From: Daejeonella sp.
Lineage (GTDB): Bacteria > Bacteroidota > Bacteroidia > Sphingobacteriales > Sphingobacteriaceae
Assembly: GCF_030695525.1 (NCBI RefSeq)
Contig: NZ_JAUYSS010000047.1
Coordinates: 124,001-188,000, forward strand
Reading direction: 5' to 3'
DNA: 64,000 nt
A program made the position numbers and the translations under genes. The notes beneath the pieces were generated by a model. The model saw only the letters and a list, made by a program, of their open reading frames with translations, did no database searches and was not told the DNA's origin. Positions 1-64,000 of the stretch are shown here, piece by piece; the first letter of the stretch is position 1, and every line of letters starts with the position of its first letter.

Positions 1-258
1 TCTGCAATTTCAGGAATGGTAGCACTTGTTGTCGAACCTGAAGAACTTGAAAAGCGTTTACTGCTAAGAGGAAAAGATTCAGGCCGCCCGGATGATGCAA
101 ACCCGGAAGTTATCCGCAAGCGGATTGTAGAGTATAACTCCAAAACTGCACCTGTAGCAAATTACTATAAAGAACAGAATAAACTGACCAGTATTAACGG
201 GGTTGGTACTATTGATCAGATCTTTGATTCGATTTGTTCGGTGGTTGATACTTATTAA
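1..258 (+). CDS. adk: Adenylate kinase, C-terminal part (5' truncated by window edge)
   Basis: The reading frame is open from base 1, so this is the 3' end of a longer gene; the internal ATG at 16 is not its start. The product interconverts ATP+AMP and 2 ADP in the cytoplasm. The 85 visible residues carry the family's late signatures: the LLLRGKDSGRPDD segment with LID-closing arginine and aspartates, the KRI-x-YN-x-T-x-PV-x-x-YY stretch, and the closing GVG-x-I-x-x-IF helix. obgE follows 79 bases downstream on the same strand, a common order in Bacteroidota. Identity is clear; only length and start are unknown. Confidence 0.93.
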   Translation, partial: SAISGMVALVVEPEELEKRLLLRGKDSGRPDDANPEVIRKRIVEYNSKTAPVANYYKEQNKLTSINGVGTIDQIFDSICSVVDTY

Positions 259-337
259 TCGCTGTTATTCCAGTTAATACATCTTTCTGAGATCAATAAA
301 TTTTCTGCCCGGATTTTGTTCTCTGTAAATTAAAATT

Positions 338-1339
338 ATGTCTCAGAGCTCAAATTTTGTTGATTACGTAAAAATATGCTGTCGTTCAGGACATGGAGGA
401 GCAGGTTCATCCCATTTACACCGTGATATCCTTACCTCTAAAGGAGGCCCTGATGGTGGAGACGGCGGGCGCGGCGGGCATATCATACTTAAAGGAAGCA
501 GTCAGCTCTGGACATTACTGCACCTTAAATACAGAAAACATATTATCGCTGAAAATGGTTTCCCGGGTTCCAGCGGACAGAAATCAGGCCGTACAGGTAA
601 GGATGAGATTCTGGAAGTTCCATTGGGAACAATTGCAAGGGATGCCGAAACGGGTGAAATTCTGTTTGAAATCACTAAAGATGGAGAAACAAAGATTTTA
701 ACCCCAGGTGGCCGGGGCGGATTGGGAAACTGGCATTTTAAAACTTCCACGAAACAAACCCCACGTTTTTCTCAACCCGGTGAACCGGGCAAAGAAGAAT
801 GGATGGTACTCGAGTTGAAAATCCTTGCTGATGTAGGTTTGGTAGGTTTTCCAAACGCCGGTAAATCAACCTTGCTTTCTGTTGTTTCTGCTGCAAAACC
901 TGAAATTGCAGACTATGCTTTCACAACCCTTGTTCCAAATTTGGGTATCGTTTCTTACCGCGATAATCGCTCTTTTATCATGGCTGATATCCCTGGTATC
1001 ATTGAGGGTGCTTCTAAGGGAAAAGGACTTGGTATTCGTTTCCTCAGACATATTGAACGGAACTCTGTACTGTTATTTTTAGTCCCGGCAGATACCGCAA
1101 GAACCATAAAACAAGAATATGAAATCCTGCTCAATGAACTGGAAGATTATAATCCTGAACTGATGCATAAACCCCGTATCCTGGCCATAAGTAAATCGGA
1201 TCTACTTGATGAGGAACTCATGAACGAAATGAAAATGGATTTACCTGCTATTCCTTATGTTTTTATATCTTCAGTTGCTCAAAAAGGGCTGCTAGAGCTG
1301 AAAGATATGCTTTGGAAGGTGATCAATTCAGGAATATAA
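338..1339 (+). CDS. obgE: GTPase ObgE/CgtA
   Basis: Obg is a ribosome-associated GTPase acting in 50S assembly and the stringent/growth response. The 333-residue protein has the glycine-rich Obg fold at about residues 1-160 (repeated GG motifs at 36-47 and 124-130). The G domain follows: P-loop GFPNAGKST at 170-178, G3 DIPG at 217-220 and a G4 motif read as SKSD at 285-288 instead of NKxD. It ends just after the G domain, without the extra C-terminal OCT domain found in some Firmicutes, so the length is normal for this phylum. An ATG start is present; gap follows 52 bases later. Confidence 0.96.
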
Positions 1340-1364
1340 TCAGGCTCTTTTTCATTCATTTGAA

Positions 1365-1372
1365 TAACTTTG
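1365..1372 (+). promoter_or_regulatory. Candidate -7 box (TAACTTTG) for gap
   Basis: The sequence TAACTTTG matches the Bacteroidota housekeeping -7 consensus TAnnTTTG and lies 19 bases before the gap ATG. I see no convincing TTG -33 element at the standard spacing, so this is a moderate call. Confidence 0.45.
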
Positions 1373-1391
1373 GACATTATCGTTTGTACAT

Positions 1392-2384
1392 ATGAATATT
1401 GCAATTAACGGATTTGGCCGAATCGGAAGGATTACCCTGAGAGCCCTGCTACAAAGGTCAGGACTCGAAATTATTGCGATTAATGACCTTTCTGATACAA
1501 AGACCCTTGCTCATCTGTTTAAATATGATTCTGTACACCGGGGGTTTGATGGGGAAGTATCTGCTGATATGGATCATTTGCTAATAAATGACCAAAAAAT
1601 TCAGGTTTTCGCTGAAAAAGACCCGTCGAAGCTTCCATGGAAGGATCTGGATATAGATCTTGTAATTGAATCTACCGGGAAATTTACAGATAGAGCAGGT
1701 GCAGGTTTGCATTTGCAGGCAGGAGCCAGGCAGGTTATTATTTCTGCTCCTTCGGCAGACAGGGAAATTGCTACGGTTGTATTGGGTGTGAACGATCATT
1801 TGGTTAATCTCCAGGCGTCAATTCTTTCCAATGCCTCTTGTACAACCAATAATGTTGCGCCTATGATTAAAGTTCTGGATGACCATTGGGGTATTGTGGA
1901 AGGTTATATTACCACCGTACATTCTATGACCGGAGACCAGAACCTCCATGATGCCCCTCATAAAGATCTGAGAAGGGCAAGGGCAGCTTCAGCATCCATT
2001 ATTCCAACCACGACAGGTGCGGCAAAAGCGATCACTACGATATTTCCTCATCTCGAAGGTAAATTGGGTGGTGCTGGGATTCGTGTTCCGGTCTTGAATG
2101 GCTCTCTGACAGATTTTACCTGTACCCTTAAACAGAAGGTGAGCACTAAGGAGATAAATGAGGCTTTTTTAACAGCCTCTCAAGGATATTTAAAAGGAAT
2201 TCTGGAATATACTTCAGATCCCATAGTATCGGTTGATATAGTGGATAATCCACATTCCTGTATTTTTGATTCTGAACTGAGCTCGGTAGTAGGTGAATTG
2301 GTCAAAGTTGTTGGCTGGTATGATAATGAGTCGGGTTATTCAAACCGCCTGGCTGATCTGGTAATAAAAATTGCAGCACTTTGA
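1392..2384 (+). CDS. gap: Type I glyceraldehyde-3-phosphate dehydrogenase
   Basis: This glycolytic enzyme oxidises and phosphorylates glyceraldehyde 3-phosphate with NAD. The 330-residue protein shows the Rossmann motif GFGRIGR at 7-13, Asp32 in the IND segment (favouring NAD over NADP), the active-site SNASCTTN with Cys150, and His177 in the TTVHSMT motif. The closing WYDNE-x-GYSNR signature is present. Length is normal. A GNAT gene and pgk follow on the same strand, giving a gap-GNAT-pgk glycolytic group. A TAACTTTG box lies just upstream. Confidence 0.97.
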   Translation: MNIAINGFGRIGRITLRALLQRSGLEIIAINDLSDTKTLAHLFKYDSVHRGFDGEVSADMDHLLINDQKIQVFAEKDPSKLPWKDLDIDLVIESTGKFTDRAGAGLHLQAGARQVIISAPSADREIATVVLGVNDHLVNLQASILSNASCTTNNVAPMIKVLDDHWGIVEGYITTVHSMTGDQNLHDAPHKDLRRARAASASIIPTTTGAAKAITTIFPHLEGKLGGAGIRVPVLNGSLTDFTCTLKQKVSTKEINEAFLTASQGYLKGILEYTSDPIVSVDIVDNPHSCIFDSELSSVVGELVKVVGWYDNESGYSNRLADLVIKIAAL

Positions 2385-2400
2385 AGTTGATCAACCTTAT

Positions 2401-2832
2401 ATGATCAGATTTATCAGTACAGAAGGTACTCTGGACATACGAAGCTCCGTTTTGAGAGAGGGAATGGTTCCTGAACTTTGCCGTTTTGATGGAGACGATG
2501 ACGAAGATACCTTTCATCTGGGCTATTATAAGGATGATGAATTGATTTGTATAGGAAGTTTTCATAAGCAAGCTAAAGAGGCCTATGAGGGTGTGGGATA
2601 TCAACTGAGGGGTATGGCCACACTTTTTGATTATCATAGAAAAGGAATCGGAAATCAATTGCTTAATTTTGCAATTGTTTACCTTAAGGGGAAAAAAGTG
2701 AATTACATCTGGTGTAATGCCAGAATAAATGCCTGCAGATTTTATCTGGGCATAGGATTTGAGATCATTTCTGATGAATTCGAAATAGAGGGTGTTGGAC
2801 CCCACAGGCTAATGTACCTCAAGATCCAGTAA
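2401..2832 (+). CDS. GNAT-family N-acetyltransferase
   Basis: This 143-residue protein has a compact GNAT fold. The acetyl-CoA-binding motif A is visible as RGMATLFDYHRKGIG (about residues 72-86), followed by the NAR-x-NACRFYLGIGF motif typical of the C-terminal half. The substrate is not predictable. I prefer the ATG at 2401 because the domain starts directly there (MIRFISTEG); an in-frame TTG at 2371 would overlap the end of gap by 14 bases. It is wedged between gap and pgk and is probably co-transcribed with them. Confidence 0.85.
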   Translation: MIRFISTEGTLDIRSSVLREGMVPELCRFDGDDDEDTFHLGYYKDDELICIGSFHKQAKEAYEGVGYQLRGMATLFDYHRKGIGNQLLNFAIVYLKGKKVNYIWCNARINACRFYLGIGFEIISDEFEIEGVGPHRLMYLKIQ

Positions 2833-2862
2833 TAGAAAAGCATAAGACTAATACCTAATCAT

Positions 2863-4065
2863 ATGAATACTGTAGATTTTTTAAATTTTTCCGGTAAGAA
2901 AGCACTCATCCGCGTCGACTTTAACGTCCCGCTTGATGATAAATTCAATATAACCGATGATAATCGTATGGTAGGGGCTGTTCCTACAATCGAAAAGATA
3001 TTAAACGATGGCGGTTCGGTCATATTGATGTCGCATCTTGGCAGACCTAAGGACGGGCCTTCTGAGAAATATTCTCTTAGGCATTTGGTCAGGCATCTTG
3101 CCATTTTATTGAACAGGGACATTCAGTTTGCTGATGATTGCATAGGTGAGAGTGCTGTTTCGAAGGCGAAAGAGTTGAAAGCAGGAGAGGTCTTATTGCT
3201 TGAAAACCTTCGTTTTTATAAAGAAGAAGAAAAAGGTGATGAAGCCTTTGCAAAAAAGCTGTCTGCACTAGCTGATGTATATGTAAATGATGCTTTTGGT
3301 ACAGCACATCGTGCGCATGCTTCTACGGCAGTCATTGCTAAATTCTTTCCGGCAGCTAAGTATTTCGGTTACCTGATGGCCGGAGAATTGGCTAATGCAG
3401 AGAAAATATTGAATCATGCTGAAAGGCCGTTTACTGCAATTATGGGCGGTGCAAAAGTATCTGATAAGATTCTTTTGATTGAACAACTACTGGAAAAAGT
3501 TGATAATCTACTCATTGGGGGTGGAATGGCATATACTTTTGCAAAGGCTCAGGGTGGAGAGATAGGTAATTCATTGGTTGAAGATGATAAATTAGACCTT
3601 GCTGCTGAATTACTGAATAAGGCGAAAGCTAAAAATGTCAATTTGCTTCTTCCGCTTGATTCGGTGGTGGCAGATGCTTTTGCTGCAGATGCCAATACTG
3701 CAATTGCTCAAAATAATGCAATTCCGGAAGGCTGGATGGGACTTGATATAGGTCCTGAGTCGGTTAAAAGTTTCAGTGAAGTTGTAAAGAGTTCCAAAAC
3801 TATCTTATGGAATGGCCCGATGGGGGTTTTTGAGATGGAGAAGTTTGAAACCGGAACCAAATCAGTTGCCGAGGCGGTAGTAGAGGCTACAAAAAAAGGC
3901 GCATTTTCATTGATAGGTGGAGGTGACTCTGCCGCTGCGGTTACAAAATTTGGTTTTGAGGATGAAGTCAGCTATGTATCTACTGGTGGAGGCGCTTTAC
4001 TGGAATACATGGAAGGCAAGGAATTGCCGGGGGTGAAGGCGATATCCGGGTCAAGCCCGGAATGA
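2863..4065 (+). CDS. pgk: Phosphoglycerate kinase
   Basis: Phosphoglycerate kinase transfers phosphate from 1,3-bisphosphoglycerate to ADP. The 400 residues contain DFNVPLD near the N-terminus, the SHLGRP substrate loop, [11 protein letters not shown], the nucleotide-binding [15 protein letters not shown] and the final GGGDSAAAV. The family core ends near KELPGVKAI; the last residues, SGSSPE, and the stop codon are encoded by a repeat element (4045-4066), so the original C-terminus was probably replaced by the repeat. The neighbour on the minus strand converges and ends in the inverted copy of the same repeat. Confidence 0.97.
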
Positions 4066-4153
4066 CAAAGGGTCAGACCAGTAATGACAAATAAATCAGC
4101 CACTTAGCTATTATTATTTGCAAAACCCCTGTCATTCCGGCCCTGAGCCGGAA
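4045..4153. repeat. Pair of inverted GGAATGAC palindromic repeats closing two convergent genes
   Basis: Left copy 4045-4066 has the form TCCGG-GTCAAG-CCCGG-AATGAC. Right copy 4131-4152 is the same element inverted (GTCATT-CCGGC-CCTGA-GCCGG-A). Each holds its own 5-bp CCGGN/NCCGG hairpin and the two copies can also pair with each other across about 64 bases. The stop codon and last five residues of both pgk (GSSPE) and the convergent minus-strand gene (GSGPE) are read from these copies. They resemble the short REP/BIME-like elements that act as bidirectional terminators or mRNA stabilisers; function here is inferred. Confidence 0.75.
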
Positions 4154-4605
4154 CGAGAACAGTCTGGCTCAATAGTATAGGCAGCAGTCGCTATTTTCCA
4201 GCCTTCATCCGTTTTAAGCATTGTAAACAGATCTACTCCGCAATGCGAGAATTTACCGCTGATGTCCAGAGTATATGGTACCCAGGCCATCGCAATCCGA
4301 TAATGGATTTTTACTTCTGAAGAAAGCATTCTTTCCTGTATAATTCTTGCCGGATTTATCAGTGTTTTCATGAAATCACTAAATGGGCGCATGGAATATT
4401 TTGCTGCATTTTCTTTTTCTGAGATCGCCCAGACTTGTCCATTCGACAGTAAAATAGATTTAAACAAAACTGTATCCTGCTTTTCGAGCGCATCAAAAAA
4501 CTGTTGTATTTTAAACAAAATTTCTTTTTTTCCAATGTTTTGCTGCTCCTGGGCAAAAGAATTAATGTTGGTTAAGAGCAGGATCAAAAGGAATATTATT
4601 TTCAT
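4132..4605 (-). CDS. Secreted SnoaL/NTF2-like protein of unknown function
   Basis: The 157-residue protein starts with a signal peptide (MKIIFLLILLLTNINSFA, then QEQQ). The rest has the helix-then-curved-sheet pattern of the SnoaL/NTF2-like superfamily: an early helix with FFDALEKQDTVLFKSIL, a middle FMKTL-x-x-P segment, and strands ending in TDEGWKIATAAYTIEPDC. This family includes lumazine-binding-like proteins, but no catalytic residues identify a reaction. The last five residues and the stop lie in a repeat shared with pgk, so the true C-terminus may be altered. Confidence 0.7.
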   Translation of the reverse strand: MKIIFLLILLLTNINSFAQEQQNIGKKEILFKIQQFFDALEKQDTVLFKSILLSNGQVWAISEKENAAKYSMRPFSDFMKTLINPARIIQERMLSSEVKIHYRIAMAWVPYTLDISGKFSHCGVDLFTMLKTDEGWKIATAAYTIEPDCSRSGSGPE

Positions 4606-4820
4606 GATTGATTTTTAAATTTTCAGCAAGTCAAATCCGACCATTATTTTAATCCGGAATCCCCATTTTGAAACAAAATTTATAAGCACAACATAAAACC
4701 ACTATTATGGCCATATTATATTATACAGGTGATTTAGGCAAAGTTAGTGTTCATTTTAGGTTTGTGATTAAAATAATAATAATGGATTAAAAAAGCAATG
4801 GCTCAATTTTTGATCCATTA

Positions 4821-5672
4821 ATGTCAAGTTATGATACTAACCTGTTTAAAGAAAAATTTATGGAAAAATTAGCTAAAGGATATAATTTAATTTCCAGAAT
4901 AAATAACTTCAATTTATCCTATGATGATCTTGGAGAAGGAAGTGTTCCACTTATTTTCTTACATGGTTTTCCCTTCAGTAAACAAATGTGGAAGGAACAG
5001 CTTGAATTTTTAAAGTCTTCACATCGTGTGATTGCCTGTGACCTCAGAGGGTTCGGAAATTCCATAGACGAGGAATCAGTTCTTAGCATTGATTTGTTTG
5101 GAGATGATTTAATTCAGTTTATGGATTATTTAAATATTGATAAAGCAATTGTTTGCGGATTATCAATGGGTGGTTATATTGCATTAAATGCCTATAAAAG
5201 ATACTCTGATCGTTTTGAGGCCTTGATTTTATGTGATACACAATGTATTGCAGACACTCCGGAAGGAAAGGCAAAGCGCTATAAACTGATCGATGAAATA
5301 GCTTTGAAAGGAACTGAAGACTTCTCTAAAGGATTTGTAAATAATGTTTTCTTTAAAGATTCATTAACTGAGAAAAAGGAAATTGTTGAAGAATTGCGAA
5401 ATGTTATTTCCTCCAATTCTATGCATATAATCTCGATGGGCTTAAGAGCATTAGCTGAGCGTTCAGAATCATGTACTATACTGAGTCAGGTGAATATTCC
5501 AACATTGATTATTTGCGGCAGGGAGGATCAGGTTACCCCGCTTGCACAATCAGAATTTATGAATAAGAATATAGAGGGGTCAATACTTCGCATTATTAAT
5601 CATGCCGGCCATGTCTCCAATCTTGAACAAGCTCATGAGTTCAACAAACATCTTCATGAATTTTTAAAATAA
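4821..5672 (+). CDS. Alpha/beta-fold hydrolase
   Basis: The 283-residue protein has a full alpha/beta hydrolase layout: oxyanion-hole region FLHGFPFSKQMW (47-57), RGFGNS after strand 4, the nucleophile elbow GLSMGG with Ser115, Asp236 in CGREDQVTP and His264 in NHAGH. It has no signal peptide, so it is probably cytoplasmic. The substrate is unknown; related proteins are annotated as esterases or peroxidases. The start could also be the ATG at 4860, which gives 270 residues and removes a poorly conserved N-terminus. It stands alone between convergent and co-directional neighbours. Confidence 0.85.
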   Translation: MSSYDTNLFKEKFMEKLAKGYNLISRINNFNLSYDDLGEGSVPLIFLHGFPFSKQMWKEQLEFLKSSHRVIACDLRGFGNSIDEESVLSIDLFGDDLIQFMDYLNIDKAIVCGLSMGGYIALNAYKRYSDRFEALILCDTQCIADTPEGKAKRYKLIDEIALKGTEDFSKGFVNNVFFKDSLTEKKEIVEELRNVISSNSMHIISMGLRALAERSESCTILSQVNIPTLIICGREDQVTPLAQSEFMNKNIEGSILRIINHAGHVSNLEQAHEFNKHLHEFLK

Positions 5673-5852
5673 ATGTTGCATGAATTCAGAATAGTGTGTG
5701 AAGAATCCGCATTCATCAGATATTGAATACCCCACCCTTTTACTCATAGATAGCAGATTTTTGCTGCCGTATTTTTGATTTCCCTCCATTTTGATGTAAT
5801 TTCAGCCCTGATTCAGTTTTTACGCTGTACACTAAATTTAGAATGAACAAAT

Positions 5853-8405
5853 ATGAGTAATACCCTGGCAGAATTTAAGAATCTTGTTGGAACCAAGTTT
5901 GAGATGTATAACAGTTTGTTTACTTCTCTTCCCTTTCATAAGGTTGAAAAAACAGGGATTTTACTTTCTTTATTTTTGCTGCATTGTGAAGAGGGTTTTC
6001 GCAATAATCAAAGTCCGGCTGAAATTATTGATTCCTTTTTTCGGCAGTATACTAACTATGTCAGCAGTAAAGAGCAAATAGATCTTTTATTCAGGTTTAT
6101 ACAATATTCTGAAAGACAAGTTGTGTTATTTGATGCATTGGAAGATGCCGCATTTGGTTCAACCCACGATATGGATGGATCAGGAACCCTGAAGCAGCTC
6201 CAAACCGAAGTCATTCAAACCAACTCTCAGCAGCAGCTGGCAGAAAAGCTGAAAGACTTTTCTGTTCGATTGGTACTTACTGCCCATCCCAATCAGTTTT
6301 ATCCGAGTGCAGTTTTGGGCATTATTCATGATCTTGGAAAAGCACTACAAAAGGATGATACGGTTTTAGTGAATACCTATCTGCAGCAATTGGGAAAAAC
6401 GCCATTCTTTAAAAAGGAAAAACCAAGTCCCTATGATGAAGCAGTTAATCTGATCTGGTTTTTGGAGAATGTTTTTTATCATTCGGCAGGACATATTCTG
6501 TCCTTTTTGAATAGCGAATTTCCAGACGCGGTGACAGAAGAAAATCAATTGATCAGGATGGGATTCTGGCCGGGTGGTGATCGGGATGGAAACCCATTTG
6601 TAAAAGCCGACACTACCTTAAAAGTCGCTGAAGCACTGAGGCAAAGTATCATTAAATGTTATTACATGGAGGTGCGTTTGCTTAAAGGCCGATTGACATT
6701 CCAGGGTGTTGATACTTTATTGGCCTCACTGGAAGACCGGCTCTACAAAAACCTGTTTATTCCCGGATATAAAGCCTACCTGTCAAAGGATGAAATAAAA
6801 GCTACTTTGATAGAAATCAGGGATATACTTATAGCAAAGCACAATAGCTTATTCCTTAGCAAAGTGAATAATTTACTCGATAAGGTTAACTTATTCGGTT
6901 TGTTCTTTGCTTCGCTGGATGTGAGACAGGATAGCTCAGTTCACAGAGATTTGGTAGCTATAATTGCCGAAAAAACTAAGGTCCTGCCCAAAAATTATAA
7001 AAATCTTTCTGAAGAGTCAAAGATTCAGCTTTTGCAAGCTATTGACTCTTTGGTGGTTGATACGGATCTCGATAAAGAAACCTTTGATACTTTACTTTCT
7101 ATCAGAACCATTCAACGCTTCAACGGACCGGAAGGTTGTCACCGCTATATTATTAGCCATACAACCAGTGCACTTGATGTTATGGAAGTGTATGCTTTAT
7201 GTTTGATGGCCGGATGGAAAAAAGCGGAATTAAATATTGATTTTGTTCCATTATTTGAAACCATTGGTGACCTCAGGAGTGCGGCTAAAGTGATGTCTAT
7301 CTTATACCAGAATGATAGCTATCTGAATCATTTGAAGCGCAGAAATAATGCTCAGACAATCATGCTTGGATTCTCAGACGGAACAAAGGATGGTGGATAT
7401 TTGATGGCTAACTGGAGCATCTATAAAGCCAAAGAAGAACTAACCCGGATTTCAAAAGAACATGGAATAGAAGTGGTGTTTTTTGACGGAAGGGGAGGCC
7501 CGCCGGCAAGGGGCGGAGGTAAAACTCATCAGTTTTATGCTTCTATGGGTAAAAATATTGCCAATAAGGAGATACAATTGACCATTCAGGGTCAAACAAT
7601 CAGTTCTAATTTTGGCACCAGAGCTTCGGCAAGATTCAATATGGAGCAATTAATGCATTCAGGAATCAGTAATGCCCTGTTTTCATTGAGAAGTTCCACA
7701 ATGAGCAGCTCTGAAGAAGAATTGATTCAGGAATTAGCTGAAGAAAGTTATCAGGCATTTAGCCTTCTGAAAAACAATCCTGATTTCCTTGAATACCTGA
7801 ATTTTGCAAGTCCGCTGCGCTATTATGCAGAAGCCAACATAGGAAGCAGACCGTCCAAGCGTAAAGCAGGCAAGTTAAATCTGAATGATCTAAGAGCTGT
7901 GCCTTATGTAGGGGCATGGAGCCAGTTAAAGCAAAATATACCGGGGTATTTTGGGGTAGGAATTGCTTTTGAGAAACTTGATTCGGAGGGTAAGTGGGGA
8001 GATATTATGAATCTATACAAGCAATCACTGTATTTCAGAACGCTTATGGGTAATTGTGAAATGGCAATGAGTAAATGCTTTTTCCCTCTCACTTCCTATT
8101 TGTCTAAACATCCGAAATACGGGGTTCTGTGGAATTTGTTTTATGAGGAGTTTGAACGTACTAAAAAGTACATCTTCCTGTTGACGGGTAAATCCGAGTT
8201 AATGGCCGACAGGGAAACTGACCAGCTTTCAATCAGAATGAGGCAGCGCATTGAATTGCCGCTAATTACCATTCAGCAATATGCTTTAACCATGATCAGG
8301 GAAAAGGGTAATAAAGCTTCAGATTCGCCCGAGGTAAAAGTATTTGAGAAACTGGTGATGCGCTGTTCTTTCGGGATTATTAATGCAGAAAGGAATTCTG
8401 CCTGA
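5853..8405 (+). CDS. ppc: Phosphoenolpyruvate carboxylase
   Basis: This anaplerotic enzyme carboxylates PEP to oxaloacetate. In the 850-residue protein I see the catalytic His145 in VLTAHPNQ, GFWPGGDRDGNPF (238-249) for PEP/metal binding, LRSAAKVM, and the mobile loop FDGRGGPPARGGG near residues 545-558. The C-terminus reads ERNSA rather than the near-invariant QNTG/RNTG that reaches the active site in characterised enzymes. This may be a lineage feature. The length fits the shorter Bacteroidota forms. The gene ends directly against the convergent DUF4256 gene, with no intergenic base. Confidence 0.95.
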   Translation: MSNTLAEFKNLVGTKFEMYNSLFTSLPFHKVEKTGILLSLFLLHCEEGFRNNQSPAEIIDSFFRQYTNYVSSKEQIDLLFRFIQYSERQVVLFDALEDAAFGSTHDMDGSGTLKQLQTEVIQTNSQQQLAEKLKDFSVRLVLTAHPNQFYPSAVLGIIHDLGKALQKDDTVLVNTYLQQLGKTPFFKKEKPSPYDEAVNLIWFLENVFYHSAGHILSFLNSEFPDAVTEENQLIRMGFWPGGDRDGNPFVKADTTLKVAEALRQSIIKCYYMEVRLLKGRLTFQGVDTLLASLEDRLYKNLFIPGYKAYLSKDEIKATLIEIRDILIAKHNSLFLSKVNNLLDKVNLFGLFFASLDVRQDSSVHRDLVAIIAEKTKVLPKNYKNLSEESKIQLLQAIDSLVVDTDLDKETFDTLLSIRTIQRFNGPEGCHRYIISHTTSALDVMEVYALCLMAGWKKAELNIDFVPLFETIGDLRSAAKVMSILYQNDSYLNHLKRRNNAQTIMLGFSDGTKDGGYLMANWSIYKAKEELTRISKEHGIEVVFFDGRGGPPARGGGKTHQFYASMGKNIANKEIQLTIQGQTISSNFGTRASARFNMEQLMHSGISNALFSLRSSTMSSSEEELIQELAEESYQAFSLLKNNPDFLEYLNFASPLRYYAEANIGSRPSKRKAGKLNLNDLRAVPYVGAWSQLKQNIPGYFGVGIAFEKLDSEGKWGDIMNLYKQSLYFRTLMGNCEMAMSKCFFPLTSYLSKHPKYGVLWNLFYEEFERTKKYIFLLTGKSELMADRETDQLSIRMRQRIELPLITIQQYALTMIREKGNKASDSPEVKVFEKLVMRCSFGIINAERNSA

Positions 8406-8975
8406 TTAAATCTTTAGAGAACCACGGAATCCCCTTGCACCATAATAAGATTCAGCTCCGTTATGATAAAAGAACACAGTGCCGTATCGAAAATCCCCGA
8501 AGAGGGCACCGCCCAATTCCCTTATCTTTGCTGGTGTTTTTATCCAGCTTGATGTTTTTGTGTCAAACCTTCCAAGTTTCTGTAGCTCACGGTATTCCTC
8601 TTCCGATAAAATCAGAATGCCCATATCCTTGGCCATGCCAATCGCGCTATTTTTGGGTTTATGTTCTTTCCTTGATTCCAGCGCATCTTCGTCATAACAG
8701 ATACTCCGGCGGTCTTTCGGACTTTCAGCTGAGCAATCAAAAAAAATATATTCTCTTGTCTTTTGATCCTGCCCAATAACATCCGGTTCACCGCCCGTTC
8801 TTTCCATTTCATTGAGCGACCATAATTTGGGGGCATTATTATTTGAATTTAGTTTTGCATGAACATCAGCCCATTCGATGCCTTTGTGCCGGTTCATGTT
8901 TTTTTCAAACCGGGATTTTAATACTAAGATCAGTTCATTGGTTTCTTCCTGCGATAAGTAACTGTTATTTCTCAT
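8406..8975 (-). CDS. DUF4256 domain protein
   Basis: The 189-residue protein matches the DUF4256 pattern over its whole length: an N-terminal helix (ELILVLKSRFEKNMNRHKGIEW), the MERTGGEPDVIG block, an EYIFFDCSAESPKDRRS-like core, and a C-terminal GALFGDFRYGTVFFYHNGAESYYGARGFRG. The family is widespread but its biochemical role is unknown. There is no signal peptide or membrane segment. Its stop codon abuts the end of ppc on the opposite strand. Confidence 0.82.
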   Translation of the reverse strand: MRNNSYLSQEETNELILVLKSRFEKNMNRHKGIEWADVHAKLNSNNNAPKLWSLNEMERTGGEPDVIGQDQKTREYIFFDCSAESPKDRRSICYDEDALESRKEHKPKNSAIGMAKDMGILILSEEEYRELQKLGRFDTKTSSWIKTPAKIRELGGALFGDFRYGTVFFYHNGAESYYGARGFRGSLKI

Positions 8976-9121
8976 TAAAATATGCTTTATTTACTTATAA
9001 TTCCCTGTAATAACTATCAGGTCTTTTCAGTAAGAACCTCATCAGACCTGATTTAAAACACGGATAATCCTTCTCTTGGGTATTTTACAATACTATTTTA
9101 TCCTATTGACAATATAATTAA

Positions 9122-9805
9122 TTATGTTTTACTCCCAAAATTTAACAACTGTCTGATTGCTGCCAGGTGAGAAAACAAAACTATAGGTACCACACAGCAT
9201 GGTAACCAGATAAAAGGAAAATATAAAACTGCAATATTTGGCTGTTCAAAGGCAAATTGTTGAAAGGGGAATGGGGCAGACAGAATTGCATTTGTTACAA
9301 TATTTACCAGAAGCCCAAGGCAGACCAGATTCCAGATTAATATAACTTTCCGGTTTATTTGCTTTCTTTTAAATGCGAGGTAGAAAATAAGAGGAGCTGT
9401 GATTCCTGACATAATATCGAAATTTCTTCCTTCAAAGGTCATCAGTTCAGGAATTGTTTTATAAGTGAACAGGAAGAAGAGAACAATTTCTACCGGGATC
9501 CGAATGGTATGTAATATTGTGAGGGTCTTTAGGTCTAAACTATCAATAAATTTTCTGCCTTTTGGAGTTGTAAAAAGCCCGGTGATGCAAAGAAATGGGG
9601 GTAAAATTAATAGTAGAAATCTCGGCGGCATAGCAGTTGTCACAGTATAAAAACCTGTACTTGCAATGAAGGCCTGAGCTGCCAGCCAGATCAGAATAAT
9701 CAACAGGAATAGTTTTGAATTGCTGGCAGCTTTATAAAATAGCCAGGTAGTAAGAATTGTTGTCAGTCCAAAAAGTATGCTGATATAGGCCGGTAAATTA
9801 TCCAT
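9122..9805 (-). CDS. Hypothetical multi-pass membrane protein
   Basis: The 227-residue product has about six to seven hydrophobic helices (for example near residues 4-22, 30-48, 62-80, 98-116, 132-146, 154-176 and 190-212) joined by short loops and ends in a charged tail. I do not recognise a functional motif. Similar small uncharacterised membrane proteins are common in Bacteroidota. It precedes the YdeI/DUF1905-type gene in coordinate order on the same strand with 53 bases between, so they could be co-transcribed. Confidence 0.65.
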   Translation of the reverse strand: MDNLPAYISILFGLTTILTTWLFYKAASNSKLFLLIILIWLAAQAFIASTGFYTVTTAMPPRFLLLILPPFLCITGLFTTPKGRKFIDSLDLKTLTILHTIRIPVEIVLFFLFTYKTIPELMTFEGRNFDIMSGITAPLIFYLAFKRKQINRKVILIWNLVCLGLLVNIVTNAILSAPFPFQQFAFEQPNIAVLYFPFIWLPCCVVPIVLFSHLAAIRQLLNFGSKT

Positions 9806-9858
9806 GGTTTAATAGCTTATTCAGATATGAATATAAGGTTCTGAGGGTTAAAAAGGGT

Positions 9859-10347
9859 TTAATTATTATTCTTCAGTTTCTTCTGTTTTACAAGTTTGTT
9901 TAATGTCACTGCAATTCGTTCAACTTTTGTACTTTCTGTTTTTGCAGAATAAATCCAGTCAATGAATTCCTTTTTTTGCCCATCAGTATACGATGAAAAT
10001 ATTTCAAAGGCCAAAGGGTCTGTGTTAAGGCAATCTAAGAATTCTTCAGGTATTTCAATTGGATTTGTATCAGCATACAATGTTATATTAACCCAATCGC
10101 CTTCTTTTTTGCCTATTTTTTTTCTGATTTCGGCTTTAACCGGTAAAAAAAGCTTGCCATTACCCATTGGCATCAGTTTGTAATTCTTAATCTCAAAATT
10201 ATCAATCCAGCCTCTGACTTTTACCCAGCCAAATGGGGATTTTTTGTCCTGCAAAACTTCGGGAATGGCAGCATAGGTCCAGCCGCCTTTTCCGGGATAT
10301 TTTTCAAGGAGATACTTCCTGTTTACTAAAAGTTTTTCTGTTTCCAA
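9859..10347 (-). CDS. DUF1905/YdeI (OmpD-associated-like) protein
   Basis: The 162-residue protein has a DUF1905-like beta domain (GWTYAAIPEV, FGWVKVRGWID, PMGNGKLFLPVKAEIRKKIGKKEGD) followed by the YdeI/OmpD-associated tail (IPEEFLDCL, FEIFSSYTDGQKKEFIDWIYSAKTESTKVERI). The molecular function is unknown. The start is a TTG at 10347; the frame is closed by a TAG shortly upstream and has no ATG before the conserved part. It begins 13 bases after the oxidoreductase fragment at 10361-10627 and may now depend on that fragment's transcription. Confidence 0.75.
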   Translation of the reverse strand: METEKLLVNRKYLLEKYPGKGGWTYAAIPEVLQDKKSPFGWVKVRGWIDNFEIKNYKLMPMGNGKLFLPVKAEIRKKIGKKEGDWVNITLYADTNPIEIPEEFLDCLNTDPLAFEIFSSYTDGQKKEFIDWIYSAKTESTKVERIAVTLNKLVKQKKLKNNN

Positions 10348-10360
10348 GTTTTTGGAGATT

Positions 10361-10627
10361 TTAATCTTCTATAACTGCTCCCCAAATTATTGCTACCTTC
10401 CCTTTAGTACGCATGGCCTCAATATAGCCGATGGCTTCCGGTATTTTTTTATAGGGAAAGGTCTTATCTATGTGGACTTTAATTTGCTTGTTTTGAATCA
10501 AAGAGGCCAGAATCTCTAAATCTTTTGTGTTTGCTTCAGCCGTAAATTGGGCGAGAGGGAATTTACTAAATGCACTTTTTAAAAGTACTGACATCATATG
10601 TTCAATCGTTGTGAAACTTAGTGACAA
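10361..10627 (-). pseudogene. C-terminal fragment of an MDR/quinone-oxidoreductase-like alcohol dehydrogenase
   Basis: Only the last roughly 80 residues of a medium-chain oxidoreductase remain: an ANTKDLEILASLIQ helix, then HIDKTFPYKKIPEAIGYIEAMRTKGKVAI, the standard C-terminus of the family. The GroES-like domain and the Rossmann glycine motif are absent. The first codon available is a TTG that lies inside the end of the upstream DUF4386-like frame, so this looks like a deletion that joined the front of one gene to the back of another. It is unlikely to be an active enzyme. Intact paralogues lie at 11751-12716 and 13492-14409. Confidence 0.8.
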
Positions 10628-10835
10628 TAATATCTAAAATCAGTATTATCGAGAAAGATGCAATCGTCAGTTTTAATAGACTTATAAATTTATCAAGACT
10701 ACGAATCGTTGTTATGGTATCATTTGCAATATAAAAGCTATTGATTGCATAACCATATCCAACTCCTGCGATAACAGCCATTAGGACTAGTGATAACCCG
10801 GCAATACCCGCTATATTTTTTTGGCTTAATTCCAT
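10602..10835 (-). pseudogene. N-terminal fragment of a DUF4386-like membrane protein
   Basis: The 77 residues start with an ATG and show an N-terminal helix (IAGIAGLSLVLMAVIAGVGYGY) and a second helix (LLKLTIASFSIILILDIIVT), as in the first third of DUF4386 membrane proteins. There the segment LDIIV normally continues into a long membrane domain. Here it runs into KFHND and a stop at the junction with the oxidoreductase fragment. Promoter-operator site A (10873-10917) lies 38 bases upstream of the start, so the fragment may still be transcribed. Confidence 0.65.
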
Positions 10836-10872
10836 TTTCGATTTGTGCTATTTTTCCTCGCTAATTGTGTGA

Positions 10873-10917
10873 TAAAATTATTAATCGAAAAAAATCAATC
10901 CCTTAACTTAGGTTAAG
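10873..10917 (-). promoter_or_regulatory. Palindrome-promoter site A
   Basis: Palindromic element 10903-10917 (TTAACTTAGGTTAAG on the plus strand) is followed on the minus strand, after exactly 22 bp, by the -7-like box TAATTTTA (10873-10880). It drives toward the DUF4386-like fragment starting at 10835. It lies just beyond the 3' end of the Crp/Fnr gene at 11035. Confidence 0.6.
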
Positions 10918-11034
10918 AAACAAAAATATGTTGATTATTATAACGAAAGAAGGATAAAGGTTGGTTGATTGTGGCCGAAAGCCCTTACACAGATGCACAA
11001 TGACTTGGATAATTCTGAGGAAAAAAGGGGAAGA

Positions 11035-11655
11035 TTAAGAAGATCTCAACCTGCCTCTTATTCTGCTTAACGATTCTGGCTTTACTCCCAGATAACTTGC
11101 GATATGATAAAGCGGAACCAATTGAAACAGCTCAGGTTTAGTTTTAATAAGGTTTTCATATCGTTCAGCAGGGCTTGAAGAAAGATAGGTACTTATCTCG
11201 TTTCTATAATTTGAAAACTTTTTTTCGGTTTCAATTCTGCAAAGTGATTCTAATCTGGGAAAACGTTTGTGCATTTCCCTCTCCACTGCAAAGGGGAAAA
11301 TCGAAATAATACAATCAGACATACACTCCCAATTAAAACGACTAGGAATTTCCTTCGATGGATCTCCATCCTCCGAAAGGCTATCCCCAGAGGTATAAAA
11401 CGAAACAGTCTTTTCTTCTCCGTCCTTAAGGTGAAATTCTCGGATGCAACCTTTAAAGAGGTGGTAAGATGATCTAATTATTTGTCCTTCTTTTAACAGA
11501 AATACGCCCTTTTTGACTCTCTTGACGTCAATTTTTCCAGCAAAAAAGTCTTTTTCCTCCTGGGTAGTCCCATTGGAATTTGAGAGGTAGTTGATTACCT
11601 CTAAGACCTCAAAGTCAGGTTTTAATTTGCTGGATTTAGTCAATTTTATCTTCAA
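11035..11655 (-). CDS. Crp/Fnr-family transcriptional regulator (copy 1)
   Basis: The 206-residue protein has a cyclic-nucleotide-binding-type beta-roll (KGVFLLKEGQIIRSSYHLFKGCIREFHLKDGEEKTVSFY, about residues 50-90) joined by the dimer helix to a C-terminal helix-turn-helix (LYHIASYLGVKPESLSRIRGRL, about 180-203). This architecture suits Bacteroidota Crp-like regulators with unknown ligands. No ATG is available: the frame opens after a TGA and the first usable codon is TTG at 11655, while an ATG four bases upstream is in another frame and stops after eight codons. The N-terminus may therefore be altered. Palindrome site A lies 118 bases past its stop codon. Confidence 0.82.
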   Translation of the reverse strand: MKIKLTKSSKLKPDFEVLEVINYLSNSNGTTQEEKDFFAGKIDVKRVKKGVFLLKEGQIIRSSYHLFKGCIREFHLKDGEEKTVSFYTSGDSLSEDGDPSKEIPSRFNWECMSDCIISIFPFAVEREMHKRFPRLESLCRIETEKKFSNYRNEISTYLSSSPAERYENLIKTKPELFQLVPLYHIASYLGVKPESLSRIRGRLRSS

Positions 11656-11750
11656 AATTCATTAAATAAAAATAAAAAACTCAAACATACAATGAAAGTG
11701 TTTTTCAAACAAATTTCGAAAACAGCTTCTATACCATATAGAGTGATAAA

Positions 11751-12716
11751 TTAATCAAAAGTTACAATTACATTCCCCTTTTTCTTTCCACTCATAACAT
11801 ACTCAAAAGCATCACGGATTTCACTTATCGGGTATCTTTGGTCAATTAATGGCCTGAACTTATCTTTCTCAATCAGCTCATTGATATATGCCATACTACG
11901 TTCAATTGAGAAAGGAAGTGGAAATTTGACTTTCTTACCCTTCATTAAAGGTGCAAATAATGCTAATAATGGGTTTTGCCAGTAAGGGCCAAGTTCAGAA
12001 GAAACATAAATTGTATTGGGTTTCATGATCGGTTTGCATTTCCAAAATGTACTCTTGCCAACTGCATCAAATACAAAATCAAATTTTTCATTCAATTTTG
12101 TAAAATCTTCTTTGGTATAATCAATCACCATATCTGCACCCATTGATTCCAGAACAGGGATATAATCGGTTTCGCAAGTAACCGTCACATGTATACCTCG
12201 ATATTTCAAGAATTGTAAAGCCGCACTACCTATTGCTCCTGTTCCACCATTTAATAGTACTTTATCACCTTTCTTTAAAACTACTTTATCTAAAAAATAA
12301 AAAGCATAATGTGCACCCTCCAAACTTGCTGCTGCCTGTTCATATGTAATGTTCCCTGGTTTTTTTAAAATGGCTTTTTTCGTTGAAACACAAAAATAAG
12401 AAGCATGTGAACCAATTCCCTGATCAAAGAAACCATACACGTCATCACCAATATTGAATTTGTTAACGTCAACTCCTTTTGACACTACCACACCCGAAAA
12501 ATCAGTACCTGTGACTTTAAGCCTTGGTTCAAATAAGCCAGTGAATAATCTAATCGCCCATGGTCTTCCTGTAAGAACTCCACAATCAGATCGATTAACT
12601 GTAGTAGCTTTTACTTTTACCAATATCTCATCTTTTTGGGGAAAGGGAATATGGCTCGATGTCGTCAAATTTATAACATCTGGCGAGCCATATTTATTTC
12701 TTATTGATGCTTTCAT
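11751..12716 (-). CDS. NAD(P)-dependent MDR oxidoreductase (quinone-oxidoreductase-like)
   Basis: The 321-residue protein starts with the family's typical MKA-x-x-x-x-KYG-x-P-x-V and has the GroES-like fold (TVNRSDCGVLTGRP, GTDFSGVV, FNIGDDVYGF). A Rossmann domain follows with the motif NGGTGAIGSAALQ near 160-172. The C-terminus carries DQRYPISEIRDAFEYVMSGKKKGNVIVTF. Catalytic-zinc cysteine/histidine ligands are not obvious, so a zinc-independent NADPH:quinone/enone reductase is more likely than a true alcohol dehydrogenase. The ATG at 12716 is preferred over a TTG five codons earlier. Confidence 0.87.
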   Translation of the reverse strand: MKASIRNKYGSPDVINLTTSSHIPFPQKDEILVKVKATTVNRSDCGVLTGRPWAIRLFTGLFEPRLKVTGTDFSGVVVSKGVDVNKFNIGDDVYGFFDQGIGSHASYFCVSTKKAILKKPGNITYEQAAASLEGAHYAFYFLDKVVLKKGDKVLLNGGTGAIGSAALQFLKYRGIHVTVTCETDYIPVLESMGADMVIDYTKEDFTKLNEKFDFVFDAVGKSTFWKCKPIMKPNTIYVSSELGPYWQNPLLALFAPLMKGKKVKFPLPFSIERSMAYINELIEKDKFRPLIDQRYPISEIRDAFEYVMSGKKKGNVIVTFD

Positions 12717-12805
12717 TCTATTTTTCTTCAAATTAAATATAAGGCGTAGATATCAAAGAACCTGACTTCTTCTTCAGTCAAATGATAGCAATGAACTGCT
12801 TATCC

Positions 12806-13450
12806 CTAATCGATGATTCTATACGGGAAATTCCTGGCCACTTTCCTCATCATTCGCTCTACAAGATCTGTTGAAGATGCAATTACGTTCTCATTCATAG
12901 ACTTGTAAAATCTCCAGAGTAATTCGCCATCCGTGCCGTTATTGAGTGTCAATGTAAGCTTCCCGGTACCTGTTCTTCCCCCAGCTCCGCTTACAAGGAT
13001 CATCGTAGCAATGGCAAGGCCATCCGACTGTGTCTCCCTCATTTCAAATCTGCTGCCAAGAACAGCATCAACGCCTAAAGCGGCAGCTATTTCGGTTTTA
13101 GTCAACTTGTCGAGATTGCCTTCCATTCCCGCAGTTTTTAACCGGAGATTTGTCTCATCCACTGTCTGGATGCTTATCGGATATTCAATTGAACGTTTTA
13201 ACAGGTAGGTGTATATGCTACCCTGGATATTGGTTGACATCTTTTTCTCCTGTTCACGGTCGGCCTCGGGATTGAAGTTCTTCGGCTGCTTCCGGTTTGT
13301 GATCAAGACATCAGAAGGCAGGATGGCGATCGTTTTGTGGCTGGCAATTGCTGCCGGCAGATGAGCGCTTTTAAATACTTGCTTGCTTCCCTCAAATTGG
13401 GCGAAAGCTATAAAAGGGATGAAGAAAATTAAATTCAGTAATCGTTTCAT
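12806..13450 (-). CDS. Hypothetical secreted protein
   Basis: The 214-residue protein has a signal peptide (MKRLLNLIFFIPFIAFA). The mature part begins with a strand containing TIAILPSDVLIT, followed by a charged linker, then a region with TKTEIAAALGVDAVLGSRFEMRETQSDG and a glycine-rich stretch (VSGAGGRTGTGKLTLTLNNGTDGELLW). The order of a short beta strand, helix and an 'ALGVDAVL' motif recalls TolB-N/CsgG-like or GNA1162-like periplasmic lipoproteins, but there is no lipobox and I do not assign it. It stands between two MDR oxidoreductase genes on the same strand. Confidence 0.6.
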   Translation of the reverse strand: MKRLLNLIFFIPFIAFAQFEGSKQVFKSAHLPAAIASHKTIAILPSDVLITNRKQPKNFNPEADREQEKKMSTNIQGSIYTYLLKRSIEYPISIQTVDETNLRLKTAGMEGNLDKLTKTEIAAALGVDAVLGSRFEMRETQSDGLAIATMILVSGAGGRTGTGKLTLTLNNGTDGELLWRFYKSMNENVIASSTDLVERMMRKVARNFPYRIID

Positions 13451-13491
13451 GTGTTTGTTTTTTTTAACAATTTAAATTCTATTCGTGAATA

Positions 13492-14409
13492 TCATTCACA
13501 TATTTTTAGTACAACATTGCCTTTTTTTCTTTGTGTGTCAACGTATCTGTGTGCTTCAACTATTTCCGCCATTGTAAAAGTTCTGTCAATCGTAGCTTTA
13601 AAATCTCCTTTTTCAAACAACTCTTTTAATACCTTTAGTTGTTGTATGTTTTCGGAAGCATATCCTAAACAAACACTTGCATAAACACCGTTTTTGTTCA
13701 AGAGATTTTTATATTGTTTTTTACTGTATTTACCAATTGCGTCAAAGATTATATCAAACTTTTCTGACTGTCTTTTAAAGTCTTCCTTGTCATAATGAAC
13801 AATGTTATTAACTCCTAATTCGGCAACAAGTTTATGACCTTTAGAACTGCATACTGCTGTTATATTTGCATTATGATATTTGGCAATCTGTAGTGCAGCC
13901 GTTCCTACTGAACCTGTTGCCCCAATAATTAAAATTTTCGGGCTTGATTTTTCGGTAATCTTCGCTTTCCCTAAAAAATGAATAGCTGTTTGTCCACCAA
14001 ATATTATTGCAGCAGCTTCTTCGTATGTAGCATTTTTAGGCATTTCAATTACGTTGCTGTTTTGATTAACAACAATATATTCTGCATATGTACCGAAATT
14101 AAAACCTGTCATGCCGAATACTTTATCACCTACTTTTAACTTAGAAACCTTGTCTCCAGTAGTTTCAATAAACCCTGAAAAAACAGTTCCTAATATGGGT
14201 TTTCTTGGTTTTGAAATCCCAAATACCAAGCGCATAATTAACTTTCTAAATCCCTTTACATCAAGACTTCTTACCCTTACATCTCCGGAGTTGACCGCAG
14301 TAGCAACTATTCTGACAAGAATTTGATTGTCTTTGGGTTTTGGTTTAGAAACTTCCTGAATTTGCAAAACTTCAGGGGGTCCGTACTTCGTGCAAATAAC
14401 TGCCTTCAT
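13492..14409 (-). CDS. NADP-dependent MDR oxidoreductase (quinone-oxidoreductase-like), second copy
   Basis: The 305-residue protein resembles the gene at 11751 in layout: MKAVICTKYGPPEVLQIQEV at the start, GTVFSGFIETTGD, KVGDKVFGMTGF, then the cofactor-binding GATGSVGTAALQIAK and a C-terminus ATIDRTFTMAEIVEAHRYVDTQRKKGNVVLKI. The best substrates of such enzymes are quinones or enones, but specificity cannot be read here. The ATG at 14409 is preferred to the adjacent TTG at 14412. A 38-codon ORF (14414-14530) ends 4 bases before it, and palindrome-promoter site B lies upstream of both. Confidence 0.87.
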   Translation of the reverse strand: MKAVICTKYGPPEVLQIQEVSKPKPKDNQILVRIVATAVNSGDVRVRSLDVKGFRKLIMRLVFGISKPRKPILGTVFSGFIETTGDKVSKLKVGDKVFGMTGFNFGTYAEYIVVNQNSNVIEMPKNATYEEAAAIIFGGQTAIHFLGKAKITEKSSPKILIIGATGSVGTAALQIAKYHNANITAVCSSKGHKLVAELGVNNIVHYDKEDFKRQSEKFDIIFDAIGKYSKKQYKNLLNKNGVYASVCLGYASENIQQLKVLKELFEKGDFKATIDRTFTMAEIVEAHRYVDTQRKKGNVVLKICE

Positions 14410-14413
14410 CAAA

Positions 14414-14530
14414 TTATTGTGGTTTTAAAAATTTACCCAATACTGAAGGCCCGGCTGCCAGAAGAAGACTATGGCCGTCTATCATCAACCTGTTTAAGTT
14501 TAAGGTAAACAATAAAATTTTCTTTTGCAT
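14414..14530 (-). CDS. Possible 38-residue leader or remnant ORF ahead of the oxidoreductase
   Basis: The ORF begins with ATG about 23 bases after the predicted start of transcription from site B and ends four bases before the next gene. It reads as a short hydrophobic peptide (MQKKILLFTL, then LMIDGHSLLLAAGPSVLGKFLKPQ). It could be a small co-translated protein or the joined ends of a deleted membrane gene. There is no family assignment; support is positional only. Confidence 0.3.
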   Translation of the reverse strand: MQKKILLFTLNLNRLMIDGHSLLLAAGPSVLGKFLKPQ

Positions 14531-14558
14531 ATCAATACTACTTTTGTTAAATGATAAG

Positions 14559-14604
14559 CAAAGGTATATTGGCCAGATGCCATAACTCCTTGACTTGAGT
14601 TAAG
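14559..14604 (-). promoter_or_regulatory. Palindrome-promoter site B
   Basis: Element 14590-14604 (TTGACTTGAGTTAAG on the plus strand) is followed after 23 bp by the minus-strand -7 box TACCTTTG (14559-14566), an exact TAnnTTTG match. The sequence past the box (GCTTATCATTTAAC on the minus strand) is nearly the same as at site D. It drives toward the 38-codon ORF and the oxidoreductase at 13492-14409. Confidence 0.62.
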
Positions 14605-14627
14605 AAATGAACCTAAAACTTGCCTAT

Positions 14628-16190
14628 TTAATCAGCAAGCTGCACTCTCATTAAAGGACTACTTAAGAGACTATAAAGAACTTTTATATTTATGTGAAAA
14701 GTTGAAACTATCGATTCCGAATAGACTTTCAGCTCCTCTATTTTAGATTGGTCATAATATATTCCATTCATAACTACACCAAATATCTCTCTGGAATTGG
14801 CAATTTCCTCCAGGGGATTTTTATTCAGAATGACTAAATCGGCTATTTTTCCTGTTTCAATTGTTCCGTATTTCTTGTCTTCTCCGACGAATTTTGCAGG
14901 GATAATTGTTGCGCACTGTATTGCCTGTAAATTTGACAATCCACTTTTGGTTAAATCCTCCAGTTCATCGTGAATGCTAAAACCTGCAAAAACATACGAA
15001 TCTGTTACATCGGTACCTGTCATAATTGGGACACCTATTTCATTGGCTGTCGCAACCTGTTCTTTAGCTAAACTGTAAATGTCCCTACTTAAATTTTTTC
15101 CTTCAATCGATAAATTCCTTTTTCTGTTATTGTTAACATCACTTCCCCACAAAAACTTTCTTATTATATATGGGATATATTTTATGTTGGGATTATCAAT
15201 AAATGTAGAATCATGCGCATACGCCTCGAACTTGAGAGTCTGAAGAGTAGGCGTCCAATACGAGTTGTGCTCTCTCATCAACAGCATTAATCTGGATGCC
15301 ATTTCTGGATTATAATCTTTAACGATTGACTTTCTTGATTTTGAATAAAAAAGTTGCCAATTGGCTGAGGTCCGAAGGCTATCTGCACCAGGAAATGCTT
15401 CAGTCAGAAATAAACGCCCGTGCTCAAAACTTTTTTGGCCTAGTAAAATGGCATCTTCAAGACTGACAAATATTGGTTTATGGCCGGCAAGGTGCATTCC
15501 ATACTTTGGAGCCTTCAAAGCCAGATGCTTATAGATTTTGGCGGGGATTTGTTGATAAACTTTAATGAAATCCACCTTTTCATTTTTATAAAAATTTAAA
15601 AGAGAATCAACATCTTCAATCTGCTGAAGCTTAAAAAACTCCGGGAAACCATCGGGGACAGAAGCTGAGCCGTCCATTTGATAACTGCTCTGCAAAACAT
15701 ATCTTGGGTTTACTATTTTGTTCTGACTCAATTCCGCATTCCAAAACAATCTTTCATGGCTTCCGGCCCAATAATTATCCTTTCTATCCAGTTGGCCTGA
15801 CATGTCTCTGATTCCTGTAACGCCATTGGCTATATAAAGAGGATGATGAAGCGATTCTGAATATTTAACTGAATGCGTATGCATATCCCAGAGACCAGGA
15901 ATTAAAAATTTGTTCTTGCAATCAATAATTAAAGAATTAGACGATGGCTGTAAAACACCTGAAGTATCTATAGAAACAATAATGTTATCCTTTAAAAGGA
16001 GATCTCTGTGTTTGAGAATATTTCCAGATAAGACATCAATTACATTAATTGATTTTATAAAAACTGTATCATGCCTGGCAGGTGGAACTAATTGCAGTAT
16101 GGGCCACAAAATAGCCAAGACAACATCAAAAAATGAAAAAAGCAGAATGCCTGAAAAGATCTTGAATATCTTGAATGTTGCACTTCTCAT
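14628..16190 (-). CDS. Amidohydrolase-family protein, exported or membrane-anchored
   Basis: The 520-residue protein has a hydrophobic N-terminal segment (FSGILLFSFFDVVLAILWPIL) that is a signal anchor or signal peptide. It is followed by the amidohydrolase core: a strand carrying DLLLKDNIIVSID, then the metal-binding DMHTH (H-x-H), further candidate ligands in GMHLAGHK and SFEHGR, and the Asp in MTGTDVTDS near residue 400. The C-terminal beta part has GKIADLVILNKNPLEEI. This matches the imidazolonepropionase/prolidase-like periplasmic branch. The substrate is unknown. It ends only 24 bases beyond palindrome site B. Confidence 0.83.
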   Translation of the reverse strand: MRSATFKIFKIFSGILLFSFFDVVLAILWPILQLVPPARHDTVFIKSINVIDVLSGNILKHRDLLLKDNIIVSIDTSGVLQPSSNSLIIDCKNKFLIPGLWDMHTHSVKYSESLHHPLYIANGVTGIRDMSGQLDRKDNYWAGSHERLFWNAELSQNKIVNPRYVLQSSYQMDGSASVPDGFPEFFKLQQIEDVDSLLNFYKNEKVDFIKVYQQIPAKIYKHLALKAPKYGMHLAGHKPIFVSLEDAILLGQKSFEHGRLFLTEAFPGADSLRTSANWQLFYSKSRKSIVKDYNPEMASRLMLLMREHNSYWTPTLQTLKFEAYAHDSTFIDNPNIKYIPYIIRKFLWGSDVNNNRKRNLSIEGKNLSRDIYSLAKEQVATANEIGVPIMTGTDVTDSYVFAGFSIHDELEDLTKSGLSNLQAIQCATIIPAKFVGEDKKYGTIETGKIADLVILNKNPLEEIANSREIFGVVMNGIYYDQSKIEELKVYSESIVSTFHINIKVLYSLLSSPLMRVQLAD

Positions 16191-16200
16191 TACCCTATAA

Positions 16201-16701
16201 TTACTCTACACTAAAAGCAAACATAAAGTCGTTGGACCCAAAAAAATACTCCCCTGAATTTGGATTTTTTATAGTCAAATAATAATATCCTTCTTTAATT
16301 TTCTTTACGCCATAGTTTATCTTTTCAAATGAAGTAGTACTACTGGTGGCTTTAGCTTTTGAGGTGATAAAAACTCTTTGATCTTTCATTACTTCAAATT
16401 GAGCCAAATCAAACACGGATGTTGGATCTGTACCAGGTGTGACTTTAACTATAAATACTAATTCATCTTGTTTTGGAATTTTAATGTTTGATGAAATCCC
16501 GTTTAAGAAAAATCCACTCTCAGCACTAAATAAACCTTTTGCTTTTGCTATGGTATTGTATTGCGATTTCTCCAATTCTTTAATCTGTTTGGTTTTTGAA
16601 TCAAAGTATACAGGTTTATCAATAAACTCTGGTAAATTATTTTGTGCGTTTGTTATAAAACTGGAAAAAAGGATTGCTATTAAAAAAAGTGCGTACTTCA
16701 T
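16201..16701 (-). CDS. Hypothetical secreted protein
   Basis: The 166-residue protein has a signal peptide (MKYALFLIAILFSSFITNA, then QNN). The mature part is mostly predicted beta strand (VYFDSKTKQI, FFLNGISSNIKI, LVFIVKVTPGTDP, GYYYLTIKNPNSGEYFFGSNDFMFAFSVE), which suggests an all-beta surface or periplasmic domain. I recognise no family. It lies 10 bases upstream of the amidohydrolase on the same strand and is probably its operon partner. Confidence 0.6.
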   Translation of the reverse strand: MKYALFLIAILFSSFITNAQNNLPEFIDKPVYFDSKTKQIKELEKSQYNTIAKAKGLFSAESGFFLNGISSNIKIPKQDELVFIVKVTPGTDPTSVFDLAQFEVMKDQRVFITSKAKATSSTTSFEKINYGVKKIKEGYYYLTIKNPNSGEYFFGSNDFMFAFSVE

Positions 16702-16749
16702 GGATGGATTTATGGTTTAAGGATAAGCTAATTTTTTGTTCACAAATTT

Positions 16750-17160
16750 TCATGTTTCAATACGAGACCACTTCCATGCATAACGGATGATTAGACAAAG
16801 AAGAACGACTTCTACGACAGCGCCAAAGACCATGTGCATCCAGGCCTCTCCTGCCATATACACCGCGGCAATAATGATATTTGCCCAGCGATTGACTTTA
16901 GCCGGCAGGGCAACAGAGAGGAAAATCATCAGTGCCGGAATGGTCACGGAGGCGAGTGCTGCCAAATGAAATCCTTGCGTAATATCAAATACAAACACTC
17001 TCCCTTTCAGAATATCTTCTATCTTACCCGGCATATATAAGGCGAAATAATCAACATAGATATAAAGAAACATAAAGCTCGCCCACAGCGTAGCAAGCTT
17101 CAGTTTCAAACTGGCATTGATTTCTTCCAGTGTATTTTGTGTTGTTTTTTGTGAATTCAT
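16750..17160 (-). CDS. DUF6326-like small membrane protein
   Basis: The 136-residue protein has four predicted membrane helices: LWASFMFLYIYVDYFALYM, HLAALASVTIPALMIFLSVAL, WANIIIAAVYMAGEAWMHMVF and VVEVVLLCLIIRYAW. The KLATLWASFMFLYIYVDYFALY-like opening and the VNRWANIIIA segment fit the DUF6326 family, of unknown function. I use the ATG at 17160; a TTG at 17169 is also in frame. Palindrome-promoter site C lies about 45 bases upstream, followed by a Crp/Fnr relic. Confidence 0.75.
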   Translation of the reverse strand: MNSQKTTQNTLEEINASLKLKLATLWASFMFLYIYVDYFALYMPGKIEDILKGRVFVFDITQGFHLAALASVTIPALMIFLSVALPAKVNRWANIIIAAVYMAGEAWMHMVFGAVVEVVLLCLIIRYAWKWSRIET

Positions 17161-17203
17161 AACTATCAACTAAAAATTAAATCCAAATTAAATCCCGGTT
17201 AAG

Positions 17204-17248
17204 CAAAAGTAGATTTGAGGATACAACAACTTGTTCACTTAAGTTAAG
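17204..17248 (-). promoter_or_regulatory. Palindrome-promoter site C
   Basis: Element 17234-17248 (TTCACTTAAGTTAAG on the plus strand), a 22-bp spacer, then the minus-strand -7 box TACTTTTG (17204-17211), an exact TAnnTTTG match. The DUF6326-like start codon is 44 bases downstream. The Crp/Fnr relic at 17273-17395 sits directly behind it, as Crp genes do at sites A and E. Confidence 0.65.
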
Positions 17249-17272
17249 AAATAGGCTATAGCTAATTTTTCA

Positions 17273-17395
17273 AAGAATTCTTGCTCTTTGTCGGCTTGAT
17301 GATTTAGGTTTGATACCTAAATAGCCCGGTAATTAGTGCTTTGGAACACGCTGAATAAGATCAAGTTTTATAGGATTTGCAAATCTTCAGGGGAA
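17273..17395 (-). pseudogene. Relic of a Crp/Fnr regulator C-terminus
   Basis: Read on the minus strand, this stretch aligns by eye with the 3' end of the Crp gene at 21131-21604: DLIQRVPKH, then a TAA stop, then LPGYLGIKPKSSSRQRARIL, against DLIQRVPQHQLASYLGMLPQSLSRLRARII. The CAA glutamine codon has become TAA, and farther upstream a TAA and a frameshift interrupt the frame. Nucleotide similarity is also plain (for example GGAACACGCTGAATAAG in both). No upstream domain remains, so this is a dead gene fragment. Confidence 0.8.
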
Positions 17396-17419
17396 TTATG
17401 CTGGGTGCAAATAAAGCCT

Positions 17420-18058
17420 TCAATTTTTATTTTTGAAATGAAAATTATACCCAAAATTAAGCCCAGGTTGAATAAAGTAGTTAGGCCACTTACTCTCTAC
17501 TGCTTTAAAAGATTCAGGAACATTAGTTCTTACAGGCCAATAACTACATCCAATAGCTGGTTCAAAAAAGAACCGGTTTTTAAAAAACTTAAGCTGGTAA
17601 CCCAAATGGAAGTTTAAGTATAACGTGTATCCATTTCCGATTTTTTTATCATCCTCATCTAAATATTTTTCAAAAGCATTTAATGCATGAACAGATGCGA
17701 AGGCACCTTTCCAAAAAAAACGTTGGTATCCTACTGTTGGTGCAATGATGCGTCCATGTCCGGGATAATCTTCACCTGGTTTATCAAATGATGGTGATGA
17801 AAAAGGGAGACCTATTGGGAAATTATAAACTGATCTTTTAAAATCTAACGAAACAACATCTTTAGGGGTTATCCTATAACCAAAGTTTAATTGTACATAC
17901 TCAGGGCTGTTTTTTGTGTCAAAATTTCCCAACATAAACAATGAACTCCCCACAAAAAACTTTTTGTAAGTACTGTCTGGTTTGGTATCTTGTGCATTCA
18001 CCTGTAAACTACTTGCTAAAAATAAGGCAAGTCCAATCCATAAAATTTTCTTTTTCAT
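17420..18058 (-). CDS. Putative outer-membrane beta-barrel protein
   Basis: The 212-residue protein has a signal peptide (KKKILWIGLALFLASSLQVNA, cut before QDT). The rest alternates aromatic and polar residues in short strands (YVQLNFGYRITPKDVVSLDF, YTLYLNFHLGYQLKFF, FFFEPAIGCSYWPV) and ends in a strand with aromatic residues (LNFGYNFHFKN), the pattern of an 8-stranded outer-membrane barrel. Ligand and role are unknown. Site D gives it a promoter about 25 bases upstream, so it belongs to the palindrome-associated gene group. Confidence 0.7.
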   Translation of the reverse strand: MKKKILWIGLALFLASSLQVNAQDTKPDSTYKKFFVGSSLFMLGNFDTKNSPEYVQLNFGYRITPKDVVSLDFKRSVYNFPIGLPFSSPSFDKPGEDYPGHGRIIAPTVGYQRFFWKGAFASVHALNAFEKYLDEDDKKIGNGYTLYLNFHLGYQLKFFKNRFFFEPAIGCSYWPVRTNVPESFKAVESKWPNYFIQPGLNFGYNFHFKNKN

Positions 18059-18086
18059 TTCTTTTATTTTTATGTTAAACGATAAG

Positions 18087-18131
18087 CAAAAGTAGGTTGG
18101 AGAAATACAAAAACTCTTGACTTAAGTTAGG
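18087..18131 (-). promoter_or_regulatory. Palindrome-promoter site D
   Basis: Element 18117-18131 (TTGACTTAAGTTAGG on the plus strand), a 22-bp spacer, then the minus-strand -7 box TACTTTTG (18087-18094). The sequence past the box, GCTTATCGTTTAAC, nearly repeats that of site B. It drives the beta-barrel gene whose ATG is at 18058. Confidence 0.65.
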
Positions 18132-18164
18132 AAGTACGCTTTCGATACTCATCATTCGGGAAAA

Positions 18165-18405
18165 GGTTACTGAGGTCCCTCCCTCCGGAATGACGTCGTG
18201 CTTTTTGGAAAAAGGGACTTCTCCTCGTCTTACGTACGTTGATGGTTTTAAAAAACCAGGCAACTCGTCGAAGTAGATCCCGGTTTTATTGATGGTATAT
18301 TTCGACGAGCGATCTCGACTTTTGGTTTTACTCAGCAAGCGAAAGCGAGGAGAAATCTCCAGTCCCTATTATATTGCTCCGTCATTCCGACCGGAGGGAG
18401 TAACC
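18165..18405. repeat. Nested imperfect palindrome, about 240 bp, non-coding
   Basis: The outer arms are inverted copies: GGTTACT with CCTCCGGAATGACG at 18165-18195, and CGTCATTCC with CCGGAGGGAGTAACC at 18380-18405. Inner arms also pair: CTTCTCCTCG near 18220 with CGAGGAGAAATC near 18345, and ACTCGTCGAAG near 18267 with TTCGACGAG near 18300. The whole can fold into one long hairpin. It holds no convincing gene; an 87-codon open frame across it is a by-product. This and the flanking bases account for the gap between the barrel gene and the protease-like gene. Confidence 0.65.
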
Positions 18406-18467
18406 TCCATATAACCAGATTTAGGGCGAATCTAATTTGTTGAACAATGCTTTAGGGATTCTGATTT

Positions 18468-19493
18468 TTAATTCAATTCGCCGCTTATAAAAGGCCTGAA
18501 TTTATTTTTGTCAGATGTAGATAAGGTATTATAAAAAGCGTTAATTTTTTGTCTAATAAATTTCATTCTAACCACCCTTAGAATAGGTTCACCATTTAAC
18601 TGGGTTGCTCTTACCATAACACCAAGTAATTGTCCGTCAACATTAAATACTCCACCACCACTCATTCCTGCAACGGCGTGTATTTTAGCTATAAATTCTA
18701 CTTTGGAATCGTATGGAATCTGACCTTCTGCATCATTCTTTAACCTTAAAGATTCAATAATACTTTCGGCCTCTTTATCAGTACAAACTTTCCCTGTCGA
18801 TACAGCGCCGTTAGGGTACTTAATCTTATCCTGAGGATATCCAACAGCGACAACGTCTTCATCTGCCTGTACATCTGCCCAGGTTTGGAGGGCTTGTGTC
18901 CGGTTGTTTGGATCGTACATCTGCAATGGAATTGAAGTTTGAACCATCTTGGGATAATTGCCCAATCCATTATCTATAATTCGCTGGTTATCAATTACGC
19001 CTAAATAAAAATCGTCTCTGGGATATATAGTAGCATTGTTGGCGTTTGAAGGAATTAGAGGATGGTAAAAACCAAAATTTGCAACTAATTCATTTGATAG
19101 ATTAACATTTCCATTTATAGAGGGAATTCGTGAACCCAGAAATATCCCATTATTAATTTCTGATATTTTAATAAATTCCTCGCTACGTGAAAGCCAGGTG
19201 CTTATCCCGTAAACATGGTTAGCAGATACAAATAAGCCTAACTTATGGTCATTTTTTTTGCTCCAGATAACTTTGCTTCCCGGCCCATTTGTGCCAACAC
19301 TTCCCCTTACCATATTTAGTAAGTTCACAAAGCTTGGATCTGAATTTTTTACAGCATCTTCTATCTTAATTAGATTAGTTTTAATAATGCCAGTAGGAGG
19401 GGGTGGCGGAGGAACGGTGTTATTTTTTTTGCAACTGGTTGTGAAAATTAGAGTAATTAATAAAATGCATAGTGTAGAGAATAATTTTATCAT
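18468..19493 (-). CDS. Trypsin-like serine protease lipoprotein
   Basis: The 341-residue protein has a lipoprotein signal (LITLIFTTSC, lipidated Cys21), a proline-rich linker (PPPPPPT) and a trypsin-like domain. Candidate catalytic residues are His93 in FVSANHVYG, Asp160/161 in PRDDFYLGVI and Ser278 in AGMSGGGVFN. The order and spacing fit the chymotrypsin fold, and the GMSGGGVF sequence with following QLLGVMV is typical of HtrA-like or Glu-specific bacterial members. No PDZ domain is present. It is probably cell-envelope anchored. It follows a small lipoprotein gene with a 17-base gap. Confidence 0.75.
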   Translation of the reverse strand: MIKLFSTLCILLITLIFTTSCKKNNTVPPPPPPTGIIKTNLIKIEDAVKNSDPSFVNLLNMVRGSVGTNGPGSKVIWSKKNDHKLGLFVSANHVYGISTWLSRSEEFIKISEINNGIFLGSRIPSINGNVNLSNELVANFGFYHPLIPSNANNATIYPRDDFYLGVIDNQRIIDNGLGNYPKMVQTSIPLQMYDPNNRTQALQTWADVQADEDVVAVGYPQDKIKYPNGAVSTGKVCTDKEAESIIESLRLKNDAEGQIPYDSKVEFIAKIHAVAGMSGGGVFNVDGQLLGVMVRATQLNGEPILRVVRMKFIRQKINAFYNTLSTSDKNKFRPFISGELN

Positions 19494-19510
19494 ACTTAGA
19501 ATAATACGGA

Positions 19511-20014
19511 TTAATTAGACGATACAACCCCATTTGGATTCAACGATTTATCTTGTTTAATAGAACCATTAGCAATATGGAAGATAAAACCTGATGGATT
19601 GTGTGTTCCTAAAATTTTAGTTAAATTAACCACTACTACGAAGTTATCGGTAGTGCTGCAACCACTATTCTTAGATTCATGGTTCAATAAAAGCCTTACC
19701 TGTCCTGGGTATGAAAACATAATATAACCGTCCCAGATAATTTTGAATGCGTCCGATGAGCAGCCACCTTTTACGCTAATTTTTAAGACATCGCCTTCTC
19801 TTTTTAGACCTTCAATGGAAAAAGACTGATCAGTTCCAGATTCTCGTTTAGCTAATACGTCATTGTATTTGACAGCACTTTTTAATAGGTTAACCTCCAA
19901 AGCTTTGTCAATTTTATCATTAATTTCAGATTTTTCACAAGAGGCTAATGAAATGACCGTATAAACAGAAAGAAGAAGAAATGTAATGCTTCTAATTGGT
20001 AGTTGAGTTCTCAT
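19511..20014 (-). CDS. Hypothetical lipoprotein
   Basis: The 167-residue protein has a signal peptide with lipobox (VISLASC, Cys26). The mature part contains two paired-cysteine segments (KGGCSSDAFKIIWDG and NSGCSTTDNFVVVVNLTKIL) that could form a disulfide and is mostly beta strand. I do not recognise a family. It lies directly upstream of the trypsin-like lipoprotein in an apparent two-gene operon, so it could be a partner or substrate of that protease; this is inference. Confidence 0.65.
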   Translation of the reverse strand: MRTQLPIRSITFLLLSVYTVISLASCEKSEINDKIDKALEVNLLKSAVKYNDVLAKRESGTDQSFSIEGLKREGDVLKISVKGGCSSDAFKIIWDGYIMFSYPGQVRLLLNHESKNSGCSTTDNFVVVVNLTKILGTHNPSGFIFHIANGSIKQDKSLNPNGVVSSN

Positions 20015-20116
20015 AATATTCCTTGTTTAAAAATTGTGCTTTATATTTATAAGACGATGATTATTAAAGAAGTGCTACAGGAATTCAAAAAGATTGCGGT
20101 TTAAGCCTAAACACAA

Positions 20117-20659
20117 ATGGATTTTAAAACTGAAAGACTATATATTCGGCCTGTATCTATAAGCGATAAAGAATCAATTTTCGCCTATCGGTCGGATCCC
20201 GAAACCTATAAATATCTAAGTTTGATTCCCAAAACCGTGGATGAGGTTGAGGATTTTATTAAAAAGTCTTCCAGCTTACTCAATGTACCAGGGAGCTGGT
20301 TTCAATTTGTAATAATAGAGCAACTCCATAATAAGGTAATTGGAGACATAGGAATTCATTTTTTGGATACCAGTCCAGAGAATAAACAAGTCGAAATAGG
20401 GTATACTTTAGATAGAAATTATCGTGGGAAAGGATATGCCACCGAAGCCTTGACTGTCGTAGTAAATTATTTAATAACTGGCTTAAACAAACATAGAATA
20501 ACAGCGTCTATAGATCCAACTAATAAATCGTCGATTCAATTGATTGAGCGATTAGGTTTCAGAAAGGAAGCTCATTTTATCGAGAGCCTATATTTTCATG
20601 GGATGTGGGTAGACGATTTGATTTATGCCATTCTTGCAAAGGAATGGCGTAAAAAATAA
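20117..20659 (+). CDS. RimJ/RimL-type GNAT N-acetyltransferase
   Basis: The 180-residue protein begins with the RimJ/RimL pattern (TERLYIRPVSISDKESIFAYRSDPE) and has motif A as IGYTLDRNYRGKGYATEAL (about residues 95-113) and the HRITASIDPTNKSSIQLIERLGFRKEAHF motif B region. These enzymes acetylate N-terminal or other amines; the substrate is unknown. It is the only intact plus-strand gene in the accessory region. The ATG start is clear. Confidence 0.88.
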   Translation: MDFKTERLYIRPVSISDKESIFAYRSDPETYKYLSLIPKTVDEVEDFIKKSSSLLNVPGSWFQFVIIEQLHNKVIGDIGIHFLDTSPENKQVEIGYTLDRNYRGKGYATEALTVVVNYLITGLNKHRITASIDPTNKSSIQLIERLGFRKEAHFIESLYFHGMWVDDLIYAILAKEWRKK

Positions 20660-20706
20660 ATCACTTTAATCAAACAATATATCTGAGTTGCGAGTAAGTT
20701 CTAAAC

Positions 20707-20835
20707 TCACACAGAATACTGCTTTTTCAACTTCCGTGATCTCATTAATTTTATACGCTGTTGGTTAACTTTCTCCCATGCTGCATACGTTAGTAATGAG
20801 TAATAAAATGTGATTTCTAGTATTAATTTTTTCAT
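20707..20835 (-). CDS. Possible 42-residue small protein under site E
   Basis: The ORF starts with ATG about 55 bases after the predicted transcription start of site E. The product has a hydrophobic N-terminal half (MKKLILEITFYYSLLTYAAW) and a strongly basic tail (RIKLMRSRKLKKQYSV), like a short single-span membrane peptide or the truncated start of a membrane protein. No family is recognised. The rest of 20660-21006 shows nothing else apart from site E. Confidence 0.35.
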   Translation of the reverse strand: MKKLILEITFYYSLLTYAAWEKVNQQRIKLMRSRKLKKQYSV

Positions 20836-20893
20836 ATTTATTTCAAAAATGGTGAATCAGATTTTGGGTCAATTATTTCCCAAAAATCTTCAA

Positions 20894-20938
20894 CAAAATT
20901 AGAAACGATAAATTTCGAATCGGTTGACTTAAGTTAAG
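20894..20938 (-). promoter_or_regulatory. Palindrome-promoter site E
   Basis: Element 20924-20938 (TTGACTTAAGTTAAG on the plus strand), a 22-bp spacer, then the minus-strand -7 box TAATTTTG (20894-20901), an exact TAnnTTTG match. It drives the 42-codon ORF. The Crp/Fnr gene at 21131 lies behind it, separated by the GrpB fragment. Confidence 0.62.
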
Positions 20939-21006
20939 AAATGAACATCCCTCTTCAATATGATATAGCCTAAACAGCCCGTTAAATGTTTAACATTTTA
21001 TAAAAT

Positions 21007-21129
21007 ATGGTTCTTACAGAATACTCATCGAGTTGGATTAATGACTTCGAAGCTTTAAAAGGAGAACTCGAAATCGCATTAAACGGAATTGCATGTACTA
21101 TTGAACACGTTGGCAGTACATCAAGTTAA
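21007..21129 (+). pseudogene. N-terminal fragment of a GrpB-family (UPF0157) protein
   Basis: The 40 residues read MVLTEYSSSWINDFEAL, then a helix, then IEHVGSTSS and a stop. This is the start of a GrpB nucleotidyltransferase-like protein, whose core motif is IEHIGSTAVPGL. The family normally runs to about 170-180 residues, so more than three quarters is missing. The frame stops one base before the stop codon of the convergent Crp gene at 21131, which suggests a deletion joined the two genes here. Confidence 0.78.
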
Positions 21130-21130
21130 G

Positions 21131-21604
21131 TTAACAAGTTCGCTCTTTTTCAATAATTCTTGCTCTTAGCCGGCTTAAAGATTGAGGTAACATACCTAGA
21201 TAGCTCGCTAATTGGTGTTGTGGAACACGCTGAATAAGGTCTGGTCTTTTTTGTAGTAAGTTCAGGTACCGTTGTTCAGGGGAAGAATTCTTGAAAGTGT
21301 CAAAGTCTATTCGTTGTTTAGCTAAAAGTTCTTCGGATATCATTCTGCATAGGGTTTCTAACTTTGGAAATTTACTGTGGAATGCAGTGGTTTTTTCTTC
21401 ACCATCTAAAACATAATATGTCCGAATACAGCCTTTTATAACAAAGTAGCTATCTTTTGATTTTTGTCCTTCTTTGAGTAAAATAGTCCCCTTCTTATCA
21501 GAGCGGAATATTTCTGCCGACAGTGTTGCAGTCTTCTCATCATCTGTTAGCGAAACGTATTTTGCAGTAAAGTCAAATAGTATGTCTTGCATTTTATTTT
21601 CCAT
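21131..21604 (-). CDS. Crp/Fnr-family regulator with internal in-frame deletion (copy 3)
   Basis: The 157-residue product has the first part of the sensory beta-roll (KKGTILLKEGQKSKDSYFVIKGCIRTYYVLDGEEKTTAF) and the complete C-terminal HTH (QHQLASYLGMLPQSLSRLRARI). Compared with copy 1 at 11035, the two parts are joined directly: EEKTTAF runs into HSKFPKLETL where copy 1 has about 45 more residues. The junction is near 21379. The missing part is the second half of the ligand-binding domain and the start of the dimer helix, so ligand control is probably lost while DNA binding could remain. It could also be an inactive relic that happens to stay in frame. Confidence 0.75.
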   Translation of the reverse strand: MENKMQDILFDFTAKYVSLTDDEKTATLSAEIFRSDKKGTILLKEGQKSKDSYFVIKGCIRTYYVLDGEEKTTAFHSKFPKLETLCRMISEELLAKQRIDFDTFKNSSPEQRYLNLLQKRPDLIQRVPQHQLASYLGMLPQSLSRLRARIIEKERTC

Positions 21605-21763
21605 TGTTTCTGTCGTCTTACACTTGTTAGCGAGTTTTAGACGCAGGTCGGAAGATAAAATTACAAAAAGAATAGCGGTTAGCTAAAAAAACACCTAAAT
21701 GAGATACATATTTTCCATCAATCGATTTTCTGGATTACTATTCCTTTTGCCAAACCACAAAGG

Positions 21764-22056
21764 TTAATGAGAAATTTTGGTCCATTCTTTATATTCCATA
21801 TTATACATATCAAAGCCCTCTTGTCCCAGCTAATTTTACCTGTTGTGTTGTTGTCTGCAAAGTTAATTCCACCACATCCAACAATTTTTTGTTCAAATAG
21901 TAAAACATAATAAAGTTCCCTGTCCGTTTCCAAATATTTCCTTAAGTCCTCTTCTTAGTCAACTCCAAAATAATCTGGTGTATTTAGCCTAATTAGGTTG
22001 ATGACCTCATTTTTGTCCTTTGTTTCGTATTCTCGTATCGTAATTAAGTTGGTCAT
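21764..22056 (-). pseudogene. Broken GNAT acetyltransferase gene
   Basis: From the ATG at 22056 the frame reads TIREYETKDKNEVINLIRLNTPDYFGVD, a TAA stop (21955-21957), then EEDLRKYLETDRELYYVLL and IVGCGGINFADNNTTGKISWD. At about 21822 the frame shifts and resumes at GFDMYNMEYKEWTKISH, the typical end of the family. The central acetyl-CoA motif (normally MIHPxxQGKGxG and following helix) is missing. So the gene has both a nonsense mutation and an internal out-of-frame deletion. Confidence 0.78.
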
Positions 22057-22100
22057 AAGAAAATTCAACTGTTAAAGAATTGCGGCAAATAAAAATCGTT

Positions 22101-22928
22101 CTATTTAATAGTATAGGTTGTTATATCTGTCTCGGAGATGCTAAAATAACCCAGACAGTAGTTCGATTCTTTAGTTTGGTTGACTAAATTCCCTCTGATG
22201 GCTGATGATGGTGTAGGTTGAAAAGGTCCTCCTCCGCCGCCATTGGCTGTGCCGGCGAGTTTCCTGAAATAGTTAAAATACCTTTCTGATACACCGTTCA
22301 ACCTGATGTTGACAGGGTCATTTAGCTTTAGCTTACTATAACTAAAAAGTCCAAATGTCGTTCTACCCTCAAAAAATTTATCACTCGTAACTTCGATACT
22401 TGGAAAAGCCAGTGAAGGAGTAAAATAACTTAGTACAAAAAAATCTTCTTGATCAGGAGTGTCTTTAAAATGAACTTTTATCCCAAATTCATCTCTGTTT
22501 ATACCTAAGTCCGACCTTTGCTCTACTCTTTCTATTGGATTTACAGCAGTCAATTTCTCTTGCCCTCTGTAAGTTTCTCCGTTGTAAATGATGGTTAACA
22601 CGTAAGTTTCGTTAATTACAGGCAGAAAATTGATACAGGTATATTTACCCTTAATAGTAGGTTCTTCTATGAAATCAAATTGCTTATTGCTGCTGTTGGT
22701 TGCATAAACCGTTGCGCCAGATACTTTGGGAATTTCCTTGTTGAAATTACTGGTAGTTGTGCTTAAAATAACCGACTGATTTTTTCCATCGGTTCCTTTA
22801 ACCCAGCTCAATGCCGCGTCAACAACCAGGCGGGGCGACTCTGTATTTAATTTTACATCAATTACTTTCTCGCAACTACTATTTAAGAAAACAGCAAGTA
22901 GTATTAATATGGATAGTTTACTTTTCAT
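22101..22928 (-). CDS. DUF4249 lipoprotein (TonB-receptor partner)
   Basis: The 275-residue protein has a lipoprotein signal (LAVFLNSSC, Cys19) and the DUF4249 start CEKVIDVKLNTESPRLVVDAAL. Beta-rich repeats follow, with YVLTIIYNGETYRGQEKLTAV and the late NRDEFGIKVHFKDTPDQEDFF. DUF4249 genes in Bacteroidota regularly follow a TonB-dependent receptor, as here, with a four-base gap. The protein is probably an outer-membrane accessory; its ligand is unknown. Confidence 0.85.
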   Translation of the reverse strand: MKSKLSILILLAVFLNSSCEKVIDVKLNTESPRLVVDAALSWVKGTDGKNQSVILSTTTSNFNKEIPKVSGATVYATNSSNKQFDFIEEPTIKGKYTCINFLPVINETYVLTIIYNGETYRGQEKLTAVNPIERVEQRSDLGINRDEFGIKVHFKDTPDQEDFFVLSYFTPSLAFPSIEVTSDKFFEGRTTFGLFSYSKLKLNDPVNIRLNGVSERYFNYFRKLAGTANGGGGGPFQPTPSSAIRGNLVNQTKESNYCLGYFSISETDITTYTIK

Positions 22929-22932
22929 GATT

Positions 22933-25314
22933 TTAAAATTTGAAATTATAAGTTACGCTAGGTACTGCACCAAAAATAGAGAGTCTCTTTGCCTCATTCT
23001 TTCCTGTTTCTAAGTTTTGAACAAAAGAAATATTAGCGGCATTCTGTCTGTTATAAATGTTGTATATGCTAAAAACCCACTCCCCCTGCCAACCTCTTTG
23101 TTTGTTTCGTTTTGGGGTATAAGTTCCTGATACATCTAAGTGATGGTACAAGGGCAGGTTATCTTGATTTCTTAAGCCAAAGTTGGGCACTTCAATTCCC
23201 TGGTATTGATACTTACCCTGCGGAAATGTTACGGGTTGCCCGGATTGTAAGGCGAAAATAGAGCCGATACGCCACCTTTCGCTCCATTTAAAACTTGTCG
23301 TGATGGATACGTTGTGTAATTTATCTGCCGCAGATTTATACCACTGGCCATTATTAATTCCCGTTTCTGTGAGATTTCTGCCGGGTGTTTGCTGTTCAGA
23401 CCGTGACAAAGTGTAAGACAGCCAACCAGTTAAACGCCCGACATTCTTTCGTAACATCAGTTCTAAACCGTAAGCCCTACCTATGCCGTTTAAAACCACT
23501 TGCTCTATTGCTTCATTTGCAATTAGTTCTGTTCCATCAATATAATCTACTCTGTTATTTATGTTTTTATAAAAGCTTTCTATTTCCAGGGAGTAGTCAT
23601 CTTGTTTAAAGTTTTGGAAATAACCTATGGCGTATTGATTTAATGTTTGAGGTTTTAAAAACTGGTCGCTGGGTGCCCAAATATCTAGGGGAGTTGGCGA
23701 TTGTGTATTAGTTAGTAAGTGCAAATACTGCGACATCCTATTGTAACTGGCCTTTATCGCAATATTATCATCAAGTGCGTATGACAATCCGATACGGGGT
23801 TCCAAATTATCAAAACTCGCTATAGTTTCATTGCGCTTATAATTTTTAGAGCCGGTAGGCGTGGCCTTTTCGTAAATTTTTAATTCATTATTAAAGTTAA
23901 GGGCTTGATTGTTTGCGTAAGTAAACACTTCCTGCTGCCCTAAGCGGTAGAATAAGCTATAGCGCAAACCATAGTTTACTGTTAGTTTTTTGGTTAAATT
24001 TTGCTCAACATCCATGTAAACTGCTGGCTCTAAAGCATACTTTCTTGCCAGTTGCTCTTTATTGATTTGTGAAGTTGATGTTGTTGGACTTACAGTTCCC
24101 GGGTTGAAATCATAATACTGAGCATTGAGCCCGTAAGTGAGTTTTAAATTATTGTTGAAGTAGTGTTTGAAATCGTACTTCAAATTAAGGTTTTTAACGC
24201 TACTATCCCACTTAAAATCTGCAAGGGCAGTCTCTAAACCGTAATAATAATCACTATAGATAACGGAAAGGTTAGAGAACAATTTATCAGTGAATAGTTT
24301 GTTCCAGCGGGCGTTTATTACAGAATTTCCGTAGACATTGACGAAATCCTTATTCAGATTAAAAGCATCCCGCCCAAAATAACCCGATAAATACAAGTTG
24401 TTTTTAGGGTTTATCTTATAGCTAACTTTGGTATTTAAATCATAAAAATAAGCAGAACTTTGAATGTCTGTCAGTTTCAAAAACAAATGACCGTAAGAAC
24501 CTCGCCCTGCAAGCAAAAAAGAACCTTTCCCTTTGTCAACAGGCCCTTCTACCATTAATCTACTCGATACCAATCCAATGCCACCACTAAAATTTAGATC
24601 GTTTTTATTTCCTTCCTTTTGATAGATATCTAATACAGAAGACAAACGCCCCCCAAAACGAGCAGGAATGCCGCCTTTATAAAGTTTAATGTCATTAATG
24701 GCATCTGCGTTAAAGATTGAGAAGAAGCCAAATAAATGTGAGGAATTATAAATTGTTGCTTCATCCAAAAGAACGAGATTTTGATCAGCACTACCACCTC
24801 TCACATTAAAACCAGATTGTCCCTCCCCTGCATTGGTAACGCCGGGCAACTGTAGGATTGATTTCAGAACGTCAACTTCGCCTAATACCACCGGCATCTG
24901 TTTAATCTCTTTTACAGATAGTTTGTTGATGCTCATTTCAGGCCTTCTTATTTCTGCTATATTCTTATCCCCATTAACTACCACTTCTACTAATGATTGA
25001 GAATTTGATAACAAGCTGAAGTTCCTTTTTGCACTTTCTTCTAATTGAATTAAAGTGTCTTGAGATACATAGCCCAAATAACCAATCTTTAAATTATAAT
25101 TACCTTTTGGCAGGGTTAAAGAGTAAAAACCGTATTCGTTGGTAACAGTTCCGCTATTTATCTCTTTGATATAAATGCTTACTCCAATTAAAGATTCCGA
25201 AGATATTCTATCTGTTATCACACCACTAATTGTAACTTTTTCTTGCGCCATTAAAGTCAGTGCCGAAAGAAATAGTATGATAACCAGTTTAATTTTTTTT
25301 AAAGTTTGTCCCAT
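22933..25314 (-). CDS. TonB-dependent receptor with carboxypeptidase-like N-terminal domain
   Basis: The 793-residue outer-membrane protein has a signal peptide (KIKLVIILFLSALTLMAQ). A CarbopepD_reg-like domain (VTISGVITDRISSESLIGVSIYI, NEYGFYSLTLPKGNYNLKIGYLGY) leads to a plug domain (LPGVTNAGEGQSGFNVRGGSADQNLVLLDEATIYNSSHLFGFFS) and a 22-strand barrel ending in SVTYNFKF. It lacks the longer SusC organisation and its partner is DUF4249, not SusD. The substrate is unknown. I use the ATG at 25314; the upstream TTG at 25341 overlaps the -7 box of site F. Confidence 0.93.
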   Translation of the reverse strand: MGQTLKKIKLVIILFLSALTLMAQEKVTISGVITDRISSESLIGVSIYIKEINSGTVTNEYGFYSLTLPKGNYNLKIGYLGYVSQDTLIQLEESAKRNFSLLSNSQSLVEVVVNGDKNIAEIRRPEMSINKLSVKEIKQMPVVLGEVDVLKSILQLPGVTNAGEGQSGFNVRGGSADQNLVLLDEATIYNSSHLFGFFSIFNADAINDIKLYKGGIPARFGGRLSSVLDIYQKEGNKNDLNFSGGIGLVSSRLMVEGPVDKGKGSFLLAGRGSYGHLFLKLTDIQSSAYFYDLNTKVSYKINPKNNLYLSGYFGRDAFNLNKDFVNVYGNSVINARWNKLFTDKLFSNLSVIYSDYYYGLETALADFKWDSSVKNLNLKYDFKHYFNNNLKLTYGLNAQYYDFNPGTVSPTTSTSQINKEQLARKYALEPAVYMDVEQNLTKKLTVNYGLRYSLFYRLGQQEVFTYANNQALNFNNELKIYEKATPTGSKNYKRNETIASFDNLEPRIGLSYALDDNIAIKASYNRMSQYLHLLTNTQSPTPLDIWAPSDQFLKPQTLNQYAIGYFQNFKQDDYSLEIESFYKNINNRVDYIDGTELIANEAIEQVVLNGIGRAYGLELMLRKNVGRLTGWLSYTLSRSEQQTPGRNLTETGINNGQWYKSAADKLHNVSITTSFKWSERWRIGSIFALQSGQPVTFPQGKYQYQGIEVPNFGLRNQDNLPLYHHLDVSGTYTPKRNKQRGWQGEWVFSIYNIYNRQNAANISFVQNLETGKNEAKRLSIFGAVPSVTYNFKF

Positions 25315-25338
25315 TTTTGATTCTTTTTTTTGATGGGG

Positions 25339-25383
25339 CAAACCTAACTATTGCCTGAAGCAATAAAATTAACTTAAGTTAAG
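25339..25383 (-). promoter_or_regulatory. Palindrome-promoter site F
   Basis: Element 25369-25383 (TTAACTTAAGTTAAG on the plus strand) is the most symmetric copy. A 22-bp spacer and the minus-strand -7 box TAGGTTTG (25339-25346), an exact TAnnTTTG match, follow. The TonB-receptor ATG is 25 bases downstream, so the receptor/DUF4249 operon belongs to the group. Confidence 0.67.
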
Positions 25384-25432
25384 AAATGATTTGTGGGTAC
25401 AGATTAATAGCGGCCTTCGCAATTAAACTGTG

Positions 25433-25683
25433 CTATTGGTTTATCATTAATATGCGAAAGGAAAGCACTAATAAAAAGAATAAAAAACCCAGGCACACCC
25501 AAATCTTTCTCTGAGAAAACTCAGGATTATTATTCAGATAGTTTTGAGGGTTAGGTGAAAGATAAATTTTAGCTTGTTCCAATCCCATATAAGTAAAAAA
25601 GTACTTGCAAGTAGCATATTGAAATTAATCCATAAATTATTGCTGTATTCAAACGAGATTGTGATCATGAATATATTAATCAT
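25433..25683 (-). pseudogene. Possible decayed small membrane-protein gene under site G
   Basis: Two overlapping minus-strand frames look like pieces of a small membrane protein. Frame one (25534-25683, 49 codons) reads MINIFMITISF and later MLLASTFLLIWDW. Frame two (25433-25588, 51 codons) reads MGLEQAKIYLSPNPQNYLNN and then a membrane helix, IWVCLGFLFFLLVLSFRILM. A short third frame begins nearer to site G and stops after 22 codons. Either frame two is a real small gene or this is one gene broken by frameshifts. No family is recognised. Confidence 0.3.
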
Positions 25684-25754
25684 GATTATAAAAAGTGCTA
25701 TCGCCGCTATTTGCTATCGACGAAAACATAATTTTGAAGTGCATTACTATAATG

Positions 25755-25799
25755 AACAAGTAATTGCGATAAATTTTAAATGCCTACACTTAGGTTAAG
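25755..25799 (-). promoter_or_regulatory. Palindrome-promoter site G (degenerate)
   Basis: Element 25785-25799 (TACACTTAGGTTAAG on the plus strand) keeps the right half and the following GAAATG. The 22-bp spacer is kept but the -7 box has decayed to TACTTGTT (25755-25762). It faces the probable decayed membrane gene at 25433-25683. Confidence 0.45.
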
Positions 25800-26070
25800 A
25801 AATGGACATTTGTAGTCTGATAGTTGAAAATGTCGATTATGATGGACAGACCAGCATTGATTTTGAGTATTTTGCTACTATATGGTCAATTTATCAAAGT
25901 CACTAGTATTACTTTTAAGAAAAAGCAATTTTGAAAATGAATGGTTAAAGGTGTTAGGTGGGTAAAAATAAAATTTGATATATCAGGAGACTACAGCTGA
26001 AAACACATGGGAGCCCGCGGCGTAATCATCTTGCTGATTGGAGCTTGGATTGTCTGCCCTGATAACGTAA
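25800..26070. other. Intergenic stretch with no supported gene
   Basis: I find only short, unsupported frames here, including a hydrophobic plus-strand frame near 25830-25915 without family resemblance. No hairpin terminator or promoter is evident. It lies between the decayed site G gene and the truncated oxidoreductase. Confidence 0.5.
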
Positions 26071-26367
26071 TTAAAGTACCACAAGATCAATGGCCCGGTC
26101 CCCAACCTTGAAATGTGTTACATTGTTTCCCACTTCCTCCACGATACCTGCGAAATCTGCTCCCAGGATTTTATCCTTTGGTTTGAATAATCCAAAAGTG
26201 AATCGTGCAAAAAAGGGTTCGCCCCTCAGGATATGCCAGTCGGCGGGGTTAGCTGAGTTTGCTGCAACCTTAACCAGGATATGATCATCTTGTATCTTTG
26301 GCTTCTCTACTTCTTCTAATTGAAGTACTTCAGGGCCACCATATTTTGTTTTTGTAAAAGCTTTCAT
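26071..26367 (-). pseudogene. N-terminal fragment of an MDR oxidoreductase
   Basis: The 98 residues carry the GroES-like start of a quinone-oxidoreductase-like enzyme: MKAFTKTKYGGPEVLQLEEV, ANSANPADWHILRGEPFF, ILGADFAGIVEEVG and HFKVGDRA. The family then needs a Rossmann domain of about 200 residues, but here the frame ends after IDLVVL. It is a third broken or intact relative of the enzymes at 11751 and 13492 and complements the C-terminal fragment at 10361, although the two need not come from one gene. Confidence 0.8.
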
Positions 26368-26382
26368 TTTTGTTTGTTAATG

Positions 26383-26582
26383 GTCTGAACTGTGATTAGT
26401 TTAATTATTGTGATATTTGTTGATTTTGCCTGTTCATCTAATCATTTCCATCACATAAATCACAGTTCAGACAACTTTACCTGGCTTTTGTTAATTTCTG
26501 AATCATGATTGTTTTGATTTTTGTGATTCTGATGTGTTTTTTTCATAGAAATCATTCAATCACCTAAATCCCTGTTCAGACA
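26383..26582. repeat. Two tandem hairpin elements of the TCTGAACTGTGATT type
   Basis: Unit one, 26383-26472, is bounded by a perfect 15-bp inverted repeat, GTCTGAACTGTGATT and AATCACAGTTCAGAC. Unit two, 26495-26582, is a related diverged copy (TTTCTGAATCATGATT to CTGTTCAGACA). Interiors are AT-rich with repeated GTGAT/ATCAC words. Similar elements are dispersed in Bacteroidota genomes. A 48-codon minus-strand frame (26576-26722) reads glycine-rich strands and stops inside unit two; it has no family match and I do not call it. Confidence 0.75.
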
Positions 26583-26799
26583 TTTTTGTCAGGCTTGAAG
26601 TCTGCTATAATCCCTATGTAACCTTCTATTCTAAATATCCCTATTCCTCCATTTATATCCAAATCCCTCCCGATCCCAACTCTGTATCCAATGATCTGTC
26701 CGAATCCATTTTTATGGATCATGTTTCTTAAAAGCCAATCGCCTGATTATCCGACAGCTGGGTGATTTTTATCTTCAAAAACTGTGGAAAACTTTTTTT

Positions 26800-26840
26800 G
26801 TGGTAGATAGTGGTAAAAAGTGGTAAGTTATTTACTTTTA
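26800..26840 (+). promoter_or_regulatory. MraZ-type operator (three GTGGTA direct repeats) and -7 box
   Basis: GTGGTA occurs at 26800, 26810 and 26820, an exact 10-bp period, directly upstream of mraZ. MraZ is known to bind short GTG-type direct repeats of this period in front of its own operon in other bacteria. A -7-like box, TACTTTTA (26833-26840), follows at once, so bound MraZ would cover the -33 region. The rest of 26583-26799 shows nothing else I can support. Confidence 0.72.
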
Positions 26841-26868
26841 CACTTGAGTATTTATGTAAATAGCCATA

Positions 26869-27333
26869 ATGTCGCATTTCTTAGGAGAATTTGATTGTAA
26901 ACTTGATGCTAAAGGCCGGATGATGATACCATCCAGCCTGAAGAAACAGCTTCCCGAAGCTGAGCGTGAAGGACTTGTGATCAACCGTGGCTTTGAGAAA
27001 CATCTGGTTATTTACACTAAGAAGGAGTGGGATAGTATTACCGAAGAGCTGAGTAAGCTCAATGCTTACGAAAAGAAAAGTCGTGATTTTATTCGCTATT
27101 TCACCAGGGGTGCTACAGAACTTTCTCTGGATTCGGCAAACCGTATTCTCTTCCCTAAAGCTTTAATGGAATATGCCGGTATCAGCGGAGAGGTAGTCCT
27201 TTCATGCGTACTGAATAAAATAGAGGTATGGGCAAAAGATGCTTACGACTCTCAGATGGATAATGAGCCTGAAAACTTCGCCAATCTGGCAGAAGAGGTG
27301 ATGGGCAGTATGGGAAGGAGGGCGCATGACTGA
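26869..27333 (+). CDS. mraZ: Transcriptional regulator MraZ
   Basis: MraZ is the AbrB-like DNA-binding regulator that heads the dcw cluster and controls its own operon. The 154-residue protein has two SpoVT/AbrB-type repeats: FDCKLDAKGRMMIPSSLKKQLP near 10-31 and ELSLDSANRILFPKALMEYAGI near 85-106, each with the conserved D-x-x-x-R-x-x-x-P pattern. Length is normal. Its last bases overlap rsmH by 8 nucleotides. A triple GTGGTA repeat upstream is the likely binding site. Confidence 0.95.
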   Translation: MSHFLGEFDCKLDAKGRMMIPSSLKKQLPEAEREGLVINRGFEKHLVIYTKKEWDSITEELSKLNAYEKKSRDFIRYFTRGATELSLDSANRILFPKALMEYAGISGEVVLSCVLNKIEVWAKDAYDSQMDNEPENFANLAEEVMGSMGRRAHD

Positions 27334-28228
27334 TTATCATAATCCGGTGATGCTGCAGGAATGTATTGAAGGGCTGAATATTAAGCCTGATGGAATTTAT
27401 GTTGATGTGACTTTCGGGGGTGGTGGACATTCCCGCGAAATATTGAAGCACCTGGGTCCTAAAGGTCGTTTGCTTGCATTTGATCAGGATGCTGATGCTC
27501 AAAAGAATTTACCAAAAGATGATCGATTAACCTTTATTGATCAGAACTTCCGCTACCTCAAAAATAATTGCCGTTTGCAGGGCGCCATTCCTGCGGATGG
27601 CATTCTGGCTGATCTGGGTGTCTCTTCTCACCAATTTGATCAGCCAGAACGGGGGTTCTCCATTCGCTTTGATGCCGATCTGGATATGCGAATGGATCAA
27701 GCGGGGGTACTTACGGCAAAACAGGTTGTAAATACTTATAGCGAGGAGCAGCTGCACCGAATTTTTGGAATCTATGGTGAAATCAAAAATGCTAAAACAC
27801 TGGCTCAGACTCTGGTAACCCAGCGACTGAACAAGCCGATTGATACGGTTGATGAACTGAAAAATGCTATTTCAAAACTTATTCCGAAAGGCAAGGAAAA
27901 TAAATATCTGGCACAGGTATTTCAGGCACTCCGCATTGAAGTGAACCAGGAACTGGAGGCTTTGAAAGAATTTTTGGAACAAACGGTGGATGTGCTTAAG
28001 AAAGAGGGTCGACTAGTTGTGATTTCTTACCATTCACTGGAAGATAGGCTGGTTAAGAATTATATTGCCAAGGGTAAGTTCCAGGGTGAAGTGGAGAAGG
28101 ATTTTTTCGGAAATCAAATCAAGCCCCTTGAAAGCATCACACGTAAGGCGATTGTTGCTTCTGATGAGGAAATCAAACTGAATAATAGGGCACGTAGCGC
28201 CAAATTGAGAATAGCTGTAAAAAGTTAA
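27326..28228 (+). CDS. rsmH: 16S rRNA (cytosine1402-N4)-methyltransferase RsmH
   Basis: RsmH (MraW) methylates C1402 in the ribosomal P site with S-adenosylmethionine. The 300-residue protein shows HNPVMLQECIEGL at the start, the SAM-binding VDVTFGGGGHSREIL, LADLGVSSHQFD, ERGFSIRFDADLDMRMD and the closing ISYHSLEDRLVKNY. The ATG at 27326 lies inside the end of mraZ, suggesting translational coupling. The ftsL-like gene follows after 19 bases. Confidence 0.97.
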   Translation: MTDYHNPVMLQECIEGLNIKPDGIYVDVTFGGGGHSREILKHLGPKGRLLAFDQDADAQKNLPKDDRLTFIDQNFRYLKNNCRLQGAIPADGILADLGVSSHQFDQPERGFSIRFDADLDMRMDQAGVLTAKQVVNTYSEEQLHRIFGIYGEIKNAKTLAQTLVTQRLNKPIDTVDELKNAISKLIPKGKENKYLAQVFQALRIEVNQELEALKEFLEQTVDVLKKEGRLVVISYHSLEDRLVKNYIAKGKFQGEVEKDFFGNQIKPLESITRKAIVASDEEIKLNNRARSAKLRIAVKS

Positions 28229-28247
28229 GCTGATAAAGGCTTGAAGA

Positions 28248-28661
28248 ATGAATAACCAATTTAAACAGGACAAAACGGAAGAGGATTTGGATCAGGAAGC
28301 TGAACCTTTAGCTGAGCAATCAGAAAAGGCTGAGCTTCCAAAGAATTTCTTTACTCTGATGTTTACTGAGGGAGTAATCTCTAAGGAGTCGGCTACTCAT
28401 TTACTTCCATTTATTGTGTTTATCGCCTTTTTGGCAATGATCTATATCGGTAACCGGCATTTTGCCGAGAATAATATCCGGGATATCGACAAGCTAAGTA
28501 AGGAAGTGAAAGAACTGAGCTGGGATTTTAAAACATTAAAAGCTGATCTGATGCTGAAAAGCACTCAGACAGAAGTAGCTAAAGAGGTGGATACACTGGG
28601 TTTGATTGAACCGAATGAGCCACCGAAGAAGATTGTGATAAGTGAGGGAGAATTTGATTAA
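28248..28661 (+). CDS. ftsL: FtsL-like division protein
   Basis: This 137-residue bitopic membrane protein is called FtsL from position (between rsmH and ftsI) and shape, since FtsL sequences diverge strongly. It has an acidic cytoplasmic N-terminus, one membrane helix (LLPFIVFIAFLAMIYIG, about 63-79), then a coiled-coil-like periplasmic helix (NIRDIDKLSKEVKELSWDFKTLKADLMLKSTQTEVAKEVDTLGL). In known systems FtsL joins FtsB and FtsQ to activate FtsW-FtsI. The gap to ftsI holds a 7-bp tandem repeat. Confidence 0.8.
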   Translation: MNNQFKQDKTEEDLDQEAEPLAEQSEKAELPKNFFTLMFTEGVISKESATHLLPFIVFIAFLAMIYIGNRHFAENNIRDIDKLSKEVKELSWDFKTLKADLMLKSTQTEVAKEVDTLGLIEPNEPPKKIVISEGEFD

Positions 28662-28695
28662 TTGACAGTTGACTATTAAGGAAAATTTACTATCC

Positions 28696-28737
28696 AGATA
28701 ACAGATAACAGACAACAGACAACAGACAACAGATAAC
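28696..28737 (+). repeat. Six 7-bp tandem repeats (AGAYAAC) abutting the ftsI start codon
   Basis: Units read AGATAAC twice, AGACAAC three times and AGATAAC once, with no interruption, and the last base touches the ftsI ATG at 28738. Related AGACAAC/AGATAAC words recur before ftsW (34982-35010) and after ftsZ (42719-42760). Copy number could change by slippage and alter the ftsI ribosome-loading region. Confidence 0.85.
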
Positions 28738-30840
28738 ATGAACATAAGAACCGACATATTGCTTCGTGTGTACATCGCCTTTGGGATGATTGTATTGCTG
28801 GCTTTTGCGGTGCTTTATAAGCTCGTGGATGTTCAGATTGTGCAAGGAGAGAAATGGCGATCTATGGCGGATAGTCTTTCTACCCGTTTTGCAAATGTGG
28901 AAGCAGCTCGCGGGAATATCTATTCGGTTGACGGCAGTTTACTGGCCACTTCGGTTCCTGAATATGAAGTTCGTATGGATATGCTGGCTGGGGGTATCGA
29001 AAAGGATGATGTGTTTTTTGAGAAGGTCGATTCGCTGGCCGCTAAACTTTCTTCATTTTTCGGTGATAAATCCAAAAAACAATATTCACGTATACTCCGC
29101 GAAGCCCGGACTGAGGGTGCCCGCTACCTCTTACTGAAGCGAAATGTGACCCATACAGAATTAAAGGAGATTCGGAAGTTCCCGATTTTTAATATGGGTC
29201 GTTATAAAGGCGGACTGATCTCCGTTCATCAGAACAAGCGAATTCTGCCATTTCAGACTCTGGCAGCCAGGACTATCGGTTATAAGAACAAAAACGTACA
29301 GCCGGTTGGCCTTGAGGGGGCATATAGTGCATATATAGACGGAGAAAGTGGTAAGCGCCTGATGCAGCGTATTTCAGGAGGAGTTTGGATGCCTGTGAAT
29401 CAGGATATAGAAATTGCACCTAAGGAAGGTGCTGATATCATTTCGACTATTGATATTAACATGCAGGATGTGGCGCAAAGGGCATTGAAAAAGCAATTGA
29501 TTACCAGTGATGCGGATCATGGTTGCGTTATTCTGATGGAAGTGGCTACAGGTGAGATCAGAGCAGTTGCCAATTTTAGCAAGGTTCGTGAAGGTGAATA
29601 TAAAGAGCAGTTCAATTATGCCATTGCGGCCAGTCAGGATCCAGGTTCTACGTTTAAGCTCGCTTCTTACATGGCTTTGCTTGAAGATAAAAAAGTCGAT
29701 ACCAGTACTTTAGTAGCTACCGAAGACGGAACTTATCGTATTCCCGGACATACTATCCGCGACTCGCATGGAGGTATCGGAACTGTTTCTGTAAAACGGG
29801 CCTTTGAAGAATCCTCGAACGTAGCCATAGCAAAGTTAATTAATACCGCTTATCAGAACGACCAGGAAAAATTTCCGGCTCATTTATATGACTGGGGATT
29901 AAATAAGAAATTGATGCTTCAGATTCCCGGTGAAGGGCAGCCAGTTATCAAAAATCCAAAGAACAGAAGCTGGAATAAGAATCAAACCCTGCCTCAGATG
30001 GCCTATGGTTATGAGATGCAGATCACTCCGCTACAGATGCTGGCATTTTATAATGCAGTGGCTAATGATGGAAGGTATATCGCGCCAATTTTTGTTCGTG
30101 AGATCCGACGTTTAGGGAATACTGTAGAACAGTTCAAAGCCCGGGTGGTTAACGAAAAGATCGTTTCTGATGTGACGATTAAAAAAGCTCAGGAGCTTCT
30201 TGAAGCGGTTGTTGAAAGAGGAACGGGTAAGTCCCTGGCATCTCCACTTTATAAAATTGCCGGGAAAACAGGAACAGCTCAGGTTGCCGATGCCAATAAA
30301 GGTTATCGCGTTGATAAAAAGTATCAGGCTTCATTCTGTGGCTACTTTCCTGCCGATAATCCTAAATATTCGCTGATAGTGGTGGTCAATAACCCGCGTA
30401 AAGGTACTTATTATGCAGCATCTGTGGCCGGGCCGGTTTTCAGGGAGATTGCTGATCGGGTGTTCGCCAGTGATATCAATATGTTTGACCCGCTGCAGGA
30501 ACAGAAATTCACAGGTAGTCTGAAGCTTCCAGAAGCAAAGGCCGGAGAGCGTAAAGCCACACAGGCCGTTTATAAAGCATTCGGTATCAAGGCATTATTT
30601 GCCTCTAATTCCGATTATATAAGCCTTGACACCAATAAGGGTATAGTTTCACAGGAAGTAAAGATTACCGAGGGCTTTGTACCTGATGTAAGTGGAATGG
30701 GATTGAAAGATGCCCTGTATGTAACCGGTAATTCGGGATTGAAGGTACTGGTTCGCGGAAGCGGAAAGGTAGTCAGGCAATCGCTACTTGCAGGTAGTAT
30801 TGTTCAAAAGGGTATTCCTATTGTATTAGAACTTGAATGA
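28738..30840 (+). CDS. ftsI: Division-specific transpeptidase FtsI (PBP3/PBP2-like, with PASTA domain)
   Basis: FtsI cross-links septal peptidoglycan as partner of FtsW. The 700-residue protein has a short cytoplasmic start, one membrane helix (IAFGMIVLLAFAVLYKLVDV), the PBP dimer domain (ARGNIYSVDGSLLATSVPEYEV) and the transpeptidase domain. Ser304 is the nucleophile in PGSTFKLAS (with Lys307); SSN is in EESSNVAIAK and KTG in AGKTGTAQVAD. A single C-terminal PASTA domain (FVPDVSGMGLKDALYVTGNSGLKV) ends the protein, as in SpoVD-like forms. It overlaps murE by 4 bases. Confidence 0.95.
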   Translation: MNIRTDILLRVYIAFGMIVLLAFAVLYKLVDVQIVQGEKWRSMADSLSTRFANVEAARGNIYSVDGSLLATSVPEYEVRMDMLAGGIEKDDVFFEKVDSLAAKLSSFFGDKSKKQYSRILREARTEGARYLLLKRNVTHTELKEIRKFPIFNMGRYKGGLISVHQNKRILPFQTLAARTIGYKNKNVQPVGLEGAYSAYIDGESGKRLMQRISGGVWMPVNQDIEIAPKEGADIISTIDINMQDVAQRALKKQLITSDADHGCVILMEVATGEIRAVANFSKVREGEYKEQFNYAIAASQDPGSTFKLASYMALLEDKKVDTSTLVATEDGTYRIPGHTIRDSHGGIGTVSVKRAFEESSNVAIAKLINTAYQNDQEKFPAHLYDWGLNKKLMLQIPGEGQPVIKNPKNRSWNKNQTLPQMAYGYEMQITPLQMLAFYNAVANDGRYIAPIFVREIRRLGNTVEQFKARVVNEKIVSDVTIKKAQELLEAVVERGTGKSLASPLYKIAGKTGTAQVADANKGYRVDKKYQASFCGYFPADNPKYSLIVVVNNPRKGTYYAASVAGPVFREIADRVFASDINMFDPLQEQKFTGSLKLPEAKAGERKATQAVYKAFGIKALFASNSDYISLDTNKGIVSQEVKITEGFVPDVSGMGLKDALYVTGNSGLKVLVRGSGKVVRQSLLAGSIVQKGIPIVLELE

Positions 30841-32300
30841 TGAAGAAGCTCAAGGATATATTATACGGAGTATCACTCAGACAAGTGTCGGGTTCGACTA
30901 ATAGTAAAGTTTCAGGGATATGCTTCGACTCGCGAAAAGCAGCTCCCGGAGTCCTATTTGTAGCAGTCCGTGGTACTGAATCTGATGGACATGCTTTTAT
31001 AGATCGGGCTATTGATCAGGGTGCTTCAGCCGTGCTATGCGAAGAATTTCCTGCAATATTGAGGGAAAGGGTAAGCTATTTCATCGTTGAGAATTCTGCC
31101 AAAGCGCTCGGAATGATTGCATCCAATTTTTTTGATAATCCATCAGCCAAACTAAGGCTTGTTGGGGTTACCGGTACAAATGGCAAAACCACGATCGCCA
31201 CCTTGCTTTTCCAATTGTTTCAGGATCTGGGATATAAAACCGGATTGCTTTCTACCGTTCAAAATCAAATAAATGATTTTGTGGTACCGGCAACTCATAC
31301 TACACCTGATCCGGTGGTTTTGAACAGCCTGCTGAATGATATGGTTGAAAGTGGCTGTGATTATTGCTTTATGGAAGTCAGTTCGCATGCAATGACCCAG
31401 TACAGAACTGAAGGGCTGAGTTTTTCGGGCGGGATCTTTACCAACCTCACACATGATCATCTTGATTTTCACAAGACATTTGATGCCTATCTGAAAGCTA
31501 AAAAGAGTTTTTTTGACGGATTAACCAGTCAGGCATTTGCACTCACCAATATTGATGACAAAAATGGGATTGTGATGCTTCAGAATACAGGCGCGCATCG
31601 TAAGACTTATGGTCTTAAGAATATAGCTGATTTTAAGGCGAGAATTATTGAGAATCATTTCAGCGGTTTATTACTGAATATCGATGGACAGGAGGTTTGG
31701 TTTAAAATGGTAGGTAGCTTCAATGCCTATAATTTGCTTGCTGTTTATGCCACCGCATTATTGCTGGAGCAGGATCGCACCAGAGTATTGACCTCTCTCA
31801 GCCGACTCAGCGGTGCCGAAGGCCGCTTTGATTATATTATTTCACCTTCAGGAATTATTGGGATTGTAGATTATGCCCACACTCCGGATGCTGTGCAGAA
31901 TGTACTCAGCACTATTCAGGATATCCGTAAGGGAACTGAACAGGTAATTACTGTGATTGGATGCGGGGGCGACCGGGATAAAGCCAAGCGTCCGCTGATG
32001 GCTAAAGTAGCATGCGATTGGAGTACAAAGGTTGTGCTGACATCTGACAATCCTCGCTCCGAAGTCCCTGAACAGATTATCAGGGATATGGAGGAAGGCG
32101 TGATGCCGACTAATAAGAAAAAAACACTCTCAATTACCGACAGAAAAGAAGCAATCCGTACGGCCTGCCATTTGGCAAAGTCAGGGGATATTATACTGGT
32201 TGCAGGTAAAGGGCATGAGAAATATCAGGATATCGGCGGAGTGAAACTCCCTTTTGATGATAAGGAAATTTTAACGGAATTTTTAAATCTGATGAGCTAA
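30837..32300 (+). CDS. murE: UDP-MurNAc-L-Ala-D-Glu:meso-diaminopimelate ligase MurE
   Basis: MurE adds the third amino acid to the peptidoglycan precursor. The 487-residue protein has the N-terminal UDP-binding domain ([20 protein letters not shown]), the ATP-binding [14 protein letters not shown] near 110-123, the carbamylated-lysine region and the C-terminal ligase domain. The DNPRSE motif ([14 protein letters not shown]) is the signature for meso-diaminopimelate rather than lysine. The start overlaps the ftsI stop (ATGA) and its stop overlaps the mraY start. Confidence 0.97.
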
Positions 32301-33541
32301 TGCTATACTATCTGTTTACATGGCTGGATAAGGAATATGATATTCCCGGAGCAGGATTGTTCCAGTTTATATCATTCCGAACTGCAATGGCCGTTATCTT
32401 GTCTCTAATTTTGACAACGGTTTATGGGAGTAGATTGATCAAATTGCTTAGAGCAAAGCAGGTTGGTGAATCGGTCAGGAATCTGGGTCTTGAAGGGCAG
32501 ATGCAAAAACAGGGTACACCAACCATGGGGGGATTAATCATTCTTCTTGGAATTCTGTTGCCGACTATACTTTTTGCCAAAATTGATAATATCTATATTA
32601 TTCTCATGCTGGGAACCACAGTATGGATGGGTTTGATAGGGTTTGTTGACGATTATATCAAAGTATTCAAAAAAGATAAGGAAGGACTGGCGGGTCGTTT
32701 TAAAATCATGGGTCAGGTGGGCCTGGCATTAATCATTGGCTGGACTATGTATTTCCATCCGGATATTGTGGTCAGGGAACAGGTCACCCTGCCTGCAAAG
32801 GTAAGTTCTCCTTTGGGTGTTCAAAAACGCGGGAATCAGTTTTACTATACTCAGGATCTAAAGTCGACCATAACCAATGTCCCCTTTTATAAGGACAATG
32901 AATTTGATTATGCCAAGGTGTTGACTGTCTTTGGAGATGGCTATGAAAAATATTCACTGGTTGTCTTTTTGTTATTTGTAATTGTCATAGTCACTGCGGT
33001 ATCTAATGGTGCCAATCTTACAGATGGTATTGACGGGTTAGCTACAGGGACATCTGCAATTATCGGGATTACATTGGCTATTCTTGCCTATGTTTCGGGT
33101 AATACCATTTTTGCCGATTATCTGAATATCATGTATATCCCTCATTCGGCCGAACTTGTAATCTTTGCTGGCGCTTTTGTTGGAGCATGTGTAGGCTTTT
33201 TATGGTATAATTCATATCCTGCTCAGGTATTTATGGGAGATACCGGCAGTTTGGCTATCGGTGGAATTATTGCCGCTTTCGCGATCATGATCCGCAAGGA
33301 ATTATTAATACCGGTATTATGCGGGGTATTCCTAATCGAAAATCTTTCGGTGATTTTGCAGGTTTCCTATTTCAAGTATACGAAGCGAAAATTTGGCGAA
33401 GGAAAACGAATCTTTCTGATGTCGCCATTGCATCATCATTATCAGAAAAAGGGATATCATGAGGCTAAAATCGTTACCCGATTCTGGATCGTTGGAATTA
33501 TGCTGGCTATTATAACTATTGTGACTTTAAAGCTGCGTTAA
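32300..33541 (+). CDS. mraY: Phospho-MurNAc-pentapeptide transferase MraY
   Basis: MraY makes lipid I from UDP-MurNAc-pentapeptide and undecaprenyl phosphate in the inner membrane. The 413-residue protein has about ten membrane helices and the active-site motifs [24 protein letters not shown] and [17 protein letters not shown], plus [12 protein letters not shown]. It is some 50 residues longer than the E. coli enzyme because of an extra periplasmic loop near residues 152-205 (from [12 protein letters not shown] to NEFDYAKVL), which is usual in Bacteroidota. It overlaps murE and murD by one base each. Confidence 0.97.
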
Positions 33542-34893
33542 TGGAGGCTGTGAAATATATCGTTGTTTTAGGTGCCGGTGAAAGCGGGACAGGTGCAGCT
33601 ATTCTGGCTCAGAAGCATGGCTATGCCGTATTTGTTTCTGACTTTGGGCCAATTGGCGATCAGTATAAGGACGAACTGAAGCAGGCCGGAATTCCCTTCG
33701 AAGAGAATAAGCATACTGAAGATCGTATTCTTACTGCTGCAGAGGTAATCAAAAGTCCCGGAATTCCGGATAAAGCTCCGATTATCAAAAAACTGATTGA
33801 AAGGAATACCCCAATCATCTCAGAAATTGAATTTGCGGCAAGGCACACCAATGCAAAGCTCATTTGCATCACCGGATCAAATGGCAAAACTACTACAACT
33901 ATGCTTACCTATTATATTCTGCAAAATGCGGGTTTGAATGTTGGCCTGGCAGGAAATATTGGTAAGAGCTTTGCCAAACAGGTGGCCCTCGGAAATTTTG
34001 AATATTATGTTTTGGAGATCAGCAGCTTTATGCTCGATAATATGTACAGCTTCAAAGCCGATATCGCTGTCTTATTAAACATCACACCTGATCATCTCGA
34101 CAGGTATGATTACAAAATGGACAACTATTCAGACTCCAAATTCAGAATCATTCAGAATCAGCAGCAGGACGATGTTTTCATCTATTGTGCTGATGATGAG
34201 GAAATAAAAAAAGGTCTGGCAAAACGCCGGATAAAGTCAAATACCTATCCTTTCTCCATTGAAAAATCACTTGAAAAGGGTGCTTTTCTTCAGGGAGACC
34301 AGATCATAATAAACCTACACCACAAAAACCAAGAATTACTGACTATGTCAATTAACGATTTAGCTCTGCAGGGCAAGCACAATATTTATAACTCTATGGC
34401 TTCGGGCATAGTTGCAAAAGTGCTTGAATTAAGAAACGAGACCATTCGCGAAAGCATGGGAAGTTTCACCAATATTGAACACCGCCTTGAGCATGTGGCC
34501 AAAATTTCGGGAATCGATTTTATTAATGATTCAAAAGCAACAAATGTGAATTCAACCTGGTATGCCCTCGAAAGTATGCCCGGAGATGTTGTACTTATCC
34601 TTGGTGGGGTGGATAAGGGCAATGATTATGATATGCTGAAAGATCTGGTTAAATCGAAGGTTAAATCGATCGTTTGCCTGGGAAAGGATAATAAAAGAAT
34701 ACATGAGGCATTTGAGGATGATGTGGAAGTAATTGTAAATACATTTTCGGCGAATGAGGCAGTTCAGATTGCTTATCACCTGGCTAAAAAGGGAGATACT
34801 GTACTTCTATCCCCGGCATGTGCAAGCTTTGATTTATTTAAAAACTACGAAGACAGGGGGAACCAGTTTAAGAAGGCGGTAAAAGAACTTTGA
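33541..34893 (+). CDS. murD: UDP-MurNAc-L-alanine:D-glutamate ligase MurD
   Basis: MurD adds D-glutamate to UDP-MurNAc-L-Ala. The 450-residue protein has an N-terminal Rossmann-like domain (IVVLGAGESGTGAAILAQKHG), the ATP-binding CITGSNGKTTTTMLTY near 110-125, LNITPDHLDRYDY, HNIYNSMAS and INDSKATNVNSTW with LILGGVDKGNDY. Its stop codon TGA is the first part of a TTGACAATTGACAATTGAG-type repeat, so the repeat begins at the gene's end. ftsW follows 120 bases later. Confidence 0.97.
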   Translation: MEAVKYIVVLGAGESGTGAAILAQKHGYAVFVSDFGPIGDQYKDELKQAGIPFEENKHTEDRILTAAEVIKSPGIPDKAPIIKKLIERNTPIISEIEFAARHTNAKLICITGSNGKTTTTMLTYYILQNAGLNVGLAGNIGKSFAKQVALGNFEYYVLEISSFMLDNMYSFKADIAVLLNITPDHLDRYDYKMDNYSDSKFRIIQNQQQDDVFIYCADDEEIKKGLAKRRIKSNTYPFSIEKSLEKGAFLQGDQIIINLHHKNQELLTMSINDLALQGKHNIYNSMASGIVAKVLELRNETIRESMGSFTNIEHRLEHVAKISGIDFINDSKATNVNSTWYALESMPGDVVLILGGVDKGNDYDMLKDLVKSKVKSIVCLGKDNKRIHEAFEDDVEVIVNTFSANEAVQIAYHLAKKGDTVLLSPACASFDLFKNYEDRGNQFKKAVKEL

Positions 34894-35012
34894 CAATTGA
34901 CAATTGAGAATTAGGAGTGGAGAATTTGAAATTGTAATTATGGCATTGAGATGAAATTTACAATGAACTACTGAATTACTGACAACAGACAACTGCTAAC
35001 AGATAACTAAAC
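34890..35012 (+). repeat. Murd-ftsW spacer made of short Bacteroidota-type repeats
   Basis: The spacer opens with TTGACAATTGACAATTGAG overlapping the murD stop and closes with GACAACAGACAAC and AACAGATAAC words close to the ftsW ATG. It is the longest break in the otherwise tight murE-to-murD run and separates it from ftsW. I see no clear promoter or terminator in it. Confidence 0.6.
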
Positions 35013-35013
35013 A

Positions 35014-36177
35014 ATGGAAAGACTAATAAGCAAAACAAAAGGCGACCGCTGGATCTGGCTGATCGTGATCTTACTTTCAGTATGGTCGCTGCTGGCTGTG
35101 TATAGTGCAACCGGAACGCTTGCTTACAAGAAGGGTATTGGTTCAGAGCAGTTTCTGATCAAACATCTGGTGATGATCGTTGGGGGTATTGCATTGATGT
35201 ATTTTTCACATTTGCTTGATTACCGCTATTATGCCGGAATATCTAAAGTGTTGATGGTTATCACGATTCCCTTATTGGCATATACCCTGTTATTTGGAGC
35301 AAGTGTAAACGAGGCCAGTCGCTGGGTAACTATTCCAATTATCAATCAGACATTCCAGACTTCGGATTTGGCAAAACTGGCCCTGATTACTTTTCTGGCA
35401 CGAACTCTGAGTAAGAAACAGGAAAATATTAAGGATGTTAAAAAGGCATTTTTGCCGATTATGGCCGCAGTATGTGTGGTATTCCTATTGATTGCGCTAG
35501 CTAATCTTTCAACAGCATTAATGTTATTTGGTGTTAGTATTCTCTTATTGATCATGGGTAGAATCAGTATCAAGCAGATCTCCATTGTATGTCTTGCCGG
35601 AGTGATTCTACTTGGGGCGGTGATGATGCTGGGGCCGAGAAGAAAGACCTATATGTCGAGGATAGATACTTTTATTCATCCCGAAAAGGCTGATCCTGAT
35701 AAAGCATTTCAGGCCAATCAGGCTAAAATTGCGATAGCAACAGGTGGAATTTTTGGAAAGGGGCCAGGAAACAGTACCCAGCGTAATTTCCTGCCGCATC
35801 CCTATTCAGATTTTGTATTTGCCTTGATCATCGAGGAATACGGAATGGTTGGGGGAGTCGGATTGGTATTGCTGTACCTGCTTTTTCTATACCGATGTGT
35901 GTTGATTGTGACCGAAAGTCCCAAGGCATTTGGGGCATTGCTGGCAGCCGGATTAAGTTTCAGCCTGACTATTCAGGCATTTGCAAACATGGCCGTGGCA
36001 GTGGGACTGGGTCCGGTGACGGGGGTTCCGCTGCCGCTGGTCAGTATGGGTGGGACATCAATTCTATTCACCAGTGTTGCTTTCGGGATCATACTGAGCG
36101 TGAGCAGGGATATTGAGGAAAAGAAAAATAAGGCTAAGGAAAAAGTAATTATCGGTGAAATACCTGCAATGGGATAA
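35014..36177 (+). CDS. ftsW: Peptidoglycan polymerase FtsW (SEDS family)
   Basis: FtsW polymerises septal glycan strands and works with FtsI. The 387-residue protein has about ten membrane helices. SEDS motifs seen are NEASRWVTIP, the TSDLAKLALITFLAR segment with the catalytic-region Asp, QANQAKIAIATGGIFGKGPGNSTQRNFLPHPYSDFVFALIIEEYG, and VGLGPVTGVPLPLVSMGGTS. The order ftsW-murG-murC matches the classical dcw cluster, which favours FtsW over the paralogue RodA. Confidence 0.95.
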   Translation: MERLISKTKGDRWIWLIVILLSVWSLLAVYSATGTLAYKKGIGSEQFLIKHLVMIVGGIALMYFSHLLDYRYYAGISKVLMVITIPLLAYTLLFGASVNEASRWVTIPIINQTFQTSDLAKLALITFLARTLSKKQENIKDVKKAFLPIMAAVCVVFLLIALANLSTALMLFGVSILLLIMGRISIKQISIVCLAGVILLGAVMMLGPRRKTYMSRIDTFIHPEKADPDKAFQANQAKIAIATGGIFGKGPGNSTQRNFLPHPYSDFVFALIIEEYGMVGGVGLVLLYLLFLYRCVLIVTESPKAFGALLAAGLSFSLTIQAFANMAVAVGLGPVTGVPLPLVSMGGTSILFTSVAFGIILSVSRDIEEKKNKAKEKVIIGEIPAMG

Positions 36178-36224
36178 TAGATGGATCAATTATGATTTTT
36201 AAGCTAATTCAAAGAAAATAATAA

Positions 36225-37325
36225 ATGGGAAAAAGAGTGATCATAAGCGGTGGCGGTACAGGTGGACATATATTTCCGGCTGTAGCAATAGCGAATGCGC
36301 TCAAAAAAATTGATCCCGGTACAGAAATTCTCTTTGTTGGGGCCAATGGGCGAATGGAAATGGAGAAAGTCCCTGCTGCCGGATACAAAATTATTGGATT
36401 GGATATTCAGGGATTTCAGCGCAGCTCAATCCTTAAAAATGTTATGCTGCCTTATAAACTATTGAAAAGTGTGATGAAGGCAAGATCAATAATTAAAGAT
36501 TTTAAGCCTGATGTTGCTGTAGGTGTTGGTGGCTATGCCTCCGGGCCATTATTGTATGCAGCCTCACAAATGAAAATACCTTATCTGATTCAGGAGCAGA
36601 ATTCTTTTGCGGGAATAACCAATAAGATTTTGGGAAAGAATGCGGAACTCATTTGTGTCGCATTTAAGGGAATGGAAAAATTCTTTCCTGCAGAGAAAAT
36701 AAGAATCACTGGAAATCCAATCAGGAAGGATGCAGTTGATATTGAGAATAAGCGATTTGCAGCTGCAGAATTATTGAGTCTTTCGCCGCGTAAAAAAACA
36801 ATCCTCATGACCGGAGGTAGCCTTGGTTCAGGTACATTGAATAAGAGTATGTTTTCCGGATTGGATAAGATCCTGGCTGCCGATGTGCAGTTGATTTGGC
36901 AGACAGGTAAATATTATTATCAGGCTGTAATGGAACAAATGAAGGGGAAAGAGCACCCGAATATTAAAGTGCTTGAATTCCTGCATCGTATGGATCTGGC
37001 TTATGCAGCAGCTGACCTGGTGATATCAAGGGCAGGAGCAGGAACCATAGCCGAATTGTGTGCCATTAAAAAACCAGTAATCCTGGTTCCTTCGCCAAAT
37101 GTGGCTGAAGATCATCAGACAAAGAATGCAATCGCTTTGGTTGAGAATGATGCAGCTATCCTGGTTGGAGATTCAGTGGCCGAACTTGAACTGCTTGATA
37201 TTGCTTTATTACTTATTAATAATAAAGAAAAGTGCCAGGCGCTCTCTGATAACATAGCAAAGATGGCTTTGCCTGATGCGGATGAAGTGATTGCCAAAGA
37301 AGTGTTAAGGATTGCCAAAGATTAG
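36225..37325 (+). CDS. murG: UDP-GlcNAc:lipid I GlcNAc-transferase MurG
   Basis: MurG converts lipid I to lipid II on the inner face of the membrane. The 366-residue protein has the N-terminal GGGTGGHIFPAVAIANAL (G-loop), VGVGGYASGPLLYAA, the second G-loop TGGSLGSGTLNKSM, and the UDP-GlcNAc-binding SRAGAGTIAELCAIKKPVILVPSPNVAEDHQTKNA. Length is normal for GT28 MurG. murC follows after 21 bases. Confidence 0.97.
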   Translation: MGKRVIISGGGTGGHIFPAVAIANALKKIDPGTEILFVGANGRMEMEKVPAAGYKIIGLDIQGFQRSSILKNVMLPYKLLKSVMKARSIIKDFKPDVAVGVGGYASGPLLYAASQMKIPYLIQEQNSFAGITNKILGKNAELICVAFKGMEKFFPAEKIRITGNPIRKDAVDIENKRFAAAELLSLSPRKKTILMTGGSLGSGTLNKSMFSGLDKILAADVQLIWQTGKYYYQAVMEQMKGKEHPNIKVLEFLHRMDLAYAAADLVISRAGAGTIAELCAIKKPVILVPSPNVAEDHQTKNAIALVENDAAILVGDSVAELELLDIALLLINNKEKCQALSDNIAKMALPDADEVIAKEVLRIAKD

Positions 37326-37346
37326 GGGGGATTTTTTATACAAAGT

Positions 37347-38702
37347 ATGGAATTGGAAAATATTAAACGGGTTTATTTAGTTGGTATCGGTGGCATCGGT
37401 ATGAGCGGTCTTGCCCGTTATTTTAAAAGGCGCGGATGTGTGGTCTGTGGTTATGATAAAACCATTACTCCGCTTACTTCAGCTATGAGAAATGAGGGTA
37501 TTTCAGTTGTTTATCAGGATGAGGAAGATAATCTGAAAATTAGTTTTCTGGAAAATGATCCTGAAACCCTGATCATTTATACTCCTGCAATTCCAAAAGA
37601 TTCTAAAATATTGAATTATTTCAGGTCTGGAGGTTTTACTCTTAAAAAGCGCTCTGAAGTTTTGGGTATCATCAGCAAAGGGATGTATACCATCGCTGTT
37701 GCGGGCACACATGGTAAAACCACTACTTCCAGCATTATTTCCCATGTTCTGAAGGATAGCGGTTACGATTGTTCTGCGTTTTTAGGTGGAATCGCTACGA
37801 ATTATGATTCAAATGTGCTCTTTGGTGATAATAATACCATGGTGGTAGAGGCTGATGAGTTTGACCGCTCATTCCTCACCCTGTTTCCAGATGTTGCTAT
37901 AGTTACTTCAATGGATGCCGATCATCTTGATATCTACGGTGATCGATCACACCTTGTAGAATCTTTCAGGCAATTTGTTTCTCAGATCAAAGATGGCGGC
38001 AGATTAATCTTCAAAAAGGGACTCGACCTTAAAGGTGGAAAAACCTATTCAGCAAATGTTCTGGCGGATGTTCAGGCAGTCAACGTGAAAGTGCAGGACG
38101 GAAGCTTCTATTTTGATTTCAAGAATGAGAATATCGTGATTGAAAATATTCAACTCGGCTTACCCGGCCTGCATAATATTGAAAATGCTGTTGCTGCAAT
38201 TGAAGTAGCCTTACATCTGGGTATCGATCCTGAAAAAATTAAAAGGGCACTGGCTAGTTTTTTAGGTGTGAAAAGGCGTTTTGAATATATTCTCAAGGGG
38301 CAGAAGCATATTTACATTGATGATTATGCCCATCATCCGGAAGAATTAAGGGCTTGTATACAAGCTGTAAAAACGCTGTATCCGGGTAAAAAACTAACCA
38401 CAATATTCCAGCCACATTTGTTTACCCGCACAAGGGATTTTGCCGAGGGTTTTTCGGAAGTCTTAAGTATGACAGATGAACTTATCATGCTGGATATTTA
38501 TCCCGCCAGAGAACTGCCGATAGAAGGGGTTAGCTCAGCTATGATTCTGGATAAAGTAAGTATTGAAGCGAAGCAGATATTATCAAAAGAACAAACACTG
38601 GATTATATCAGGTCGCAAAAACCTGAATTATTATTAACAGTAGGAGCCGGTGATATCGACACCCTCATTGTACCATTGAAAGAAATTTTAACAAATGCTT
38701 AA
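37347..38702 (+). CDS. murC: UDP-MurNAc:L-alanine ligase MurC
   Basis: MurC adds the first peptide residue to UDP-MurNAc. The 451-residue protein has GIGGIGMSGLARYFKRRG at the start, the P-loop VAGTHGKTTTSSII near 115-128, VVEADEFDRSFL, LDADHLDIYG-like SMDADHLDIYGD, GLHNIENAVAA, GVKRRFE and the C-terminal DDYAHHPEE. The final 8 bases overlap ftsQ. Confidence 0.97.
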   Translation: MELENIKRVYLVGIGGIGMSGLARYFKRRGCVVCGYDKTITPLTSAMRNEGISVVYQDEEDNLKISFLENDPETLIIYTPAIPKDSKILNYFRSGGFTLKKRSEVLGIISKGMYTIAVAGTHGKTTTSSIISHVLKDSGYDCSAFLGGIATNYDSNVLFGDNNTMVVEADEFDRSFLTLFPDVAIVTSMDADHLDIYGDRSHLVESFRQFVSQIKDGGRLIFKKGLDLKGGKTYSANVLADVQAVNVKVQDGSFYFDFKNENIVIENIQLGLPGLHNIENAVAAIEVALHLGIDPEKIKRALASFLGVKRRFEYILKGQKHIYIDDYAHHPEELRACIQAVKTLYPGKKLTTIFQPHLFTRTRDFAEGFSEVLSMTDELIMLDIYPARELPIEGVSSAMILDKVSIEAKQILSKEQTLDYIRSQKPELLLTVGAGDIDTLIVPLKEILTNA

Positions 38703-39543
38703 GAAAATTAATTGGCGAGCAATTTTAGTTAGTTTCCTATGGCTGGTCAGCCTGGGGGGCCTGATAACGCTGATGAGTTTTATAGAGATAAAGAAAAGTG
38801 ACTTAAAATGCAAGGATGTAAAGGTATTGCTGCCCGGTCAGTATAATTTCATTGAACGGGATGAGGTGGACCATATCCTTATGGAAAATGCCGGGGCTAT
38901 GGTTGGAATGGATCTGAATGATATCAATATTCATAAGCTTGAGAATGCGCTGAGGGCAAATCCTTTCATCGAATTTGCAAAGGTGTACGTGGATATGACC
39001 GGAGTAATACATGTACAGATCAGGCAAAGGAAGCCGGTTCTGAGAGTAGTGAATATGGCAAATATTCATTTTTATATCGATGGCAATGGAAATAAAATAC
39101 CGCTTTCTGATAATTATACTGCAAAGGTGCTGGTAGCAAGCGGCTTGATAGAGGAAGATTTCAACGGTCGGGTGGATACACTCCAAACAAAGATGGCCAG
39201 AGATCTTTTTCGTACTGCTCTATTTATTAGAAGTGATACTTTATGGGATAATCAGATAGAACAGTTATATGTAGATCTAAAGGGCGACATTGAAATGGTC
39301 CCGAGGGTTGGTGGCCATAAAATTATTTTGGGTAGTGCGGATTCCATAGAGACCAAATTCAGGAACCTACTGGTCTTTTACAAAAAGGCGATACCCAAAG
39401 TAGGATGGGATACCTATAAAACAATTAATCTGAAATACGCTAATCAGATTGTTTGCGAAAAGAATATCATTGATACCACTAGACTCACGCTCGACATCAG
39501 TAAGCAGGTTGTCGATAGTACAATAACAGAAACTCAGAACTAA
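38695..39543 (+). CDS. ftsQ: Division protein FtsQ/DivIB
   Basis: FtsQ is a bitopic scaffold of the division machine. The 282-residue protein has a short basic cytoplasmic start (MLKKINWR), one membrane helix (AILVSFLWLVSLGGLITLMSFI) and a POTRA-like domain (CKDVKVLLPGQYNFIERDEVDHIL, then NPFIEFAKVYVDMTGVIHVQIRQRKPVLRV). A beta domain follows. It lies between murC and ftsA, and its ATG is inside murC. Confidence 0.9.
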   Translation: MLKKINWRAILVSFLWLVSLGGLITLMSFIEIKKSDLKCKDVKVLLPGQYNFIERDEVDHILMENAGAMVGMDLNDINIHKLENALRANPFIEFAKVYVDMTGVIHVQIRQRKPVLRVVNMANIHFYIDGNGNKIPLSDNYTAKVLVASGLIEEDFNGRVDTLQTKMARDLFRTALFIRSDTLWDNQIEQLYVDLKGDIEMVPRVGGHKIILGSADSIETKFRNLLVFYKKAIPKVGWDTYKTINLKYANQIVCEKNIIDTTRLTLDISKQVVDSTITETQN

Positions 39544-39563
39544 TAAAAATTAATACAAAGAAT

Positions 39564-40916
39564 ATGGATCAAATTAACTCAGCTTCAGCCAAAAATTCAC
39601 CAATAGTTGTCGGTTTGGATATCGGTACGACTAAGATTTGTGTTACCGTTGGCCGCAGGAGCGAACATGGTAAAATCGAAGTTTTGGGTATGGGTAAAGC
39701 CGAATCTGCAGGAGTTACCCGTGGAGTAGTTTCCAATATTCAAAAAACCGTACAGGCCATCATACTTGCAGTTGAAGAAGCCAGTGCCCAATCAAATGTG
39801 GATGTAAAGATTGTGAATGTTGGGATTGCCGGTCAGCACATCAAGAGTCTTCAGCACCGGGGTATTCTGACCCGTAAAGAATTGAATACCGAAATTCAGC
39901 GAAAGGATATTGACAAGCTAATCGAGGACATGTATAAACTGGTGATGCCTCCGGGTGAGGAGATTATTCATGTGTTGCCTCAGGAATTTACCGTAGATAA
40001 TGAACCGGGAATTAAAGACCCAATCGGGATGGCAGGCGTTCGCCTGGAAGCCAATTTTCACATTATTAGCGGACATGTGAGTGCAGTGAAAAATATTCTG
40101 AAATGTGTTGGGAATGCCGGACTTGAAACGCAGGAACTGATCCTTGAACCACTTGCATCGTCTGAGTCGGTGCTGAGTGAGGAAGAAAAAGAAGCCGGAG
40201 TGGTACTGGTCGATATTGGTGGTGGTACTACCGACCTGGCTATATTCCATGAGGGAATCATCCGTCATACAGCGGTTATTCCATTCGGAGGTAATAGCGT
40301 AACAGAAGATATTCGGGAGGGATGTTCGGTAATGCGTAATCAGGCCGAGTTATTAAAAACCCGTTTTGGTTCTGCACTTGCAGAGGAAAATAAGGAAAAT
40401 GAAATTATCTGTGTTCCGGGCCTTCGCGGCAGAGAGCCTAAAGAGATATCGGTAAAAAATCTTGCTTACGTGATTCAGGCAAGAATGGAAGAAATTATCG
40501 AACACGTTTATTATGAAATCAAATCCTCAGGATATGAGAAAAAGCTGATTGCCGGAATCGTAATTACAGGTGGTGGGGCTCAACTTAAGCATTTGCCTCA
40601 GCTTGTTGAATTTGTAACCGGACTTGATAGCCGTATTGGTTATCCGAACGAACATTTGGCGAAGAACGATGTGCTTCCTAAAAATGTGTATGATGAATTA
40701 AAAAGTCCGATGTATGCAACCGGTATTGGCCTGCTGATCAAGGGTATACAGAAGGCAGAACTGGCTGAGGAATCAGTAGTGTCTGTGGGTGCTCCGGTTG
40801 AAAAAACCAAGGCTGTCCAGAAACCCAAAAAAGGACAGGGAATGTTTGAATGGATATTGCAATCAAGTACCAAATTCATTAAGGATGATATCAAAGATGA
40901 GGATTATACAAATTAA
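39564..40916 (+). CDS. ftsA: Division protein FtsA
   Basis: FtsA is the actin-like ATPase that anchors FtsZ to the membrane. The 450-residue protein has the phosphate-1 motif VVGLDIGTTKICVTVG, the 1C domain, VVLVDIGGGTTDLAIFHEG (phosphate-2) and GIVITGGGAQLKHLPQL (adenosine motif). The C-terminus contains KPKKGQGMFEWILQSSTKFIKDDI, an amphipathic helix suited to membrane attachment. A linker before it (near 400-420) is charged and flexible. Confidence 0.96.
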   Translation: MDQINSASAKNSPIVVGLDIGTTKICVTVGRRSEHGKIEVLGMGKAESAGVTRGVVSNIQKTVQAIILAVEEASAQSNVDVKIVNVGIAGQHIKSLQHRGILTRKELNTEIQRKDIDKLIEDMYKLVMPPGEEIIHVLPQEFTVDNEPGIKDPIGMAGVRLEANFHIISGHVSAVKNILKCVGNAGLETQELILEPLASSESVLSEEEKEAGVVLVDIGGGTTDLAIFHEGIIRHTAVIPFGGNSVTEDIREGCSVMRNQAELLKTRFGSALAEENKENEIICVPGLRGREPKEISVKNLAYVIQARMEEIIEHVYYEIKSSGYEKKLIAGIVITGGGAQLKHLPQLVEFVTGLDSRIGYPNEHLAKNDVLPKNVYDELKSPMYATGIGLLIKGIQKAELAEESVVSVGAPVEKTKAVQKPKKGQGMFEWILQSSTKFIKDDIKDEDYTN

Positions 40917-41041
40917 TTTTCCACAATGGCGGAGTTTCCCACAATCGCAGGATCCTGGAAAAGCGCCGTGGAAAATTGGCTAGTTTTACAGTGTAAACTG
41001 TCTAAAAATGAACAAGATTTACCCAACTGATAATTAAGAAT

Positions 41042-42655
41042 ATGCAGTTTGAAATGTTAAAAGAAAAGTCATCGATCATCAAAGTAATTGGTGTTGGTGG
41101 CGGCGGCGGTAATGCGGTAAACCATATGTACCGTCAGGGAATCACAGGTGTTGATTTCATAATATGTAACACTGATGCGCAGGCTCTGGAGCTGAGTCCC
41201 ATACCCAATAAAGTTCAGTTAGGTGCAAGCTTAACAGAAGGTATGGGTGCAGGATCAATACCTGAGGTAGGTAAGAACTCTGCCATTGAAAATATCGATG
41301 ATATTAAGCGGATGCTTGGTACCAACACTAAAATGCTTTTCATTACTGCCGGAATGGGCGGTGGTACCGGTACCGGTGCAAGTCCGATCATTGCCAAAGC
41401 TGCCAAGGAAATGGATATTTTAACCGTAGGTATCATTACAACACCATTCTCATTTGAAGGAAAGCGCAGGAAGAATCAGGCAGAAGAGGGTTTGGAAGAA
41501 TTTAAAAAGTATGTGGATTCTTACCTGGTGATTTCTAACGATCGTTTACGTGAGATTTTTGGTAACCTTACGCTGGGTTCTGCATTTGCACAGGCTGATA
41601 ATATTTTAACAACTGCAGCCAAGGGTATTGCCGAGATTATTACTATTCCGGGATACATCAACGTTGACTTTAAAGATGTGCGTACTGTGATGAAAGAAAG
41701 CGGTGTAGCCATCATGGGAAGTTATGCTGCTGAAGGCGAAAATCGAGCATTAAGGGCAGTTGAAGGTGCTTTGGCATCACCCTTGCTCAAAGATAATGAA
41801 ATTGAAGGGGCACGTTATATCCTGCTGAATATCAGTTCGGGAGATAAGGAAGTGACCATGGATGAAGTGAGTATTATAACTGATTTCATTCAGCAGGAAG
41901 CCGGACTTGCAGCCGATCTGATCTGGGGTAACTGTACAGATGAAGGACTGGGTGAAAAGATTTCAGTAACTATTATTGCTACCGGATTTCAAACCAGGGA
42001 GGAGCGTGAGGTTGAAAAGAGTCAGGTACGTAAAGTATCACTTCTGACTCCCGAGCAGGCGCCAATGGTCAGGCCTATTCAAGAAAATACCTTCATTGAA
42101 TTAAAAAATGAAGAGCTAAATGTGCCTGTACTAAAAACCAGGGAAGAAAGTCAGGTTGATCTTTTTGCAGGTTACTTTCAAAGCGCTCCAAAAGTACAGG
42201 AGGAAAGGCTTGAGGATGCTAATCTTATCCGTCACACTTTGAGCGATGAAATTCCCGTTACTCAGGAAACAAAACCGGTTGAACCTTCATTTGATTTTGA
42301 GATCAAAACTGAAAAAATCAGGGTTGAAGTTGAACCGGTTGCCGAAATTGAGAAGGATGAGGTCCCTGAACAAGTGTTTAATCCTGACGAGAATAAAACA
42401 GATGAATCTATAGAAGAACAACTGCGTAAGTCGAAAGAAAGAATTCTACGCCTGAAGGATTTGAGCATGAAATTGCGTACAACCAATGGATTACAGGAAC
42501 TTGAGAACGAACCGGCTTACAAACGTAAGCAAATGTCACTTACTGATGTTCCTCATTCTTCAGAGTCTCAGATATCCCGTTTTACTCTGAGTGTTGAGGA
42601 GGGAATCACGGAGATCAGGCCTAATAATTCATTTTTGCATGATAACGTTGATTGA
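41042..42655 (+). CDS. ftsZ: Division GTPase FtsZ
   Basis: FtsZ forms the Z ring. The 537-residue protein has a GTPase domain (KVIGVGGGGGNAVNHM, NTDAQAL, and the tubulin signature GGGTGTGASPI), the T7 region ILTTAAKGIAEII-x-x-PG and the C-terminal domain ending near 320 with VTIIATGFQTRE. A long acidic linker (about 330-520) separates this from a tail, GITEIRPNNSFLHDNVD. That linker makes the protein longer than the roughly 380-residue E. coli form, as usual in Bacteroidota. The gap to ftsA (125 bases) includes a CCACAATGG/CCACAATCG-rich stretch. Confidence 0.97.
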   Translation: MQFEMLKEKSSIIKVIGVGGGGGNAVNHMYRQGITGVDFIICNTDAQALELSPIPNKVQLGASLTEGMGAGSIPEVGKNSAIENIDDIKRMLGTNTKMLFITAGMGGGTGTGASPIIAKAAKEMDILTVGIITTPFSFEGKRRKNQAEEGLEEFKKYVDSYLVISNDRLREIFGNLTLGSAFAQADNILTTAAKGIAEIITIPGYINVDFKDVRTVMKESGVAIMGSYAAEGENRALRAVEGALASPLLKDNEIEGARYILLNISSGDKEVTMDEVSIITDFIQQEAGLAADLIWGNCTDEGLGEKISVTIIATGFQTREEREVEKSQVRKVSLLTPEQAPMVRPIQENTFIELKNEELNVPVLKTREESQVDLFAGYFQSAPKVQEERLEDANLIRHTLSDEIPVTQETKPVEPSFDFEIKTEKIRVEVEPVAEIEKDEVPEQVFNPDENKTDESIEEQLRKSKERILRLKDLSMKLRTTNGLQELENEPAYKRKQMSLTDVPHSSESQISRFTLSVEEGITEIRPNNSFLHDNVD

Positions 42656-42760
42656 GTATTGATTAGAGAGTATTGAGATGGGAGATTAAGACTTCATTCA
42701 CATTTAGTACTATTTACTGACAACAGGTAACAGACAACAGGTAACTGAAAACAGATAACT

Positions 42761-42798
42761 AACACAAAAAGACAGGTCAATTCCTGTCTTTTTGTGTT
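42761..42798 (+). terminator. Perfect 16-bp hairpin terminator after ftsZ
   Basis: Stem AACACAAAAAGACAGG (42761-42776), loop TCAATT, and the exact complement at 42783-42798 with an embedded T run. It lies 105 bases after the ftsZ stop and closes the dcw cluster. The flanking gap (42656-42975) also holds CAACAGGTAACAGACAAC words before it and repeated ATCTCAAATCTCATAT words after it. Confidence 0.85.
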
Positions 42799-42910
42799 AA
42801 ATCAGGGACCCAATAGGGTCACGAAAAGACCTGAATCAGGCAGTAGCATCCTATTCTATTATCTCAAATCTCATATCTCAGATCTCAAATCTCATATCAC
42901 ACATCTAATA

Positions 42911-42941
42911 TTGTGAATCATCTTGCTAAATATTAACTTTG
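42911..42941 (+). promoter_or_regulatory. Bacteroidota promoter for the alpha-oxoamine synthase gene
   Basis: A TTG at 42911-42913 is followed after 20 bp by TAACTTTG (42934-42941), an exact TAnnTTTG match at the standard spacing. The TTG start codon at 42976 is 34 bases downstream. Confidence 0.6.
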
Positions 42942-42975
42942 CTGCAAATAGACGCTTAATATAAAATTAGACCAA

Positions 42976-44217
42976 TTGGATTTATTTGATAAAATTTCGA
43001 AAAATATGGGACCTCTGGGCCAGCACCAGAAAATGGCCCATGGTTATTTCTCCTTCCCAAAATTAGAAGGTGAAATAGGTCCACATATGATATTCAGAGG
43101 TAAAGAGCACCTCATATGGAGTTTGAATAATTACCTCGGACTGGCCAATCACCCCGAAGTTCGTAAAGCTGATACAGATGCAACTGCACAATACGGACTA
43201 GCTTACCCGATGGGCGCCCGTATGATGTCAGGAAATTCAAATCATCATGAAGCACTGGAAAGGGAACTGGCTGAGTTTGTAGGTAAGCAGGATGCTTTCT
43301 TATTAAACTATGGTTATCAGGGGATCATGTCTGCAATTGATGCATTGATTGACAGACATGATGTAATCGTTTATGATGCCGAATCACATGCCTGTATTAT
43401 TGATGGGGTTCGCCTTCATCAGGGGAAACGTTTTGTTTATACCCACAATGATATGGAAAGCCTTGAAAAGCAGCTTGAAAGGGCAACAAGATGGGTTGCA
43501 AATACAGGTGGTGCGATATTGGTAATCACAGAAGGAGTATTCGGAATGTCGGGTGCACAAGGAAAACTGAAAGAAATTGTAGATTTGAAATCGAAATTCA
43601 ATTTCCGTCTTTTAATTGATGATGCACACGGTTTTGGAACGATGGGACCAACAGGTGCAGGAACTCATGAAGAGCAGGGATGTATCAATGGTGTGGATAT
43701 ATATTTCGGAACCTTTGCGAAGTCTATGGCAGGAATAGGTGCATTCATCGCTTCAACAGAAGAGATTACCAATTTCCTTAGGTATAATATGCGTTCGCAA
43801 ACATTTGCGAAGTCATTACCAATGCCTATGGTGATTGGTTTAAGGAAAAGGCTGGAATTGTTGAAGAGTAAGCCCGAGTTGAGAGAGAAATTATGGTTTA
43901 TTGCTACCAGTCTGCAAAATGGCTTGAAGCAAAGAGGATTTAATATTGGTGTAACCAATACGATGGTTACACCTGTTATTCTTCAGGGTGAGCTTCAGGA
44001 AGCAACTGCTATCACCATGGACCTGAGAGAGAACTATGGTATCTTCTGTTCAATCGTCATGTATCCTGTTATTCCCAAAGGTTTGATTATGCTTCGTCTT
44101 ATTCCAACAGCACTGCATAGCATAGAAGATGTGAATCGTACACTGGATGCTTATAGTGAGCTTGCAGAAAAATTAAAGAAGGGGCATTACAAAGAAAAAA
44201 ATTCTGTCGGAGTCTAA
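42976..44217 (+). CDS. Alpha-oxoamine synthase-family PLP enzyme
   Basis: These fold-type I enzymes condense an amino acid with an acyl-CoA or acyl-ACP (serine palmitoyltransferase, KBL, BioF, cysteate acyltransferase). The 413-residue protein has SLNNYLGLANHPEV, GARMMSGNSNHHEALE, the stacking/His region YDAESHACIIDG, the PLP-phenol Asp in LIDDAHGFGTMG and the Schiff-base Lys249 in FGTFAKSMAGIG. In this phylum such genes serve sphingolipid or sulfonolipid synthesis; the acyl acceptor cannot be told from sequence alone. The start is TTG at 42976: a stop closes the frame upstream, and MDLFDKISKN seems to belong to the conserved N-terminus. ATG at 43006 is the alternative. Confidence 0.85.
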   Translation: MDLFDKISKNMGPLGQHQKMAHGYFSFPKLEGEIGPHMIFRGKEHLIWSLNNYLGLANHPEVRKADTDATAQYGLAYPMGARMMSGNSNHHEALERELAEFVGKQDAFLLNYGYQGIMSAIDALIDRHDVIVYDAESHACIIDGVRLHQGKRFVYTHNDMESLEKQLERATRWVANTGGAILVITEGVFGMSGAQGKLKEIVDLKSKFNFRLLIDDAHGFGTMGPTGAGTHEEQGCINGVDIYFGTFAKSMAGIGAFIASTEEITNFLRYNMRSQTFAKSLPMPMVIGLRKRLELLKSKPELREKLWFIATSLQNGLKQRGFNIGVTNTMVTPVILQGELQEATAITMDLRENYGIFCSIVMYPVIPKGLIMLRLIPTALHSIEDVNRTLDAYSELAEKLKKGHYKEKNSVGV

Positions 44218-44262
44218 TTCCTGCTTCAGGTTTGATTTCGTGGATCCATATTTATTTTGAAC

Positions 44263-44297
44263 AAAAATGCCCTTAGATAGCTTTTAAGGGCATTTTT
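44263..44297 (+). terminator. Rho-independent terminator after the oxoamine synthase
   Basis: Arms AAAAATGCCCTTA (44263-44275) and TAAGGGCATTTTT (44285-44297) form a 13-bp stem with a 9-base loop and a T run, 45 bases after the stop codon. Confidence 0.8.
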
Positions 44298-44500
44298 CTT
44301 TAGGTATAATTTGTAATTCGTTGAATTATAAGGAATTAATATTTCTAAAAGTGAAAATATTGTGCATAACTGTCTGAAATGTGGAAAAAAACGCTAAAAA
44401 CGCAAGGTTTTATTTAATTCAACTGTTCTTTATATGAAAAAAACATTTTACATTAGCTAATAGTAAACAATACTAACCTCAAAACTAAAAGAGTAAAAAC

Positions 44501-44701
44501 ATGAAAAAATTCACTGAAGCAAAAAATTTGTTCGAATCACTGGAAGCGGATGCTGAGAAGTTCTACAGTAAGGCTAACAGCGCTGCCGGTACTCGTGTAA
44601 GAAAAGGAATGCAAGATTTAAAGAACCTGGCTCAGGCTATTCGTCTTGAGGTTCAGACTATGAAGAATAAGGAAGCGGCAAAAGCTGCTAAGAAAAAATA
44701 A
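44501..44701 (+). CDS. Histone H1-like DNA-binding protein Hc1
   Basis: The 66-residue basic protein starts MKKFTEAKNLFESLEADAEKFYSKANSAAG and ends in a lysine/alanine tail (KNKEAAKAAKKK). This matches the short Hc1 histone-like family of Bacteroidota and Chlamydiae, thought to bind and compact DNA. It has its own transcription unit, with a strong terminator just downstream. Confidence 0.85.
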   Translation: MKKFTEAKNLFESLEADAEKFYSKANSAAGTRVRKGMQDLKNLAQAIRLEVQTMKNKEAAKAAKKK

Positions 44702-44712
44702 TTTTGCAATTC

Positions 44713-44752
44713 GAACAAAAAGGCCCTGCTTTTGGCGGGGCCTTTTTTGTTC
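44713..44752. terminator. Bidirectional terminator between hc1 and dapA
   Basis: Arms GAACAAAAAGGCCCTGC (44713-44729) and GCGGGGCCTTTTTTGTTC (44735-44752) pair almost fully around TTTTG. A and T runs on opposite sides let it serve both the plus-strand hc1 gene and the minus-strand dapA gene. Confidence 0.85.
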
Positions 44753-44765
44753 AAGTATAATTTTT

Positions 44766-45650
44766 CTAAAGCAGGTTTAATAATTCCAGTTGGGTTTTTA
44801 TTTTGTTCTCGGTTGCTTCGCTTATTTTGACCAGAGGCAGTCTCATATGATCCCCGCAAATTCCCATCATATTCATAGCAGATTTAACTCCTCCCGGATT
44901 TCCTTCTGCAAAGCATAGTGATGTAAATTCAGTCAGGCTGTGATGGAGGGGCTGTGCTTCAATAAATTTCCCATCCAGACACATTCGAACCATTGTTGAA
45001 AATATTCCGGGCAGGGCATTCCCAATCACAGAAATAACACCAACTGCGCCCAAAGAGATCAGTGGTAATGCAATAGCATCATCTCCAGAAATGAACAGGA
45101 AGTCTTCAGGCTTATCCTTGATGATCTTGTTAAACTGATCAAAATTGCCGGATGCCTCTTTCATCGCAATGATATTTTTACAATCGTGTGCAAGCCTGAG
45201 GGTGGTTTCTGCACTCATATTAACCCCGGTTCTTCCAGGTACATTGTAAAGAATAATTGGCAGAACGCTCTCTTCGGCAATTACTTTATAATGCTGATAG
45301 ATTCCTTCTTGTGTAGGTTTATTATAATAAGGACAAACAGAAAGAATGGCGTCAAATCCCTTTGAGTCAAATTTCTTCAGATCATTCAATACTTCGGAGG
45401 TATTATTCCCTCCAATCCCGGCTACCACAGGCACCCTTGAGTTTACATGGGAGATTGTGGTGTCCCATACCGCACGCTTTTCTTCACTGTTGAGGGTAGC
45501 TGATTCACCGGTTGTACCCAATGAAACAATATACTCAATACCACCATTAATTAAATGGTCGATTACAGTTTTGAGAGCGGCATGGTCAACAGACCGATCT
45601 GCCTTAAATGGAGTAATAATGGCTACTCCTGTTCCATGAAATTTGTTCAT
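44766..45650 (-). CDS. dapA: 4-hydroxy-tetrahydrodipicolinate synthase
   Basis: DapA condenses pyruvate with aspartate semialdehyde on the route to lysine and meso-diaminopimelate, which MurE uses here. The 294-residue TIM barrel has GTTGESATL (45-53), Tyr135 in LYNVPGRTG and the Schiff-base Lys164 in IIAMKEASGN. LFISGDDA and GAVGVISVIGN follow. All catalytic residues are present and the length is normal. Confidence 0.96.
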   Translation of the reverse strand: MNKFHGTGVAIITPFKADRSVDHAALKTVIDHLINGGIEYIVSLGTTGESATLNSEEKRAVWDTTISHVNSRVPVVAGIGGNNTSEVLNDLKKFDSKGFDAILSVCPYYNKPTQEGIYQHYKVIAEESVLPIILYNVPGRTGVNMSAETTLRLAHDCKNIIAMKEASGNFDQFNKIIKDKPEDFLFISGDDAIALPLISLGAVGVISVIGNALPGIFSTMVRMCLDGKFIEAQPLHHSLTEFTSLCFAEGNPGGVKSAMNMMGICGDHMRLPLVKISEATENKIKTQLELLNLL

Positions 45651-45743
45651 TATACTTTATTTATCCAATAGAAACTCTGCTAATTTAAGCTGAATGGCTC
45701 AATATTAAAATGATTTTGCGAATAAAAGGCTATTATCGCAAAA

Positions 45744-47774
<2,031 letters not shown>

Positions 47775-47934
47775 TCAATTGATAATTGACAGTTGATAAT
47801 TGACAATGAACAAATTGGGTTGAGATTGACTATTTTACTTAAAAAGAGTTGTTTATTCTCGTATAGATTGAATTTTTGGCAGAATTTTACAATGAACTCA
47901 TATTCCTAATTGTCAACTGTCAACTGTCAATTAA
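47775..47934. repeat. Inverted TTGACAGTTGA-type repeats in the ligA upstream region
   Basis: The left cluster (47775-47810) repeats GATAATTGACAGTTGATAATTG. The right cluster (47906-47934) is its inverted form with GTCAACTGTCAACTGTCAATT. The right cluster supplies the last codons and stop of the gene that ends at 47920. The stretch between them shows no gene. Confidence 0.65.
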
Positions 47935-48597
47935 TTTCCCGTTTATTTCCTCAAAAATCTCCATATAGTTTCCAAGCAGATTTTGGTGATATTCATTCAG
48001 GATATCTCTGAGTGCCAGTATTTCGCTATTATTAAGCGGGTCTTTCCATATCCGCATGCAAATTCTGTTTAATGCATACATGACATTGTGGCTTTCACGA
48101 TAAGTCTCGAGATAGTTGGATTGAATGAACTTATCAAAAAAATTGAAAAATTGCGTCGTATCATCAATTCGGTTCAGTTTGAGAAATCTGTCAATTGCTT
48201 CCCTGTCCGATTGTCTTAAATGAGAATAGAAGTCTACCGATTGAATGTGGTTCTCAGTTAGCAGTGTGCTGTCTAGCATCAGTTCCAGAGAGATATGTGC
48301 TAAAAATGAGGGGCGTACCACTGAATCTTTTAAAGCAGGGATGATTGCTTTTTTAATACATGCAGTATGTTCTGCGAAGAACCCTGAGTTATGAAATTGG
48401 CGGTCAACAATCATGTGCCGTCTCCAGCCTTTCAGTATGGAACTTTCAAAATTGCTGCTGAACAGCTCTGCATTCCGTTCTGGATGCAGGTTCCAGTCTT
48501 TCCTTGCATTTTTCAGGAGGTCCGGCAAAACTGCACCCAAAACCAGATGCGGGTCTTCGCTGTGCCTGTCAAAGTAAAAATGAGAAAGGAAATTCAT
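47920..48597 (-). CDS. Acyl-carrier-protein phosphodiesterase-like protein
   Basis: The 225-residue protein matches the AcpH/DUF479 family, which removes 4'-phosphopantetheine from acyl carrier protein. It has MNFLSHFYFDR at the start with LVLGAVLPDLLK, the GWRRHMIVDRQFH metal-site motif, HISLELMLDSTLL and a helical C-terminus. The His/Asp pattern suits a metal-dependent phosphohydrolase. The last four residues (LIDS) and the stop codon are inside a repeat. It is divergent from tyrS. Confidence 0.82.
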   Translation of the reverse strand: MNFLSHFYFDRHSEDPHLVLGAVLPDLLKNARKDWNLHPERNAELFSSNFESSILKGWRRHMIVDRQFHNSGFFAEHTACIKKAIIPALKDSVVRPSFLAHISLELMLDSTLLTENHIQSVDFYSHLRQSDREAIDRFLKLNRIDDTTQFFNFFDKFIQSNYLETYRESHNVMYALNRICMRIWKDPLNNSEILALRDILNEYHQNLLGNYMEIFEEINGKLIDS

Positions 48598-48699
48598 TTT
48601 ATTGTTTAAATAGATTTGTTTTGATTTGTTTCGGCTGGATAATAGCCGAAGAACATAAATCTACGAAAAATTTGGCATGCTGAGGTTTATCTATTCTGC

Positions 48700-48707
48700 T
48701 ATATTTG
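48700..48707 (+). promoter_or_regulatory. Candidate -7 box (TATATTTG) for tyrS
   Basis: TATATTTG matches TAnnTTTG and lies 25 bases before the tyrS ATG. The nearest TTG upstream is at a longer-than-usual distance, so only the -7 element is supported. Confidence 0.45.
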
Positions 48708-48732
48708 CATTCCAAACGATCCTTAAGATAAA

Positions 48733-50016
48733 ATGAACTTTGTAGAAGAATTACGCTGGCGGGGAATGCTGCATGATATCATGCCCGGAACTGAAGAGGA
48801 ACTGAATAAGAAAATGACATCCGGTTATATTGGTTTTGATCCTACTGCAGATTCATTGCATGTGGGGCATCTGACTCAGATTATGACGCTAATACATTTT
48901 CAGCGTGCCGGACATAAGCCATTTGCACTTGTTGGCGGAGCTACGGGAATGGTGGGTGATCCTTCAGGTAAATCGGCCGAACGAAATCTGCTTTCTGAAG
49001 ACGTTTTAAATCATAATGTAAAATGTCTTGAAAACCAATTGAGAAAGTTTCTTGATTTTAATACCGGAGCCAACAGTGCCGAAATGGTAAACAACTATGA
49101 TTGGTTTAAGAATTTTACCTTTCTTGATTTTATACGGGATGTAGGTAAACATCTGACTGTCAATTATATGATGGCTAAGGATTCAGTTAAAAAGCGGCTT
49201 GAGGGTGAAACCGGAATGTCATTCACTGAGTTTAGTTACCAGCTTGTTCAGGGCTATGATTTTTATTACCTCTGGAAAGAAAAGAACTGCCAGATACAAA
49301 TGGGTGGATCAGATCAATGGGGAAATATTGTAACAGGAACTGAACTCATCAGAAGAAAGGCGGCCGGAAATGCCTTTGCAATCACTACTCAGCTAATCAA
49401 AAAGGCTGATGGTACAAAGTTTGGTAAAACAGAAAGCGGTGCAATTTGGCTTGATCCCGCAAAAACCTCCCCCTATAAATTTTATCAGTTCTGGTTAAAT
49501 ACAACAGATGCAGATGCTAAAAGTTGGATCAGGATTTTTACGCTGAAAACGAGGGAACAGATTGAAGAATTGGAGCGCGAGCATGACCTTGCACCTCATC
49601 ATAGAACCCTTCAGAAAGCACTTGCTGAAGAAATTACAATAAGGAGTCATTCTGCAGAAGCACTTGACACTGCCCTGAAAACTTCCGAATTTTTATTTGG
49701 AAATGGCTCTCTGGAATTTATTAATGGCTTAAGTGATGAAGAGGTGCTCGACGTCTTTGATGGCCTTCCACAGTTTGATATCTCTGCTGCTGAATTTTCT
49801 TCAGGAATTAATTTGACAGATCTTCTGGCTGAAAAAACTCAGGTTTTTCCGTCTAAGGGAGAAGCCCGTAAAATGATCAGTGGTGGGGGTGTGTCAATTA
49901 ATAAGGAAAAAGCCGCAGACCCTGCACAAATCCTGACAAATAAAAATCTGATCAGAGGTAAATTTTTGGTTGCCCAAAAAGGTAAGAAGAATTATTATCT
50001 CATTATTGCTTCTTAA
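48733..50016 (+). CDS. tyrS: Tyrosyl-tRNA synthetase
   Basis: This class I synthetase charges tRNA-Tyr. The 427-residue protein has the Rossmann catalytic domain with [15 protein letters not shown] (HIGH-like HVGH), the tyrosine pocket [29 protein letters not shown], and the KMSKS-equivalent KFGKT. A C-terminal S4 RNA-binding domain contains [23 protein letters not shown]. Length is normal for the bacterial TyrRS. The MutS-like gene follows after 43 bases on the same strand. Confidence 0.97.
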
Positions 50017-50059
50017 GCTTATTAGTATTTTAAGGATTTAAATATATAAATATCAATAA

Positions 50060-51886
50060 ATGTTGCTGAAACCGGTTAGAGAGTATTATCATGAAAAGCA
50101 ACATGAATGTGATGAAAAGATAAAAGGATTTGAACGTCAAATCAATATTTATTCCTTTTTGCGTCTTTTTGTGCTTATTACAGGGGTCTTTCTGTTCTAT
50201 CAAACTATCAGTTATGATCTGATCTGGCTTTCTTTTCTATTGGTTTTGTTGCTTATCCTTGGATTTGCCTGGCTTGTTGCCAAACAAAGCCGATTTCAAA
50301 AGCAGGCAGATTATTTCAGGAATCTGGGTCTGGTTCATTCCAACGAATTAAACAGTCTGGATCGAAATTCAACTATGTATTCTGAGGGTTCAGCATATAT
50401 TGATGATCTTCATCCCTATTCATCCGATCTGGATATTTTTGGTAAAGGTTCCCTTTTCGGGATGCTTAACCGGTGTTCTACTCAGGGAGGAAATGCGAAA
50501 CTAGCTGGCTGGCTTATGAAATCTGCAAGCCCGGATATGATCAGGGAAAGACAAGCGGCTGTCATTGAATTGGGCTCCAATTTAATTTGGAAACATCATT
50601 TTCAGGCGGTTTTACTTTTTGCTAATAAATCTACTCAAGACCAATCGGCTGAACTTTTTAAATTCCTGACAATAAGCCTGTATAAGCCTGCCTCCTGGTT
50701 AATAGTGTATGTTCGCTGGATTCCATATATCTTTTTAATCCTGGCGATTAGCTCCTGGTTTCTTCCTTCGCTTCTCATTTTATTATCAGCACTGATTATT
50801 TTCAATTTGATCCTGATGCAGAATTATAATTCACGGATCCTCAAAACCGATAGTATGATTGGTAAGATGAGCAGGGTTCTGAATCATTTTTCTGAGGCTA
50901 TTTCAGCGGTAAGTGATGAAAACTGGATGTCTCCGATGTGCAGGAAGCTAGCAGAAGATTTGAAAGGGAAGGGTGACAAGAAACTTTCAGGCCAGATCAA
51001 ACGTTTCTCCCTTCTGATCAGCCATCTGAACTTTGGTTTGACCGGTGTAGGGGCTATCCTGAATGCGATAATCGTCTGGAACATCAGGCAGTTATTTGCT
51101 ATAGAAAATTGGAAAAAAGAGAATCAAGAGGGACTGAAACAGGCTTTTGATGTTCTTGCTTCTTTCGAATCCTTAATCAGTCTGAGCTCTTTGAACACAA
51201 ATTATCCGGAATGGTGTTTCGCCGAAATCAATGAACAGGAATTGTATACTTTAAAGGCAAAGGACATTGGGCATCCCTTGATACCATCGCAGCAAAGGGT
51301 TGATAATGACTACATACTGGATAATGAATTGAAAATTGATATCATTACCGGCTCTAATATGGCGGGTAAGAGCACTTTTTTACGTACTCTGGGGATTAAT
51401 TCTGTTCTTGCCCTGAGTGGTGCACCATCTTGCGCTTCTTCAATGGAAGTAAGCAACATGCTTATTTTTACCTATATGCGTATCCGGGATTCATTGAATG
51501 AAAGTACTTCGACTTTTAAAGCAGAACTTGATCGATTACAGGCTCTGATTAAGATGCTGGACAGCTCAGGGAAGGTTTACTTTCTGATCGATGAAATGTT
51601 GAGAGGAACAAATTCGGTTGATAAGTATCTCGGATCAAAAGCTGTAATTGAAAAGTTGATCTCCCAAAAAGCAGTTGGTATAGTGGCTACCCATGATCTT
51701 CAAATAGCCGGGCTGGAGCAGAATTACCCAGATTATATCCGTAATTATTACTTTGATATTCAAATGGAAGCTAATGAAATGAGGTTTGATTACAAGCTAA
51801 AAAAGGGGGAGTGCAAAACCTTTAATGCTTCTCTATTGCTTCAAAGAATTGGAATTTATCCCGAAAGTCAGCATCAACAGGATTGA
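50060..51886 (+). CDS. Membrane-anchored MutS-like ATPase
   Basis: The 608-residue protein ends in a MutS-type ABC ATPase: Walker A TGSNMAGKSTFLRTLGINSVLA near 430-451, a YMRIRDSLNESTSTFKAELDRL signature segment, Walker B VYFLIDEMLRGTNSVDK and the ATHDLQI His switch. The N-terminal part has hydrophobic pairs (FLRLFVLITGVFLFYQTI with LIWLSFLLVLLLILGFAW, and later YIFLILAISSWFLPSLLILLSALIIFNLIL) and no mismatch-binding domain I with its FxE motif. It is therefore not canonical MutS. Its role is unknown; it may couple DNA structure to the membrane. Confidence 0.85.
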   Translation: MLLKPVREYYHEKQHECDEKIKGFERQINIYSFLRLFVLITGVFLFYQTISYDLIWLSFLLVLLLILGFAWLVAKQSRFQKQADYFRNLGLVHSNELNSLDRNSTMYSEGSAYIDDLHPYSSDLDIFGKGSLFGMLNRCSTQGGNAKLAGWLMKSASPDMIRERQAAVIELGSNLIWKHHFQAVLLFANKSTQDQSAELFKFLTISLYKPASWLIVYVRWIPYIFLILAISSWFLPSLLILLSALIIFNLILMQNYNSRILKTDSMIGKMSRVLNHFSEAISAVSDENWMSPMCRKLAEDLKGKGDKKLSGQIKRFSLLISHLNFGLTGVGAILNAIIVWNIRQLFAIENWKKENQEGLKQAFDVLASFESLISLSSLNTNYPEWCFAEINEQELYTLKAKDIGHPLIPSQQRVDNDYILDNELKIDIITGSNMAGKSTFLRTLGINSVLALSGAPSCASSMEVSNMLIFTYMRIRDSLNESTSTFKAELDRLQALIKMLDSSGKVYFLIDEMLRGTNSVDKYLGSKAVIEKLISQKAVGIVATHDLQIAGLEQNYPDYIRNYYFDIQMEANEMRFDYKLKKGECKTFNASLLLQRIGIYPESQHQQD

Positions 51887-51901
51887 ATGCCCTGTTGATG
51901 C
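51871..51901. terminator. Hairpin between convergent genes
   Basis: Perfect 11-bp arms, GCATCAACAGG (51871-51881) and CCTGTTGATGC (51891-51901), overlap the stop of the MutS-like gene. The convergent adaptor gene ends at 51910. A T run is lacking on the plus strand, so the terminator role is moderate. Confidence 0.5.
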
Positions 51902-51909
51902 CGGGTTCT

Positions 51910-53067
51910 CTATTCTTCAGAGAGGTTTTTTAATTGCATAAGTAATGAGTATGCCCCATGCGTTACAATTCTATTTGTAGACAGATTGGTATTTATTGCG
52001 GTAAAGCCATTTTCAGTATTGCCCGTGCTTACTTCAGTCATCTCAAAGGTTCGTCCCGTTTTTTCTGAAAATATGTAGTTTTTTCCTTCAAAGCTGACGA
52101 CACTCTTCTCTGGAAGTACTTGCTCCTGAGTATTATTAACTGTTATTTCTGCATTCATATACATGCCCGGTGCAAGGCTTTTATCAAAAAGCTCAAAATG
52201 ACAATGGATCTCAGCGGTTCTTTCTGCTGACAGATCTCTGCCAATGAGGCTAATTTTGCTTGTATATTTTTTGCCGGGATTATTATTTGAAAAGGCTATT
52301 GCTGTCTGTCCCTGTTTTAATTTGCCGAGGTCTTTTTCGAAAACGGTCAGGGTCAGATGTACATCAGAAGGATCGATTAATTCGATCAGTACATCCGAAG
52401 GGCTGAAATAGCTGCCTATATTTCCATTGACCTTACTGACGTATCCATTGATTGAAGAACGAATCCTGATCTGCCGGCTGATGTTATTTTCATTTAATCG
52501 CGTAGGATCAAGACCAATAAGCCTTAATTTTTCAGCAAATCCTGCCAATATAATTTTCAAACTTTTAAATTCAGCTTCTGCCATTTGAAGAGCTTTGTCG
52601 CTCCCCGCTTTCTCTTTGTTTAATTCCTTTTGTCGGTTTTGTTCCTGTTCTGAATAGGCCAATTTTGCCTTTGTTACCAGGTATTCTTGTTGTAATTGTA
52701 TGTATTGCGGATCTTCAATAATAGCGATTTCCTGACCTTTTTTAACAATTGTACCGGGAAGCATATTTGTTGATTTGAGGTAACCTCCCAGCGGAATGCT
52801 GATAGAGATCAGATTTTGTGGGGGCACCTCAATACTGCCATTAAGTTTTAGTACATCAGATACTGCCTTTGTTTCGACTTTACCTGTTTGTATACCTGCA
52901 TTTTTGAACTGGGCTTCGCTTAGAGTTACCAGATTCTGCTCGCCTTTTTCTTCCGGTTTCTGAGCTTCTGTTTTCTCAGTTCCGCAGGATATGAAAAATA
53001 TACTGTTCAGTATTAAGGCACTTAAGCAGATCGTTTTTATTAGCAAGGATTGATTAGGGTTATTCAT
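51910..53067 (-). CDS. Periplasmic adaptor (CusB/CzcB-type) of RND metal efflux
   Basis: The 385-residue membrane-fusion protein links the RND pump to the outer membrane. It has a lipoprotein signal (LNSIFFISC, Cys28), a lipoyl-like half (LKLNGSIEVPPQNLISISIPLGGYLKSTNMLPGTIVKKGQEIAIIED), a helical hairpin (QQEYLVTKAKLAYSEQEQNR and on), then the second lipoyl half (RIRSSINGYVSKVNGNIGSYFSPSD) and a beta barrel. Its ATG overlaps the stop codon of the pump by one base (TAATG), so translation is coupled. Confidence 0.9.
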   Translation of the reverse strand: MNNPNQSLLIKTICLSALILNSIFFISCGTEKTEAQKPEEKGEQNLVTLSEAQFKNAGIQTGKVETKAVSDVLKLNGSIEVPPQNLISISIPLGGYLKSTNMLPGTIVKKGQEIAIIEDPQYIQLQQEYLVTKAKLAYSEQEQNRQKELNKEKAGSDKALQMAEAEFKSLKIILAGFAEKLRLIGLDPTRLNENNISRQIRIRSSINGYVSKVNGNIGSYFSPSDVLIELIDPSDVHLTLTVFEKDLGKLKQGQTAIAFSNNNPGKKYTSKISLIGRDLSAERTAEIHCHFELFDKSLAPGMYMNAEITVNNTQEQVLPEKSVVSFEGKNYIFSEKTGRTFEMTEVSTGNTENGFTAINTNLSTNRIVTHGAYSLLMQLKNLSEE

Positions 53068-56000
53068 TATAATTTTGTGTTAGATTGTAGATATTCAAGC
53101 TGTATAATTATCTCATTCAGGTTTTTTACGGTATCAAGATAATCACTTTCAACCCTAAGTGCCTGCTGACTCAAAATGGTCCATTCGAGATAATTGATTT
53201 CGCCTTTACTGAGCTGCAGGCTTAAGGTTTTTTTGATTGTTTCTGCATTTTTCAATCCTGTTTCTTCAAAATAGCTCACATCAGCAATGCTCTTTTTGAG
53301 TCGCGTCAGTGCATCAAGATAGTGTGTATTAAGACTTTGTTTCTCTCTTTCGAAGGCAGTTAAAGCAATATCTTCGTTGATCTTTGAGACGCCGATTCTT
53401 GATTTTTGGGCCTTACTGAATATTGGAATTCCAATTCCAGCCTGAACAGAACTGAAGCGACGACTGTGGTTCAGATTAATGCCATCACGGATGCTCAGAT
53501 TATTATATCCAAATGAAAGGTCGGGGAGTAGCCTTGCCTTTTCCAGTTTGGTATTAGCTTCACCAATCAGCTTCTGCTGCTCCATTATTTTAATTGAGGG
53601 GTGCTCTTCAGGATTATTATTTTCAGGATTTTGTGGTGCTTCCCGCTTGAACGGCCGATTGTCCGGTTTAAAGGATGTTTCGGAATTAAGAAGCTGGCCA
53701 AGCCGGATACTGAGCGTTTCCCTGTCCTGAGCTACTTGATTTAACTGCAACTGAATTTCACCTTTTTGGTGGATTGAACTGCTGCTTTCCAGGATGTTGC
53801 TTTCTCCGCTTTTAAACCTGATTGAACTGACTCTCATGAATTCTGTGAACATAGTATCGGTTCTTCTGAGTAATTGTTCTTTTTCCTGAAGATATATGAG
53901 CAGAAAATAGACCTGACTTATATTTTTCCTGACTTCGGCAGTTTGCAATTCCCCTGAAAGTAAGCTGTTTTTCCATTCTTCTTCATAAACAGCTTTTTGC
54001 CGGCTATAAACGGTTGGAAAGCTTATATTTTGGTTCAGGCTTAGTCGTGAGTCCTGATAGCTGCTGTTAAAATTTCCATACTCAGTTATTAATTGCGCTT
54101 GAGGAAGATGGTAAGCTGTGCCAATCATCCGGTTCCGGTAATTTGCTTTCAGAACCTCCTCTTTCAGGGTTAAATTGTTCTTAAGAGCAGTATCTATTGC
54201 GGCTTCGAGGCTAATAGGTACCTGTGCATTTGCATCCTGATCCAGAGGTAGCAGGAACAGAAATAGGGCAGCTATGGCATGTTTTTTCCTGGGTCTGAAT
54301 CCCTTTTCGAATTGAATATAGAGTACAGGCAATACAAAAAGAGTGAGGAATGTAGCAACCAGTAAGCCTCCGATCACAACGGTTGCCAGTGGCCGCTGAA
54401 CCTCAGCACCCGCACCTGAACTTAAGGCCATCGGCAGGAATCCAAGTGAGGCTACAAATGCGGTCATAAGTACCGGCCGAAGACGTGTACCGGTGCCTTT
54501 GAGAATAATTTCACGGATATCGGTTTCACCAGAATTTTTTAGCCGGTTGAATTCGGCAACGAGAACAATGCCATTCAAAACAGCGATGCCAAAGAGTGCG
54601 ATGAAACCAACACCTGCACTGATACTGAAAGGCATTCCGCGTAGTGCCAGGAAGAATATTCCACCGATTGCTGAAAGGGGAATGGCTGTATAAATCAGCA
54701 AACCCTGCCTGATTGAATTAAAGGCAAAATATAGTAGCAGGAATATTAGTGCCAGTGAAACCGGAACTGCAATCATCAAACGATCTTTTGCGGCATTCAG
54801 ATTCTCGAATGCTCCGCCATAAGTAATGGTATAGCCCGGAGGTAGCTTAATTGCTTCATCAACCTTTTTACTCAATTCATTTACTATACTTTCAACATCC
54901 CTGTCCTGAACGTTAAAGCCAACTAATATCCTGCGTTTGGCATCCTCACGCTGGATCTGATTCGGACTGTCCTTGAGGCTAACATCCGCCAACTGGTATA
55001 ATGGGATCTGCATCCCCTCCGCCGCTGGAATTAGTAATTCCCTGACATTCCGGAGGTCCTGTCTTTTGTCACTTTGTAAGCGGACCACCAGATCAAATCG
55101 CTTTTCCCCTTCAAATACCTGACCGCTTACCTTGCCTGCGAATGCTGAATTGACCACCTGATTAACCTCCTTTATGCTCAGCCCATATTGGGCAATTGCC
55201 GGGCGATTATAATCAATCACAATCTGAGGAATTCCGCTAACGGTTTCGACGTATAATTCAGTCGCTCCCTCCACACTACTGACGATATTTCCAACTTTTT
55301 TGGCATAGAATGATAGGGTGTCGAGATCCTCCCCGAAGATCTTACAGACAACATCCTGTCGGGCGCCGGTCATTAGCTCATTAAACCTCATTTGTACAGG
55401 AAACTGGAAGCTGGTCGTTACTCCCGGGACTTCCTGTGCTGCCTTTGTCATCTTTTCTGATAGTTCGTCAAATGAGCTGGCTGAAGTCCATTCACTTTTA
55501 TCCTTTAATGTAATAATCATATCCCCCATGTCCATAGGAAGTGGTTCAGTTGGTACTTCACTACTCCCAATTTTGGTTATTACTTTCTCAATTTCGGGGA
55601 AGCGGGATTTAAGAATGTGTACCACTTTTTGAACATTTTCAATGGTTGTATTCAGATTGCTTCCAGCAAGCACCCGCGTTTCAACCGCATAATCACCCTC
55701 TTCAATGGAAGGAATAAATTCACCTCCCATCCTGGAAAGCAGAAAAAGAGCAATCAGAAATAAACATAAAGTACTTAGGATCACAGATTTAGGAAATTCA
55801 AGAACCTTTATTAATGCATTTTTGTAAACACGTTCAATCTGAATCATGATGCGATCAGATAAGTTTAGCTTCTCTTTTTTATCGCGGCTCAAAAAGATAG
55901 TACTCATCATCGGGATATAAGTAAGCGAGAGAATAAATGCACCTAGCAATGCAAATGCAACAGTTTGTGCCATAGGTTTAAACATTTTTCCCTCAATACC

Positions 56001-57410
56001 CTCAAGTGTGAGTATTGGCAGGTAAACAATCAGAATGATGATTTGTCCAAATACTGCACTGTTCATCATTTTTGATGCAGCACTTTTTACTTCATCATTC
56101 ATGTTATGCCTGCTAAGCCTGGTCGATCCCATAAATTTTCCGGAATGTGCCAATTGATGCATGACTGCCTCTACAATAATCACTGCACCATCTACAATCA
56201 AACCAAAATCCAGGGCACCTAAACTCATGAGGTTCCCGCTAACGCCAAAGATGTTCATCATGATCACCGCAAAAAGCATCGAAAGAGGGATGACTGAGGC
56301 TACCAGAAAACCTGCCCGCAGGTTACCGAGGAAAATGACCAGCACGAAAACCACAATCAATGCACCTTCAAGAAGGTTGGTTTTTACGGTACTAATGGCA
56401 TTATTCACCATTTTGGTACGATCCAGGAAAGGTTCTATGATCACTCCTTCTGGTAAAGATTTTTGGATCTGCGCAATACGCTCTTTAATATTATCGATAA
56501 CTTCATTACTGTTTCCGCCTTTAAGCATCATCACAATGGCACCCGATACTTCTCCCTCATCATTATAGGTTAGCGCGCCATATCGGGTTGCGTGGCCAAT
56601 CTGTACTTCTGCGACATTCCTGATAAGCAGGGGAATGGTACTTTTTGTGTTTTTGATACGGATATTTTCAATATCATCCGAATTTCTGATTAATCCCTCA
56701 CTGCGGATATACAGCACACCTTCATGCTTTTCTATATAGGCCCCCCCAGTATTCTGATTGTTATTTTCAAGGGAACTGAAAACATCATTAATAGTGATGC
56801 CATAGGATTGAAGTTTATTAGGGTCTATAGCAACTTCATATTGTTTTAATTTGCCGCCGAAACTACTAACTTCCGCAACGCCTTTAACACCCAGAAGTTG
56901 CCTGCGAATGATCCAATCCTGAATGGTTCGCAGTTCAGTGATCGAATATTTATGTTCATATCCCTTTTGAGGCCTGACCACATATTGATAGATCTCACCC
57001 AGACCGGTAGAGATCGGGCCCATTTCGGGACGGCCAATGCCGTCAGGTATTTGTGATTGTACTTGTTGCAGGCGTTCTGCTACCTGCTGCCGTGCCCAGT
57101 AAATATCAATATCATCATTGAAAACAATGGTGACCAGTGATAAGCCAAACCGGCTATAGCTTCTGATCTCCTTCAATCCTGAAATATTGCTATTGGCCTG
57201 TTCAACCGGGAAGGTTACAAGCCTTTCAATATCGGTGGCACCAAAAGACGGAGCAATGGTAATTACCTGTACCTGGTTATTGGTAATGTCAGGAACTGCA
57301 TCGATAGGTAGTTTGCTTAGTTCATAAGTCCCATAGAGTACTAATACAATGGTGAACAAGCCTATAATGAGTTTATTTTTTATAGAAAATCCAATGATCT
57401 TATTAAGCAT
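53067..57410 (-). CDS. CusA/CzcA-type RND metal pump fused to a TolC-like domain
   Basis: The 1447-residue protein starts with a heavy-metal RND pump (about 1-1040): PIDAVPDITNNQVQVITIAPSFGATDIERLVTFPVE, LGALDFGLIVDGAVIIVEA in TM4 with the proton-relay acidic residues, and the second half ending LVATFLTLFVLPVLYIQFEKG. It continues without a stop through a basic-hydrophobic stretch (RPRKKHAIAALFLFLLPL, then DANAQ) that looks like a signal peptide, into an outer-membrane-efflux TolC/CzcC domain (LEAAIDTALKNNLTLKEEVLKANYRNRMIG and long coiled coils). Such fusions occur in Bacteroidota. The ATG at 57410 is preferred to a GTG six codons upstream. Substrate is probably a divalent or monovalent heavy metal. 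Confidence 0.92.
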   Translation of the reverse strand: MLNKIIGFSIKNKLIIGLFTIVLVLYGTYELSKLPIDAVPDITNNQVQVITIAPSFGATDIERLVTFPVEQANSNISGLKEIRSYSRFGLSLVTIVFNDDIDIYWARQQVAERLQQVQSQIPDGIGRPEMGPISTGLGEIYQYVVRPQKGYEHKYSITELRTIQDWIIRRQLLGVKGVAEVSSFGGKLKQYEVAIDPNKLQSYGITINDVFSSLENNNQNTGGAYIEKHEGVLYIRSEGLIRNSDDIENIRIKNTKSTIPLLIRNVAEVQIGHATRYGALTYNDEGEVSGAIVMMLKGGNSNEVIDNIKERIAQIQKSLPEGVIIEPFLDRTKMVNNAISTVKTNLLEGALIVVFVLVIFLGNLRAGFLVASVIPLSMLFAVIMMNIFGVSGNLMSLGALDFGLIVDGAVIIVEAVMHQLAHSGKFMGSTRLSRHNMNDEVKSAASKMMNSAVFGQIIILIVYLPILTLEGIEGKMFKPMAQTVAFALLGAFILSLTYIPMMSTIFLSRDKKEKLNLSDRIMIQIERVYKNALIKVLEFPKSVILSTLCLFLIALFLLSRMGGEFIPSIEEGDYAVETRVLAGSNLNTTIENVQKVVHILKSRFPEIEKVITKIGSSEVPTEPLPMDMGDMIITLKDKSEWTSASSFDELSEKMTKAAQEVPGVTTSFQFPVQMRFNELMTGARQDVVCKIFGEDLDTLSFYAKKVGNIVSSVEGATELYVETVSGIPQIVIDYNRPAIAQYGLSIKEVNQVVNSAFAGKVSGQVFEGEKRFDLVVRLQSDKRQDLRNVRELLIPAAEGMQIPLYQLADVSLKDSPNQIQREDAKRRILVGFNVQDRDVESIVNELSKKVDEAIKLPPGYTITYGGAFENLNAAKDRLMIAVPVSLALIFLLLYFAFNSIRQGLLIYTAIPLSAIGGIFFLALRGMPFSISAGVGFIALFGIAVLNGIVLVAEFNRLKNSGETDIREIILKGTGTRLRPVLMTAFVASLGFLPMALSSGAGAEVQRPLATVVIGGLLVATFLTLFVLPVLYIQFEKGFRPRKKHAIAALFLFLLPLDQDANAQVPISLEAAIDTALKNNLTLKEEVLKANYRNRMIGTAYHLPQAQLITEYGNFNSSYQDSRLSLNQNISFPTVYSRQKAVYEEEWKNSLLSGELQTAEVRKNISQVYFLLIYLQEKEQLLRRTDTMFTEFMRVSSIRFKSGESNILESSSSIHQKGEIQLQLNQVAQDRETLSIRLGQLLNSETSFKPDNRPFKREAPQNPENNNPEEHPSIKIMEQQKLIGEANTKLEKARLLPDLSFGYNNLSIRDGINLNHSRRFSSVQAGIGIPIFSKAQKSRIGVSKINEDIALTAFEREKQSLNTHYLDALTRLKKSIADVSYFEETGLKNAETIKKTLSLQLSKGEINYLEWTILSQQALRVESDYLDTVKNLNEIIIQLEYLQSNTKL

Positions 57411-57507
57411 AAAAATTAATTTCAGCACTCCGTAATGAGTGCAAATACAAAATGAGGCATACCTTTAAGAGTATCCTTATGACTGTTTTTTTAGGAATTG
57501 GAATAAA

Positions 57508-57900
57508 TCAGCTGAATTTTGGCGGTTGCCAGATGCGGCTTAGACAGGCAGAAGGTATATAAGGTTCCTTATAATTGGTCTTATTTAATAAGGAAAGAAT
57601 TGGAAATGGTGTAAATAGGATACCATTCCCCGGATGAGGTATTCCAAAACTGAAGGAAGAAGCACTTGAACCCGCCTCCTGAGATTTGAAGGGAAGTTGG
57701 CTGTCGCGATCATTATCCTGGTCATTACCATCATCGGCATGATAATGCTGATAAAGAAACTTATAGAAAGTAATGGAATTATTATCTGCTTTATGCTCTG
57801 CATAGTGTGAGATCAGGACAGGTAGCCTGAACAACTCACCCAGGCTTGTGGTTGCAGCCAGGTAAATAAATATAAAAGTTATAACAGCAAATTTTCTCAA
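57508..57900 (-). CDS. Small His/Asp-rich secreted protein at the head of the RND operon
   Basis: The 130-residue protein has a signal peptide (FAVITFIFIYLAATTSLG), then LFRLPVLISHYAEHKADNNSITFYKFLYQHYHADDGNDQDNDRDSQLPFKS, rich in His and Asp, and a proline-rich tail. It is the first gene of the minus-strand RND efflux operon, 97 bases before the pump. I recognise a recurring small protein seen ahead of metal-efflux genes in this phylum but know no function; periplasmic metal binding is an inference from composition and place. Confidence 0.65.
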   Translation of the reverse strand: MRKFAVITFIFIYLAATTSLGELFRLPVLISHYAEHKADNNSITFYKFLYQHYHADDGNDQDNDRDSQLPFKSQEAGSSASSFSFGIPHPGNGILFTPFPILSLLNKTNYKEPYIPSACLSRIWQPPKFS

Positions 57901-58089
57901 ATTGGAGTAATATTTCGAGCTATAAAGATTGCTAATAATCTAAGGAAGTGCAAGTATCAAAATTGGTACATGGATTTTCTTTCCAAAGGCATGTTTTTTT
58001 AACAAGCTCTCCCCAAGGCTGCCATCTATTTCTGATATTTTTTTTTTACATTTAAAACAGAATATTAATCTTATTTAAAATTGTGAACA

Positions 58090-59310
58090 ATGTCTAATTC
58101 TTTCAATCGCCGTAAATTTTTACAGGCAAGTGCTTTTGCAGGAGCTGCTTCCCTGTGGTCACCTTCTTTAAGTGCTGAGACTTTATCTGATGTCAAATCA
58201 TCTGATATTGGCAAGTCCAAATGGGATCTCGACACTCCCGCTTTATGTGTCGATCTAGATAAAATGGAACAGAACATTAAGCATGTACATACCCGGTTGC
58301 AGGGTACCGGTACAGGTGTTCGTCCACATGTTAAAACTCATAAGTGTCCGGCTATAGCAAAAATGCAGGTTGCTGCAGGTGCTGTAGGTGTATGTGCTGC
58401 GAAGCTCGGAGAATCGGAAGTGATGCTTGTTAACGGAATTCAGAATGTATTGATGACCGGTGTTAATATATCTGTGTCGAAGATAAACCATGCGATGGCA
58501 TTAAGAAAGAAGTATAAAGGCTTCATTCAGGCGGTAGATAATATGCAAAATGCAAGGGATTTGCAGGATGCCGCAAGGGCTGCCGGTATTATTGCAGATA
58601 TTGTTGTGGATTTGGATGTGATCAACAGATCAGGGGTAAAAAATGGACAAACGGCATTAGAACTTGCACAATTTGTGGACAAAGCACCAAATTTGAAATT
58701 CCATGGTGTGCTGGCATATGATGGAGGTGTACAACATGTTGAAGGTTTTAAGCGGCGTAAAGAACAGGCCTTTAAAACTTTTGAACCCGTGGTTGGGAGT
58801 TACGAACTGATGAAGAAATCCGGATTAAATATGGAGATTTTCAGTGGTGGAGGTACCGGTACTTATGATATGATGTATGAAATTCCTGGATTTACAGATG
58901 TTCAGGTTGGTAGTTATTTATTTATGGATCATCAGTATATGGTGATTGGTGGGGCAAACAATGAAAAAGTATTTGATGATTTCGCTCCATCTTTGACAGT
59001 AATGGCTACCATTATCAATGATTCCAAAGCAGGGAAATATGTAACAGATTCAGGAGCCAAGGCTTTAACACTAAATGTACCTCACGGACAAATTATAGGA
59101 GAACCTGATTTTGATTATAATGCAGGTTCAGATGAATACGGATCTGTAAAAATCATCAATCCCAACAAAACCTATAAAGTAGGGGATAAATTCGAAGTAA
59201 TTGTTCCTCACTGTGATCCGGTGGTTAACTTATATGATTTTATGTATGGTATCCGGAATGGTAAGGTTGAAAAGATTTTGCCGATTCTGGCGCGCGGGAA
59301 ATCGCAATAG
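58090..59310 (+). CDS. Exported D-threonine aldolase/DSD1-family PLP enzyme
   Basis: The 406-residue protein has a Tat signal (NRRKFLQASAFAGAASL) and an alanine-racemase-type barrel with the PLP lysine in RPHVKTHKCP. SGGGTGTYD binds the PLP phosphate. The C-terminal domain carries the metal motif HCD (VPHCDPVVNLYD), where His and the Asp two residues on would be the metal ligands as in D-threonine aldolase. Family members cleave D-threonine or dehydrate D-serine; the choice is uncertain. The Tat signal implies folding with cofactor before export. A repeat begins right after its TAG stop. Confidence 0.87.
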   Translation: MSNSFNRRKFLQASAFAGAASLWSPSLSAETLSDVKSSDIGKSKWDLDTPALCVDLDKMEQNIKHVHTRLQGTGTGVRPHVKTHKCPAIAKMQVAAGAVGVCAAKLGESEVMLVNGIQNVLMTGVNISVSKINHAMALRKKYKGFIQAVDNMQNARDLQDAARAAGIIADIVVDLDVINRSGVKNGQTALELAQFVDKAPNLKFHGVLAYDGGVQHVEGFKRRKEQAFKTFEPVVGSYELMKKSGLNMEIFSGGGTGTYDMMYEIPGFTDVQVGSYLFMDHQYMVIGGANNEKVFDDFAPSLTVMATIINDSKAGKYVTDSGAKALTLNVPHGQIIGEPDFDYNAGSDEYGSVKIINPNKTYKVGDKFEVIVPHCDPVVNLYDFMYGIRNGKVEKILPILARGKSQ

Positions 59311-59462
59311 AGTTGAGAGTGGAGAATTGAGAATTGAGAGTGGAGAGTTGAGAATCCGCATTCAATTCTCCATTTACTAATTAGTTGACACCACTCAATA
59401 ATTTTCAATCAGAAAATTTAATATTTATATCTACACTCGCACAGTTTAAATATTGTTGAGCC

Positions 59463-59810
59463 TTGAGTGTAGTTGTAACCAAATCTTATTGTTTTGCCAT
59501 AAGAGTAGTGGCAATCTATAAACTTCTTGTTGAGGATAAAAAGGAATATGTTTTATCCAAACAGTTACTTAGAAGTGGGACAGCTATTGGAGCACTAGTC
59601 AGAGAAGCACAGCATGCCCAATCCCGGGCTGATTTTGTACATAAGATGAACGTGGCATTAAAGGAGGCCAATGAAACCGCTTATTGGATCAGCCTATTGA
59701 ATGATACCGGATATTTATCAATGGAAATCTTTTCAACTTTAAGCAATGATTGTGATGAACTATTAAAACTATTAGTCAAAATTGTGAAGACAGCTAAAGG
59801 GATCAAATAA
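59463..59810 (+). CDS. Four-helix-bundle protein (S23/IVP family)
   Basis: The 115-residue protein matches the small family first seen in 23S rRNA intervening sequences: FAIRVVAIYKLLVEDKKEYVLSKQLLRSGTAIGALVREA, then QSRADFVHKMNVALKEANETAYWISLL and CDELLKLLVKIVKTAK. The family forms pentameric helical bundles of unknown function. The start is a TTG at 59463; an upstream TGA closes the frame and no ATG precedes the conserved part. It is bracketed by inverted short repeats and followed by a terminator. Confidence 0.82.
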   Translation: MSVVVTKSYCFAIRVVAIYKLLVEDKKEYVLSKQLLRSGTAIGALVREAQHAQSRADFVHKMNVALKEANETAYWISLLNDTGYLSMEIFSTLSNDCDELLKLLVKIVKTAKGIK

Positions 59811-59856
59811 TACCCTGTTGTAGATGGTATAAAGAAGGTCTGAATCAGTTAATAGA

Positions 59857-59891
59857 AAAAAGCCCGCTAAGTTTGATCTTAACGGGCTTTT
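59857..59891 (+). terminator. Rho-independent terminator after the four-helix-bundle gene
   Basis: Arms AAAAGCCCGCTAAG (59857-59870 region) and TTAACGGGCTTTT (59879-59891) form a strong stem with A and T runs on both sides, so it can also serve the minus-strand DUF1080 gene that ends at 59927. Confidence 0.8.
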
Positions 59892-59926
59892 ACACTCTCC
59901 ACTCTCAATTCTCCACTCTCAATTAA

Positions 59927-60625
59927 TTAAAGTTTCTTAATCTCAATATTCCTGTACCAAACCTCGTCTCCATGATCCTGAATTGCGATTTTTCCGGACT
60001 TGTAGATGCTGAACCCAGGCATAGTATTGAACTTGCTTCCGGCTACCATTTTTTCCCATTCATCATCCCACATCGTTGTAGAAACAATGTTTTTGCCGTT
60101 CATGAAAAAGTCGAGTTTGCCATTGTTGGCAATGATCTCAACTTTATTCCACTGACCAACCGGGTTTACTGGTTCGGAACTGCTGGCGATCAGATCATAA
60201 AGATCTCCGGCGCGGTGTTTATGAATTTTACCATCAGCATGGCCGTCATTATCCAATACCTGCATCTCTGGACCCGTATTATACGATGATTTGTATTTTG
60301 ACAGATCTTCATTTACATAGAATATTATTCCGCTGTTTCCATTTTTGGATATTTTCCATTCCATCTTGAGGTGGAAGTTGTCGAATGACTCATTGGTGGT
60401 CAGATCACCCCCCTGTCCGGGCTGTCTGTTTTTAGCGTCAAGGTACAATGCGCCATCAACAACTTTCCAGTCTGTTCCTGCAGTAGCTTTACCATAACTA
60501 TGCCATCCTGCTGTTGTTTTTCCGTCAAATAATTTCTGCCATCCTTTAGTGTTCATGCCGTTTTTACCCGAACCGCAGCCGGAAAGTAGAATTGCACTTA
60601 GAATGATGAGGCTGATTTTTTTCAT
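59927..60625 (-). CDS. DUF1080 (3-keto-disaccharide hydrolase-like) lipoprotein
   Basis: The 232-residue protein has a lipobox (SAILLSGC, Cys17) and the concanavalin-like DUF1080 domain: WQKLFDGKTTAGWHSYG, WKVVDGALYLD, NFHLKMEWKISKNGNSGIIFYV, GPEMQVLDNDGHADG and WNKVEIIANNGKLDFFMNGKNI. Recent work assigns DUF1080 members to hydrolysis or lyase cleavage of 3-keto-glycosides. It is the last gene of a minus-strand cluster with a cytochrome c, a TIM-barrel isomerase and a Gfo/Idh dehydrogenase, which fits that pathway. Confidence 0.87.
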   Translation of the reverse strand: MKKISLIILSAILLSGCGSGKNGMNTKGWQKLFDGKTTAGWHSYGKATAGTDWKVVDGALYLDAKNRQPGQGGDLTTNESFDNFHLKMEWKISKNGNSGIIFYVNEDLSKYKSSYNTGPEMQVLDNDGHADGKIHKHRAGDLYDLIASSSEPVNPVGQWNKVEIIANNGKLDFFMNGKNIVSTTMWDDEWEKMVAGSKFNTMPGFSIYKSGKIAIQDHGDEVWYRNIEIKKL

Positions 60626-60626
60626 T

Positions 60627-61007
60627 TTAATTAGTTTTTAAAGAAAGAATGTATTTGACCATTTCCTTTGCATCATCTGTACTTAAGGCAGTATGTGGTG
60701 CCATCGGGATTTCTCCCCATACACCCAATCCACCATTGATGATTTTGCCGGCCAGCATCTCAATATTGGCTTCACTTGCTTCATATTTATTGGCAACATC
60801 TACATATGACGGGCCTACAATCTTAGTGTCAACCTTGTGACAGGTCAGACAATCTGAACTACTGATCAATTGTTCACCCTTTGAAGGTCCTGCATTGGCT
60901 GTTGTGCTGGTTTCAACTACAGCTTCTTCTGTGCTTTCTGATTTTTCCGCACTATTGCAAGCCAGGATAATGCTGCAAAATCCCAGTACAACTAGTATTT
61001 TTTTCAT
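60627..61007 (-). CDS. Small lipid-anchored c-type cytochrome
   Basis: The 126-residue protein has a lipobox (CSIILAC, Cys17), a Ser/Thr/Glu-rich linker and one cytochrome c domain with heme motif CLTCH (near 53-57) and a probable axial Met in EIPMAPH. It sits one base from the DUF1080 gene in the same operon. Similar cytochromes accompany periplasmic sugar dehydrogenases as electron acceptors; that link is inferred here. Confidence 0.9.
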   Translation of the reverse strand: MKKILVVLGFCSIILACNSAEKSESTEEAVVETSTTANAGPSKGEQLISSSDCLTCHKVDTKIVGPSYVDVANKYEASEANIEMLAGKIINGGLGVWGEIPMAPHTALSTDDAKEMVKYILSLKTN

Positions 61008-61045
61008 AATTTATTGTTTAGTTCTTGTGAAAATAATGATTAAAA

Positions 61046-62098
61046 TTAAATACCGAGAATTTTTCGGTTAAACTCATCGTTGCTTCCGGTGCCTGCAAAA
61101 TCATCAAATGCCCTTTCAGTTACCCTGATGATATGATCCTTGATAAATGCTGCTCCTTCTCGCGCCCCATCTTCAGGATGCTTGATACAGCATTCCCATT
61201 CCATTACTGCCCAACCTTTAAAATCATATTGGGTTAGTTTACTGAATATTCTTTTGAAATCAACCTGACCATCCCCGGGTGAGCGGTATCGGCCAGCCCT
61301 GTCGGCCCAGTTCTGGTATCCTCCAAAGGTGCCCTGCTTGCCTGTTGAATTGAATTCGGCATCTTTCACATGGAAAGCTTTGATACGTTCATGATAATGG
61401 TCGATATATTGAACATAATCAAGGCATTGTAATACAAAGTGAGATGGATCATAAAGCAGGCAGGCTCTCGAATGGTTATTTACTTTCTCAAGGAACATCT
61501 CATAAGTTACTCCGTCGAACAGGTCTTCTCCGGGATGGATCTCATAACAAACATCCACACCATGCTGGTCAAAATGGTCAAGAATGGGCAGCCATCGCTT
61601 TGCCAGTTCTTTAAATCCTGCATCAACAAGTCCGGCAGGTCTCTGTGGCCATGGATGCCAGGTATGCCACAATAATGATCCGCTGAATGTAGCATGTGCA
61701 GTAATCCCCATATGTTTCGAAGCAATTGCCGCATATTTTAATTGTTGTACGGCCCATTCGGTTCGGGCTTTTGGATTATTATGCACACTTGATGGAGCGA
61801 AGCCATCGAACAGCAGATCATATGCCGGATTCACTGCGACTAACTGTCCCTGGAGATGGGTTGATAATTCAGTGATTTCCATGCCGCAGGAATTAACAAT
61901 TCCTTTGATCTCATCGGCATAGGTTTTACTCTCGGCAGCCTTTTGAAGGTCAATACAGCGCGGATCCCAGGTTGGGATTTGGACTCCTTCGAAACCAAGG
62001 CTTTTTGCCCATTTACAAATTGACTCCAGGCTGTTGAATGGTGCAGTATCTCCTAAAAATTGTGCAAGAAATATTGCGGGTCCTTTTATCGTGGTCAT
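61046..62098 (-). CDS. Sugar phosphate isomerase/epimerase-family TIM barrel
   Basis: The 350-residue protein belongs to the xylose-isomerase-like TIM-barrel (AP endonuclease 2) superfamily: GFEGVQIPTWDPRCIDL, GMEITELSTHLQGQLVAVNP, HATFSGSLLWHTWHPWPQRP, the metal ligands in VCYEIHPGEDLFDG and LLYDPSHFVLQ, IKAFHVKDAEF and the last ligand in WAVMEWECCIK. No signal peptide is visible. The substrate is probably a keto-sugar. It lies 9 bases downstream of the Gfo/Idh gene. Confidence 0.87.
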   Translation of the reverse strand: MTTIKGPAIFLAQFLGDTAPFNSLESICKWAKSLGFEGVQIPTWDPRCIDLQKAAESKTYADEIKGIVNSCGMEITELSTHLQGQLVAVNPAYDLLFDGFAPSSVHNNPKARTEWAVQQLKYAAIASKHMGITAHATFSGSLLWHTWHPWPQRPAGLVDAGFKELAKRWLPILDHFDQHGVDVCYEIHPGEDLFDGVTYEMFLEKVNNHSRACLLYDPSHFVLQCLDYVQYIDHYHERIKAFHVKDAEFNSTGKQGTFGGYQNWADRAGRYRSPGDGQVDFKRIFSKLTQYDFKGWAVMEWECCIKHPEDGAREGAAFIKDHIIRVTERAFDDFAGTGSNDEFNRKILGI

Positions 62099-62107
62099 AA
62101 TCTATTT

Positions 62108-63268
62108 TTAAACTTCAAAATTTGTCCATTTTTCATTACTCAAACTGCTTTTTACAACATTATTGATAAAAGCCATTCCTCTGATGCCTTCATCAACTGA
62201 AGGGTAGTCGTATGCTTCGGGAGCTGCCCTTATACCTTCATTTTCTGCCGAAATGCATAAAGCAAAATTCCTGTACAGATTGGCAAATGCTTCAAGATAT
62301 CCTTCGGGATGACCTCCTGGCGTACGGCTGTTAAAGGTTGTATAGCTTGATAACTGATGCCCTCCCGCTCTCAAAATCTGAACAGGTGCATCCAGCCATT
62401 TCAGAATTAAGGTATTGGGTTCCTGCTGCGCCCATTCGAGTCCGCCCTTTTCGCCATAAACCCTGATCCGGAGTGCATTTTCTTCACCCGCTGCAATTTG
62501 GGAAGCAATCAATACCCCATTTGAACCATTATCAAATTTGAGAAGCACATTTCCATCGTCGTCCAAAGCTCTTCCATCCACAACAATGCTAAGGTCTGCA
62601 CATAATTTGGTAATCTTTAATCCGCTGATATATTCAGCCAGATGTGCGGCATGGGTTCCTATATCGCCCATACATCCGCTTTTTCCTGATCTTGCGGGGT
62701 CAGTACGCCAGGCAGCCTGCGGGTTTCCATCCTTTTCGGACAATCTGCTTAACCATCCCTGTGGGTATTCTACAATTATCTTTCTGATCCTACCCAAATC
62801 ACCTGCTTTAACCATTTCCCTGGCTTGTTTAACCATCGGATAGCCGGCATAGGTATGGGTCAGCAATAAACTGAGACCGGTTTCTTCGGTTTTTTTCTTC
62901 AGCAGTTTAGCTTCTTCGAGTGTAAAGGTGATTGGTTTATCGATCACCACATGAAAGCCATGTTCCAGAGCCATCATTGCCGGAGCAAAGTGGGCATGGT
63001 TTGGAGTGACTATACTTACAAAATCCATTCGCTCTCCGGCAGGGAGTCGACTCTCCTGAAGGATCATTTCTTCATAATCCGGATAAATCCGGTCTTCAGG
63101 AAGAAAGAGGGTCTTGCCGCTCTCGAGGGCTTTTGCAGGACTTGAGCTAAGTGCACCGCAAACGAGCTCGATAAGACCATCCATATTTGCAGCAATTCGG
63201 TGAATGGCTCCGATAAAGGCATCCTTGCCGCCGCCAATCATTCCCATTCTTAATTTTCTTTTCATCAT
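62108..63268 (-). CDS. Gfo/Idh/MocA-family oxidoreductase
   Basis: The 386-residue protein has the N-terminal Rossmann fold (RMGMIGGGKDAFIGAIHRIAA), VSIVTPNHAHFAPAMMALEHG, the catalytic-lysine motif in VVIDKPITFTLEEAKLL and the C-terminal alpha/beta domain with GDIGTHAAHLAEYISG. These enzymes oxidise or reduce sugars and cyclitols with a tightly bound NAD(P). No export signal is seen, unlike the Tat-dependent periplasmic members. It heads the operon with the TIM-barrel, cytochrome and DUF1080 genes. Confidence 0.92.
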   Translation of the reverse strand: MMKRKLRMGMIGGGKDAFIGAIHRIAANMDGLIELVCGALSSSPAKALESGKTLFLPEDRIYPDYEEMILQESRLPAGERMDFVSIVTPNHAHFAPAMMALEHGFHVVIDKPITFTLEEAKLLKKKTEETGLSLLLTHTYAGYPMVKQAREMVKAGDLGRIRKIIVEYPQGWLSRLSEKDGNPQAAWRTDPARSGKSGCMGDIGTHAAHLAEYISGLKITKLCADLSIVVDGRALDDDGNVLLKFDNGSNGVLIASQIAAGEENALRIRVYGEKGGLEWAQQEPNTLILKWLDAPVQILRAGGHQLSSYTTFNSRTPGGHPEGYLEAFANLYRNFALCISAENEGIRAAPEAYDYPSVDEGIRGMAFINNVVKSSLSNEKWTNFEV

Positions 63269-63358
63269 ATAAGGCTAAAAATTATTCGTATCAAATCGAT
63301 ATTAAATATAAAATTTTGTTCTTTTCTGCCGGAAATAAATCCTGGATTTAATTCAGGA

Positions 63359-64000
63359 TTATTTGATTACTGAAAATTTATAAATAGTATTTGTTTTGTA
63401 GACTTCTCCGGGATTTAGAACAGTTGTTGGAAATGACGGCTGATTTGGGGAATCGGGAAAATGCTGCGTTTCGAGGCAGAAGGCAGTTCTGAAATCATCT
63501 TTACTTCCCCCTTTAAAGGTGTTTTTGCCCTGCATAAAATTACCGCTGTAAAATTGGATGCCGGGTTCCCGGGTAAATATTTCCATCACGATCCCTGATT
63601 TTTCACCTGTGACAATTGCAGCCGAATTCATAATGCCATTTTGACCTGAATTTAATACAAAGTTATGATCATAACCTTTCCCATACTTTAGCTGGATATT
63701 ATCATCCTCAATTCTGTCGCCTATTTTGGTTGCTTGTCTGAAATCAAAAGGGCTTCCAGCAACAGAATCCAGTTTTCCCAATGGAATAAGAGTTGAATCA
63801 ACAGGAGTATATTGCTCTGCATTAATCTTGAGGGTATGGTTTAGAATGTTGCCACTTCCTTCCCCATTTAAATTAAAAAATGCATGATTGGTGAGATTTA
63901 CAATCGTTTTCTTATCAGTAGATGCTTCATAGTTAATCATAAGTTCATTATCATCAGATAGTGAATAAATAACTTTCACCTGGAGATTACCGGGAAATCC
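63359..64000 (-). CDS. galM: Aldose 1-epimerase, C-terminal part (5' end beyond the window)
   Basis: The frame is open to base 64000 and begins GFPGNLQVKVIYSLSDDNEL, so the start lies outside. Mutarotase features seen are NLTNHAFFNL (a sugar-binding His), YDHNFVL with a second His, GIQFYSGNF and the probable catalytic Glu in CLETQHFPDSPNQPSFP. The enzyme interconverts the alpha and beta anomers of aldoses. It ends 90 bases before the start of the Gfo/Idh gene and reads in the same direction. Confidence 0.92.
   Translation of the reverse strand, partial: GFPGNLQVKVIYSLSDDNELMINYEASTDKKTIVNLTNHAFFNLNGEGSGNILNHTLKINAEQYTPVDSTLIPLGKLDSVAGSPFDFRQATKIGDRIEDDNIQLKYGKGYDHNFVLNSGQNGIMNSAAIVTGEKSGIVMEIFTREPGIQFYSGNFMQGKNTFKGGSKDDFRTAFCLETQHFPDSPNQPSFPTTVLNPGEVYKTNTIYKFSVIK

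Follow-up and report, generated by a model that had tools for sequence, protein, structure and literature searches.

The FNR-type operator reads TTGAT-N4-ATCAA, and class II FNR sites consist of paired 5-bp halves separated by 4 bp. For the Crp/Fnr superfamily regulators of Bacteroidota there is a solved structure, 3dn7, a cyclic nucleotide binding regulatory protein with a sensor, a long helix and a C-terminal HTH in that order. Shortened Crp proteins have also been described: in Riemerella anatipestifer, the Crp protein crpR1 is reported to exist in short as well as full-length versions (PMC13277301). The short crpR1a has a CRP domain but no HTH, it is the reported ancestor of the longer forms, and its deletion is reported to change a phenotype. 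Here we characterize a Crp/Fnr-family gene of Daejeonella sp., which belongs to the same phylum. The two cases are alike in setting a short against a full Crp form, but our gene differs from crpR1a in having its sensor cut, its HTH kept and its selection relaxed. We take it to be, most likely, a known-family gene in decay.

We analysed a window of 64,000 nt (contig NZ_JAUYSS010000047.1, positions 124,001 to 188,000), within which the gene, called mini below, occupies positions 21131-21604 on the minus strand. Its open reading frame encodes 157 aa and runs from an ATG start, free of stops, to its terminus. We aligned the protein to 80 named homologues of 190-207 aa (L039-L118) and to 19 further rows (L119-L137). 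Where all 99 homologue rows (96 distinct) carry 43 residues, the mini protein carries 2, a net loss of 41 residues or 123 nt, and the reading frame is intact through the HTH. The homologues have the pattern F, 42 residues and SKFPK, while the mini protein reads F-H-SKFPK. The alignment and a codon comparison with the homologues locate the junction at codons F75-H76 (21377-21382, minus strand). The deletion is thus confirmed, much as a sequence-only reading of this DNA had described it: in frame within a Crp/Fnr-type ORF, with a junction near 21379, half of the sensor domain gone and the frame kept through the HTH. Its figure of about 45 missing residues was close, although somewhat above the measured net loss.

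The sensor domain of the mini protein is incomplete by the same 41 residues relative to every homologue row, and its HTH is complete by alignment, although residue 138 has changed from I to M and residue 139 from K to L. A profile of the full-length subfamily aligns to 3dn7 over positions 1-187 of 193 (E 1.4e-29), and the order of sensor, long helix and C-terminal HTH is the same in both. Read off this profile alignment, the block that the mini protein lacks in comparison with 3dn7 corresponds to about residues 76-118 of that structure. From the family fold, we take the lost block to be the second half of the beta-roll, directly ahead of the long helix. The mini protein matches PF00027 only over profile positions 5-46 of 89 and, at 23.8 bits, below the cut-off of 27.5; another Crp/Fnr protein of the window, copy 1, likewise stays below that cut-off (21.8 bits) though it is full length. 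Against HTH_Crp_2, the two proteins score 14.2 and 14.6 bits, respectively (cut-off 27). AlphaFold models of the mini protein and of a full-length control were both poor (pLDDT of 58.0 and 53.2), and they were not used for the question of dimer formation.

A short form that is simply the family's norm was ruled out, as none was found in the 80 named loci or among the matches listed from 400 genomes of the order. In this order-wide search, 24 genomes, the host's own included, match the mini protein at E ≤ 1e-20; among the matches listed, the homologues' open frames are 193-254 aa long, and the closest intact relatives within the order belong to the host's family. In genomes with two matches, the matches are interrupted around the position of the deletion.

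The sequence-only reading had measured the deletion against copy 1, an intact, full-length Crp/Fnr protein encoded at 11035-11655 on the minus strand. This was the wrong reference, because copy 1 shares no more than about 37-45% identity with the mini protein and belongs to another subfamily, with homologues of its own in the family at 68-71% identity. The same two observations rule out copy 1 as the parent of the mini gene. Copy 1 is constrained, with an omega of 0.044 versus 0.089, and omega = 1 is rejected. We also searched the draft genome (73 contigs, 98.24% complete) for an intact crp gene of the mini gene's subfamily, and it was absent; the best other match is 45% identical.

We compared selection on the mini gene and its homologues with a two-ratio codon model (our own implementation, GY94 type, F3x4) applied to 12 sequences and 149 codons. 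The mini branch has an omega of 0.415 versus 0.070 for the background (LRT 21.0), and this main set excludes omega = 1 at the 5% level (LRT 4.36). When the 11 other tips were each taken as foreground in turn, 10 gave an LRT of 2.9 or less; the remaining tip, L122, has a very long branch and deviates significantly in the opposite direction (omega 0.017, LRT 17.9). The calculation was repeated on four random sets of 11 named homologues each, with the junction (residues 70-82) excluded. The mini omega was then 0.255, 0.288, 0.399 and 0.243 (LRT 8.2, 10.5, 15.1 and 5.4, respectively), and three of these sets again excluded omega = 1 at the 5% level (LRT 9.3, 9.7 and 11.2; 3.7 in the remaining set). 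Taken separately, the N half (residues 5-75) has an omega of 0.365 and the C half (residues 78-153, comprising the long helix and HTH) one of 0.457, both inseparable from 1 at the 5% level (LRT 3.1 and 1.3, respectively). Purifying selection on the mini gene is therefore relaxed relative to its homologues in both halves. Complete neutrality is rejected in most tests, which means that the mini branch was not neutral throughout. The tests fit a gene that functioned first and decayed later, but they also fit a weak continuing constraint.

These measurements bear on whether the 123-nt gap is absent from the organism and is an artefact of assembly or sequencing. The genome is a draft in 73 contigs, which leaves room for such an error, but the signal of relaxed selection lies outside the gap and persists without the junction codons, and several other broken genes surround the mini gene. 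We consider an artefact highly improbable.

Residue changes in the mini protein were counted alongside the codon analysis. It has 11 unique residues, 7 in its N half and 4 in its C half. As a distance-matched control, each homologue was compared only with others as distant from it as the mini protein's nearest relative is from the mini protein, and none of the 86 homologues reached 11 unique residues (maximum 7). The 60 positions at which 95% or more of the 99 homologues agree are all unchanged. At residue 139 in the HTH, where the mini protein has L, 79 of 86 homologues have K and none has L. A frameshift, stop or lost start was sought in the mini gene and none was found, the frame being open from ATG to stop. 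An open frame is weak evidence against decay, however, since only 5.6% of single substitutions create a stop and 42% of such frames survive 15 neutral substitutions, an estimate that counts substitutions only and no indels.

The sequence-only reading had proposed that the product, if expressed, could act as a competitor without ligand control. Stated fully, a working mini regulator would lack the ligand pocket but retain the dimer helix and the HTH; it would bind TTAAC-TTAA-GTGAA sites ligand-free and would either block the local promoters or drive them constitutively, in competition with copy 1. The kept HTH frame, the unaltered conserved positions and the rejection of omega = 1 in the main set and in three random sets all speak for such a protein. 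The C half, however, has an omega that is not below that of the N half, and the change at residue 139 of the HTH is one that no homologue shares. The short form was not found among the homologues searched, and no full-length sister copy was found in the genome. The relaxed selection in both halves, long helix and HTH included, together with more unique residues than in any distance-matched control and the lack of an intact gene of the same subfamily in the draft genome, leaves the competitor proposal unsupported, and we regard a working mini regulator as unlikely.

The genes that accompany intact members of the subfamily are conserved. At all 86 loci (83 of them distinct), the gene that follows crp on its strand encodes an outer-membrane-like (OMP-like) protein or a DUF6326 protein. 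The OMP-like gene comes directly after crp in 82 loci, with a median gap of 92 nt and a gap above 200 nt in 3. In the other four loci (L041, L064, L078 and L118), DUF6326 directly follows crp at gaps of 101-208 nt with no OMP-like gene in between, so the composition of the module varies. Overall, 43 of the 86 loci have DUF6326 somewhere downstream of crp, a count taken with some loci sequences incomplete. The window retains both partners intact, with their order and shared strand preserved, at a distance of about 3 kb from the mini gene: the OMP-like gene at 17420-18058 (minus strand) and the DUF6326 gene at 16750-17169 (minus strand; PF19851, E 4e-10; likely ATG near 17160). The OMP-like gene was named by eye, as it matches no Pfam family above its cut-off, and the name DUF6326 is not mentioned in the open-licence literature that we searched.

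Both partners remain under normal constraint. The OMP-like gene has an omega of 0.182 versus 0.143 (LRT 0.5) and the DUF6326 gene one of 0.190 versus 0.253 (LRT 0.28), and omega = 1 is rejected for each (LRT 19.5 and 9.1, respectively). Consequently, the relaxation is specific to the regulator and does not extend to its OMP-like and DUF6326 neighbours. We searched 19 other genomes of the genus and found neither partner gene, nor any crp close to this subfamily; at E ≤ 1e-14, the crp search matched only two of these genomes (G003 at 48% and G018 at 40% identity), over part of the protein. Across the order, the OMP-like gene occurs sporadically, in 16 of 400 genomes at E ≤ 1e-15, the host's own included. 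The absence of the module from the genus and its sporadic presence in the order suggest that the host lineage acquired it horizontally.

The 3′ remnant of another crp gene from this subfamily, with an in-frame stop, was located by tblastn with the 80 homologues at 17261-17362 on the minus strand (extending to 17231 by one query). It sits between the OMP-like and DUF6326 genes and is 82% identical to the mini gene at the DNA level over 97 nt. This remnant shows that the host once had two crp copies, either of which may have been the former neighbour of the OMP-like gene. Its presence fits the loci elsewhere in which crp occurs in tandem: a second crp match of this kind is found in 7 of 86 loci, and one further locus has a crp match in the other direction. 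Separately, in locus L149 a different crp gene is divergent from the OMP-like gene, and a short crp 3′ match (2209-2265; about 18 residues, E 2.5e-4) lies upstream of that OMP-like gene. Here too the module may have lost a crp gene.

The regulator's predicted operator was noticed as a repeat in the window and then recognised as conserved in the spacer between crp and the OMP-like gene. The spacer consensus is TTTCTTAACTTAAGTGAACGA, with the core TTAAC-TTAA-GTGAA. In 78 of 80 crp-OMP spacers (L039-L118) the element scores at least 15 of 21, compared to 19 of 2961 random stretches from the same loci. A TAnnTTTG box follows the element in 60 of these 78 spacers, 59 times at exactly 30 nt from the dyad centre, and 2.7% of shuffled segments contain such a box. 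TAnnTTTG is the Bacteroides -7 consensus (PMC4747536). The element also lies upstream of the OMP-like gene in 16 of 18 cases from other genomes, at 72-79 nt from the point where the match begins; three of these 16 places are already counted among the 80 spacers, and the two misses are second OMP-like copies in tandem. Seven of the 16 are loci in which crp is divergent (L147-L153).

Seven copies or near-copies of the element fall inside 15 kb of the window, all on the minus strand, and five of them carry a TAnnTTTG box at 29-30 nt. The promoters of the two partner genes share the core 29-30 nt before the box: the putative operator upstream of the OMP-like gene reads CTAAC-TTAA-GTCAA (18117-18130) and that upstream of DUF6326 reads TTAAC-TTAA-GTGAA (17234-17247), with the box 29 nt from the centre in each. 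Three more putative operators precede an ADH-type oxidoreductase gene at 13492-14412 (TTAAC-TCAA-GTCAA, 14590-14603, box at 30 nt), a 42-codon ORF at 20710-20835 (TTAAC-TTAA-GTCAA, 20924-20937, box at 29 nt) and a gene at 22933-25341 named by eye as TonB-receptor-like (TTAAC-TTAA-GTTAA, 25369-25382, box at 29 nt). The remaining two are operator-like sequences with no properly spaced box, one downstream of copy 1 (TTAAC-CTAA-GTTAA, 10903-10916) and a weaker one at 25787-25802.

The five properly spaced sites would provide a working mini regulator with places to bind. In a further version of that proposal, which appears decidedly improbable to us, nature has made the mini protein a Crp blind to its ligand: it would still bind the elements clustered in these 15 kb and so hold a small regulon, gained horizontally and otherwise under copy 1, permanently braked or permanently switched on.

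An integron- or transposon-like repeat was considered for the clustered TTAAGTTAAG, as all six close copies in the genome occur in 15 kb on one strand. This reading was dropped because some ninety loci elsewhere have the element and TAnnTTTG ahead of their OMP-like gene. Within the host's own genome, a search for a 15-base form that allowed a single mismatch finds six places, each of them inside the window (10905-25802) and in one orientation, compared to three for a backward control. All three exact places in the genome fall in the window. Loose matches, here to a 14-base pattern, are not enriched over the control: TTAACTTAAGTNAA with one mismatch is found 9 + 15 times in the genome and the control 23 + 22 times. 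Local clustering is confined to exact or near-exact sites. There are at least four exact places of the element in the 19 other genus members. In 12 genomes that carry the module, 14 of 16 exact places, among the matches listed, lie at the locus; two module genomes (G082 and G089) have no exact place among the matches listed.

The 5-4-5 dyad core of the element has the form of an FNR site, and its position is that of class II activator sites. From its centre to the TA of TAnnTTTG is about 30 nt, which places it near -41 relative to a transcription start that we infer from the box. Like class II FNR sites, the element is built of 5-bp halves set 4 bp apart. Unlike TTGAT-N4-ATCAA, it has the half-sites TTAAC and GTGAA and is followed by a -7 box of the Bacteroides kind. 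The element is probably an FNR-type, class II operator of this Crp subfamily, as judged from its geometry and conservation. No paper on the operator or the operon was found in the open-licence literature searched.

The promoter element might instead belong to another factor, either a different regulator or RNA polymerase, with crp merely travelling along; this would be compatible with the other readings of the mini gene. Near-copies beside copy 1 and before other genes of the window speak for this reading. The dyad geometry of the element, however, is that of the FNR type, and the element is nearly invariant across distant hosts. It is also concentrated at the locus in the 12 module genomes, among the matches listed there, and it is found with the OMP-like gene at loci of either crp orientation, co-directional or divergent. 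We hold a different factor to be unlikely.

The upstream regions of crp itself gave a different result. In 80 stretches of 300 nt, read on both strands, the element reaches 15 of 21 in 3 and never scores higher, and crp autoregulation through an upstream operator was rejected on this count. No perfect 5-bp dyad recurs there in more than two stretches (of 80 or fewer), a search that an imperfect element would escape.

Taken together, we favour the reading that the mini gene is a local activator in decay whose targets and sites remain, perhaps served now by copy 1, and we assign it a probability of roughly 0.72. We infer that this Crp protein uses the element as its operator and works as an activator. 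The host lineage would have gained a module of crp, the outer-membrane-like protein and DUF6326, in which the intact Crp-family protein would bind TTAAC-TTAA-GTGAA about 41 nt ahead of the transcription start and switch on the OMP-like and DUF6326 genes in response to a ligand. In the host, the crp gene now sits about 3 kb from its partners and has lost the 123 nt for the second half of the sensor's beta-roll, while the partner genes and predicted operators have stayed intact. The mini protein, if made, would have no ligand pocket and probably no working sensor. The target promoters would now be served by another Crp protein or be active without an activator.

The deletion, the relaxed selection, the excess of unique residues and the broken neighbours support decay; the open frame with its start codon, the unchanged conserved positions and the frequent rejection of omega = 1 count against it. 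The first candidate for a takeover of the promoters would be copy 1, which is intact, constrained and 6 kb from the OMP-like gene, and that it has taken them over is our guess. Its tie to the element is weak, because the candidate element (pattern TTAACNNAAGT) occurs within 400 nt downstream in only one of six close copy 1 homologues (L162).

As a gene, mini is an ordinary case of decay. More useful is the Bacteroidota Crp subfamily to which it belongs, with its fixed partners and near-invariant predicted operator. For this Crp/Fnr group, for which we found no assigned role, the conserved putative regulon offers a testable target. The host genome amounts to a natural experiment, with a failing regulator whose targets and predicted sites persist.

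The neighbourhood of the mini gene is itself damaged. A 5′ fragment of grpB (21007-21129, plus strand; PF04229, E 2.7e-6, profile positions 3-36 of 159), with 40 codons and then a stop, abuts the 3′ end of crp. It is truncated exactly at the end of the crp gene, and the break falls within a TTAAGTTAA stretch that resembles the promoter element. On the other side, an apparent GNAT acetyltransferase pseudogene (21718-22056, minus strand), recognised from its frame translation, has an in-frame stop at about 21955 and matches PF00583 below the cut-off (E 0.13). Between the mini gene and the OMP-like gene lie an intact GNAT gene (PF13302), a trypsin-like gene (PF13365) and a gene at 19511-20014 that has no match in Pfam. 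Genes appear to have been gained and lost repeatedly in the 15-kb zone that holds the elements. Pieces of ADH-type oxidoreductase genes, C-terminal and N-terminal, lie at 10364-10603 and 26074-26367, and the zone is flanked by these ADH-type pieces together with an N-terminal fragment of a DUF4386 gene (10364-10835 and 26074-26367).
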